Shown piece by piece: positions 1 to 44,246 of a stretch of DNA of 44,246 nucleotides. This DNA is from Candidatus Acidiferrum typicum. GTDB lineage: Bacteria > Acidobacteriota > Terriglobia > Acidiferrales > UBA7541. The position numbers and the translations under genes are program-made. The notes beneath the pieces are model-generated. The model did no database searches and was not told where the DNA came from. It was given only the letters and a program-made list of their open reading frames with translations. Positions within the stretch are counted from its first letter, which is position 1. Every line of letters starts with the position of its first letter. The stretch lies in the NCBI GenBank assembly GCA_025463055.1, contig JAOAPV010000032.1:1-44246 (forward strand), given 5' to 3'.

Positions 1-434
1 TGGATCCTTACGTGATCTACTGGCCGAGCGGCAGCCGCAATTTGTGCAGCAGCCCGATGAATGGAGTGTGCAGCGGGCCGGACAGCCGGTGGGACAATTT
101 CCGCAACAACATGGGGTACATGCTGAACTACGCCAACAACAAACTAGACTTATTGAAGATGACCCCGCAGGGAGGGTTGTCCTCCACAGGGTTCTGCATG
201 GCAGACAATGTCGCTACGGGAGCCGAATACCTGGTGTATGCCCCCAATGGTGGCAGCTTCTCAGTGAACTTGTCGGCTACGACGCGGACGTTGAATGTGG
301 AATGGCTGAATCCCAGCAATGGAGCGATCACCACGGGGGGAACGATTGCCGGAGGATCGAGCAGCCAATCCTTTACTCCGCCCTTCAGCGGGGACGCCGT
401 CCTCTACCTGGTTGACGCGGCCGGCCATAACTAA
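1..434 (+). CDS. C-terminal end of a DUF4038-type secreted glycosidase (5' partial)
   Basis: The reading frame is open from the window edge (first full codon at position 3) to TAA at 432-434, so the start lies upstream. About 143 residues are visible. The first part (YWPSGSRNL, NNMGYMLNYAN) resembles the end of the TIM barrel of DUF4038/apiosidase-like glycosidases. The rest (from about FCMADNVATGAEYLVYAP, then VEWLNPSNGAI and a closing VLYLVD strand) looks like the small C-terminal beta-sandwich often annotated as putative collagen-binding domain of a collagenase. It shares this layout with the glycosidase at 40997-42487 at the far end of the locus. Likely role: secreted or surface glycan hydrolysis. 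The catalytic half is not visible, so substrate is unknown. Confidence 0.7.
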   Translation, partial: DPYVIYWPSGSRNLCSSPMNGVCSGPDSRWDNFRNNMGYMLNYANNKLDLLKMTPQGGLSSTGFCMADNVATGAEYLVYAPNGGSFSVNLSATTRTLNVEWLNPSNGAITTGGTIAGGSSSQSFTPPFSGDAVLYLVDAAGHN

Positions 435-548
435 ATTCAGGGGCATAGGAATTTTAATCTAGCTTCGCACGGCGAGTGCTAATCCTCCGGACTCGTGAGA
501 GTATGTGGGTCTCGCGGCGGAGAGATCGCGGCGCGACTGAGGGTATGC

Positions 549-980
549 GTGAGAAGCAAAGGGATACTCCTGGCAACGGCAGCCCTGCTTTTGCTTACCG
601 GGATGGTCCTTTCTCATACGGGCGCATTGGCGCCTACGGTGACGGTAAGTTGGTCTTATGACTATGGGCCGCAGCCTGCTTGCGGCGCTATACGGGCAAA
701 AGACTGCATCGACCACTTCGAGATTTTCGATTATACGAATCCAGAGAATCCGAAACTTCTGCGCACGGTCGCGAATCCGAAAAATGCCATCGATAAGGTT
801 GATAATATTTCCGACACGTTTTCGTTCGGGCCGCCGTTCGGCCGGAGGACAATCATAGTTGTAGCGGTAGCACGGGATAAGAACGACGCTCTGATTTCGT
901 CCAATCCATATGCAGCGCGTAAGGAAGTAGAGATCAAGCCTAAGATTGGCCGAAATGGGGCTCAATTTCTGTCCAAATAG
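549..980 (+). CDS. Small secreted protein with one Fn3-like domain
   Basis: The GTG at 549 is chosen as start because TGAGGG lies 5 bases upstream and translation then opens directly with a signal peptide (MRSKGILLATAALLLLTG). An upstream in-frame GTG at 495 would add 18 residues ahead of it. The mature part is about 115 residues. The order VTVSWSYDYG, DCIDHFEIFDY, then VVAVARDK resembles the strand pattern of the Fn3 modules in the giant protein at 32620-38988, including a Cys before the second strand. It has no PEP-CTERM tail (it ends GAQFLSK). It lies convergent to the exosortase gene. Function is unknown; a surface or adhesion role is only inference. Confidence 0.6.
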   Translation: MRSKGILLATAALLLLTGMVLSHTGALAPTVTVSWSYDYGPQPACGAIRAKDCIDHFEIFDYTNPENPKLLRTVANPKNAIDKVDNISDTFSFGPPFGRRTIIVVAVARDKNDALISSNPYAARKEVEIKPKIGRNGAQFLSK

Positions 981-1076
981 GTGGTTAAACAAATGGCTGA
1001 GCGAGATTGGGCTATGGAGGGTGCCTGCTGTATCTGGGCAGGTGATCTTGCGACGAATGTGCCGTAAAGGCGGAGA

Positions 1077-2750
1077 CTAGTTTGCTGTACTCGGAACCTT
1101 GATGCGGAGCGGAGCATTGAGAACGGGCGAAACTGCGAGATGATTCGCGAACTCCGTCAATAGCCGATCACAGTCACCCCCCTCTCGATCAGCAGTCGTT
1201 ACCAGGAGAATGATAGCCGAGCCGCGGTCCTTACGAAGAAGGCGGTCTTTTGCCAACAGAAACTTTGCCAGTAGCGGATTACCGGTGAATCGCCCGCCCG
1301 CCCAATACCATTGCCAGATACACAGAAAAGAAGTCTCGGAACGGATCAAATATCGGTGGGCCAAAAAGTTTTGACCTTCAAGGGAAATGTATGTTCCTTG
1401 ATCTTCCACACGCCACCACGTTGTGCCGTTAAAAATCCGGTTGCCGGTACTGACGAGTTTGACTCCCGGCTCTCTGGAACCATAGTATGCCGCGTAGAGT
1501 AGCACCTTCTGACCGTCCCTAGATTCATAGGCCTGCGAGACTCCAGACTGACCTGAGACGAACCGGGGACTCCATCCGGAGGCATCCCAACTGGTGGGCG
1601 ACCAAGACTCGTTCACCGATGGCGGAGACAGTTTCCAGGATGCTTGCCCATTGGGCACTTCTGCCGCAAGCGCACCGAAGCGAGGAGCAATGGCCATGCA
1701 TAGCACGGCTATCGCAGTGAGTGTAACTGTGCGCAACAGATAGTTCGGAGCTGAGCCTCTCCCTGTCTCGATCGACGGGGCGAACGCGCCAGGCTGTGCG
1801 GGTTCAACATTTAGTTCACTTTCTCTGTCCTCTTCCCGCAGTGGGAGCGTTAGGAGCAAAAAGAGGCTCAAAACTATGCAAAAAAACAGCCATCCATACA
1901 AATAGTGCTCTATGCCGCCGGAGATTCGGTCGCTTCCGAAGGAGCTGGCGAGAATTACGCCGTATACACGCAACCCATTCGCAAGAATGGGAACTGCAAC
2001 CGACAAGAGAAGAATGATGCCACGACGAGTCCAAGACCTGAATGAGACGGCGGCGTACAGGGAGCCAATCGCCAGGGATGAAAATAGATAGCTGATGCCG
2101 CTGCAGTAGGCTTCGATTTCCCAATTTCCAGACGGCACAGAAATGATGTTTCCCTGTACATGAACTGGAACTCCCGAAAGATGCAACATTGCCACCGATA
2201 GAGAAGCAGTTATGCCCTGTAAAGTCGGAATCAGATTCTCGCCGGCTGGGACCATGAAAAATAAGAACGCCAGTGGAAATAAGAGTTTGCGCACTAGCTG
2301 TGAGCCAAACTCAGCCCACACTAATACGATGATCATCGCCACAAAACAGAACTGCTGAACCACGGCAGTGTTGGTCAGGTTTCCGCCGAGCCAGAGAGCG
2401 GAGAGTAAGGCCAAAGGGAGCAAGCTCCAAAATGCCGGAGTAGGCGCTGTCGAACATACGAGGGCGCGGCGCTTCGAAATAAGCCATGCAGTCACAGGGA
2501 CGACGGCGAACCCATGTGAGAATGGAAGCGTGCGCCACATCGACACGAGGGAAATAAAGGTTGCCCAGTGGAAATACAAAAGGGCACTAAGCGCAACAAA
2601 AAAGAAAATCGCTTGGACTAGCCATGTTGTAGGAATGCGGCCCACGAATTTACCCGATATTAAGGTAAGGTCTTGAGCCGCGCTATTGTAATTCTGTTCG
2701 GTCATACTCGTAAAATGCAGGCGAAAACGATCTGAATTGTCCGGCGCCAT
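1077..2750 (-). CDS. xrtA: Exosortase A fused to a C-terminal EpsI domain
   Basis: Multi-pass membrane protein of 557 residues. Residues about 40-310 are the exosortase/archaeosortase core with eight or so hydrophobic segments. The expected catalytic residues are present: Cys216 in EAYCSGISYL, Arg261 in ANGLRVYG and His282 in GGIEHYLYG. Exosortases are thought to cleave PEP-CTERM proteins and hand them to the envelope, and they co-occur with EPS loci. Residues about 365-557 form an EpsI-type (DUF3485) domain, often a separate gene and here fused. The XrtA assignment rests on neighbours: the DUF3473 deacetylase (5336) and TIGR03013-like sugar transferase (18382). The Met at residue 16 (position 2705) is an alternative start. 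It is last in the minus-strand run GT2-GT4-xrtA, 12 bases after the GT4 gene. Confidence 0.9.
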   Translation of the reverse strand: MAPDNSDRFRLHFTSMTEQNYNSAAQDLTLISGKFVGRIPTTWLVQAIFFFVALSALLYFHWATFISLVSMWRTLPFSHGFAVVPVTAWLISKRRALVCSTAPTPAFWSLLPLALLSALWLGGNLTNTAVVQQFCFVAMIIVLVWAEFGSQLVRKLLFPLAFLFFMVPAGENLIPTLQGITASLSVAMLHLSGVPVHVQGNIISVPSGNWEIEAYCSGISYLFSSLAIGSLYAAVSFRSWTRRGIILLLSVAVPILANGLRVYGVILASSFGSDRISGGIEHYLYGWLFFCIVLSLFLLLTLPLREEDRESELNVEPAQPGAFAPSIETGRGSAPNYLLRTVTLTAIAVLCMAIAPRFGALAAEVPNGQASWKLSPPSVNESWSPTSWDASGWSPRFVSGQSGVSQAYESRDGQKVLLYAAYYGSREPGVKLVSTGNRIFNGTTWWRVEDQGTYISLEGQNFLAHRYLIRSETSFLCIWQWYWAGGRFTGNPLLAKFLLAKDRLLRKDRGSAIILLVTTADREGGDCDRLLTEFANHLAVSPVLNAPLRIKVPSTAN

Positions 2751-2762
2751 GACTCGTTGCGA

Positions 2763-3935
2763 TCAATCTGCATGGTTCACGCCTGCGACGTTCACTGCGG
2801 CACCTGAAATCTGCTCGAGCACAGTCCGTTCTATCGAGCGACAGAACTGCTCGATCGAAAAATCTCGAACAGCCATTGCGCGTCCTGCCGTCCCCATATC
2901 CTTTCGGACCGTACGGCTAGCAGCCAACAAGGCCATCTTCTCAGCCAACATCACATGATCGTCGCGACGAAAAAGCAATCCTGTTTGACCTTCCAAAATG
3001 CATTCCGGAATTCCGTCCACATCTGCTCCAATATTCGGCAAGCCACAAGAGGATGCCTCCAATAGTGACAACCCGAATGCCTCGCTGCGGGATGCCAGGA
3101 GATTGATATCGAGCACATGCTGGTAAAAGGGAACAGGATCCGTTTGGTTCCCCACCCACCTTACTCTGGAGCTCAGGCCGAGCTGTTCCGAAAGAGCTAC
3201 GAATTCTTTGCGTTCGGGACCATCACCCACGACTACAAGATGCACCTCAGGATAATCGCGGAGCAACAGTTGGAAAGCTCGTAGCAGGACATCGATTCCT
3301 TTCCTCGAAATCAGTGAAGACACCTGGCCGAAAACAAGGGAATCAGCAGGAATCATGAGGCGCTGCCGCCACGTTTCATCCCTGGTTTTCGCAGGCTGAA
3401 AGCGCCCTGTGTCCACACCGTTGTAAACAACTTCGCACACTCCGTGGAAGGATTGTTTCGCTCGAGCGTATCGCAATATTGCGCGGCTGACGAAGATTAC
3501 TCGTGAGGCGTGGTTTAAACGATAAAGAAGCAAATAGCTACGGTTATAAGGAGCATGCAGGTGGGCTATGACTGGGACCCCGGCAAGTTTTCCGGCATAG
3601 TAGCCGATTTGGCAGGTGCTACCGCCATTGCAATAGATCGCTCGGATCTTCTTCTCGCGAATCATTCTCGCTATCTTCCATACGCTCTTGCCCCAAGGGC
3701 GAAGGGGGAGTCTTACATCACCATCTTCAAACGCGATGTCCGGCAATGGTTGGATCTCAGCTTCGACACCTTCCAGACGCGCAGCATCAGCCAGACAGGT
3801 ATTGCCGGTAAGGAGGTATGGCTGGAGAACATTACGATCCATGCCTCGGAATATTGTGAGTAGAACGTTTTCACTTCCGCGAAGCCAATCGCCCGCCGAA
3901 TGAAGGAACAGCACGTTAGCTGGCGTCAGGGACAC
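2763..3935 (-). CDS. Glycosyltransferase family 4
   Basis: A 390-residue GT-B fold enzyme. The N-terminal acceptor half begins with VLFLHSAGDWLRGSENV, a variant of the glycine-rich GT4 opening. The C-terminal donor half has the core after FGQVSSLISRKGIDVLLRAF and the E-x7-E motif in SEAFGLSLLEASSCGLP, which binds the nucleotide-sugar donor. Retaining transfer of one sugar to a lipid-linked EPS repeat unit at the cytoplasmic face is the expected role. Donor and acceptor cannot be read from the sequence. It lies between the GT2 gene (31-base gap) and xrtA (12-base gap), so the three are probably cotranscribed. Confidence 0.88.
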   Translation of the reverse strand: MSLTPANVLFLHSAGDWLRGSENVLLTIFRGMDRNVLQPYLLTGNTCLADAARLEGVEAEIQPLPDIAFEDGDVRLPLRPWGKSVWKIARMIREKKIRAIYCNGGSTCQIGYYAGKLAGVPVIAHLHAPYNRSYLLLYRLNHASRVIFVSRAILRYARAKQSFHGVCEVVYNGVDTGRFQPAKTRDETWRQRLMIPADSLVFGQVSSLISRKGIDVLLRAFQLLLRDYPEVHLVVVGDGPERKEFVALSEQLGLSSRVRWVGNQTDPVPFYQHVLDINLLASRSEAFGLSLLEASSCGLPNIGADVDGIPECILEGQTGLLFRRDDHVMLAEKMALLAASRTVRKDMGTAGRAMAVRDFSIEQFCRSIERTVLEQISGAAVNVAGVNHAD

Positions 3936-3966
3936 GGTTGATCGACGGCATTGGTCAGCCGATTTT

Positions 3967-4857
3967 TCACGTTGTCTTGCGAACAGTACCGAATGGAGCT
4001 CCCATCCGATGAATCAGCGGATGTATCATTCGATATAAATTCATATCGTGACGTAAACTCTCCCGACCACAACGCATTGCCTCGCGCCAGTCGTGGAGAT
4101 CATATAGATACTGCCGGGCCAGAGCCCACATACTCGCAGCGTAAATTCGCGCGATTTCTTTACTCCCGAGATCGGCGAGCTTTTTGTGGTGCTTACGCAA
4201 CAACCTTTCAGTGCAGGTTAGAATCCTGCGGAGATTCCCAGTCATGAGACTGTCCTCTGTTCTGGTGTAGACGTATAAGGGCTCATTGACGTACGCAAAC
4301 AGCTTGCGCGAGTGAATCATGCGAATATTGACATCCCAGTCTTCGCGGACGGACAGTTCCTCATCATATAGGCCGATTGCCAGGAACTCGCTCGTAACGT
4401 AGAAAGGGCTTCGCGTAATGAAATCAGTGGCAAGGATAGACAAAAGGAGGTCGCCCGTCGGAATTTTTGTGGTTCTGATTACGCTTTGATTTCGAATTTT
4501 CTTGAGTACGTCAACGACGCACCAAGCCGCATTTGTGGCCCGTACCTTGCGAACCATCTTCTCCAAAGCCGTCGGCTCAAACGCGTCATCCGCATCAAGA
4601 AATGCCAGATATTCGCCTCTAGCTTGACGGCACGCTATGTTTTTGGCGTGCGATGCGCCTCGGTTTTCATGCTTTATGTAGCGTATTCTCGATTCCCCGC
4701 GATAGCGAGAGACCTGTGCAGCAGTGCCGTCATTCGATCCGTCATCCGATACGATGATCTCAAAGTCCTGCAAAGTTTGCGCTAGGACTGAGTCAATTGC
4801 GTCAGAGATCGTCGCTGCGGCGTTGTACGCCGGAATCACCACTGTAACCAAGCTCAT
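3967..4857 (-). CDS. Glycosyltransferase family 2
   Basis: A 296-residue GT-A enzyme with the classic family 2 opening (VTVVIPAYNAAATISDAI), the nucleotide-binding SDDGSNDGT and the metal-binding FLDADDAF. There is no membrane segment, so it is probably soluble or peripheral. It should use a nucleotide-sugar donor with inversion to extend the EPS repeat unit. It is the first gene of the minus-strand GT2-GT4-xrtA run. Its promoter must lie in the 4858-5335 divergent region. Confidence 0.88.
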   Translation of the reverse strand: MSLVTVVIPAYNAAATISDAIDSVLAQTLQDFEIIVSDDGSNDGTAAQVSRYRGESRIRYIKHENRGASHAKNIACRQARGEYLAFLDADDAFEPTALEKMVRKVRATNAAWCVVDVLKKIRNQSVIRTTKIPTGDLLLSILATDFITRSPFYVTSEFLAIGLYDEELSVREDWDVNIRMIHSRKLFAYVNEPLYVYTRTEDSLMTGNLRRILTCTERLLRKHHKKLADLGSKEIARIYAASMWALARQYLYDLHDWREAMRCGRESLRHDMNLYRMIHPLIHRMGAPFGTVRKTT

Positions 4858-5335
4858 GCGCCTCTCTGCTATAAACCTTTGCCAACGATTCTAGACGTAA
4901 CTGGGGTAGCAGCGACCTCACCGTGGTATGGCGCCGCCGCCCAAAGTTGCCCGGCAATGGCGCCTTAGGCACTTAGGGCAGGCCAAAGCACAGTGCCACG
5001 CAGATAAGAGCACATCAAATTCCGTTTGAAATTGCCTAAGTTCTGCTCTGGACCAGCGGAACATCCTGATAAATAAGGAGTTAGTGGCCTATAACTCGAA
5101 CGCCCCTTACGGGAACGGAGAATGGAGTTCGTCCGCGGTAGCGTTCGGGGCTTCGATGGTAAGTGCCTGCCCATAAGCGCCAAAACATTCGCGGGCCCGG
5201 CTTCCCATAGCCCTGTTCGTTCTGATAACACTCTGAAAACAACAGGCTTACGCAAGTAAGAACGGAGGCCGTCGTGCTGTCTAAAGGTTCCCGGCGCTCT
5301 AATTTATCGCGCTGCGGGTTGGGAATCTTCTTGGA
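4858..5335. other. Divergent intergenic region between two EPS operons
   Basis: This 478-base stretch has no convincing gene and separates the minus run ending at 4857 from the plus run starting at 5336, so it should hold both promoters. Two small RNA-like hairpins are visible on the plus strand: GTTCTGCT at 5040-5047 pairing with AGCGGAAC at 5055-5062 (eight pairs counting one G-U, 7-base loop), and CTTAC-GCAA-GTAAG at 5247-5260 with a GNRA-type loop. AAGGAG at about 5075 precedes a 24-codon GTG frame with too short a spacing to trust. No clear -35/-10 or strong -24/-12 promoter stood out. Confidence 0.5.
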
Positions 5336-6238
5336 GTGATTCAACCGTCTCCTTACATCCGGAGTTCGCGGCCCGTCCACGTCATGAGTGTGGATGTCGA
5401 AGACTATTTCATGGTCGAGGCCTTTGCGCGTTCTGTTGCTCGAAGCAGCTGGCCGCAATGGTCCTCGCGCGTGGTTGCCAACACCCAGTGCGTCCTGGAT
5501 CTTCTTGATCGATATCAAGTTAAGGCGACCTTCTTCTTCGTTGGATGGATCGCGGACAAATTTCCCCATCTTGTGCGAGATGTCCATGCGCGCGGACATG
5601 AGCTTGCTTGTCACAGCTACTGGCATCGCACGGTTTATTCGCTGACACCGCAAGAATTTCGAAGTGACACACGCGATGCGGTTCGAGCGATTGAGGATGC
5701 CGCTGGCGTCAGGGTGCGAGGCTACCGCGCGCCAAGCTGGTCAATTACACGGGAGTGCATGTGGGCTCTCGACATTCTTGCTGAGGAAGGCTTCTTCTAC
5801 GATTCAAGTATTTATCCAATTATCCACGACTTGTACGGCGTTCCTGGCGGCGAAAGATTTCCTCACGATCTCAAATGCAAGAACGGAATGCCGCTGAAAG
5901 AATATCCGCCCGCAACGGTCCGCTTGTTTGGACAGAACTTGCCTGCCGCTGGGGGTGGATACCTGAGGGTATTGCCGTTGGCATATACTCGGTGGGTGTT
6001 CCGGAAATTTGAAAAATCTTATCGTGAGCGGGTTGTGGTCTATTTTCATCCATGGGAACTGGATCCGGGGCAACCGCGCATAAGGGAGAAGTTGAAATCC
6101 AGACTGCGGCACTACACAGCGTTGAACAGGACGATGAGTAAACTCGAATATCTATTGTCACGCTATCGATTCGACACACTCATCGGACTTTCGCATGACG
6201 AACAGGGTTTGGTTCCTGTCACGGCCGCGAGTTTGTGA
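5336..6238 (+). CDS. XrtA-system polysaccharide deacetylase (DUF3473 type)
   Basis: A 300-residue NodB-fold deacetylase of the subtype found with exosortase EPS loci: MSVDVEDYF (Asp20, Asp23) near the N-terminus, the metal-binding CHSYWH (His93, His97), YRAPSWS around residue 130, and a C-terminal DUF3473 portion with VVYFHPWELDP. It should remove N- or O-acetyl groups from the exopolysaccharide or its precursor. No signal peptide is seen. Start is GTG at 5336 with GGAG close upstream. An internal ATG begins MSVDVEDYF but would cut off part of the fold. It leads a four-gene plus-strand operon, 7 bases ahead of the next gene. Confidence 0.9.
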   Translation: MIQPSPYIRSSRPVHVMSVDVEDYFMVEAFARSVARSSWPQWSSRVVANTQCVLDLLDRYQVKATFFFVGWIADKFPHLVRDVHARGHELACHSYWHRTVYSLTPQEFRSDTRDAVRAIEDAAGVRVRGYRAPSWSITRECMWALDILAEEGFFYDSSIYPIIHDLYGVPGGERFPHDLKCKNGMPLKEYPPATVRLFGQNLPAAGGGYLRVLPLAYTRWVFRKFEKSYRERVVVYFHPWELDPGQPRIREKLKSRLRHYTALNRTMSKLEYLLSRYRFDTLIGLSHDEQGLVPVTAASL

Positions 6239-6245
6239 AACCACA

Positions 6246-7067
6246 ATGATCTCGTCTGACGGCATTTCCCCCACGAGTTTGCACGCAACAAAAACGTTTC
6301 GTTATCTGACATATCACGAAATATCGAATACCGAGCCGGAGTATCGCTACAGCGTTTCGTTAGCAAAGTTTGCAGAGCACGCTCGTTGCCTGCGCAGATT
6401 GGCAGATGTCCGACATTCGGAATCTGGCTCATGCCCGATCACCTTTGATGATGGCCATATCTCTCAATTCGATTTAGCGCTCCCTGTCTTAAAAGAGTTT
6501 TCGATCAAGGCGATCTTTTTTGTTACAGCGGGTTGGGTAGGCAGACGCGAAGGGTACATGTCCTGGAAGCATGTCGACGAGATCGCGCGCGCCGGCTACG
6601 AGGTTCAATCCCACGGTTGGTCTCACGCTTGCCTGTCACGATGCTCAAATCGAGAGCTTGACGTGGAACTTCGGCGATCAAAGTCTGAGCTGGAAAGTCA
6701 TTTGGGCATCAGAGTGTCCGCGATATCGGCCCCTGGGGGCAGATGGAATCAAAGGGTTCTGCTCGCCTGCCATGATGCCGGTTATGAGCGCTTATTCATA
6801 TCAGAACCTTGGGCAACCACCAAAAAACAAGACGGAATTGAAGTATTGGGTCGCTGGATGGTGACGAGAACCACGGATGAGAATGAAATTTCTGCATGGC
6901 TTAAAGGTCGTGGCGCACCTGTAGCGCTCGCCAGGATGCGAAATCTCGCGACGTCGGCTGTGAAGAGGGCGATCGGAGATCGCTCGTACGAGAGAGTATG
7001 GAGAGCTTTGGCGCGAAAGAACCGAAGCATAGAGAGCCAGTATTCCGGTAAGGAAACGAAAACCTAA
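6246..7067 (+). CDS. Polysaccharide deacetylase (NodB domain)
   Basis: A 273-residue carbohydrate esterase 4 protein. Key motifs are ITFDDG (residues 65-70), HGWSH (His123, His127) after a short linker, and APGGRWN. ATG at 6246 is chosen over an upstream ATG at 6195, which would overlap the preceding gene by 44 bases and add a non-homologous-looking Arg/Cys stretch. It is a different branch from the DUF3473 protein before it, so it probably acts on another sugar or at another step. The stop codon TAA at 7065-7067 overlaps the next gene's ATG by one base, which indicates translational coupling. Confidence 0.85.
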   Translation: MISSDGISPTSLHATKTFRYLTYHEISNTEPEYRYSVSLAKFAEHARCLRRLADVRHSESGSCPITFDDGHISQFDLALPVLKEFSIKAIFFVTAGWVGRREGYMSWKHVDEIARAGYEVQSHGWSHACLSRCSNRELDVELRRSKSELESHLGIRVSAISAPGGRWNQRVLLACHDAGYERLFISEPWATTKKQDGIEVLGRWMVTRTTDENEISAWLKGRGAPVALARMRNLATSAVKRAIGDRSYERVWRALARKNRSIESQYSGKETKT

Positions 7068-8227
7068 TGTCGCGGCCCAGTGTCCTACAGTTGATCAGCA
7101 GCGGCGGACTGTACGGCGCCGAGAACATGGCGTTAGAGTTGACGCGCGCATTGCTTCATTTAGGTTGTCCGGCAAGTCTCGGGGTTTTTCTGAATGTCCA
7201 TCGTCCGAATCTTCAGGTTGCCGACGCCGCACGAAGTCAAGGATTAGAAGTTGAACTTTTCGAGTGCCAAGGACGCATTGATAGGCAAACAATCCGACGC
7301 GTTCGGGATTGCCTGTTGCGTGGCAGGATCGATATCCTTCACACGCACGGTTACAAGGCAAATACCTACGGACTCTTGGCGGCGAAAGGAACGTCGGTAA
7401 AGACAATCGCCACTTCACATAATTGGCCGGGAAGAAGTTTGTCGCTGCGCGCCTATGGCCTACTAGATAGGCTGCAGCTCCGATTCTTCGACCGGGTGTG
7501 TGCTGTATCAGAGAGTGTCCGCCACCGTCTGCTGCGATCGCTTGTGCCCGATCGCAAGATTACAGTCGTGAGGAATGGCATAGACTGTGAGCGGTTCCGT
7601 GATGGTCGCTCGGTTTTAAGAAATGATCTATCATCGAAAGATGGCTTGTTAGTTGGCTATGTCGGAAGACTCGCGCCTGAGAAAGATTTGCATTCCCTAT
7701 TGCGCGCGGCGAAGGCAATTCTCAACACATTGCCTTCCATTTCATTTGTACTCTGCGGTGAAGGGCCAGAACGCAGGTCACTCGAGGCCTTGGCGCTCCA
7801 ATTGGGTATCGAAAATAGCGTTTTCTTCTTAGGCCAGCGTTCTGACACTCCGGATCTCTACTCGTCGTTCGATGTGGTTGTCTTGCCCTCTTTAACCGAA
7901 GGAATGCCGCTTGCGGTTCTAGAAGCAATGGCGGCGAAGAAGGCCGTAGTGGCTAGCCGTGTCGGCGCAATACCGAAAATTCTCGAGGATGGAAAGAGTG
8001 GCCTGCTGGTGGAACCTGGTAACACGAAAGAACTCGAATCCGCACTTCTCCGGCTACTAAGGAACCGAGAGATGCGACTTTCCTTCGGCCAAGCTGGATT
8101 TGACATCGTTGAATCGAACTTCTCCTCGAAAGTGATGGCTCAAACATACCTATCAATTTACAGCGAAGTTCTTTCGACAAAATTTGAGGACCGCATACTC
8201 TCTCCTATGGAGTCTGGACGAAATTGA
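7067..8227 (+). CDS. Glycosyltransferase family 4
   Basis: A 386-residue GT-B enzyme. It opens with VLQLISSGGLYGAENMALEL, the GT4 pattern with the Gly-Gly and Glu. The donor half starts near VGYVGRLAPEKDLHSLLRA and holds the E-x7-E signature in TEGMPLAVLEAMAAKKAVV. It probably adds one sugar to the lipid-linked repeat unit. It overlaps its upstream neighbour by one base and the downstream GT2 by four, so all three are made together. Its paralogue at 14491-15681 is arranged in the same way in the minus block. Confidence 0.88.
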   Translation: MSRPSVLQLISSGGLYGAENMALELTRALLHLGCPASLGVFLNVHRPNLQVADAARSQGLEVELFECQGRIDRQTIRRVRDCLLRGRIDILHTHGYKANTYGLLAAKGTSVKTIATSHNWPGRSLSLRAYGLLDRLQLRFFDRVCAVSESVRHRLLRSLVPDRKITVVRNGIDCERFRDGRSVLRNDLSSKDGLLVGYVGRLAPEKDLHSLLRAAKAILNTLPSISFVLCGEGPERRSLEALALQLGIENSVFFLGQRSDTPDLYSSFDVVVLPSLTEGMPLAVLEAMAAKKAVVASRVGAIPKILEDGKSGLLVEPGNTKELESALLRLLRNREMRLSFGQAGFDIVESNFSSKVMAQTYLSIYSEVLSTKFEDRILSPMESGRN

Positions 8228-9261
8228 GCGATATCTCTGTATCACTGTATTCGGCGACGGAGACCGCGCGCGTTAGCCACGAGCCGTGTATCTCTGTAAT
8301 CATTCCGGTGCTGAATGAAGAGACTGTAATCGGCCGCTGCCTTGAGTTTCTCTCACACAGTCTGCTCCCCAAGGACCAATTCGAAGTTATCGTAGTTGAC
8401 AATGGGTCCACGGATCGGACCATCGAAGTTGTGAGGACATTCGAGTCTCGCTTGTGTTTAAAAATCTTGACCCTTGAGAAGGCGCACATTTCTGCTCTGC
8501 GCAATCGCGGAGCGTCGCAAGCTCGTGGGACGATCCTTGCTTTCCTCGATGCAGATTGTCTGGCGCCACCGGAATGGCTGACCACAGCGACCGAGACGAT
8601 TAACAATTCTGGTGCCGGCGTATGCGGAGCCCATTATCGTATTCCGGATGATGCTACCTGGGTCGGACGAATTTGGACCAACGACAGGCTGCACGGAAGG
8701 GAACAGAATGTTTCCTATGTGCCCGGAGGTGATTTGATTATTCGCGCGGACGCCTTCAGGCGCCTCGGGGGCTTTGACGAATCGATCCAGACAAATGAGG
8801 ACTTTGAACTCTGCCAGCGAGTAATGGAGGACGGTTTGCCAGTAAGATCCCACCCAGGGCTGGGAGTAGTTCACCTCGGGACACCACGAACGCTAGCAGG
8901 ATTCTTTCGCAAACATCGGTGGCACGGCACTCACGTCTTAACCGTATTCCTAAGGGACCCTGACAAACGAAAGAATCGGCGAGTGGTAGCGGTTTCTGTA
9001 TATACGCTACTGGGCACTCTGGGACTACTGGGCTGCCTAGTATTTGCCATCTTACAGCGCAGCTGGATCCTCTTCGACGCTTTCGCCTTGCTGCTGGTTC
9101 TGCCCATTTTCCTTATGGTCGCAGCTAGGCTAATACCGCGGGGACGATGGCTGGAGATTCCAGGGCTAACTCTTCTCTATTTGACGTTCTGCGTGGCACG
9201 AGCAAGCTCCCTTATAAGACCCGGGTCCTGGACTGCCGCGAAGGGGCGTTCGGGGACGTAG
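8224..9261 (+). CDS. Membrane-anchored glycosyltransferase family 2
   Basis: A 345-residue GT2. The N-terminal catalytic domain has SVIIPVLNEETVIGRCLEF, VDNGSTDRT, the DxD-like FLDADCLAP, the catalytic NEDFELCQRV and a QxxRW-like KHRWHG near residue 240. Three hydrophobic segments follow (about 258-340), so the C-terminus is in the membrane. The start is TTG at 8224 inside the TGA stop of the previous gene (ATTGA overlap), an unusual start but the one that fits the coupling. It is last in the 5336-9261 operon and converges on the beta-helix gene. Confidence 0.85.
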   Translation: MSDISVSLYSATETARVSHEPCISVIIPVLNEETVIGRCLEFLSHSLLPKDQFEVIVVDNGSTDRTIEVVRTFESRLCLKILTLEKAHISALRNRGASQARGTILAFLDADCLAPPEWLTTATETINNSGAGVCGAHYRIPDDATWVGRIWTNDRLHGREQNVSYVPGGDLIIRADAFRRLGGFDESIQTNEDFELCQRVMEDGLPVRSHPGLGVVHLGTPRTLAGFFRKHRWHGTHVLTVFLRDPDKRKNRRVVAVSVYTLLGTLGLLGCLVFAILQRSWILFDAFALLLVLPIFLMVAARLIPRGRWLEIPGLTLLYLTFCVARASSLIRPGSWTAAKGRSGT

Positions 9262-9322
9262 ATGCCGACCAGTTAGTTGTCAGGCCTAGGCTGGATTTCC
9301 CGGGCCGGGTTCGCGCTGCTTC

Positions 9323-11008
9323 TTAGTTAACAACCACGTTCAGATTTGTCGGTGGATTCGGCCGTTGCGCCGCAATAGTCGTGCTGAACTCGTATGCTCC
9401 GATAGACGGGATTGCAGGTCGGATATTACCGACGAAATCCGCGATAGCTGTGCGGGATCCGATGCCTGCGCCAATTGCCGGGCTTGTCGCCTGCAATGTG
9501 AAGTCTGTACCTACATTGCTTAGCAGCGGACTTACCGTAATGTTAGCGCTAGTCTGCGACGGCGCTCCCGACACGCCATACCACACATTGTTAGATCCGG
9601 AAAGCAGCGAGGCATTGCTATTGGGATTTATGTAGGACTCACCAGAAAGTTGATAAACGATGTTGTTGCTCATGTATAGCGGACCGGGGTCGGCTGCGCC
9701 GGAGTCAGATGTTCGGCGTCCGCCGCAGTCATAGAACGTGTTGTTGTAGGCCAGAACGTTTGCAGATGACCCTCCACCGACGGTTATGCAGCTATAGTTC
9801 GAAGAGCCATTTGCAGGGTCCGGACCGGTTCCTACGTGAAAGACGACATTGTTATACGCTTCGACGGTTCCTTTGGATGGGTCCACTGTAGAAAAATTTA
9901 TACCGTCACAAATCGCGTTGTGGATATAGTTGTTGAAGATGTGCAAGTCAAACTGATTCGAACCCCCGGTTGAGTAGAATTGCACCGCACGGCAGCCACC
10001 TGAAGTCGTGACGTTGTTCGGATTATTGTCTACTTCGCTCCAACCCATCCAGATGTGGTTGGAGTCGGTCGTAAAATAGTTTCCGTGGTAATACTTGTCG
10101 ATTTGTGTCGCTTGGTCGCCCACATGGTGAGTGTAATTGCCATAGTAAAAATAATTCGTTACCTGAGCCGTGTGCATGCACGCTGATTGACCACCGCCGC
10201 GGGGGCAAGAAAAGTCGTTGTTGATGATACGATAGTTGTCTACCTGCTGCGGTTCGAATGCGGTGCTTCCCCGGACATTGAACCCTGCAATAACCCAGTT
10301 TGATTTTGCTCCACCGACTGCTGGATTGCGAATCCCGTAGACCATACTATCTGTGCCAATCGTGGCAATTGCGCCCGGATAAGCCACCAAAGCGCAGGGA
10401 CTCGACGCGGTACAGGTGTTATTGATGATCGCCAAAGCCGCATTGTAGTTTTCCACTACGCTCTGACTTACGCCATTTTTGACATATGCAACGTCCCCGG
10501 CCGCGAGGGCGCTTTTCGCCTTTGCAATCGTTGCCCAGCACGACGAGGGGAAGTTACCAGAGTTGCCGTCACTCCCGGTAGTGGCTACACAATAGAGGTT
10601 TCCTGGGCGCACCGTAAACTGACAGTTGTCCTGAGCATTCTCACATGTTGAAGCGCCTGCCGAAGTCGTCACACTAACCTGCCCACTTGCCGCCCCCGAA
10701 CCGATCGCGACACTAATCATCTCAAGCTGCGCAGCGGTTGATCCCGCTTTACTTCGGCCTCCCCATAGGAGATAGGATGCGACAGCTTTGCCACCGATCG
10801 TGACGCTCGAGCTTCCCTGCGTCGCACCAAAATTCTTGCCATAGATGGTCAGAATGGTTCCGTTGTTATTCTCTCCGCCCGCATTTGGCCCGCTTAGAAG
10901 ATCGGTAAAGAAAATCCGTGGGGGTGCTGTCTGCGCTTGAGCAGAAAAAGCACCAAGGGAGGACGCTGCGGCGACCAAGAGAGCAAGACACCTCGTAATG
11001 CGTTTCAT
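9323..11008 (-). CDS. Secreted right-handed beta-helix protein with N-terminal IPT-like domain
   Basis: A 561-residue exported protein. ATG at 11008 is chosen because AAGGGG lies 9 bases upstream and translation opens with a clean signal peptide (MKRITRCLALLVAAASSLG, cleavage after AQA). Residues about 28-125 look like an IPT/TIG beta-sandwich (ILTIYGKNFGATQGSS). CVATTGSDGNSGN and ATIAKAKSALAAGD mark the usual entry to a pectate-lyase-like beta-helix, which fills residues about 150-540 with many Asn-rich turns (YNNTFYD, NNIVYQL). It ends at PNPPTNLNVVVN, just where an Fn3 module would begin in related proteins. It may bind or cleave the secreted polysaccharide. Catalytic residues cannot be named. 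Confidence 0.8.
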   Translation of the reverse strand: MKRITRCLALLVAAASSLGAFSAQAQTAPPRIFFTDLLSGPNAGGENNNGTILTIYGKNFGATQGSSSVTIGGKAVASYLLWGGRSKAGSTAAQLEMISVAIGSGAASGQVSVTTSAGASTCENAQDNCQFTVRPGNLYCVATTGSDGNSGNFPSSCWATIAKAKSALAAGDVAYVKNGVSQSVVENYNAALAIINNTCTASSPCALVAYPGAIATIGTDSMVYGIRNPAVGGAKSNWVIAGFNVRGSTAFEPQQVDNYRIINNDFSCPRGGGQSACMHTAQVTNYFYYGNYTHHVGDQATQIDKYYHGNYFTTDSNHIWMGWSEVDNNPNNVTTSGGCRAVQFYSTGGSNQFDLHIFNNYIHNAICDGINFSTVDPSKGTVEAYNNVVFHVGTGPDPANGSSNYSCITVGGGSSANVLAYNNTFYDCGGRRTSDSGAADPGPLYMSNNIVYQLSGESYINPNSNASLLSGSNNVWYGVSGAPSQTSANITVSPLLSNVGTDFTLQATSPAIGAGIGSRTAIADFVGNIRPAIPSIGAYEFSTTIAAQRPNPPTNLNVVVN

Positions 11009-11242
11009 CCGAAAAACCCCTTCCCACAAAAAGTAGCTTGCCGGCGCCCTGGGCCGCGCTGGCCTCGCGTTGAACGGTTTCTGCAGGCGGTGCTTGTGTC
11101 TAAACCGCCCAATTCCAACAGAGGTCATCCTATACAACTCACTCCTCTATTTGCTACTGACAGGGTGGCCAAATTTCGGACAGGCATGCACCTGTACCAA
11201 ACCTGCCTGCGAAGGTCGGCGAATGTTCGACATCTGACTGAG

Positions 11243-12325
11243 CTAAGCCCCGGCTTGCCGATACAATCGCCAAAACGTGGAGTAGAGGAAAACAGCAGGC
11301 GAAAACCTACCGAAAGGACCAATTAAAGACCCCTCCCATAGATTTACACGTGGAATTAGGTACTGATCTCTATCACGCTTCCACAGTCCCGGTGCGTTGA
11401 TAAAGGCGCGTGCGTACCCAAACTCGATTACCGAACGGCGGACGTGTTCGGACCAGGAACCATTTGGGTAAGCAAAGAGCGTGCAAGGCCGGCCTAAAAC
11501 TCTTTCAATCTCCGCTTTTGACTCCACGAGCTCCGCGGCGACTTCCGATTCTTCAAGCTGTGTGAGGATCGCGTGATTCTGTGAATGAGAGCCAATGCTT
11601 ACGCCTTGCTCGTGCAATCTGATCAGCTCTTCCCAGCACAGCGTTCCCTCGAATTGATCAGGCGCTTCGAGATTACCCCAATGAATTGCCAATTGTTCGG
11701 CACTGCACACGAGCTTTTGGAGTTTTCGTGCTGACAGGTTTTTGATTTGCGAGAGCAATTTTTCTTCCTCAATCTGGGCACCGCGATGCGAGGAAGACGG
11801 ATCATCAAGGCCCGCCGCCCGGCAGAGATCGGCGAACTGGCTTTTTCTGCGGACATCAGCGGATGCTGCTCTCAGCACACCGATAATGCGTTCAGGCCAA
11901 AAGGGAGAGACCTTATCGACCAAGGCCGGACAGACGAACACTGCGATGGGCATCCTATATTGCTCAGCTAACGGAAATGCAATGGCACCCGTGTCTTTCC
12001 AGCCGTCGTCAAATGTAATGGCGAGGCGGGGTTTCCCCCCAGCCTGTCGCGGCCCAAACGCGTCTTCCAGCCGGACGATCTCGCATCCCTTCCCGATATA
12101 TTTCAATAATTCATGAAAGGTTTGTTTTTTAACGATCATTCCGCTTGGAGATCGTGTTGTCGAAGCTTCCGCGTCTTCCAAAACTCGATGAAGAGTCAAT
12201 ACGATTACTTCGCCTGACGCGGCAAGTCTCATCCGGGCCCAATACGTCAGCCCGCTCAAGTAGAGGAAGTAAACCCACCCCCACCTAATTAATTTCCTGA
12301 GATTTTCTAGAGAGGTAGCGTTCAT
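11243..12325 (-). CDS. Polysaccharide deacetylase (NodB domain)
   Basis: A 360-residue carbohydrate esterase 4 protein. Motifs: LAITFDDGWKDT (about residues 101-112), a long helical insertion of about 70 residues, then IGSHSQNH with the two metal-binding His, and FAYPNGSWSE. A hydrophobic stretch at residues 15-30 may tether it to the membrane. This is the third NodB-type deacetylase in the locus and the insertion sets it apart from the other two. It is third in the run GT2 - formyltransferase - deacetylase, 36 bases after the formyltransferase gene. Confidence 0.85.
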   Translation of the reverse strand: MNATSLENLRKLIRWGWVYFLYLSGLTYWARMRLAASGEVIVLTLHRVLEDAEASTTRSPSGMIVKKQTFHELLKYIGKGCEIVRLEDAFGPRQAGGKPRLAITFDDGWKDTGAIAFPLAEQYRMPIAVFVCPALVDKVSPFWPERIIGVLRAASADVRRKSQFADLCRAAGLDDPSSSHRGAQIEEEKLLSQIKNLSARKLQKLVCSAEQLAIHWGNLEAPDQFEGTLCWEELIRLHEQGVSIGSHSQNHAILTQLEESEVAAELVESKAEIERVLGRPCTLFAYPNGSWSEHVRRSVIEFGYARAFINAPGLWKRDRDQYLIPRVNLWEGSLIGPFGRFSPAVFLYSTFWRLYRQAGA

Positions 12326-12361
12326 GGTGTTTTATCAAGAGTCGGAACAGAGTTAAGAGAC

Positions 12362-13147
12362 TCAGATTGCCTTTAGTCCTCGGCGCCGAAATTCGTCGAT
12401 CTCAGCGGCCGTCGGAAAAGTAAAATAGCTTCCTTGCGTATGATCTAGGACCGATGGCGCTATCGAATTGTCAGCGATTTGCCGCAGAACCTTCGCCATG
12501 CAATGCGCTCCGTGCCGTTTGGATCGGCGAATGAGATGGTCCAAGGATTCCCCCGGCTGGATGGGCTGTTCCTCTTGTAGCAACGCTTCTCCCTGGTCCA
12601 ATTTCTCAACCATAGAGTGAATTGTCAGTCCAGTTGTTCTCTCACCGTGGTACATCTGCCAAAAGGTTGGCATCATACCTCGATACCTCGGCAACGGTGC
12701 ATGATGAATGTTTATCGCCCCCCTGGAAGCTATGGACAGCAGCGGTTGTTTAAGAATAAAAGGGCAGGCGACAGAAACTATAACGTCTGGTGACCGTCGC
12801 CGCACCTTATCTACAACCTCCGGTTCGTTCGGATTGCCTATTTTGGCGTAGGGAACGCTATAGGCTTGGCACAATTGTGAAAGTGAGGCATATTTTCCAG
12901 CACCCATCCCCTTCGGAAAAACCCCAAGTAGTTTCGATCTGATCAATCGCGAAACCAGACGTCCCATTCCCCAGACGTTGTACAACTGCGTCAGTTCCTT
13001 CAGCATTTGCATTCGCTTGCGCTTACCCATCGTCGGGGAACAGGAAATTTGTATGATCTCGAACTCGGATGCATAGCCGCAGATAAACTCTTCAAAAAAA
13101 GGCAGAACGTATAACGGATCGTCTTGTGTAAGAAATTCGATGCGCAT
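12362..13147 (-). CDS. Formyltransferase family protein, probable sugar N-formyltransferase
   Basis: A 261-residue member of the 10-formyl-tetrahydrofolate-dependent formyltransferase fold. The catalytic triad is visible: Asn146 and His148 in INIHHAPLPRYRG and Asp184 in EKLDQGEAL. It lacks the C-terminal domain of methionyl-tRNA formyltransferase and sits among glycan genes, so formylation of an amino sugar in the polysaccharide is the likely role. No sugar aminotransferase is present in the window, so the amine-bearing precursor would come from elsewhere or from deacetylation of an N-acetyl sugar. It lies 6 bases after the GT2 gene. Confidence 0.8.
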   Translation of the reverse strand: MRIEFLTQDDPLYVLPFFEEFICGYASEFEIIQISCSPTMGKRKRMQMLKELTQLYNVWGMGRLVSRLIRSKLLGVFPKGMGAGKYASLSQLCQAYSVPYAKIGNPNEPEVVDKVRRRSPDVIVSVACPFILKQPLLSIASRGAINIHHAPLPRYRGMMPTFWQMYHGERTTGLTIHSMVEKLDQGEALLQEEQPIQPGESLDHLIRRSKRHGAHCMAKVLRQIADNSIAPSVLDHTQGSYFTFPTAAEIDEFRRRGLKAI

Positions 13148-13153
13148 GGTAGG

Positions 13154-14302
13154 TCAGGTCCTCACGGTCTCCCACACGACGTACTTCTTCCCTCGCAAAA
13201 CTTCCAAGACACTTAAGAAGGCGGCAGCGTTTAGAGTGCAAAAGTAAAGCGGAATGCCCAATGGCTTCCAAACACGCTGAAGGGGAATGACTAGCGAAAA
13301 GCAGGTTACGGCATAGAACACGACCTGAGCCAGAAGCAAAGGCCGGTAAAAGGAGGTCCCCGCTAAAAGAACGTTGCTCGTCAAAATCAATAGCAAGAAG
13401 AAGGGAACCGACCAGCGAAGCAGCTTATGCGACCAAAGCTGGAAAGATACCCAGCCAAACCTCCAGGGCATAAGCAGGCGGGGCACGCTTAGCAAGCCTC
13501 GCATGCCGCGGGTCACAACTCGCACGCGCATCGAGAATTCCTCGGAGGTCGACTGTGTCGTTTCCTCATACGCAACCGCGCGATCCTCAAAAACAACTCG
13601 ATAGCCCTGCTGGATAACGTGCAATGGCTGGACGAGATCACTAATCACCTCCGGCGCCAGGGCTGTGTAGGCTTCTCGTCGAACGGAATAAATACAACCG
13701 CAGCATCCGCTTATCGTGCGGATTCGCGATTGCATGATCTTTATGAAGTTTTCGTAATTCCAAAATGCCACGGTTCCCAGTCCAGTGGGCGATTTGCCAT
13801 CCGAATCGAGATACTGATATCTGCCGCTCACCGCACCTACCCGCGGGTCGGAATAGTTACAGGCCAGATAGAGCAGGGCTTGTGGGTGATAGATCGTGGT
13901 GGCGTCCGAGAAAACCAGGACCTCACCTCGAGCGCACATTACGCCTTCATTCTGCGCGTTTGTCTTACCCTTACGTCCCTCAACACGCAGTAAGCGAACT
14001 CTGGGATCTGAAATGGATTTCACGATTTCGTCTGTTCGATCTGTCGAGCCGTCTGATAAGACGAGGATTTCCAGCTTCTGCCGAGGGTAATCGAGAGCCA
14101 GTGTGCGTTCAATCTTTGCTCGAATCCCCACCTCTTCGTTGTAAGCGGCAATAAGTACGGACAGACTAGGTGTGTAGCCCGGCTCTGGACTACGGCGCGA
14201 AATCAGCCGGGAAATGACGGCCAGAAGAAGCGGGTATCCTAGATAAGTGTAAGTCAGTATTCCAATCGACGCCCAGAATATGGTTTCAAAGGCCGTCAAC
14301 AT
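13154..14302 (-). CDS. Membrane glycosyltransferase family 2
   Basis: A 382-residue protein with an N-terminal transmembrane helix (about 5-28), a GT2 catalytic domain (LSVLIAAYNEEVGIRAKI, LSDGSTDRTDEI, VFSDATTIY, VISDLVQPLHV) and a C-terminal cluster of three to four membrane segments (about 290-372). The usual QxxRW motif is represented by RVRVVTRG, as in several bacterial EPS synthases of this type. A good ribosome site (GAGAGGA) precedes ATG at 14302. It heads the run GT2 - formyltransferase - deacetylase and is separated by 188 bases from the upstream GT4, so it may have its own promoter. Confidence 0.87.
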   Translation of the reverse strand: MLTAFETIFWASIGILTYTYLGYPLLLAVISRLISRRSPEPGYTPSLSVLIAAYNEEVGIRAKIERTLALDYPRQKLEILVLSDGSTDRTDEIVKSISDPRVRLLRVEGRKGKTNAQNEGVMCARGEVLVFSDATTIYHPQALLYLACNYSDPRVGAVSGRYQYLDSDGKSPTGLGTVAFWNYENFIKIMQSRIRTISGCCGCIYSVRREAYTALAPEVISDLVQPLHVIQQGYRVVFEDRAVAYEETTQSTSEEFSMRVRVVTRGMRGLLSVPRLLMPWRFGWVSFQLWSHKLLRWSVPFFLLLILTSNVLLAGTSFYRPLLLAQVVFYAVTCFSLVIPLQRVWKPLGIPLYFCTLNAAAFLSVLEVLRGKKYVVWETVRT

Positions 14303-14490
14303 TTTTCCTCTCCCTCGAGACTAGAAGCTGCTCACGTTTCGTGCGAGTTGGTCGACCATGACTCTAGCTTTAATTTCTGCAGCCAATTCTTCCCTTTCTC
14401 CACATCCAAGGTCGAACACGTAGGGCATCTATGTTTCAGCTTTCAGCTTTCCAAGAAACGTCTGAAAGAGTGGTACTCAGAAATACGTTT

Positions 14491-15681
14491 TCAAAACCGG
14501 CTAGGGCTTTTCTCCCGCCTCGCGGCCAAGAGATGAGCATAGTGTGCGACGAGTTGATCGATCATGCCTTTGGCTGTAAACCGCGCGCTGACAATATCCC
14601 TGCCTGCTGATCCCATCGCCCTCGCCAATTTCGGTTCGCGCAATAGCCTGAGGATTCGATCCGCCGCGCCTTCGACGTCCTCATTCTCCACGACGAACCC
14701 GCTATGTCCTTCCTCAATTGCTTCGGGGTTTCCGCCAACTCTCGTCGCCACACAAGGCAATCCACACGCCATAGCCTCGATGAGCGCATTTGAGAAACCT
14801 TCACTTCGGGATGGCAGGAAAAACACGTCTCCCATTTTCAGAACCGATGCGACGTTTTCCGCCGGGCCAACGAACCGAACGTTCTGCTGCATGCCCGAAT
14901 CTGCGATCTGTCTCTGCACGGTTTGAAAATACTTTTGATCGGTCTTAGCTCCAACAATCATGAACTGCACTTTAGGAAACTGCAGAGCCACTCGTTCGGC
15001 GACCTTCACCAGGACGTCAATGCCCTTAACCTCGCGAATGTGACCAACCGTCAACACTAATGGCGCTCCACTCTCGCAACTAAATTGCTCACGCACGCAG
15101 TGGCCATTTTTATGCGCAAGGTTCTCTAGTTCCACTCCGTTGTACAACGTGGACACTTTTCTTTCGGGCATGCCATCATTTTGGATGCAATAGCGGCGCA
15201 CTTCTTCGGAGACAGTGAGAACCAGATCGAATCTCGATCTCATTAGCTGATACAGAAGATGATGTTTAGGCGCACGGAGTATTCCCATGTCACGCCGGCT
15301 CGAAACCAATGCGGGACCATCCTTCATTTGGGAAACCAACCCGCCCCATAAATCCGCGGTTTCGTGAAACGTGTGAACGATGTCCACCCTCTCCTCGCGA
15401 ATAAATCTCCGAATCTTGCGAGCAACTCGCAAAGCGTTCCAATCATACGTGCGACCTAACGGGTACACGAAGTGCGGACAGGGCAACTCGCGAAAAAACT
15501 GCAGCCTTTCGTCAATCCGGAAAGTAATCAAACTGACGCGGAAGCGCGACCTGGGCAACAACCGGATCGTTTGGAGAATGGCTCGCTCGGCTCCTCCGGC
15601 TTCACAGAGCTGGTCAATGACGAAAAGAACGTGACCTGTTCCCTGCACCCTGGCCAGTTGCTCCATCTCGCCAGTGCTCAT
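14491..15681 (-). CDS. Glycosyltransferase family 4
   Basis: A 396-residue GT-B enzyme. ATG at 15681 is chosen because it overlaps the stop of the polymerase gene as ATGA and because the GT4 domain begins soon after (HVLFVIDQLCEAGGAERAI). A longer frame to 15969 would run through the neighbouring gene in another frame. The donor half holds VLTVGHIREVKGIDVLVKV and the E-x7-E motif in SEGFSNALIEAMACGLPCV. It should add one sugar to the EPS repeat unit. It is last in the coupled run 19773-14491. Confidence 0.88.
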   Translation of the reverse strand: MSTGEMEQLARVQGTGHVLFVIDQLCEAGGAERAILQTIRLLPRSRFRVSLITFRIDERLQFFRELPCPHFVYPLGRTYDWNALRVARKIRRFIREERVDIVHTFHETADLWGGLVSQMKDGPALVSSRRDMGILRAPKHHLLYQLMRSRFDLVLTVSEEVRRYCIQNDGMPERKVSTLYNGVELENLAHKNGHCVREQFSCESGAPLVLTVGHIREVKGIDVLVKVAERVALQFPKVQFMIVGAKTDQKYFQTVQRQIADSGMQQNVRFVGPAENVASVLKMGDVFFLPSRSEGFSNALIEAMACGLPCVATRVGGNPEAIEEGHSGFVVENEDVEGAADRILRLLREPKLARAMGSAGRDIVSARFTAKGMIDQLVAHYAHLLAARREKSPSRF

Positions 15682-17015
15682 GCTGAGACAACTTCCGTCA
15701 TGTCCGAAGATCCGATTCCTGCGGTTATGTCGGCTGTTTCTTCTTGTTCCCGCTCTCTTTGGGTCATCCACAAACCGCGAGCCGTCATACCCATGAAAAC
15801 CCACAAAAATCCGTTCACTTGGAGATAGGACCACCTGTCGCCAAACAGATTCACCATTGCAGCACAAACGATCGTTGCAAAAAGGGCACACCCGATCGCA
15901 CAAAGTGTCGGATCGCTCGCCGTCCGAAACAGTCGCCAAGCCATTTGGGACGCGCAAGCAATCATCCACAGAAAAAAGAAGAGACCGACCAAGCCCAATT
16001 CTAGGATGATCTTCAAGTAGTAGTTATGTGTGTCGCGATATTGCCCCACGCGCCCCATAAACTCATACGTATCGAAGCCTCTTCCGAGAACCGGATTATG
16101 CGTGATGACGTCTATCGCATCTTGCCAAATAGCGATGCGTTCTTGTGCCGAAGAATCGAGTTCTCCCTGTTGGTACGTCATAAACACGCGGTCACGAACT
16201 GCATTGGGCACGATGCTTTGCCAAGCAGCCAACAATACGGCTAACAGCAGAAGAAGCTTACGCTCTCGAATTAACCCCAGCGCGAGAATTCCGAGCAACA
16301 AGCCCAAGTAGCCGCCACGCGAAAAAGTAAAGACTAGGCAATAAATGCATGTTAGTGCAATCGCCCAAAGTCCCAGCCGAACCCACTTCTTTTTCGAGAA
16401 AGTGCTGAGGCCGAGCAGAAATACGGCCATTTGGGCTTGGAAGGCGCCCATCCCATTTTCCCCTGCATATCCCAAGGGCCCCGCTTCGCGAAGCTGATCA
16501 GAAAATTGGGAATAGTCTCGACCGCCGATAATGCTGTAGTAGTTTCGGTTAACCGCAAGAACGGACACACACACAAGCCCCAGCATAATCACCATCTGCT
16601 TGGGAGTTTTTAGCGCTGCCGCCGCGACGAAAAAGATGAGCATCATCTCCACGTAGTTCTTCCAATTGGAAAAACGCGGATCTAGATAGGTTATTGGCAG
16701 CGGCAAGTCCTGCAGGAAGGACCCTTCCCATAAGCCCAGAAACGTCAGCACGGAAAATATGACGATCAGCTTGTTCAAGGGAGAAGCTACAAAGAGAGGT
16801 TTTTCGCTGTGAAGTAGCAACCCTATGAGCACGGCCAACAGGAGTATATCCACCATTTTCTCACCCAATGGATAAACCTGCAGCCAATAACGCGCTGTCT
16901 GCATGGGGAGAAGCGGAACAAGAAAATAGAGTCCTATGCGCGGATTCTTGGTTATCGAAAGCACGGTAGCAAGAATTGCCCCCACATACATCGCCAGCGC
17001 TCCGTAAGAGTGCAT
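15678..17015 (-). CDS. O-antigen ligase / Wzy-type polysaccharide polymerase
   Basis: A 445-residue membrane protein with about 11-12 hydrophobic segments. The Wzy_C (O-antigen ligase family) core is recognisable in a large periplasmic loop: VLGRGFDTYEF, then YRDTHNYYLKIILELGLVG, where the His-Asn and following Glu-Leu-Gly are the family's conserved positions. FTFSRGGYLGLL is the other typical patch. In an EPS locus it most likely polymerises lipid-linked repeat units in the periplasm. No Wzx flippase is present in the window. The gene starts 3 bases after the upstream GT4 and overlaps the downstream GT4 by four bases. Confidence 0.87.
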   Translation of the reverse strand: MHSYGALAMYVGAILATVLSITKNPRIGLYFLVPLLPMQTARYWLQVYPLGEKMVDILLLAVLIGLLLHSEKPLFVASPLNKLIVIFSVLTFLGLWEGSFLQDLPLPITYLDPRFSNWKNYVEMMLIFFVAAAALKTPKQMVIMLGLVCVSVLAVNRNYYSIIGGRDYSQFSDQLREAGPLGYAGENGMGAFQAQMAVFLLGLSTFSKKKWVRLGLWAIALTCIYCLVFTFSRGGYLGLLLGILALGLIRERKLLLLLAVLLAAWQSIVPNAVRDRVFMTYQQGELDSSAQERIAIWQDAIDVITHNPVLGRGFDTYEFMGRVGQYRDTHNYYLKIILELGLVGLFFFLWMIACASQMAWRLFRTASDPTLCAIGCALFATIVCAAMVNLFGDRWSYLQVNGFLWVFMGMTARGLWMTQREREQEETADITAGIGSSDMTEVVSA

Positions 17016-17018
17016 ATG

Positions 17019-18371
17019 CTAGCTGCTTCCTTGTTCCGGCCTGCGCCGCGGGGCCAGTCTAGTTCTTGGCAGCTGTTGTGAGGGCGATGCTTGGAGGGGG
17101 CCATACAAAATCTTACAGTTCACTTCATGGAGACTCTGCGCTCTCTGTTTCCAATTAAATTCGGACTCGACTCGGCGACGACCAGCCGCACCCATGTTCT
17201 GCCGAAGCTTGGGGTTGCTCAAAAACTCTCGCAGAATGGCTTCTAGCTCTACCGAACTATCTGGATCGACCAAACGGCCCGTTACGCCATCCGCGACAGC
17301 CTCTATTGCGCCTCCGGATCGTCCTCCAATCACCGGTTTTCCCGCCGCGTTTGCCTCTAGGAATACGATCCCGAAGCCTTCGACATCGCCATCTGCCTCT
17401 TCACGATTTGCGAGGAGCATGATGTCGCACAAATTGTATAGATTCGGCAGAGTTTCACTTGCAACGTATCCGGTGAAAGTTACTCGTCCCTGCATTCCGA
17501 GCTGTTCAATTAACTGCCGTAGTTTCTGCTCCTCAGGTCCCGTCCCCGCAATAAGGTAATGGGCTTCTGGGAATTCCCGGCACACTCTGGCAAAAGCCTG
17601 CAGCGCCGCTTTATGGCCTTTGCGGGGCACAAGGCGAGCCACCGTGAGAATGACCGTCTTACCGTTGAGGTTGTACAGACACTTCAACTGCTCATTCGGC
17701 CGCTCGGGTCGAAATCGAGCGGCATCAACACCCGGAGTGATCTTTACAATGCGGTCTTTACTTACTCCAATGCGCAGAAGCTGCTTCTTTGTAAACTCCG
17801 AGTTGGCGACCACAGTCGCGGCACCTTTGTAGATCCGGTCGCGAACGCGCGGCTGATAACGAAAGCGATCGGTCTGCATAATCTCTTCGCCGTGGGCGTA
17901 AACGACATAGGGTATGCCAGTCAGTCGGTTGATAAGCCACGCGATGAGCCCCTGTGGATAGAGATCTCCTGCATGAATGATTTCAGGCGAGTCACGCCAG
18001 GTGCGCCACAGCGCTTGAAAAAACGGCAAGACGCCCTTGTGTAGTTCGCCGTATTTGTAGGATTTAAGAGGTTTGAACCTTCGCTGGATTCGAAAGGAGA
18101 TCGAGGAGTGCTTCTGGTCGAAGAGCCCCCATCCCGGTACCTTTTTTGTGAGGATGACGACTTCTGTGCCTCCCAAATCCACCAGTTCGCGAAGGATGTT
18201 GTAATAGTATTCGCGTGACCCCCCGGCATGAGGAGAGAATGAGTCAGTAAGAAACAATACACGCGTTGGCAGACTCTGATTCCCAGGCTCTCCCAGAGAA
18301 AGCTGTGGTCCTGTTTTGCAGGTCAAAGCCAGAGTTTCCTTTTCCTCTGTCTCTATGGTCGCCTTATCCAT
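17019..18371 (-). CDS. Glycosyltransferase family 4
   Basis: A 450-residue GT-B enzyme with an unusual 35-residue N-terminal extension before VLFLTDSFSPHAGGSREYY and a Pro/Arg-rich C-terminal tail of about 25 residues. The donor half has VILTVARLVPRKGHKAALQ and the motif GDVEGFGIVFLEANAAGKPV, which carries the donor-binding Glu pair. It lies 10 bases after the sugar transferase gene. This suggests it adds the second sugar after the priming step, but that order is inference. Confidence 0.88.
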   Translation of the reverse strand: MDKATIETEEKETLALTCKTGPQLSLGEPGNQSLPTRVLFLTDSFSPHAGGSREYYYNILRELVDLGGTEVVILTKKVPGWGLFDQKHSSISFRIQRRFKPLKSYKYGELHKGVLPFFQALWRTWRDSPEIIHAGDLYPQGLIAWLINRLTGIPYVVYAHGEEIMQTDRFRYQPRVRDRIYKGAATVVANSEFTKKQLLRIGVSKDRIVKITPGVDAARFRPERPNEQLKCLYNLNGKTVILTVARLVPRKGHKAALQAFARVCREFPEAHYLIAGTGPEEQKLRQLIEQLGMQGRVTFTGYVASETLPNLYNLCDIMLLANREEADGDVEGFGIVFLEANAAGKPVIGGRSGGAIEAVADGVTGRLVDPDSSVELEAILREFLSNPKLRQNMGAAGRRRVESEFNWKQRAQSLHEVNCKILYGPLQASPSQQLPRTRLAPRRRPEQGSS

Positions 18372-18381
18372 ACGCAGAGTT

Positions 18382-19773
18382 TTAATGCGCCCCTCGCCGC
18401 AGCAATACGACTTTGATTGTCTCGAAAAGGATCGCGCAATCTACGACTAACGAGGGGTTCTTCAGGTAAAAGAGATCGAGTTCGAGCTTATCCTTGGAAT
18501 CATCAATAGTGGAGCCGTAACGAAACCGCACCTGCGCCCAGCCCGTTAGCCCCGGACGAGCCGAGTGCCTCAGATTGAAATACGGTATTTTCTTCTCCAA
18601 CATGGTGCAGAATACGGGGCGTTCCGGTCGGGGGCCCACTAGGCTCATTTCCCCGCGCAACACGTTGAATAGTTGAGGAAGCTCATCCAAGCGCGCTTTT
18701 CGAATGAATTTGCCCACTTTAGTGACGCGGCTGTCCTGTCTGCTGGCCCATTGGGGGCCGTCTTTCTCGGCGTCCTGCACCATCGAGCGAAACTTTATCA
18801 ACTCAAATTCGCGGCCCCTGTACCCTACCCGCGTCTGCCGGAAAAAAATCGGCGTGCCGGACTCCACATAGACTGCGAGTGCGACCAAAGGCAAAATCGG
18901 TATGCTGAGAATCAGCAATACGGAAGATGCCAAGATGTCAATCACACGTTTGCAAGCGCGCAACCACGGCGATTTCTTGAAACCATCGGAAAGTATCAGC
19001 CAACTGGGTGAGAGATGCTCCAGCGCAATCCGGCCCGAGAGGCGTTCGAAACAGTTATGAACGTCTTCCACGCCGACACCGGCAAATTTAAGCTGTAGCA
19101 GTTCACGCAGCGGCGTGCCTCCTCGGCGTTCTCTAAGGGCCAAAATCACACGGTCAACCTTTTCCGCCTGTACGATTTCCTGAAGGTCGGCGGTTGCTCC
19201 GATGATCTTGGGATTGACCAGAGATTTCCCAATGTCTCTCCCTTTTTCATCCAGGAACCCCACAACTTTCATGTTGTATTCAGGATGTCCTAGAATGTGC
19301 TTCACCAGGGAAACGCCGGCATCTCCCGTTCCGACGATGAGAATTCGTTCGTTGCCGCGAGCTAACAGGTTCGTCGCATTTGCAGAAAGCCGCCAACCTA
19401 GCAGAAATGCCAAAATCAAGGGTGATGCCAGAACGGTGATGCCTCGACCCAAGCTCGCAGTCGGGGCTAGAAAATAGATTATGGACAGGACCACGCACGC
19501 AGCGCCGACTGCCTGCGTCATCCGGGCGAACAGGTCGGTACGTCGGCGAACGACTAGGAAGTCATACAGATCGTTGAAATATAGCGAGGTCTCGCAGACC
19601 GCGACCACCAAGACTATCCTCGCCCAGTACGCGCCATCATCTATCTCCGTCCTCAGCGATGTTGACAACCGTAGGGCGGTAGCAAAGATGAGGATGCATG
19701 CACACGCGACCGAATCCACTCCGATAAGCAGGAGTGTTCGCGCGGGAACCTGATGAGAGCCTATCCGTGGCAT
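18382..19773 (-). CDS. Exopolysaccharide polyprenyl glycosylphosphotransferase (exosortase-associated type)
   Basis: A 463-residue priming enzyme that moves a sugar-1-phosphate from a nucleotide sugar to undecaprenyl phosphate. Residues 10-130 give four membrane helices, about 140-225 a Rossmann-like CoA_binding_3 domain (ILIVGTGDAGVSLVKHI), and 268-463 the bacterial sugar transferase domain (KRVIDILAS, KFRSMVQDAE, ARLDELPQLFNVLRGEMSLVGP, RPGLTGWAQV). Overall layout matches the TIGR03013 group seen beside exosortase A. It is first in the minus block and starts downstream of a sigma-54-like site at 19805-19820. It begins the assembly line for the polymer made by the downstream genes. Confidence 0.9.
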   Translation of the reverse strand: MPRIGSHQVPARTLLLIGVDSVACACILIFATALRLSTSLRTEIDDGAYWARIVLVVAVCETSLYFNDLYDFLVVRRRTDLFARMTQAVGAACVVLSIIYFLAPTASLGRGITVLASPLILAFLLGWRLSANATNLLARGNERILIVGTGDAGVSLVKHILGHPEYNMKVVGFLDEKGRDIGKSLVNPKIIGATADLQEIVQAEKVDRVILALRERRGGTPLRELLQLKFAGVGVEDVHNCFERLSGRIALEHLSPSWLILSDGFKKSPWLRACKRVIDILASSVLLILSIPILPLVALAVYVESGTPIFFRQTRVGYRGREFELIKFRSMVQDAEKDGPQWASRQDSRVTKVGKFIRKARLDELPQLFNVLRGEMSLVGPRPERPVFCTMLEKKIPYFNLRHSARPGLTGWAQVRFRYGSTIDDSKDKLELDLFYLKNPSLVVDCAILFETIKVVLLRRGAH

Positions 19774-19804
19774 CGCTCGCTCTAGACCTTAACGTCATGA
19801 GAGC

Positions 19805-19820
19805 GGCAATTCTCCCGCCA
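19805..19820 (-). promoter_or_regulatory. Possible sigma-54 (-24/-12) promoter for the sugar transferase operon
   Basis: On the minus strand the site reads TGGCGGGAGAATTGCC. The GG and GC are exactly 10 bases apart. TGGC and TTGC match the consensus and the flanking AC and W positions do not. Transcription would start near 19794, about 20 bases ahead of the ATG at 19773. Confidence 0.45.
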
Positions 19821-19840
19821 GTTCACCCGATCGTAAGTCT

Positions 19841-19852
19841 ATTGTTTACAAT
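19841..19852. repeat. Short inverted repeat ATTGT-TT-ACAAT
   Basis: Perfect 5-base arms with a 2-base spacer lie about 20 bases upstream of the minus-strand -24 element. The position suits a regulator site, but short AT-rich dyads also occur by chance. Confidence 0.3.
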
Positions 19853-19887
19853 GGGAACTATCTGTTTCACCCGGTAATTCCGGCAAT

Positions 19888-20106
19888 TTAGGAAGGAGAC
19901 TTCCACTTTTGTGTGATCTGCGATCCTTCCATTCCCTCGGATGTGAAAAACAATACCCCGAAAAGGAAATCGTCAGGATAGCTCGTCGGATTCGGCCCAA
20001 TATCCCCTTTGTTTTCAAAGCTTCCAATCCACTTGCTGCTTAGACCAAAAGCCCGAGTGGCACCCTGATTGCTCACCCAAGAGCGAAAATCTGCGAACCG
20101 ACTTTC
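19888..20106 (-). pseudogene. Open stretch with protein-like composition, possible gene remnant
   Basis: One minus-strand frame stays open for about 72 codons between a stop at 20107-20109 and its own stop near 19888. The translation ([46 protein letters not shown]) has a balanced, protein-like composition with aromatic and Gly residues. The only usable start is a GTG at 20076, with no clear ribosome site. The frame overlaps the plus-strand sigma-54 site. It could be a decayed fragment of a secreted protein gene, a small protein, or chance. I do not recognise a family. Confidence 0.22.
20058..20073 (+). promoter_or_regulatory. Sigma-54 (-24/-12) promoter of the plus-strand glycan operon
   Basis: The sequence TGGCACCCTGATTGCT matches the RpoN consensus TGGCAC-N5-TTGCW at every defined position. 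The invariant GG and GC are 10 bases apart. The predicted start of transcription is near 20085, leaving about 50 bases of leader before ATG at 20134 with its GGAGG site. RpoN control with the PrsK/PrsR two-component pair is known for exosortase EPS systems. Neither regulator is in this window. Confidence 0.75.
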
Positions 20107-20133
20107 TTATTCCGCGTTTTGGAGGGTTCAACC

Positions 20134-21204
20134 ATGCGAGTGTTGTTGACCGGCCATCTTGGATACATCGGCACGATCATGGCTCCGCTGTTAGCCGAAG
20201 CCGGTCATGAAGTCGTTGGTTTAGACAGCGGCTTGTTCGAGCCGTGTACCTTTGGCGAGCCTCCCCGCCAATTTCCCTCAATTCGCAAGGACATACGAGA
20301 CGTTACGCCATCCGAGTTGGAGGGTTTCGATGCAGTCCTACATCTCGCTGGGCTATCCAACGATCCGCTTGGCAACCTCAATCCAAATTTGACTTACGAA
20401 ATTAACCATCGAGCTTCCGTTCATCTAGCTCAATGCGCAAAGCAGTCCGGGGTGGAGCGCTTCGTGTTCTCCTCTTCGTGCAGCACCTATGGTGCTGCCG
20501 GTGACAAGATCCTTGATGAATCCGCCGAATTCAACCCTGTCACGCCCTATGGTGCTTCGAAGGTCTTCGTGGAGCGCGATGTCGCCAAGCTGGCGAGCAC
20601 AAACTTCAGTCCAACGTTTCTTCGCAATGCCACAGCATACGGCGTTTCTCCCCGTCTACGTTTTGACCTTGTGCTCAATAATCTGGTCGCTTGGGCCTTC
20701 ACTACCGGCCGTGTATACATCAAGAGCGACGGTACTCCGTGGCGTCCTATCGTGCACATCCAAGACATCTCTCGCGCATTCCTGGCTGTAATGGAAGCGC
20801 CTCGAGATCTGGTACACAACCAGGCCTTCAACGTCGGCCGCAGCGAAGAGAATTACCAAATCCGCGACCTGGCGGAGATTGTGAAGGACACGGTGCCGGG
20901 CTGCCGAATTGAGTACGCCGTCGATGCGGGTCCCGATACACGATGCTACCGAGCGGACTTCAGTCGCATCTCCCGCACGCTTCCGAATTTTCAGCCGCAA
21001 TGGGACGCGCGCAAGGGTGCTCTCGAATTGTACGAGGCCTATCAGAAGGTTGACCTACGTCTCGAGGACTTTGAGGGGGCACGCTACAAACGCATAGATC
21101 ACATTCAGGGTCTTCTGACGTCCGGGCGCCTGGATTCGACTTTGCGTTGGCAGTCAGCCGATGTCGAGAGCGTGCTTCAACCTTCGATTACGGCAGCCAA
21201 TTAA
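20134..21204 (+). CDS. NAD-dependent epimerase/dehydratase (extended SDR)
   Basis: A 356-residue nucleotide-sugar enzyme. ATG at 20134 is chosen over TTG at 20119 because GGAGG lies 8 bases ahead. The Rossmann motif is TGHLGYIG (Gly7, Gly10, Gly13). The active site has SSSCSTYG and YGASK (Tyr139, Lys143). The Asp-Glu pair expected of 4,6-dehydratases after the Ser/Thr is absent, so epimerisation or reduction of a nucleotide-linked keto sugar is more likely. It is first in the ten-gene operon behind the sigma-54 promoter and 14 bases ahead of the RmlC-like gene. The exact substrate is not determinable. Confidence 0.85.
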
Positions 21205-21218
21205 GGCCAGGGTGAAAC

Positions 21219-21770
21219 GTGATTTTTTCGAAGACCAAATTGCCGGGTGTTTTCGTCATTGAGCCGGGTAGGCATGACGATGACCGAGGTTTCTTTGCGC
21301 GCACGTTCTGCCGCGAAGAATTTGTGGCGCGCGGCCTGAACGCTGATGTTGCGCAGTGTAATGTCTCGTTCAACAAACGTAAGGGAACTTTGCGGGGAAT
21401 GCACTACCAGGTGCCGCCTTCAGCCGAGGTCAAACTCGTGCGTTGTACGGCTGGAGCGATCTTTGACGTCATTATAGATTTACGTGAGTCCTCCCCGACT
21501 TTTCGTCAGCATTTGGCAGTCGAGCTTTTTGCGGGAACGGGCAAGATGCTTTATGTCCCGGAAGGATTCGCTCACGGTTTTCAAACTCTCGTCGACGACA
21601 CCGAGGTCTTTTACCAGATGTCTCACCCTTACGCTCCGGAGTGTGCTCGCGGAGTTCGTTGGGACGACCCCGCATTCGGCATCGACTGGCCATCCGCAGA
21701 GCGGATCCTTCTCGATCGCGATCGCAACTATCCCGACTTCGCCACTTGCCACGTCGAGTTAGGTCAATGA
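21219..21770 (+). CDS. rfbC: dTDP-4-dehydrorhamnose 3,5-epimerase family protein
   Basis: A 183-residue cupin of standard RmlC length. It carries DDRGFFARTF, the catalytic His62 in RGMHYQ, Lys72 in EVKLVRC, Tyr132 in VFYQMSH, and the conserved Asp near LLDRDRNY. These residues are those used for epimerisation at C3 and/or C5 of a 4-keto-6-deoxy sugar nucleotide. RmlA, RmlB and RmlD are missing from the window, so the substrate may be a CDP- rather than dTDP-sugar. The start is GTG at 21219, and the stop overlaps the next gene as ATGA. Confidence 0.85.
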   Translation: MIFSKTKLPGVFVIEPGRHDDDRGFFARTFCREEFVARGLNADVAQCNVSFNKRKGTLRGMHYQVPPSAEVKLVRCTAGAIFDVIIDLRESSPTFRQHLAVELFAGTGKMLYVPEGFAHGFQTLVDDTEVFYQMSHPYAPECARGVRWDDPAFGIDWPSAERILLDRDRNYPDFATCHVELGQ

Positions 21771-23128
21771 GCTCGACCGAACTCCACAACGTGTCAGTCT
21801 GCAGCGATATCGGCGGTGAGCTGCACCGTTTGATAGCGGACCTTTATCCGATCTGCCGCAGCATCACCGGTGAGGGCCTGCGGGAGACATTGCGCGTGCT
21901 CGGACAGTACGTCCCCTTGGATCTCCGCGAAGTGCCGACAGGTACCCAGGTGTTTGATTGGACTGTCCCCAAAGAGTGGAACATCCGAGATGCTTATGTG
22001 AAGAACTCTCGTGGCGAGCGCGTAATTGATTTCCGTTCTTCGAATCTCCACGTCGTGAATTACAGCGCCCCGGTACGCCGCAAGATGCGCCTTGCCGAAT
22101 TGAAGATGCATCTGTTCACTTTGCCAGACCGGCCGGATTGGATTCCCTACCGTACCTCCTATTACAACGAAACCTGGGGATTCTGTATCAGCCATCGGCA
22201 GCTCGAAGGTTTGCCGGATGACGAATACGAAGTTGTGATCGACTCGACTCTGCAGCCCGGTAGTTTGAGCTATGGAGAGTATTTTCTGAGCGGCGAGCTG
22301 CCTGACGAAATCATTATCTCAACGCATTGTTGCCATCCCTCCATGTGCAACGACAATCTTTCCGGCATCGCAATCGCCACCTTCCTTGCGAAACACTTGT
22401 CGATGCGTCCGCGCAGGTACTCCTATCGATTCTTGTTTATTCCCGGAACCATTGGCGCCATCACTTGGTTGGCTTTGAACGAAGAGAAGATTTCTCGGAT
22501 TCGGCACGGGTTGGTGCTCACCGGTTTGGGGGACAGCGGAAAGCTACATTATAAGAAGAGCCGGCAAGCCAGCGCAGATATCGACCTTGCCGCCGCTCAC
22601 GTGCTGCACCACGGTGCTTATCAACATCAGCTGCTGGATTTTTCGCCTTACGGTTACGACGAAAGGCAATTCTGCTCACCTGGAATCAATCTGGCAGTAG
22701 GACGGCTATCGCGCAGTCCACACGGCACATTTCCCGAATATCACACTTCGGCGGACGATTTGGCGTTTGTGCATCCGGAGAACCTTGCCGAGTCATTTGA
22801 CGCTTGTCTCCAGATCCTTGCCCTACTCGAAAGAAATGGAACCTTTCTAAATCTGAATCCGAAATGTGAGCCGCAGCTGGGAAAGCGCGGCCTGTACACA
22901 ATGATCGGCGGTGCCCGGGACGCGGGTACCAGGGAATTGGCCATGCTCTGGGTTCTGAATCTCTCGGATGGCAGCCATTCGCTTCTGGATATTGCGGAAC
23001 GCTCCAAGCTGAGCTTCGAACTTGTTCGCGCTGCGGCAGAAAACCTGCAGGAGCAGGGTCTCTTGCGTGAATGCCTCGAATTTGTGCGACCCATGCCTTC
23101 GGAATCAGTCGAAAGGACAGAATCATGA
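21767..23128 (+). CDS. DUF4910 aminopeptidase-like (M28-fold) protein with C-terminal winged helix
   Basis: A 453-residue protein. ATG at 21767 overlaps the previous stop (ATGA). Residues about 15-130 are the DUF2172-like N-terminal part (LYPICRSITGEGLRETL). About 180-360 are the Zn-peptidase-like core, with likely metal ligands in STHCCHPSMCNDNLSG (His187, His190, Asp196), YDERQFCSPG and EYHTSADD. About 380-445 are a winged-helix segment (HSLLDIAERSKLSFELV). Members recur in O-antigen and sugar-modification clusters, where their substrate is unsettled. Hydrolysis of an amide on a sugar or carrier is a guess. It overlaps the next gene as ATGA. Confidence 0.8.
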   Translation: MSSTELHNVSVCSDIGGELHRLIADLYPICRSITGEGLRETLRVLGQYVPLDLREVPTGTQVFDWTVPKEWNIRDAYVKNSRGERVIDFRSSNLHVVNYSAPVRRKMRLAELKMHLFTLPDRPDWIPYRTSYYNETWGFCISHRQLEGLPDDEYEVVIDSTLQPGSLSYGEYFLSGELPDEIIISTHCCHPSMCNDNLSGIAIATFLAKHLSMRPRRYSYRFLFIPGTIGAITWLALNEEKISRIRHGLVLTGLGDSGKLHYKKSRQASADIDLAAAHVLHHGAYQHQLLDFSPYGYDERQFCSPGINLAVGRLSRSPHGTFPEYHTSADDLAFVHPENLAESFDACLQILALLERNGTFLNLNPKCEPQLGKRGLYTMIGGARDAGTRELAMLWVLNLSDGSHSLLDIAERSKLSFELVRAAAENLQEQGLLRECLEFVRPMPSESVERTES

Positions 23129-24045
23129 ATTCCATTTATATAGACCAGGCGAATGACGACCAACAACGGCGCGAATTGTTGTACGGCGGGCAAATCGTCG
23201 TCCAGTCGCCCACTCCGAGCTCTCTCGCTCTAGTCGAATTCGCGCGTCAGATGCTCACCGAGGCTTTTGGCGACGCGGATCCCGAGACGGCACAGTTTCA
23301 TATGCCCGTCGAGCGCTACGCTACGATACTCGCCGAGCTCAAACCCAAGTTCATCCACCACTCGAAGTCGAAAGAGTGTATCCAGGGAATCCTGCGTGAG
23401 ACCGGCTGTGATGTCACCAAAACTTACTTTGATGTGCCGCGCATGCGTACCTCGACCAGCGACAAATACCTCACCACCGGCATTGCCTACGCCTTCCACC
23501 CCCATCGCGATACCTGGTACTCAGCTCCCATGTGTCAAGTGAACTGGTGGATCCCCATTTACCCCATCGTCGCCGAGAACGCCATGGCCTTTCATCCGCG
23601 GTATTGGAGTCAGCCAGTGCGCAATGGCTCCGCAACTTACAACTACGACGAATGGAACCGCACTAGCCGGCACAGTGCCGCTCAGTTTTTGAAAGAGGAC
23701 ACTCGCAAGCAGCCTCGTCCCGAGGAACCAATCGAGCTCGACCCCCAGATCCGCGTAATTACCCCGCCAGGAGGCATGCTGTTATTTTCCGGCGCGCAGA
23801 TGCACTCCAGCGTGCCCAACACTTCCAACCGCACTCGCCTGAGCATCGACTTTCGAACCGTGCACATTGATGACGCAGTTGCGCGCCGCGGCGCTCCCAA
23901 CGTTGATTCTGAGTCCACAGGCACCTGCATGCATGACTATCTGCGCGGAACCGATCTCGCGCATGTGCCGGAGGAACTCTACGCGTTGTACCAGACGCAG
24001 CCACCCCTTGTGCGTCCCAGGGAACTACAGGCTGTCGCCGTTTAA
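23125..24045 (+). CDS. Putative Fe(II)/2-oxoglutarate-dependent oxygenase
   Basis: A 306-residue protein whose ATG at 23125 overlaps the stop of the previous gene. The Fe(II) facial triad can be read as His127-Arg-Asp129 in FHPHRDTW and His227 in GAQMHSSVPN, followed by Arg238 in NRTRLSIDFR to hold 2-oxoglutarate. This is a double-stranded beta-helix layout like phytanoyl-CoA dioxygenases. It probably hydroxylates or oxidises a sugar nucleotide or an attached group. Its lock-step coupling with the DUF4910 gene suggests that the two act in sequence. The family assignment is from motifs only. Confidence 0.7.
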   Translation: MNSIYIDQANDDQQRRELLYGGQIVVQSPTPSSLALVEFARQMLTEAFGDADPETAQFHMPVERYATILAELKPKFIHHSKSKECIQGILRETGCDVTKTYFDVPRMRTSTSDKYLTTGIAYAFHPHRDTWYSAPMCQVNWWIPIYPIVAENAMAFHPRYWSQPVRNGSATYNYDEWNRTSRHSAAQFLKEDTRKQPRPEEPIELDPQIRVITPPGGMLLFSGAQMHSSVPNTSNRTRLSIDFRTVHIDDAVARRGAPNVDSESTGTCMHDYLRGTDLAHVPEELYALYQTQPPLVRPRELQAVAV

Positions 24046-24062
24046 CAAACTTCAAAAACCCT

Positions 24063-24833
24063 ATGACTACAGCAGACCAACTGGTGAATAACGCGGACGC
24101 CGCAACGAAAATGTTGCGGGACGGTGTTGCCCTCGTTACCGGCGCTACGTCGGGAATCGGACGGGCCATCGCACTGGCTTTAGCCGCGCAGGGCGCTCGC
24201 CCCTGCCTAGTTGGTCGCAGCACGCATACTCTTGAAAATGTGCTGCAACTCGCTCGCATCGATTCGCCATACGCTCGAATGTATCGCGCGGATCTCACGA
24301 GCGAAGAAGATATCCGAGCTTTGGTCGCAGACGTTGACCACGATTTCGGTCGAGTCGACGTTTTGGTCCATTGCGCGGGCCTCATCTCCCACGGTGAACA
24401 TGCGAATGCTTCCGTTTCCGAGCTAGATTCCCTCTATAGCGCTAATGTCCGCGGACCATACCTGCTGACGCAATTGGCTCTTCCCCTCCTGCGAGTCGGG
24501 CCCGGCCAAATTGTTTTCGTGAATTCCAGCAGCGGGTTGAAGGCCCGCGCTCGGGCCGGCCAATTTTCTGCCACGCAGCATGCCATGAAGGCGATTGCCG
24601 ATAGCCTCCGTGATGAAGTGAACGGCGACGGCATTCGCGTCCTAAGTGTTTTTCCGGGACGCACAGCCACACCTCGCACCGAGAAGCTTTTCCATGAAGA
24701 GGGGAAACCCTACCGGCCAGAGTTGCTGATGCAGCCGGAAGATGTGGCCACCATGGTGCTTTATGCCATCAACCTGCCGCGTAGCGCTGAAGTCACCGAA
24801 ATCGCTATGCGGCCGCTGTACAAGTCCTATTGA
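24063..24833 (+). CDS. Short-chain dehydrogenase/reductase lacking the YxxxK motif
   Basis: A 256-residue classical SDR. The cofactor motif TGATSGIG (26-33), Asp77 in RADLT, HCAG (103-106) and Asn128 in SANV are intact, as are NSSSG (154-158) and FPGRTATP. The catalytic Tyr and Lys are replaced: the motif reads FSATQ (Phe168, Gln172), where close relatives have YSATK. The codons are TTT and CAG, so each needs one or more base changes. It should still bind NAD(P) but is not expected to do normal SDR chemistry. It may be a structural partner, or catalyse a different reaction. It lies 17 bases after the oxygenase gene. Confidence 0.85.
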   Translation: MTTADQLVNNADAATKMLRDGVALVTGATSGIGRAIALALAAQGARPCLVGRSTHTLENVLQLARIDSPYARMYRADLTSEEDIRALVADVDHDFGRVDVLVHCAGLISHGEHANASVSELDSLYSANVRGPYLLTQLALPLLRVGPGQIVFVNSSSGLKARARAGQFSATQHAMKAIADSLRDEVNGDGIRVLSVFPGRTATPRTEKLFHEEGKPYRPELLMQPEDVATMVLYAINLPRSAEVTEIAMRPLYKSY

Positions 24834-24840
24834 GAGATCG

Positions 24841-26085
24841 ATGACCAAGACGAACAATCCTAAATGTCGGTTTTGCGGGACGAAGCTGGAGTGCACCTTC
24901 GTAGACCTTGGCATGTCGCCCTTGTGCGAAAGCTATCTCAGCTCGAACCATTTGAACCAAATGGAGCCGTTTTACCCGCTGCACGTCTACGTCTGCACTA
25001 ACTGCTTCCTCGTGCAGCTGGAGGCCTACGTCAGCCCGGAGCACATCTTCACGGATTACGCCTATTTTTCCTCGTACTCGGACTCCTGGCTTGCTCATGC
25101 TAAGGCGTACACAGATCAGATGACGGATCGTTTTCCTATTGATGAACGCAGCCTCGTTGTGGAAGTGGCCAGCAACGACGGATACCTGCTTCAATACTTT
25201 GTCCAGAAGGGTGTGCCAGTCCTCGGCATTGAGCCTGCCGCAAATGTTGCCCCTGAAGCTGTTAAAAGGGGCGTGCCGACCCTAGTGAAGTTTTTTGGCA
25301 CGGAGACCGCCCGCGAGCTTACGGCCGCCGGGAAACAAGCCGATCTGCTTCTCGGCAACAACGTCCTTGCTCAAGTTCCCGATCTGAACGACTTCGTCGC
25401 GGGAATGAAGATCCTGCTAAAGCCGCGCGGGGTCATCACCATGGAATTCCCGCACCTTCAGCGGCTCATGGAAGAAAATCAATTTGACACTATCTACCAT
25501 GAACACTTCTCGTATTTTTCCCTGCTCACTGCCGAAAAGATTTTTGCGGCGCATGGCCTGACGCTCTTCGACGTGGAAGAGTTGCCCACGCATGGCGGCT
25601 CGCTACGCATCTTTGCTCGCCATGCAGACGACTCCTTGCATCCGGTTACCTCGCGCATCGGTGAGCTGCGCGCACGCGAGGAGCGGTTGGGGTATGTGCA
25701 AATCGAAACGTACTCCCGTTTTGCCGATCAGGTGAAGGAAACCAAGCGCAAGCTGCTCGAATTCCTCATCCAAGCAAAGCGCAGCGGGAAACAAATCGCG
25801 GGCTATGGTGCGCCCGGGAAGGGCAACACGCTCCTAAACTATTGTTCTATTCGCACAGACTTCATTGACTACACCGTGGATCGCAATCCGCACAAGCACG
25901 GCAAATTCTTACCCGGAACACGCATCCCCATTTATCCGCCGGACCAGATTCGCATCACACAGCCGGACTACCTGCTCATCCTCCCTTGGAATCTCAAGCA
26001 GGAAATCATGCAGCAGAATGCTTTCATTCGGGATTGGGGAGGCAAGTTTGTTGTGCCGATCCCGGAAGTGAAGGTTTACTCGTGA
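24841..26085 (+). CDS. Sugar C-methyltransferase (SAM-dependent, zinc-binding N-terminal domain)
   Basis: A 414-residue three-part enzyme like TylC3, NovU and TcaB9. The N-terminal zinc site has Cys9, Cys12, Cys52 and Cys55. The SAM fold has VVEVASNDGYLLQ (106-118) and NNVLAQVPD. The active-site segment YHEHFSYFS (219-227) holds the Glu-His pair used as base in this family. The C-terminal domain starts near GYGAPGKGNTLLNY and binds the sugar nucleotide. It should add a methyl to C3 of a 4-keto-deoxysugar, giving a branched sugar. The start is ATG at 24841. It is 7 bases after the SDR gene. Confidence 0.88.
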   Translation: MTKTNNPKCRFCGTKLECTFVDLGMSPLCESYLSSNHLNQMEPFYPLHVYVCTNCFLVQLEAYVSPEHIFTDYAYFSSYSDSWLAHAKAYTDQMTDRFPIDERSLVVEVASNDGYLLQYFVQKGVPVLGIEPAANVAPEAVKRGVPTLVKFFGTETARELTAAGKQADLLLGNNVLAQVPDLNDFVAGMKILLKPRGVITMEFPHLQRLMEENQFDTIYHEHFSYFSLLTAEKIFAAHGLTLFDVEELPTHGGSLRIFARHADDSLHPVTSRIGELRAREERLGYVQIETYSRFADQVKETKRKLLEFLIQAKRSGKQIAGYGAPGKGNTLLNYCSIRTDFIDYTVDRNPHKHGKFLPGTRIPIYPPDQIRITQPDYLLILPWNLKQEIMQQNAFIRDWGGKFVVPIPEVKVYS

Positions 26086-26140
26086 CCTCGTCGCTCGAAC
26101 ACGGTTCGTCCTTAAGGCGAATCTCAAGGAGAAGGCTTCC

Positions 26141-26974
26141 ATGAAAGTCGTTATCTTCTGCGGCGGGCTTGGCATGCGCTTGCGCGAATATGCGGACAAT
26201 GTGCCTAAACCCATGGTGCCGATTGGCTACAGACCCGTTCTGTGGCACGTGATGAAGTATTACGCGCATTACGGCCACAAAGACTTTATCTTGTGCCTGG
26301 GGCACCGCGCCGACGTCATCAAGCAATACTTTCTCCATTACGACGAGTGTGTCTCCAATGACTTTTCGCTCTCAAATGGCGGAAAAGATCTCCAGCTGTT
26401 CAACAGCGACATCCACGACTGGAACATTACGTTCGCCGAAACCGGAACCCACTCCAATATCGGCCAACGCCTTAAAGCCGTTGAACGCTACCTCGCCGGT
26501 GAACAGATGTTTCTGGCTAATTACGCCGACGGCCTCACGGACATGCCCCTGCCAAGCCTCGTTGAGTTCTCCAGGCAGCATGGCAAGGTTGCTACTTTTG
26601 TTTCGGCCAAGCCGAATCTCACCTATCACGTGATCGCTGCCGATTCTGACGGTTTCGTGAGCGAGGTTAAATCCATTAGGGATACTCAGCTTCGCATCAA
26701 CAGTGGGTATTTTGTTTTCAAGCGCGAAATATTCGAGTACATGCGTAACGGAGAGGAGCTCGTCCTTGAGCCCTTCCAACGTCTAATGGCGCAAAAACAG
26801 TTGGTTGCTTACGCCCACGATGGTTTTTACGCTTCCATGGACACTTTCAAGGACAAGCAGCAGTTGGACGACATGTACGCCCGGGGCGAGGCGCCTTGGG
26901 AGGTCTGGAAAAATGCGCAGCAACCCGAGGAGGCGGCGGTCTCCGTCGCTAATGCGCTTACCAATGAAACTTAG
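26141..26974 (+). CDS. rfbF: Glucose-1-phosphate cytidylyltransferase-like nucleotidyltransferase
   Basis: A 277-residue nucleotidyltransferase. The signature GGLGMRLREYADNVPKPMVPIG has the pyrophosphorylase loop and the Lys of PKP. VLWHVMKYY and NYADGLTD (metal-binding Asp) follow, then INSGYFVFKREIF. It resembles RfbF, which makes CDP-glucose, more than the RmlA dTDP type. This points to CDP-linked chemistry in the operon. The next enzyme, CDP-glucose 4,6-dehydratase (RfbG), is not in the window. AAGGAGAAGG precedes the ATG. Confidence 0.82.
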   Translation: MKVVIFCGGLGMRLREYADNVPKPMVPIGYRPVLWHVMKYYAHYGHKDFILCLGHRADVIKQYFLHYDECVSNDFSLSNGGKDLQLFNSDIHDWNITFAETGTHSNIGQRLKAVERYLAGEQMFLANYADGLTDMPLPSLVEFSRQHGKVATFVSAKPNLTYHVIAADSDGFVSEVKSIRDTQLRINSGYFVFKREIFEYMRNGEELVLEPFQRLMAQKQLVAYAHDGFYASMDTFKDKQQLDDMYARGEAPWEVWKNAQQPEEAAVSVANALTNET

Positions 26975-26989
26975 GATCCCCTGCGCGTC

Positions 26990-27652
26990 ATGATGAATCT
27001 TCTTCTTCCACACTTAGGCAATCAGCCCCTTCACGTCCTTTGCCTTGGCGCACACTCCGACGACATCGAAATCGGTTGTGGTGGAACCATTCTGCGCCTG
27101 CTCGAGGTGCAACCCATCGTCCGCGTTGACTGGGTCGTCTTTAGCTCCAGCGCGCGTCGTCGCCGCGAAGCGTTGCACAGTGCCCAACTTTTCTTGAAGC
27201 GCGCAAAATCCAAAAAGGTTATCGTTCGCTCCTATCGCGACGGGTTTTTTCCATACCTGGGTGCAAAAATCAAAGACGAATTTGAGCGCCTCAAGCGGCG
27301 CGTCAATCCCAGCTTGGTCTTCACCCACTACCGTCATGACTTGCATCAGGACCATCGTGTGCTCAATGAACTAACCTGGAACACTTTTCGCAACCATCTC
27401 ATCCTGGAATACGAGATCCCTAAATATGACGGAGATTTAGGTTCGCCCAATGTATTCTCTTCGTTAGATGAATCGACGTGCCGGAAAAAAGCCGCTTTTC
27501 TTAAGCAGGCGTTCCGCACACAGGCGTCGAAACAATGGTTTTCGGATGACACTTTTCTGGCCCTGACGCGCCTGCGCGGGGTAGAAGCGAGTTCTCCAAC
27601 AGGATTCGCTGAGGCTTTCTACGCAAGAAAGATCAATTTGCAGTGGCAATAA
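26990..27652 (+). CDS. PIG-L family deacetylase
   Basis: A 220-residue LmbE/PIG-L fold zinc enzyme. Metal and catalytic residues are in LGAHSDDIEIGCGG (His22, Asp24, Asp25) and in HYRHDLHQDHRVL. It should hydrolyse an N-acetyl (or similar amide) group from a sugar or sugar nucleotide. Such genes commonly sit beside RfbF-like and C-methyltransferase genes. It lies 15 bases after the cytidylyltransferase gene, and a second in-frame ATG immediately follows the first. Together with the NodB proteins this gives the locus four deacetylases. Confidence 0.85.
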   Translation: MMNLLLPHLGNQPLHVLCLGAHSDDIEIGCGGTILRLLEVQPIVRVDWVVFSSSARRRREALHSAQLFLKRAKSKKVIVRSYRDGFFPYLGAKIKDEFERLKRRVNPSLVFTHYRHDLHQDHRVLNELTWNTFRNHLILEYEIPKYDGDLGSPNVFSSLDESTCRKKAAFLKQAFRTQASKQWFSDDTFLALTRLRGVEASSPTGFAEAFYARKINLQWQ

Positions 27653-27715
27653 GATCTGCCTTTCCGGAGGCTGGTACGCAGCGGCTGTAGACGAAGGCTT
27701 ACATGAGGTGCACGA

Positions 27716-28501
27716 ATGAATTCTGAATGGCTCGCAGACTTTTGGCACTACCGCGAGCTGCTTTATTTCTTGGCCTGGCGTGATGTCAAGGTGCGCTACA
27801 AGCAGGCTGCGCTCGGCGCTTCGTGGGCCATTATTCAGCCCTTGTTTACAATGATCATCTTCACACTTTTTTTTGGCCGGGTTGCGGGTGTTCCTAGCGA
27901 CGGCCTTCCTTATCCTCTGTTTTCGTTCTGTGCGCTGGTTCCTTGGACCTATTTCTCCACTACTCTGAGCCAAGCAGGAAACAGCCTGATCAGCAATGCC
28001 CCGCTCGTCACGAAAGTATATTTCCCGAGGGCCCTGTTGCCCGCGGCATCGGTGCTCAGTGGCCTGGTGGATTTTCTGGTTGGCGCCTCATTCCTTGCAT
28101 TGATGATGATGTATTACCGCATCAAGCCCGGATGGTCTCTTTTCTTTGCGCCCTTTTTCATTGCCGGTATGGTGCTGCTGTCATTCAGCGTCAGTATGTT
28201 CCTCGCCGCTCTCAACGTCCGCTATCGCGACGTCAAATATGCGTTGCCCTTCATCATTCAGATGTGGCTGTTCATAACGCCCATCATTTATCCGGCTAAC
28301 TTCTTGCCCGCTAGAATGAAGCCTTTTCTCGCTTTCAATCCCATGGCCGGGCTTCTGGAAGGATTCCGTTGGTCTCTGTTCACCACGCGTCGCTTGGACT
28401 GGGGCCTGCTGGGCAGCTCGGTAGCTATTACCGTGCTTTTGCTGATCATCGGCGCGATTTATTTTCGGAAAACGGAGAGAACCTTTGCGGACATTGTCTG
28501 A
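27716..28501 (+). CDS. wzm: ABC-2 polysaccharide exporter permease
   Basis: A 261-residue membrane protein with six hydrophobic segments. The N-terminal LAWRDVKVRYKQAALGASWAIIQP is the well-known start of Wzm/TagG-type permeases (amphipathic helix plus first membrane helix). LVTKVYFPRALLP and LNVRYRDVKYALPFIIQ are further family marks. It forms the channel for an undecaprenyl-linked glycan in ABC-dependent O-antigen or EPS export. GAGGTG precedes the ATG. It pairs with the ATPase gene just downstream. Confidence 0.9.
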   Translation: MNSEWLADFWHYRELLYFLAWRDVKVRYKQAALGASWAIIQPLFTMIIFTLFFGRVAGVPSDGLPYPLFSFCALVPWTYFSTTLSQAGNSLISNAPLVTKVYFPRALLPAASVLSGLVDFLVGASFLALMMMYYRIKPGWSLFFAPFFIAGMVLLSFSVSMFLAALNVRYRDVKYALPFIIQMWLFITPIIYPANFLPARMKPFLAFNPMAGLLEGFRWSLFTTRRLDWGLLGSSVAITVLLLIIGAIYFRKTERTFADIV

Positions 28502-28540
28502 GTGCAGAAGGGAGGATCGCCGCCTCGTTCCGGGTCCACT

Positions 28541-29824
28541 ATGAGCCAAGCTATCGCTGTTGAAAAACTATCCAAGAGGTTCGTGCTAGGTACGCTTCAG
28601 CGCGACACCATGTTACGCGAACGCCTGATCAGTCTGCTTCGTGCGCCTTTCCGCGGGCGCTCGACTTCCTCCAATATCTTGTGGGCGCTGCGCGATGTTT
28701 CCTTCCGCGTTGATGCTGGTGAGGTCGTCGGCATCATCGGTCGTAATGGCGCCGGCAAGAGCACGCTCCTGAAGGTCCTGTCGAAAATAACCTATCCCAC
28801 TTCCGGCACCGTTCGAGTGGGGGGCCGCGTCGCGTCTCTGCTCGAAGTAGGCACAGGTTTCCACGAAGAGCTCACCGGCCGCGAAAACATCTATTTGAAC
28901 GGTTCAATCCTGGGCATGAAACATGGCGAAGTCGCGGCGAAACTGGACTCAATAGTCGACTTTGCCGGCGTCGCGCGATTTCTGGATACGCCGATTAAGC
29001 GTTACTCCACGGGTATGCGCTTGCGGCTAGGTTTTGCCGTTGCTGCGCATCTCGATCCCGATGTCCTCATCGTGGACGAAGTGCTCGCTGTCGGCGACGC
29101 AGGCTTTCAGCGCAAATGTCTCAATACCATGGAAGGACTGCGCACTGGTGGTCGCACTGTGCTTTTTGTTTCTCACAACATGGCCGCCGTTGAGAACCTC
29201 TGCTCTCGATGCATCTGGATTGATGCTGGACAAGTATGTATGGACGGCTCGCCTCGCGAGGTCATTGAAGCCTACATGAATACCTTCGCGAACGCTCGCG
29301 AGGCAATGGCCGACTTGCGCTCCGTGGAGAATCGCCGCGGCTCGGGCGAAATCCGCTACACCGGCGTCGAATATCTGACCCCCACCGGTGAGCCTCTTCA
29401 AGTCGTCCGCAGCGGCGACCCCCTCAACATCCGTTTTCACTATCATGCCAACAAGCCGGTCGCCTTCCCTAGCTTCGGTTTCCGCCTCTACACCGACTTC
29501 GGTACACTCATTACCGACACGAGCACGTGGCATCACGCGATCGATATCCCGCTCATTCCTCCCGGCGATGGCTACGTCGACTTGCACATTGATTTTCTCA
29601 ACCTCCTTCCCGCCCGATATTATTTCTCCTTATGGATCACAGGCCCGGCCTCTCCTGTCTACGACAACGTCGAGCATTGCGCCGAGCTCGACGTCGAATT
29701 GGCTAATGTCTATTCCTCCGGAAGAATGCTTGACAGCCGATCAGGCATCGTCTTTTTTCCGCAGCATTGGACGGTCCATGAGCCCTCCCTGGTAGGAGCG
29801 GGCAGTAAGGCAGGAGAGAAATGA
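28541..29824 (+). CDS. wzt: ABC-2 polysaccharide exporter ATPase with C-terminal Wzt carbohydrate-binding domain
   Basis: A 427-residue protein. The nucleotide-binding domain has Walker A GRNGAGKST (67-75), signature YSTGM (155-159), Walker B with Glu180 in VLIVDEVLAVGD, and the switch His212. Residues about 270-420 form a Wzt_C beta-sandwich, which in ABC O-antigen systems recognises the finished polymer end. ATG at 28541 fits family N-termini. GTG at 28502 would add 13 residues, and a strong GGGAGGA lies 25 bases upstream of the ATG, so the start is uncertain. Its stop overlaps the following GT2 as ATGA. Confidence 0.9.
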   Translation: MSQAIAVEKLSKRFVLGTLQRDTMLRERLISLLRAPFRGRSTSSNILWALRDVSFRVDAGEVVGIIGRNGAGKSTLLKVLSKITYPTSGTVRVGGRVASLLEVGTGFHEELTGRENIYLNGSILGMKHGEVAAKLDSIVDFAGVARFLDTPIKRYSTGMRLRLGFAVAAHLDPDVLIVDEVLAVGDAGFQRKCLNTMEGLRTGGRTVLFVSHNMAAVENLCSRCIWIDAGQVCMDGSPREVIEAYMNTFANAREAMADLRSVENRRGSGEIRYTGVEYLTPTGEPLQVVRSGDPLNIRFHYHANKPVAFPSFGFRLYTDFGTLITDTSTWHHAIDIPLIPPGDGYVDLHIDFLNLLPARYYFSLWITGPASPVYDNVEHCAELDVELANVYSSGRMLDSRSGIVFFPQHWTVHEPSLVGAGSKAGEK

Positions 29825-30867
29825 ACGACGCTCCCTTGGTCAGTGTGGTCACGCCTGTCTACAACGGCGAGGAACACCTTGCCGACTGCATCGAGAGCGT
29901 CCTGTCTCAGACGTATTCAAACTGGGACTACACCATCGTGAACAATTGCAGCAGCGATAGGACCTTAGAAATTGCCCAATCGTACGCTGCGAAGGATTCT
30001 CGAATCCGCGTTCACTCCAATTCCGCCTTTGCTGCCATTATTGAGAATCACAATGTCGCGCTTCGGCAAATTTCTCCGGAAAGCAAGTACTGCAAGGTTC
30101 TCTTTGCAGATGATTGGCTCTTTCCAACGTGTATCGAGAAAATGCTGGAACTGGCTGAAGCTTATCCGTCGCTCGGGCTCGTGAACGCATATTCGCAGGC
30201 GGGCGAAAAGATTAGATGGCAGGGATTACCGTATCCCCTGTGCTGTGTCCCAGGACGACAGATCTGTCGCCAAAGACTCTTGGGCGGGCCCTATTTCTTG
30301 GGCACCGCAAGCAGCCTCTTGTTCCGCAGCGATATCGTGCGCCAGCGCCCTTCCTTTTTTAGCGACTGGCATATTCACGCAGACTATACGGCATTTCTCG
30401 ATGTTCTCGGTTCTTCCGATTTCGGGTTTGTGCACGAAATTCTCACCTTTTGCGGGGCGCGCGCGGAAAGCAACACGAGTTTTGCAACTGACTACAATAC
30501 GCTGCTGCTTGCAGAGATTGCAGGCCTCCAAAAGTATGGGCCCGTATATTTGACTTCAGCCGAGCTGGACAAGCGCATGCGCGTAGAAATGCGCAGTTAC
30601 TACCGATTTTTGGCGAAAAGTGTGTTGCGTTTTCGAAACAAGCAGTTCTGGCGGCACCATCGCAAATGGCACGAAGCTCTCGGCCTCCGTCTGGACCCTG
30701 TCCGGCTTATTGGGAATGTTTGCTTGCAGATTGCGGAATCGCTGCTCCGGCCGACGGATGCTTGGGACAATATTCAGACTTGGTGGCTTCGGCGCAGGCG
30801 CACAAGTACGCAATTGCCTGCAGCGGGATATGAACAAGTCGCGCAAGGAAAAGCTCTCGTGAAATGA
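29821..30867 (+). CDS. Glycosyltransferase family 2
   Basis: A 348-residue GT2 with VSVVTPVYNGEEHLADCIES, NNCSSDRTLEIA and the metal-binding LFADDWLFP. The Gly-Gly-Pro region ILGGPYFLGTASSLLF is typical of acceptor-side loops. A longer, basic C-terminal third (RFRNKQFWRHHRKWHE) suggests membrane association. It is coupled to wzt by ATGA. It probably extends or caps the glycan exported by Wzm/Wzt. No other transferase for that glycan is in this operon, so at least some linkages must be made by enzymes encoded elsewhere. Confidence 0.87.
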   Translation: MNDAPLVSVVTPVYNGEEHLADCIESVLSQTYSNWDYTIVNNCSSDRTLEIAQSYAAKDSRIRVHSNSAFAAIIENHNVALRQISPESKYCKVLFADDWLFPTCIEKMLELAEAYPSLGLVNAYSQAGEKIRWQGLPYPLCCVPGRQICRQRLLGGPYFLGTASSLLFRSDIVRQRPSFFSDWHIHADYTAFLDVLGSSDFGFVHEILTFCGARAESNTSFATDYNTLLLAEIAGLQKYGPVYLTSAELDKRMRVEMRSYYRFLAKSVLRFRNKQFWRHHRKWHEALGLRLDPVRLIGNVCLQIAESLLRPTDAWDNIQTWWLRRRRTSTQLPAAGYEQVAQGKALVK

Positions 30868-30994
30868 GAGCAGCGCTTGCGACAATTTCGCCTTCGGAGC
30901 GACTTGTTAATCGTTGCCAGAACCGAGCCTGTTCGCGGATTCTTTTTTTGAATGTCGAACTCCATAAAGTGAAATCCGGCCTCTAGGTGGCGCC

Positions 30995-31009
30995 TCCGCT
31001 TTTCGCGGA
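30995..31009 (+). other. Small hairpin TCCGC-TTTTC-GCGGA
   Basis: A perfect 5-base stem with a 5-base loop lies between the end of the glycan operon and the next gene. It has no T-run after it, so it is at best a weak or Rho-assisted stop. A run of seven Ts lies at about 30940-30946 without a convincing stem. Confidence 0.2.
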
Positions 31010-31059
31010 TAGCGGAAAAATGACCGAGAGGCATCACATCAAGCCATAGGAATGTGTAG

Positions 31060-32109
31060 ATGACAGACAACAACCTGAATCTTCTGTCGGGAGACCTGAT
31101 TGAAGTCCGTAGCCGCGAAGAGATTCTTTCCACTCTCGACTCGAACGGCCGGCTCGAGGCCATGCCTTTTATGCCCGAGATGCTCCAGTATTGCGGCAAG
31201 CGCTTCCGTGTCTCCAAACGTGCAGACAAGACTTGCGACAACATCAAGGACTGGAGTTTGCGGCGCGTTAAAAACGCTGTCCACCTTACCGGCGTCAGGT
31301 GCGATGGCGCTTCACACGGTGATTGCGATGCCGGTTGTCTAATCTTTTGGAACGAGAAGTGGTTGAAGCGAGCTGACACTGACTTTCTAAAGACGTCACA
31401 GATACAGGACCAAGCTCCACGATCATTGCCATCCCAACATCCCGCTCCTGCGGAGTCCCTTTCCTGCACCGAACAGCGTCTCAATCAGGCAATTTTTCAC
31501 CCGGACCCCTCGGGCACGGATACCCCTGTGTATACTTGTCAAGCTACGCAGCTGCGCGAATTCACCTCTACGCTCTACTGGTGGGACTTGCGCCAGTACC
31601 TCCGCGACATCCGCTCCGGCAATCTTCGCCGCGAGTTTGGTGATTCGAAATCCGAACGCCTTTTGGAAACCATCCTGGGTGTCATTGAAGTTTTTCGAGC
31701 GCTCGTGATTACCACCTTTAATAAGGTCCAACAGTTTCGTAGTGGTGTGCAGTATCCGCACATCGGAGGGTCGCTCAATTCCACCACTACCGGCCCCGAA
31801 CTCAAGCTACAACCCGGTGAGTTCGTTCAAGTTCGATCTAAAGACGAGATCCTCTCTACATTGGATCGCAGAAACAAGAATCGCGGACTCTTATTCGATT
31901 CCGAAATGCTTCGCTATTGCGGCGGCAGTTTCCGTGTCCTCAAGCGCGTCAACCAGATCGTTGACGAGCGGACCGGAAAGATGATGAAGATGAAATCACC
32001 CTGCATCATCCTTGAGGGCGTCGCCTGTGCCTCTGATTACCATCGGTTTTGTCCCAGAGCCATCTACCACTATTGGCGAGAAACGTGGCTCCGCAGAGTC
32101 GACAGTTAA
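31060..32109 (+). CDS. Unknown protein with two copies of a Cys-containing domain
   Basis: A 349-residue soluble protein of a family I cannot name. Residues 8-105 and 249-349 are two copies of one domain. Each begins with a small beta unit (GDLIEVRSREEILSTLD; GEFVQVRSKDEILSTLD). Then come EMLQYCGKRFRV / EMLRYCGGSFRV, a Gly-Val-x-Cys, a further Cys, and an end like FWNEKWLKRAD / YWRETWLRRVD. Copy 1 has Cys 45, 59, 81, 89, 93; copy 2 has Cys 287, 315, 323, 331. A helical middle part (160-235, WWDLRQYLRDIRSG) joins them. The Cys/His pattern suggests metal binding or disulfides. AGGA precedes the ATG. Confidence 0.75.
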   Translation: MTDNNLNLLSGDLIEVRSREEILSTLDSNGRLEAMPFMPEMLQYCGKRFRVSKRADKTCDNIKDWSLRRVKNAVHLTGVRCDGASHGDCDAGCLIFWNEKWLKRADTDFLKTSQIQDQAPRSLPSQHPAPAESLSCTEQRLNQAIFHPDPSGTDTPVYTCQATQLREFTSTLYWWDLRQYLRDIRSGNLRREFGDSKSERLLETILGVIEVFRALVITTFNKVQQFRSGVQYPHIGGSLNSTTTGPELKLQPGEFVQVRSKDEILSTLDRRNKNRGLLFDSEMLRYCGGSFRVLKRVNQIVDERTGKMMKMKSPCIILEGVACASDYHRFCPRAIYHYWRETWLRRVDS

Positions 32110-32619
32110 GTTTTTGCCGTTGACCCTCCGCGCTGTAGGCGCTTCCACCTCTTCATCCGGTCCTTTGCCCGCTCACCGAAGAGACTGTTTCGGGAAACGT
32201 ATGCAAAACTCTTCCCCTTTGCCCATCCGTACTTTATCCGTTTGGCCAGTAAGCCTAGTCTTCTGAGTCTGTTAAGCCTTTCGGCCATTTGGTTGAGAAC
32301 TTGCATCCAAGCTCGCCATCTATGATCGCAGCTATGCTTATGTCCCTACCAGACGCCCTCAATCTTCTCATCCTTGGATCTGTCCTGATCCTCTTCGGTG
32401 AGCTTTCGCGGCGAGTGTTCGTCAGTCTTGAGAAAGGGTCCGAACTCAATCCTGACGAGAACTTGGTCTCGAAAGTCGCCTCTCACAATGAGGACGCGTT
32501 TGTCCGTTCGCACTTGGCTGCGGCTAGTCACGAAGCAAGCGTGCTTTCGGTAACGCCGAAACAGTTGTCGTTAGCTCGTCCGAACTAACGTTAGCCAAAA
32601 TCCGGGGGTCGGTCCACTA
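32110..32619. other. Intergenic stretch with one possible small gene
   Basis: This 510-base stretch separates the two-domain protein from the giant secreted protein. It holds one plausible small plus-strand frame (about 32322-32588) and a weak sigma-54-like site TGGTTGAGAACTTGCA at 32290-32305 (GG and GC 10 bases apart, TTGCA exact, CAC not matched). GGGGGT about 11 bases before 32620 serves the giant gene. Confidence 0.35.
32322..32588 (+). CDS. Possible small membrane-anchored protein
   Basis: About 88 residues if started at ATG 32322 (other ATGs at 32334 and 32340). The N-terminus gives one hydrophobic helix (DALNLLILGSVLILFGEL) followed by a basic Arg-Arg and a polar tail of about 60 residues. 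No family is recognised and no good ribosome site is visible. Codon choice is like that of neighbouring genes, which is the main support. It could be chance. Confidence 0.4.
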   Translation: MIAAMLMSLPDALNLLILGSVLILFGELSRRVFVSLEKGSELNPDENLVSKVASHNEDAFVRSHLAAASHEASVLSVTPKQLSLARPN

Positions 32620-35600
32620 ATGAAGAAGCTAATCTGCTTGCCTGCCTTACTGTTGTTCTGCTCGAGCGCCCTCTCGCAGACAGCGGACGTCTTGGTTCAG
32701 CGCTACGACAATGGGCGCACCGGTCAAAATTTGGCTGAAACTGCGCTCACGGTCAGTAACGTCAATACCAGCACCTTTGGAAAGCTCTATACACTTCGTG
32801 TCGACGGTTACGTTTATGCGCAGCCTCTTTACAAGTCCAATGTCGTTGTTCCCGGCAAGGGCACCTTCAACATGGTATTTATCGCCACCGAGCACGACAG
32901 CGTTTACGCCTTTGACGCCGATAGCGCAACGCCCATTTGGCAAACCAGCTTCATCAACGCCGCTGCCGGGATAACCACCCAGCCCGCCGGTGACACCGGC
33001 ACAAACGACATCATTCCCGAAGTCGGCATCACTTCCACGCCGGTTATCGACCCAGTAGGCGGCACCCTCTACACGGTCGCCAAGACAAAGGAAAACGGCT
33101 CCGCTGTTTTTCGCATCCACGCCTTGGACATCACCACCGGAGCGGAAAGGGTCCCCTCCCTCGTCATACAGGCGACCGTTGGCAGCGCTAGCTTCGATGC
33201 GAATTGGCAGCAGCAGCGCCCGGGACTAGTGCTGATCAATGGCGTTGTCTACGTCGGCTTCGGTTCCAGCGGCGACAGGAATACCTGGCGAGGATGGGTG
33301 CTGGGTTATAGCCTTGGTGCATCGTCCTTCACTCAAGCCGCGAAATTTTGCACCGAACCCAGCAGTATCGGCGGCGGATTGTGGGCTTCCGGTGCTGCCC
33401 CGGACGTCGATCCAAATGGAAATATCTATATCAGTACGGGTAATGGTAATTTCAATGGAACGACCAACTTTGGCGACTCCTTCGTTAAATTCTCGACTCC
33501 TACTTTGGCCGTCCTCGATTTCTTTGCACCGTTCAACCAGTCGGCGCTGAGCGCTGCCGACCTGGATATCGCTTCGGTTGGTTCCACACTGCTTCCCGAT
33601 TCGCTTGGCACAACTGCTCATCCTCATCTTATGGTTGCTGGCGGCAAAGACGGCACGATTTACCTCTTGGACCGCGACAACATGGGGCACTTCAATGGTT
33701 CCTATACAAATCCCGACAGTCAAATCGTCCAGGAAATCTGGAATCAAATCGGTGCACACCAGACGAATCCGGCGGCCTCCAGCCTGGCTTATGTCCAGAA
33801 TAATTACACTACACCGGGAGTTTGGCGAAATCACGTGTACTGGTGCGGAATCGATGATGTATGCAAAATGTTCGATTTGAATAACGGCTTGCTCACGACC
33901 ACCCCGGTCTCTAGAGGTACGAAACTCTTCCCGTTTGGCGGCGGCCAACCCATTATTTCGGCAGCGAGCCCGTCCGCGACCAGCGCTATTATGTGGGCGG
34001 TTGAGAATGGTTCAGCGCATACCATTCTTCATGCGTACGATGCCACAAATCTCGCCAACGAGCTCTTTAACAGCGATCAGGCCGCAAGCAACCGGGATGT
34101 GGCAGGATTAGGCGTTAAGTTTGTTAATGCCACTGTTACCAACGGAAAGGTTTTCGTCGGTTCTCAGGGACAAGTCGATACCTACGGTTTGCTGGCTTCG
34201 ATTCCTTCACGCGCTCCCGCACCCACCTTTAACCCACCACAGGGCACCTACACCACCACGCTGAGCGTGGCCATCAGTGACGCGGATACTGCTGCCACCA
34301 TCTATTACACCGTTGACGGCTCCGTCCCCACGGCCTCCTCGTCGGTATATACCGGCCCCATCCCGGTCAGCGTCACGACCACTATCACTGCAATCGCGGT
34401 CCGCCCCGGCTATTTGACGAGTCCAGTCACCCCTTCCGTCTATACGATCGGTACGCTTACTTCCACCGGCGGCTTTGTCCAGGGTAACTACGCTACGCCA
34501 CATGGAAATATCCCGCTAGTGACCGTGCCCTTCACGTCTCCCCAGGGCCCCGGCGACCTCAACGTGGTCGTTGTCGGATGGAACGATACAACAGCAACGG
34601 TTACCGCTGTCACCGACACGATGAACAACCAGTACGTTCTCGCTGTTGGCCCAACCACGCAAAGCGTAGTCGGCTCACAGTCTATTTATTACGCTAAGAA
34701 CATCCTCGCGGCCGGCGCAAATGCCAATTCCGTGTCCGTCACTTTCAGCGGCGTAGGCGGGCATGATCCTGACATCCGAATTGCTGAGTACAGCGGTCTT
34801 GATCGCAGCAACCCTGTCGATGCGGTGGCAGCCAGTCAAGGTACCAGCACAAATAGCGACAGCGGCCCCGCCACGACCACCTCTCCAACCGAGCTCATTA
34901 TTGGCGCCAATCTCGTCCAGACCTCTACTCCAGGACCTGGTCCTGGTTTCAACAACCGCATGATCACGGTCCCTGATTCCGATATTCTTGAAGATAAGGT
35001 AGTGACCGCCGTCGGCTCCTATAACGCCACTGCTCCTGTCAGTCCCTCGGCCCAATGGATCATGCAAATGGTGGCTTTCAGGGCCGCTCCCAATGACACA
35101 ATACCTCCGACCGCGCCGTCCAACCTCATCGGTACGGCGCCCGCTCCCAATCGTATCGATTTGTCTTGGACGGCTTCGACGGACAACATCGGCGTTACCG
35201 CTTATGTGATCGAGCGCTGTTCGGGAACGGGTTGCAGCGCTTTCACACCGCTTGCCACGATAAACGGCACATCTACTACTTACAGTGACATTCGCACTTA
35301 TCCATTCCTGCAGAGCCAGTCGTATCGCGTACTCGCGCAGGATGCGGCCGGCAACTCCAGCCCCTATTCCAACGTCGTCAGTGTCACCGCGCCGCCGGAT
35401 ACGACACCCCCAACCGCTCCAACCAATCTCGTTGCTACCCCCGTCAGCGGTACGCAAATCAATCTTTCCTGGACGGCCTCGACGGACAACGTCGGTGTAT
35501 CCAGCTACAATCTCGAACGTTGCGTGGGCGCAGGCTGCACTAATTTTGCGATTGTGGCCAACCCTATCGGACCTTCTGTCTCCGATACTGGAGTAGTTCC

Positions 35601-38600
35601 CTCAACCACCTATAGTTACCGTGTTTGGGCTGTCGACTCTGCCGGGAATGCCAGTGGCTATTCCAATATAGCTGTAGCGACGACGCCGGCGACCGCGCCT
35701 CCGCCACCCACCATCACCAGCCTCAACCCAACATCTGGGCCAATAGGCACTTCAGTCACGATCACCGGCACGAACTTCGGAACCCAAACGGGAAGCTCCG
35801 TCAGCTTCAGCGGCACGGTAGCCACGCCCACGAGTTGGAGCGCAACTAGCATCGTCGCCCCCGTACCCAGCGGAGCTATCACCGGCAATGTCGTCGTCAC
35901 CGTGAATGGCGTCGCCAGCAACGGGATTGCTTTTACGGTCACCTCGACCGGTGGCGTCAAATTAGTGCAGCACATCCTTAGGGATGCGGGCACCACCACG
36001 TCTTCGTCTCTCGCCTTCGCGTCGAACAACGTTGCGGGAAACTGGATAGGAGTAGTGATCCGCGCGGGCAAGGCGGGACAGGTCTTCACCGTAAGCGATA
36101 CGAAGACGAACACCTATAAGCAAGCTGTTAAATTTGACGAAACGTCCGATGGCCACACCCTAGCCATTTTTTATGCCGAGAACATCGCCAGTGGGCCAAA
36201 CACCATAACTGTGTCCGATACCATTTCCGGTACACTCCGTTTCGCCATCTTGGAATATTCCGGGGTGGCTCTGACGAACTCACTCGACGGCATTCCAGCA
36301 GCGGCGCACGGCGCTAGCACATCTCCAAACAGCGGAAACGTGACGACCACCGCCAATGGGGACCTCCTGCTAGGAGCGGTCGCGACTGCCAACTCAGCAA
36401 GCTACACTGCGGGCACCGGTTTTACGATCAGGGATATCGTGTCGTCCAAGCTGATTAGCGAGGACCAGACCCAAACAATTGCTGGACCCGTTTCCGCAAC
36501 TACCTCTTTAGCAGCATCAGATATCTGGTCTGCCGCGCTGGCCGCATTCAAGACAGGCGCGCCGTTACCAATACCTACTGCTCCAACAAACCTGAGCGCC
36601 ACTGCTGCCGGTCCGGACACGGTCAATCTCTCATGGACCGCCGCGACTGAAACCGGTGGGACAATCAGCCAGTATCTGATTGAGCGCTGCATCGGGGCTT
36701 CTTGCAGCAATTTCACTCAAGTGGGCACGTCCACCTCGACAGCGTACAGCGACATCGGCACGCTGGGCTCGACCAGCTACAGTTATCGGGTGCGCGCGCA
36801 GGATGCGGCCAATACAAAGGGTCCCTACTCGAGCGTTGCCACCGCCGTGACGTCCGCGCCTACATTCACGGCACCCTCTAACCTCGCAGCCGTTTCCTCC
36901 GGGCCCGCCCAGATCAACATCTCGTGGGCCGCAGGTACCGAAGTCGGCGGAACCATCAGCCAATACTTGGTTGAGCGCTGCACGGGTGCCAATTGCGGCA
37001 ACACGCCAAGCAACTTTGCGCAAGTGGGCACGTCAACGACAACGGCCTTCAGTGACACAGGCCTCCTGGGCTCTACCAGCTATAGCTATCGCGTTCGCGC
37101 TACGGACGCATCTGCTAATCTCAGCGCCTATTCCAACATAGTCACGGCAACTACGGGAGCTCCTACATTCACCGCTCCCTCGAATCTCACCTCCACCGCT
37201 TCTGGCAGCACGCAAATTAATTTGACCTGGACCGCTGGGACAGAAACCGGCGGCACGATTACGCAATACCTCATCGAGCGTTGCCAGGGAGTCAACTGCG
37301 GAAACACTCCGAGCAACTTCGCCCAAGTAAATACTTCTGCCACCACATCGTTTAGCGATACGGGATTGACCGCGTCTACCAGTTACAGTTATCGCGTTCG
37401 CTCTACGGACGCCTCGAACAACCTTGGTCCTTACTCCAACATCTCTTCGGCGACCACGTCCACGAATTCTCCGACCGCTCCATCAAGCCTGACTGCAACT
37501 CCTGCTGGTCCCGTGCAGATCAATCTCGCATGGGGTGCCTCCACGGAAAGCGGCGGCACAGTCAGCCAGTATCTGATTGAGCGGTGCGCGGGAGTCGGTT
37601 GCGCCAATACTCCAGCTAACTTCGCACAAGTTGGGACTTCGGCGGGCCTGTCATTCAACGACGCCGGTCTGCTCGGTTCTACGAGCTACAGCTACCGTGT
37701 CCGTGCTCAAGATACTTTGAACAACAACGGTCCGTACTCCAACATCGCGGTTGCGGTTACGGCCGCTCCCACGTTCACGCCACCGTCGAATCTTGCCGCC
37801 ACAGCGTCCGGTCCTGTCCAAATCAATCTTGCGTGGACGGCCGCCACGGAGACAGGCGGCACTCTCACTCAGTATCTCGTTGAGCGCTGCCTGGGAGCCA
37901 CCTGCAGCAACTTCGCTCAGGTGGGCACCTCGGCGACCACCACTTACAACGACACGTCCGGCCTGCTAGGCTCCACTGCCTACAATTACCGTGTTCGCGC
38001 TACAGACGCGGCAAATAATCTCAGCGCGTATTCCAATACATCCTCCGCAACTACCGGGCCTCCAGTCTTTACGGCACCCTCGAACCTCACCGCAGCTCCG
38101 GTAGGCAGCACGCAGATCAATCTCAGTTGGACCGCGGCGACCGAAACCGGTGGGACCATCAGTCAGTATTTGGTCGAGAGCTGCCAAGGTTCAGGCTGCA
38201 GCAATTTCGCTCAGGTCGGTACCTCGGCATCCGCCACCTTCAGCAATACTGGCCTCCTCGCCGGAACAACCTACAGCTACCGGGTCCGTGCGACGGACGC
38301 GGCAAATAATCTCGGACCTTATTCGAACGTCGCCGGTGCCACCACCTCGGTGTCTCAGCCGGTAATCACGTTCGTTCAAGGAAATTTCGCCACCCCTCAG
38401 TCATCGCCAACCTCCGTCACTGTGACGTTCACGGCCGCGCAAATTGCGGGAGACTTGAACGTTGTCGTGATCGGTTGGAATAACTCCACCGCCACCCTGA
38501 GCGGTGTGACGGATACCCTTGGCAATCCGTACACGCAAGCGCTGGCGCCGACGGTACAATCTGGAACAGCTTCGCAGGTCATCTACTACGCCAAGAACAT

Positions 38601-38988
38601 CGTTGCTGCCGCTGCCGGGGCCAACCAGGTTACTGTCACCTTCAGCGGGCCTGCCGCATTCCCTGATGTCCGCGTTTTGGAGTACGCCGGCATCGACACG
38701 GTCAGTCCCTTGGACGTTGCGATAGGCGCTCAGGGCAACAACGCCTCCAGCTCCAGCGGAGCCGTAACAACGACCAACGCCAACGACCTAATCATTGGCG
38801 CCAATCTCGTTCAAACCATCACTACCGGCGCGGGCGCCGGATTCACCAGCCGTATGATTACCACTCCAGACGGCGATATCGTCGAGGATCGCATTGTCAC
38901 TGCCACTGGCAGCTACACGGCGATCGCTCCAGTCAGTCCGTCGGGGCAGTGGATCATGCAGCTTGTGTCGTTCAAACGTCACCCATAA
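32620..38988 (+). CDS. Giant secreted modular protein: PQQ-like propeller, CHB_HEX_C, IPT, eight Fn3 and three related beta-domains
   Basis: A 2122-residue protein with a signal peptide (MKKLICLPALLLFCSSALS). Residues about 22-528 look like a PQQ/quinoprotein-type beta-propeller (YTLRVDGYVYAQPLY, VYAFDADSATPIWQ). About 530-611 is a chitobiase C-terminal-like domain (IYYTVDGSVPT). About 618-825 and 1914-2122 are two copies of one beta-domain (GDLNVVV-GWN, IYYAKNI, IIGANLVQT), and 1111-1314 is a more distant relative. Fn3 modules are at about 829-925, 930-1024 and six in tandem at 1318-1911; an IPT domain lies at 1028-1110. Each Fn3 has a Cys pair (ERCxGxxC). There is no anchor motif or PEP-CTERM. 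A matrix or adhesin role is inference. Confidence 0.85.
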   Translation: MKKLICLPALLLFCSSALSQTADVLVQRYDNGRTGQNLAETALTVSNVNTSTFGKLYTLRVDGYVYAQPLYKSNVVVPGKGTFNMVFIATEHDSVYAFDADSATPIWQTSFINAAAGITTQPAGDTGTNDIIPEVGITSTPVIDPVGGTLYTVAKTKENGSAVFRIHALDITTGAERVPSLVIQATVGSASFDANWQQQRPGLVLINGVVYVGFGSSGDRNTWRGWVLGYSLGASSFTQAAKFCTEPSSIGGGLWASGAAPDVDPNGNIYISTGNGNFNGTTNFGDSFVKFSTPTLAVLDFFAPFNQSALSAADLDIASVGSTLLPDSLGTTAHPHLMVAGGKDGTIYLLDRDNMGHFNGSYTNPDSQIVQEIWNQIGAHQTNPAASSLAYVQNNYTTPGVWRNHVYWCGIDDVCKMFDLNNGLLTTTPVSRGTKLFPFGGGQPIISAASPSATSAIMWAVENGSAHTILHAYDATNLANELFNSDQAASNRDVAGLGVKFVNATVTNGKVFVGSQGQVDTYGLLASIPSRAPAPTFNPPQGTYTTTLSVAISDADTAATIYYTVDGSVPTASSSVYTGPIPVSVTTTITAIAVRPGYLTSPVTPSVYTIGTLTSTGGFVQGNYATPHGNIPLVTVPFTSPQGPGDLNVVVVGWNDTTATVTAVTDTMNNQYVLAVGPTTQSVVGSQSIYYAKNILAAGANANSVSVTFSGVGGHDPDIRIAEYSGLDRSNPVDAVAASQGTSTNSDSGPATTTSPTELIIGANLVQTSTPGPGPGFNNRMITVPDSDILEDKVVTAVGSYNATAPVSPSAQWIMQMVAFRAAPNDTIPPTAPSNLIGTAPAPNRIDLSWTASTDNIGVTAYVIERCSGTGCSAFTPLATINGTSTTYSDIRTYPFLQSQSYRVLAQDAAGNSSPYSNVVSVTAPPDTTPPTAPTNLVATPVSGTQINLSWTASTDNVGVSSYNLERCVGAGCTNFAIVANPIGPSVSDTGVVPSTTYSYRVWAVDSAGNASGYSNIAVATTPATAPPPPTITSLNPTSGPIGTSVTITGTNFGTQTGSSVSFSGTVATPTSWSATSIVAPVPSGAITGNVVVTVNGVASNGIAFTVTSTGGVKLVQHILRDAGTTTSSSLAFASNNVAGNWIGVVIRAGKAGQVFTVSDTKTNTYKQAVKFDETSDGHTLAIFYAENIASGPNTITVSDTISGTLRFAILEYSGVALTNSLDGIPAAAHGASTSPNSGNVTTTANGDLLLGAVATANSASYTAGTGFTIRDIVSSKLISEDQTQTIAGPVSATTSLAASDIWSAALAAFKTGAPLPIPTAPTNLSATAAGPDTVNLSWTAATETGGTISQYLIERCIGASCSNFTQVGTSTSTAYSDIGTLGSTSYSYRVRAQDAANTKGPYSSVATAVTSAPTFTAPSNLAAVSSGPAQINISWAAGTEVGGTISQYLVERCTGANCGNTPSNFAQVGTSTTTAFSDTGLLGSTSYSYRVRATDASANLSAYSNIVTATTGAPTFTAPSNLTSTASGSTQINLTWTAGTETGGTITQYLIERCQGVNCGNTPSNFAQVNTSATTSFSDTGLTASTSYSYRVRSTDASNNLGPYSNISSATTSTNSPTAPSSLTATPAGPVQINLAWGASTESGGTVSQYLIERCAGVGCANTPANFAQVGTSAGLSFNDAGLLGSTSYSYRVRAQDTLNNNGPYSNIAVAVTAAPTFTPPSNLAATASGPVQINLAWTAATETGGTLTQYLVERCLGATCSNFAQVGTSATTTYNDTSGLLGSTAYNYRVRATDAANNLSAYSNTSSATTGPPVFTAPSNLTAAPVGSTQINLSWTAATETGGTISQYLVESCQGSGCSNFAQVGTSASATFSNTGLLAGTTYSYRVRATDAANNLGPYSNVAGATTSVSQPVITFVQGNFATPQSSPTSVTVTFTAAQIAGDLNVVVIGWNNSTATLSGVTDTLGNPYTQALAPTVQSGTASQVIYYAKNIVAAAAGANQVTVTFSGPAAFPDVRVLEYAGIDTVSPLDVAIGAQGNNASSSSGAVTTTNANDLIIGANLVQTITTGAGAGFTSRMITTPDGDIVEDRIVTATGSYTAIAPVSPSGQWIMQLVSFKRHP
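34470..35094 (+). repeat. First copy of the GDLNVVV/IIGANLVQT domain inside the giant gene
   Basis: This segment encodes about 208 residues closely similar to the last domain of the same protein (38361-38985). Shared blocks include FVQGN-ATP, IYYAKNI, IIGANLVQT, RMIT-PD-DI-ED and SP-QWIMQ. The two copies are separated by nearly 3.3 kb of other modules. Confidence 0.8.
36574..38352 (+). repeat. Six tandem Fn3-coding repeats of about 285-309 bases
   Basis: Units start at about 36574, 36859, 37162, 37471, 37768 and 38062. Each encodes PT-APSNL, INLSW-A-TE-GGT-SQYL-ERC-G, NFAQVGTS, TSYSYRVRA-DA-NN and YSN---A-TT. Units two to four carry a four-residue insertion near the second Cys (NTPS or NTPA). 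High similarity suggests recent duplication or ongoing homogenisation. Confidence 0.85.
38361..38985 (+). repeat. Second copy of the GDLNVVV/IIGANLVQT domain at the protein C-terminus
   Basis: Encodes the closing domain of the giant protein and is a clear paralogue of the segment at 34470-35094. Its position at the very C-terminus makes it a candidate surface-attachment or secretion-related module, but no known sorting motif is present. Confidence 0.8.
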
Positions 38989-39036
38989 GAAACAAGATCT
39001 GCGGCACGTTCGCAGCTGTTCTTTACTCACTGTGAT

Positions 39037-40956
39037 GTGCGCAGCTACAATCATGCACCGATGACTGGTGATCGCTGGAATGGACCTGCATTCAACAATT
39101 CAAAGGTCGCTCGTGGTTGCCCGCTTGTCGCTACCGCGCTTCTGACCTTATTCTTCGGCGCTCATTTCACTGCGTCCGCACGTCCGCAGCAACAGGACCA
39201 GTCGCTGGCTCCGCGCGAAAACCTCGTCCTGGAAAGCATTCCGCCAGTCCCCATGGCCTTGGTGGGCTCCGCAGGGAAGTACGCTTCGTTCCGCGAAGCA
39301 GCTTTTGCGGATTGGCACCCAACCAAGCGCGAGATGGCCATCAGTACGCGTTTTGCAGAGGTTCCTCAGCTCCATTTTCTCGTTTCCCCTAATGGCGCGC
39401 GCCAGCAGTTGACCTTCCTGGATGACGAAATCACCACCGCTCGATTCGATCCCGAGGGAGACTCCGTCGTTTTTGTAAAAGACGAAAATGGCGACGAACG
39501 CTATCAGATATACCGCTATGAATTCTCCACCCGTCGCATTCGTCTGACCACAGATGGAAAGTCGCGGAATTGGCTGGGCGCGTGGTCTACGCGCGGCGGC
39601 AACCTTGCCTATACCTCCACCAAACGTGACGGGAAAGATGCGGATCTGTGGACGATGAACCCTGAAGACGCCCGCACCAACCGTTTGTTCCTGCAGCTTG
39701 TTGGCGCAGGATGGCGGGCGCTGGATTGGTCGCCAGATGACAGCAAACTCTTGCTGCTTGAGGAAGTTTCACCCCAACAGTCTCACTTGTGGCTCGTCAA
39801 TATCGCGACCCGCGAGCGCTCGCCTTTCACGCCTGACGGCACAGATAAAATCTCCTTTCTGGACGCGCGATTCAGTAAGGATGCTAAAGGCATTTACGCC
39901 ATCACGGCCAACGAGTCCCGCTCTCGCCGCCTGGCCTATATGGATTTACTGTCCAAGCGGCTCGCCTACTTGACGAGCGAGAGTCAAGTAGATGAGTTCG
40001 CCCTATCGGGGAACGGCGCGCGGATAGCCTTCGTAAGCACCGAGGAAGGCTCCAGCCGTCTGCACGTTATGGATTTAAACACTCGAAAGCAAATCGCCCT
40101 TCCCCAGCTTCCTGCCGGTCTCATTCGGGGAATCCGCTGGCGTGAGGAGGACGAGATCGGTTTCAGCCTCAGCACAGCTCGCAGCACAAACGATAGCTAT
40201 TCGCTGGATTTGGCCGGCGGCAAGTTAGAACGCTGGACCGTAGGCGAGTCAGCGCTGCAAACAGATTCTTATTCGGAACCCGAGCTCGTCGCTTGGAAGA
40301 CTCCCCAGGGAAAAGCGCTGTCAGGGTATCTGTACAAACCGCCACTGAAGTTTTGGGGCAAGCGGCCCGTACTCGTGATGATCCAAGCAGAAGGGCGGCC
40401 GGGATTTCTGGCCCGCAACAACTATTTCCTGAACGAGCTTGGCGTGGCTCTGCTCTATCCTTCTATCGAGAACTGGCCGCTGCCCGGCCAGTCACCTTCT
40501 CCGTCAAATAAAGCAGAGACACCGGATGCGTATAGTCACCTTGAATCTCTGTTAGATTGGATTGCCACACGCGCGGATCTCGATTCCGGGCACGTGGCGG
40601 TAATGGGCCAGTTCCGCGGCGATCACACCGCGCTCGAGATGGCCAAACGTTTTCCCGAACGCATCCGCTGTGCGATTGACGCACCGGATAATTTTGCTGC
40701 TGTGGTTCGCGCCGAAACGCACCGTCTCGAGCACACCGAAAAAATCAGCAGGCCTGTCCTCGTCGTGGCTGGGCAAAACGACCCGCTTGTCCCGGTGAAC
40801 GAATCACAGCAGATCGTGTCCGGTTTGAAGAAGCAAGGCACACCGGTCTGGATGCTAATCGCTAAAGACGAAGGGCATGGCTTTCGCAAGAAATGGAATC
40901 AGGATTTTCAGTTTTACACGATGATTCTGTTTCTTGAGCGATATATGGTGAAATGA
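39037..40956 (+). CDS. S9 prolyl oligopeptidase-like protein lacking the nucleophile serine
   Basis: A 639-residue exported protein with a TolB-like beta-propeller (about 85-400; repeats such as FDPEGDSVVFVKDENGDERYQ and WSPDDSKLLLLE) and a C-terminal alpha/beta-hydrolase domain (about 415-639). The acid (Asp582 in GQNDPLVP) and base (His614 in DEGHGF) are in place. The nucleophile elbow reads GQFRG (524-528) instead of GxSxG, with Phe526 (TTC) where Ser is expected. Ordinary peptidase activity is therefore not expected. GTG at 39037 is used; ATG at 39061 is an alternative. A hydrophobic segment at 28-47 is a signal peptide or anchor. Confidence 0.85.
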   Translation: MRSYNHAPMTGDRWNGPAFNNSKVARGCPLVATALLTLFFGAHFTASARPQQQDQSLAPRENLVLESIPPVPMALVGSAGKYASFREAAFADWHPTKREMAISTRFAEVPQLHFLVSPNGARQQLTFLDDEITTARFDPEGDSVVFVKDENGDERYQIYRYEFSTRRIRLTTDGKSRNWLGAWSTRGGNLAYTSTKRDGKDADLWTMNPEDARTNRLFLQLVGAGWRALDWSPDDSKLLLLEEVSPQQSHLWLVNIATRERSPFTPDGTDKISFLDARFSKDAKGIYAITANESRSRRLAYMDLLSKRLAYLTSESQVDEFALSGNGARIAFVSTEEGSSRLHVMDLNTRKQIALPQLPAGLIRGIRWREEDEIGFSLSTARSTNDSYSLDLAGGKLERWTVGESALQTDSYSEPELVAWKTPQGKALSGYLYKPPLKFWGKRPVLVMIQAEGRPGFLARNNYFLNELGVALLYPSIENWPLPGQSPSPSNKAETPDAYSHLESLLDWIATRADLDSGHVAVMGQFRGDHTALEMAKRFPERIRCAIDAPDNFAAVVRAETHRLEHTEKISRPVLVVAGQNDPLVPVNESQQIVSGLKKQGTPVWMLIAKDEGHGFRKKWNQDFQFYTMILFLERYMVK

Positions 40957-40996
40957 CGCCCGGCCATCGTTGCCTGGCGCCCCAAACGAATAGTTT

Positions 40997-42487
40997 ATGG
41001 CGCATCGGAATTCACTTACTCCATTACCGCCGATCCTGATAACCGCTGCCATTCTGATTGTCGGCTGTTCCTGCCTTATACAGGCGAACTCCTATCGCCC
41101 GACCGCTTTCGATTTGCACGCATCCTCCTCAGGAGTCCTCAACGCCTTTCCGCTCAAAGTGTCCGAAAACCATCGTTACCTTGTAGATCAGCACGGCCGG
41201 CCTTTTCGTATTCAGGGCGATTCGGCACAATCCCTCATCGCCAATTTGACCTACGCGGAAGCCGATACCTACCTCACCGATCGCCGCAACAAAGGGTTCA
41301 ACGCCGTCAACATCAATCTCCTGGAACGTAAGTTTGCTATCGACGCCCCCAAAAATCGGCGAGGGGATTCGCCGTTCACGGTGGCCGATAATTTCGCCGC
41401 TCCGAATGACGCCTATTTCGATTTCGCGGATTCCATCATCGAGTTGGCGGCCTCCAAAGGCATGCTCGTCAGTCTTGCTGCCATGTATCTTGGTTATGGC
41501 GGCGGTGCGGAGGGGTGGTGGTCCACGCTGACGAACGCGGCCAATACGCAAACCGTCTGCTACAACTTTGGTTTCTACGTCGGGAAGCGCTACAAAAATC
41601 GTGCCAACATTTTGTGGGTAATTGGCGGAGATTTTACGCCGCCGCCCGGTTCGGAAGGCGAAAAACGTCTTCAGAAATTTATGCAAGGCATTAAAGCCGC
41701 CGGTGCTTCGCAGTTGTGGTCCGGAGACTGGCATGACCCCTGCATCTCTACCGATGTTCGCGCGTTCGCTCCGGAGATGGACGTGAATGCCGTATACACC
41801 TACGGGATCAATGGAAAAGACGGCCTTACCTACGGCGAGTCGCGCGTTGCCTACAAATATTCGCCGGCTCGTCCCGCTTACCTTAAGGAGACCGGCTACG
41901 AAGAAGAGACCTTGCTGCCGGGCGATCCGACCTCCGTCCGCAAATACCAATACTGGGCGGTGCTCGGGGGCGCCACTGCGGGAGCTTTCTTCGGCCACCG
42001 TGACATCTGGGATTTTGCAACGTCTCGCTGGTCGTCGGGCCTGGCTCCAAACCCACGCCCTTGGCAAACCGCCCTAAATTCTACCGGCGCCTTCGACATG
42101 AAGCGTCTTGGCACGTTGCTGGATTCCACAGCGTGGTACAAGTTGGTGCCCTCCGGTATGGGCGGAATGCAAACGTTGGTTACAGCCGGAGGCGGCACTT
42201 ATGGAAAGGGAGACTACGTGACGGCGGCCGCCGCCGCGGACCGGAGCTTGCTCCTCGCCTATCTCCCTCCGGAGGCAAACTCAGCCGGAATAGCCGTCAG
42301 TATGTCGGCACTCGCAGCACCGGCCAAAGCCCGTTGGTTCGATCCGACTTCCGCAATCTTCATCAACATACCCGGGGATTCGTTCCCCAATTCGGGCTCC
42401 AGAACGTTCTCAATTCCGGGTAATAACGCCGCCGGGGCCAGAGACTGGGTTCTAGTCGTAGAGACGAACAAAAATTTCGGCCACTGA
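40997..42487 (+). CDS. DUF4038-type glycosidase, probable lipoprotein
   Basis: A 496-residue exported protein. The N-terminal hydrophobic stretch ends IVGC (Cys24), a possible lipobox. Residues about 50-390 form the DUF4038/apiosidase-like TIM barrel: RYLVDQHGRPFRIQGDSAQS, YLTDRRNKGFNAVNIN, ILWVIGGDFTPP and PAYLKETGYEEE hold the likely acidic catalytic residues. The last 100 residues are the small beta-sandwich ending WVLVVET. It likely trims a plant- or self-derived polysaccharide. Placed 40 bases after the S9-like gene, it may share its transcript. Its relative lies at the other end of the locus (1-434). Confidence 0.82.
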   Translation: MAHRNSLTPLPPILITAAILIVGCSCLIQANSYRPTAFDLHASSSGVLNAFPLKVSENHRYLVDQHGRPFRIQGDSAQSLIANLTYAEADTYLTDRRNKGFNAVNINLLERKFAIDAPKNRRGDSPFTVADNFAAPNDAYFDFADSIIELAASKGMLVSLAAMYLGYGGGAEGWWSTLTNAANTQTVCYNFGFYVGKRYKNRANILWVIGGDFTPPPGSEGEKRLQKFMQGIKAAGASQLWSGDWHDPCISTDVRAFAPEMDVNAVYTYGINGKDGLTYGESRVAYKYSPARPAYLKETGYEEETLLPGDPTSVRKYQYWAVLGGATAGAFFGHRDIWDFATSRWSSGLAPNPRPWQTALNSTGAFDMKRLGTLLDSTAWYKLVPSGMGGMQTLVTAGGGTYGKGDYVTAAAAADRSLLLAYLPPEANSAGIAVSMSALAAPAKARWFDPTSAIFINIPGDSFPNSGSRTFSIPGNNAAGARDWVLVVETNKNFGH

Positions 42488-42543
42488 ATCCAATCGGAGT
42501 GACAGCACTTAGTGGCGGATAAACACAAACGTGGTCGTGGAGT

Positions 42544-42618
42544 TGGCTCCCCGGGCTAGATTCGAACTAGCAACCCTTCGGTTAACAGCCGAATGCTCTA
42601 CCATTGAGCTACCGGGGA
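42544..42618 (-). tRNA. tRNA-Asn (anticodon GTT), CCA encoded
   Basis: Read on the minus strand, the gene folds into a full cloverleaf. The acceptor stem TCCCCGG (42618-42612) pairs with CCGGGGA. The D arm is GCTC...GAGC, the anticodon stem is TTCGG/CCGAA around loop CTGTTAA with anticodon GTT, and the T arm is GCTAG-TTCGAAT-CTAGC. Discriminator G is followed by an encoded CCA at 42546-42544. Confidence 0.97.
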
Positions 42619-42787
42619 ACCGCGCAACGCGTTTGTTTTCATTGTAATACAGAGTGCGAAATCAAGCTACTTCGAGTATGGGTCCAACATGGGGCCAACA
42701 TCGTGATTTTTTCGACTTGCTCGATGAAATGGTCACGTGTGCTGGCTGATTCTCAAGGACTTATTCTATGAGTTTCTTGTGGATTCC

Positions 42788-42823
42788 AAAGAGCATTCGG
42801 CATCGCACCGAATACTCTTTTTT
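42788..42823 (+). terminator. Intrinsic terminator with a 13-base stem
   Basis: AAAGAGCATTCGG (42788-42800) and CCGAATACTCTTT (42808-42820) pair at 12 of 13 positions around the 7-base loop CATCGCA, and a T6 run (42818-42823) follows. It would stop transcripts coming from the glycosidase gene about 300 bases upstream. Confidence 0.75.
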
Positions 42824-43008
42824 CCATGAAAATGTGGAACTGCCGATTGACCGCATCTCACACAGATGACGCACATACCGTAGTCGTTGAGATCTCGGAC
42901 AAATAGCTAACAGCCCTTAAGGTCCAGAAACGATGAGAGCACCGTTCAGCAGCTTCACTCTTCAAACCGGCCGCGAAGAGAGCCGGCAGTTGACTTCACA
43001 GGCCGTAA

Positions 43009-43206
43009 TACCCCGAACGGAACCTACAACCTAGGTTGGTCTACACTGGCCGATTTCCCGGTACGAATCTTCTCGATGAGTGGATTGGCGATTTACCACT
43101 CATCGCGGAGGTCGTAGCAAGCCAATTGGCAAAGATCACTTGCCCAACGGTCCGGCAATACATCGAGAACAGGTTCCAACGGCAATCCGCATCCCCCGGC
43201 CCCTGA
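43009..43206 (+). pseudogene. Open frame with protein-like composition, possible gene remnant
   Basis: One plus frame is open from after TAA (43006-43008) to TGA at 43204-43206. The translation (LLDEWIGDLPLIAEVV, KITCPTVRQYIENRFQR) has the amphipathic look of a real protein, perhaps a helical DNA-binding or transposase piece. It has no good start codon (TTG at 43036 only). It overlaps the inverted repeat at 43074-43105. No family recognised. Confidence 0.2.
43074..43105. repeat. Perfect 10-base inverted repeat
   Basis: CGATGAGTGG (43074-43083) and CCACTCATCG (43096-43105) are exact reverse complements with a 12-base spacer. No T-run follows on either strand, so it is not a standard terminator. 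It might be a protein site or a mobile-element end. Confidence 0.5.
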
Positions 43207-43414
43207 TGCCAGGGCCTCCACCGTGACGGCTCGCGCCCCTGCGAAGGTTGCGGTGGCACTCTAATCGTCAAGTTAATGAGTAATTGCTCAAGGAAGCCTA
43301 TTTGTTAAACCATGCACCCAGCTGCGATACGCGGCGCATGGGGAAGCATAAATTAGCGCAGGTGACAGGGTTCAGAGATCAGGAAACAGAAATCGGGAAC
43401 TCCAAAATCCACAC

Positions 43415-43447
43415 TTGACACCGACGGAAAATTCACTACCATATGGT
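43415..43447 (+). promoter_or_regulatory. Possible promoter and operator of the ArsR gene
   Basis: TTGACA (43415-43420) is an exact -35; TACCAT (43437-43442) is a weak -10 after 16 bases. The perfect palindrome ACCATATGGT (43438-43447) covers the -10 and the first ATG, as an autoregulatory ArsR operator might. If this -10 is used, the transcript would start at about 43449, where an in-frame GTG offers a leaderless start. Confidence 0.35.
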
Positions 43448-43795
43448 TGTGGATAAGTTAGATACAACATTTACGGCTCTGTCTGATCCAACCCGCCGGG
43501 GATGATCGAACGACTCTCCCATGGGCCTGCCTCTGTGCATGGATTGACGGAACCGTTTGCACTCTCGCAGCAGATGATTTCAAAACATATTGCCTACCTG
43601 GTGCGGGCGCGGATTGTGATCAAGACGAAGCGTGGAAGAGAGAGCGTGTGCACGCTTAGGCCAGAGGCGATAAAGACAGTCAGCGACTGGGCGATTAGCT
43701 ATCGCCGATTCTGGGAAGAGAGTTTCGATAAGTTGGATGTGGTTGTGAATCAAATGAAAAAAGAGGAGGTCAGAGATGACAAAAAACACGGTTAA
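43443..43795 (+). pseudogene. ArsR-family winged-helix regulator, frameshifted by one base
   Basis: The first frame gives VDKLDTTFTALSDPTRRG and then TGA at 43503-43505. The second frame, opening at ATG 43502, continues as IERLSHGPASVHGLTEPF, the recognition helix QQMISKHIAYLVRA and the tail FWEESFDKLD. Joined, they match the usual 110-120 residue ArsR pattern. The break is at a GGGG run (43498-43501); the span of 353 bases is one short of a whole number of codons. The 97-residue frame alone (43502-43795) would lack the first helix. It may be a true mutation, a sequence error, a -1 frameshift, or coupled re-initiation at ATGA. It overlaps the AHSA1 gene by 20 bases. Confidence 0.8.
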
Positions 43796-44246
43796 CGAGA
43801 CAGAGCGGATGGTTGTCACTAGAGTTTTTGATGCCCCACGCGCATTGGTTTGGAAGGCGTGGACAGACCCGAAATATGTGATGCAGTGGTGGGGACCGAA
43901 GGGTTTTACTGCGCCTTTTTGCAAGATAGATTTTCGCGTAGGAGGAAAATTTCTCTGCTGCATGAGAGCGCCGGATGGGCAGGAGGGCTGGAATGGTGGG
44001 GAATACCACGAGATTGTTCCGCACGAGAAGATCGTTTACTCCATGTACTTTTCCGACTCGAAGGGAAACAAGGTTGAGCCTGCGCACTATGGAATAGAAC
44101 ATGAGGCCATAGACGATGCGCACGACGTGGTTATTTTTGAGGATTTTGGAAACGGCCAGACGAAACTCACCTTCATTGGAAATGAAACCATGGAGAACGC
44201 AAAAAACAGCGGGCAAGTAGAGGGCTGGAATCAGATACTCGATAAA
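43776..44246 (+). CDS. AHSA1/SRPBCC-domain protein (3' partial)
   Basis: The frame opens at ATG 43776 behind an excellent GAGGAGGT site with 5-base spacing and stays open to the window edge, giving 157 residues. The START/SRPBCC fold of the Aha1-like (AHSA1) group is recognisable: TRVFDAPRALVWKAWTDP, QWWGPKGFT, DFRVGGKFLCCMRAPDG, YHEIVPHEKIVYS and TLTFIGNET-like end strands (TKLTFIGNET), with EGWNQILDK near the usual C-terminus. These proteins bind small hydrophobic ligands and are often paired with an ArsR regulator, as here. Ligand unknown. Little of the protein should be missing. Confidence 0.9.
   Translation, partial: MTKNTVNETERMVVTRVFDAPRALVWKAWTDPKYVMQWWGPKGFTAPFCKIDFRVGGKFLCCMRAPDGQEGWNGGEYHEIVPHEKIVYSMYFSDSKGNKVEPAHYGIEHEAIDDAHDVVIFEDFGNGQTKLTFIGNETMENAKNSGQVEGWNQILDK

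Follow-up and report, generated by a model that had tools for sequence, protein, structure and literature searches.

The 360-bp intergenic gap between the divergent genes epsB_2 (minus strand) and an NAD-dependent epimerase (plus strand) contains a predicted sigma-54 promoter, TGGCACCCTGATTGCT, at 20058–20073 on the plus strand. It is probably an ordinary enhancer-dependent promoter that serves the ABC-export operon alone. As a sigma-54 promoter for that operon it is well supported by the sequence comparisons, in which its GG/GC pair, its position and a block of DNA upstream of it are conserved. The original prediction placed two such promoters back to back in the gap. As far as sequence can tell, what sets the plus site apart from the minus site is conservation, not consensus score.

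Gene content of the locus

The window, which is the whole stretch of DNA analysed, is the entire contig C18 (44,246 bases) of the genome G000 (5.33 Mb, 98.9% complete). The gene epsB_2 (18382–19773, minus strand) encodes a polyprenyl glycosylphosphotransferase (TIGR03013, 459.5 bits, cut-off 393.35) and is the first gene of a minus-strand EPS operon. Its two best named matches come from Acidobacteria gp2 metagenome assemblies, including QHZD01000033.1. Downstream of epsB_2, glycosyltransferase, Wzy_C, formyltransferase and deacetylase genes continue on the minus strand to 9323. Beyond this point lie plus-strand genes (5336–9261), followed on the minus strand by two glycosyltransferase genes and the gene for the exosortase XrtA. 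Because the plus-strand genes intervene, XrtA is a member of the locus that stands outside the epsB_2 operon. The XrtA exosortase (1077–2750) carries an EpsI-type C-terminal domain.

The epimerase gene (20134–21204, plus strand; PF01370), whose start is common to relatives, heads the ABC-export glycan operon, and the remainder of that operon occupies 21219–30867 on the plus strand. According to Pfam, the remaining genes are rfbC-like, DUF4910, PhyH-like (with a score below the cut-off), SDR, C-methyltransferase, nucleotidyltransferase, PIG-L, Wzm, Wzt and GT2. Further along, at 32620–38988, the window encodes a 2122-aa protein in which fn3, TIG and CHB_HEX_C-type domains were recognised; after it come a prolyl-oligopeptidase-like gene and an apiosidase-like one. 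The genome contains both rpoN (TIGR02395, 403.5 bits, cut-off 277.35) and enhancer-binding proteins (EBPs), whose core is covered by 21 matches in a profile search.

The plus site and the background of consensus matches

Both strings of the original prediction are present in the gap, and the plus site matches the RpoN consensus at 11/11 defined bases, as had been claimed. GG and GC stand ten bases apart within a near-consensus −24/−12 element, the end of which lies 60 nt before the epimerase start. No other zero-mismatch match occurs in the 44,246-base window, and the whole 5.33 Mb genome has five in all; judged by eye, only one of the other four, at L002, clearly precedes an ORF in the sense direction. 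When the intergenic region was shuffled by dinucleotides (n = 2000), 11/11 never arose, and a score of at least 10 arose in 0.3%. A search of 19600–20300 for Rfam families gave no match up to E 0.5.

Background was counted as GG/GC-keeping sites in sixteen hand-picked 20-kb stretches of G000, three of which contain a perfect match. The total of 320 kb held 350 sites at 8 or more, 62 at 9, nine at 10 and three at 11, and the 260 kb without the three perfect-match stretches held 282 (8 or more), 49, 4 and 0, respectively. Sites of at least 8/11 thus occur at about 1.1 per kb, or 0.39 per 360 bp. Over the whole genome, with at most one mismatch, there were 184 matches to the consensus versus 181 to the reversed pattern. 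Upstream regions had 16 sense and 15 antisense sites at 8 or more, and one and two, respectively, at 11. With no excess of consensus matches as a class, neither the plus nor the minus site can be established by its score alone.

A block upstream of the promoter is conserved

A DNA search of 61 genomes found a match in seven, our own genome counted, and the homology extends to the promoter in G028 (TGGCCCCCCGTTTGCT) and G013 (TGGCCCCCTGTTTGCT). These are the two close relatives whose upstream DNA is homologous. Both retain the GG/GC pair, and both have C instead of A in the −24 element. The distance from TGGC to the ATG is 76, 77 and 78 nt in the window, G028 and G013, respectively. Upstream, at 19938–19989 on the plus strand, lies a conserved block in which 38 of 52 columns are identical in the three genomes, and which we propose as the enhancer, the region where an EBP would bind. 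Identity to the window in the three-genome alignment is 70–80% in the block and 80–85% in the promoter, as against about 20–40% (in 20-column steps) in the divergent spacer at 19990–20053, which is 10 and 12 nt shorter here than in the relatives. The gap from block to promoter measures 68, 78 and 80 nt, with length steps near one helical turn, and the distance from block start to TGGC is 115, 125 and 127 nt. Judged from the alignment, block, spacer and promoter together have the layout of an enhancer with a −24/−12 promoter. DNA identity drops immediately upstream of the block; downstream, the promoter island is not sharply bounded, because identity still reaches 50–65% in the leader that joins it to the gene. 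As G028 and G013 are themselves closely related, the footprint represents about two independent comparisons. Among the 36 genomes of the genus, the block core (at most 3 mismatches) was found in three, with one copy each, before the ABC operon.

The distance of the block from the promoter would suit looping, but no dyad in the block stood out above shuffles (199 of 200 scored as well), and the block was not recognised as any known motif. Compared with the DNA upstream of the other candidate sites and with the surroundings of the minus site, it gave no alignment below p 0.05, and a search of the window for a second copy returned only weak matches of block halves. The block was also considered as a short reading frame and set aside, as there is an early stop in the window and, by eye, the changes are not confined to third positions. 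The short dyad that had been noticed between the two sites is probably GGAAGGAGACTTCC at 19891–19904; it is absent from the G028 and G013 stretches taken. The scan that called it found two terminator-like sites, with 2.2 expected. An 8-nt inverted repeat, TATTGTTT/AAACAATA, was dropped, about one such pair being expected per 360 bp by our own estimate.

Epimerase upstream regions across the class

A survey of the class returned 30 epimerase loci for 36 matching genomes among 399; one of them, L151, has just 198 nt of upstream DNA. Within 300 nt upstream, sites of at least 9/11 numbered five in the sense direction and none in the antisense direction, and all five score 10 or 11. They comprise the trio of the window, G028 and G013, together with G085 (11/11 at −74) and G133 (10/11 at −212). 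G085 belongs to another family, and its site stands at nearly equal distance before a similar operon, with homologues of the epimerase, C-methyltransferase, nucleotidyltransferase, PIG-L, Wzm and Wzt. The block was not recognisable upstream of the G085 and G133 sites, and a gene-order search around G085, covering 7 genomes, found no further relative. The G133 site, TGGCATGTTGATTGCA (C39, L150, at about −212), is preceded by a TTTACA at a distance of a few dozen nt. Among the 25 site-less loci, a DUF4910 homologue precedes the epimerase in 13, so the epimerase is probably operon-internal there; it does not do so in the other 12. One of these 12, G024, has most of the operon, with neither a GG/GC site nor the block, and Wzm and Wzt are absent from the stretch taken. 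As the site is absent from 25 of the 30 loci, the promoter appears to mark some epimerase-first operons, not all.

The operon and its neighbours in relatives

In G028 and G013 the order of the ABC operon is the same up to Wzt, save for the SDR, which is missing from the list (matches over 120 bits; the G028 stretch stops inside Wzt). Proteins from the epimerase to Wzt are 78–91% identical to those of G028 and G013, versus 37–75% for the adjacent EPS proteins, and GT2, the final operon gene, is just 50% identical in G013. In both relatives epsB_2 shares its strand with the epimerase, at a distance of about 24–27 kb, and the ABC operon adjoins the EPS locus at its opposite end, as against the epsB_2 end in the window. 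Of the EPS genes recognised, the closest is a same-direction GT2 gene about 2.4 kb off in G028, and a divergent DUF3473 deacetylase gene about 0.7 kb off in G013. Judged by this contrast in identity and by the changed neighbours, the operon behaves, together with its block and promoter, as a single unit at differing junctions.

The minus site and epsB_2 relatives

The minus site, TGGCGGGAGAATTGCC at 19805–19820 on the minus strand, lies 31 nt before the epsB_2 start and 117 nt from the block. It keeps the GG/GC pair and TTGC, as described in the original prediction, but matches at just 8/11, which is background level, and is probably a chance sigma-54-like string; 10% of shuffles of the intergenic region have a site of at least 8/11 on the minus strand alone. 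Relatives of epsB_2 were found at E 1e-60 in 11 of 36 genomes, our own included. Eight were readable once three loci had been left out: our own, L093, whose gene is truncated by the contig start, and L097, where the start was an estimate and no site was found. A sense site of at least 9/11 within 450 nt occurs in none of these eight, and L094 has two of 8/11. The G013 gap has, on the strand of the divergent deacetylase, no site beyond another 8/11 string. The minus site is thus neither above background nor conserved, and the claim of a sigma-54 promoter for the epsB_2 operon finds no support. Most likely this operon is read from a separate promoter.

Some other sequences near epsB_2 were observed in relatives. 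In G033 (L049, about 7385–7953) epsB_2 is preceded by a small gene whose product, judged by eye, is hydrophobic over a stretch at its C terminus; TGGCGTGCCTTTTGCT (9/11) lies about 85 nt before this small gene. The string TGGCAGGCCACATGCT (9/11, with GG/GC) occurs at 97927 of C5 in G028 (minus strand) and at 973 of C128 in G013 (plus strand), 54–55 nt before the gene after epsB_2, which by eye resembles a polysaccharide export protein. It was set aside as a conserved promoter, as G028 and G013 are nearly identical there.

Candidate activators

The original prediction pointed to RpoN/PrsR control as known from exosortase EPS loci; for this genome, the protein searches do not bear out control by PrsR. 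The best PrsR match scored 439 bits (cut-off 502.6) and the best PrsK match 103 (cut-off 300). On the best PrsR-type match the AtoC model slightly outscores PrsR and is likewise below its own cut-off. PrsK was found at E 1e-35 in none of the 36 genus genomes, in a search whose control was silent. A search for XrtA at E 1e-20 was negative in all seven other genomes tested, including G028 and G013 (the latter 77% complete), and G028, G013 and G033 retain epsB_2 though XrtA was not found there. Since XrtA was found in G000 alone among eight genomes, block and promoter appear to occur without XrtA. The TTTACA end of motif 1 of the PEP-CTERM/EpsH element is absent from the block, in a comparison that covered this end of the motif. 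In the gap TTTACA occurs once, with its first base at 19845 and 207 nt upstream of the plus site, and TGTAAA does not occur. Among the five PEP-CTERM matches listed, none is in the window, and the three over the cut-off are on C132, C144 and C93 of G000.

Discussion

Our data suggest that the plus site is the sigma-54 promoter of the ABC-export operon. RpoN-RNA polymerase would sit on 20058–20073 in a closed complex until an EBP occupying the block at 19938–19989 looped across the 68-nt spacer and spent ATP to open the promoter. Transcription would begin near 20084, a start that we take from the usual spacing to the −12 element, and would give a leader of 50 nt with GGAGG before the ATG at 20134. 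An RpoN-dependent transcript of this kind would read the epimerase-to-Wzt operon, and its product may be an ABC-type glycan, made and exported.

The original prediction went further, in that one EBP was proposed to coordinate both polymers. With the block as a shared enhancer, such an EBP would drive the ABC operon and also epsB_2 via 19820–19805. Joint control is conceivable because the block sits between the two operons. The ABC operon neighbours the epsB_2 locus in all three block-bearing genomes, and in G013 the block is again flanked by the epimerase and a divergent gene of the EPS locus, the DUF3473 deacetylase. The minus string with its GG-N10-GC and TTGC is also suitably close to epsB_2. 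However, its background-level score, the eight relatives without a stronger site, the equally weak string in the G013 gap and the lack of a divergent epsB_2/epimerase pair in G028 and G013 leave coordination unsupported by conservation or site strength, and we regard this arrangement as unlikely. At the other extreme, the plus match could have arisen by chance, with the upstream identity being residual homology of another type of promoter. The five perfect matches genome-wide are about what we estimate for random sequence of even composition, upstream regions show no sense/antisense bias, and the G024 copy of the operon has no site. Against this stand the conservation pattern with its retained GG/GC, the 11/11 site of G085 at −74 and the five sense versus no antisense sites of the epimerase survey. 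No sigma-70-like site was found in 19000–21000 either, a weak result, as the chance expectation is just 1.1. We consider a chance match improbable.

The activator could belong to the PrsK/PrsR-RpoN circuit of proteobacterial PEP-CTERM/exosortase genes, an idea that overlaps with the preferred reading because it concerns the identity of the activator. In the PEP-CTERM/EpsH element (Haft 2006, PMC1569441), motif 1 is followed by a spacer with a mean of 62.8 nt (32–92), a −24/−12 element and, a mean of 71 nt on, the start. The corresponding distances here are 68 and 60 nt, and the XrtA gene is present in the window. Both systems thus combine an enhancer-like motif, a spacer of about 60–70 nt, a −24/−12 element and a start about 60–70 nt on, in an EPS setting. 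The present case differs in the sequence of its block, which is without TTTACA, in serving a multi-gene ABC glycan operon in place of a PEP-CTERM gene, in having no PrsK or PrsR over the cut-off and in being from Acidobacteria; the motif as described in that source was reported from Proteobacteria only. Moreover, G028 and G013 keep block and promoter although XrtA was not found in them. This circuit is very unlikely to be the one at work.

Other systems place the predicted plus promoter in context. For the PEP-CTERM gene pepA of Aquincola tertiaricarbonis, primer extension located the transcript start, and dependence on rpoN1 was demonstrated (PMC9850573). As here, a −24/−12 promoter is tied to EPS function, with epsB2 (TIGR03013) in the genome; the gene is a different one, and the plus promoter is a prediction from sequence. 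A survey of sigma-54 promoters (Francke 2011, PMC3162934) associated genes for EPS and LPS biosynthesis and transport with predicted sigma-54 promoters, and the polymer genes of the ABC operon follow the same theme. It is a general survey, in whose main text the word acidobacteria occurs 0 times. In Desulfovibrio vulgaris one EBP, DVUA0057, was assigned several operons for exopolysaccharide and biofilm synthesis (PMC4641369). As its regulon spans several EPS operons, joint control would have a precedent; there, regulator and targets were assigned, whereas here there is a candidate promoter alone. A literature search on sigma-54, Acidobacteria and exopolysaccharide together gave no paper that appeared to deal with such a promoter.

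Control of surface polymers by sigma-54 is already established, and our study adds a conserved, probably enhancer-driven promoter of an ABC-glycan operon in Acidobacteria. Promoter and operon appear to stay together while the neighbouring locus changes. A more speculative and rather doubtful extension is that an enhancer–promoter cassette travels with the ABC operon, and that a head-to-head landing lets the enhancer drive the neighbour via a new weak −24/−12 element, which would rewire the polymer locus. If the minus site does work, the locus would allow the capture of an enhancer between two export routes to be put to the test.
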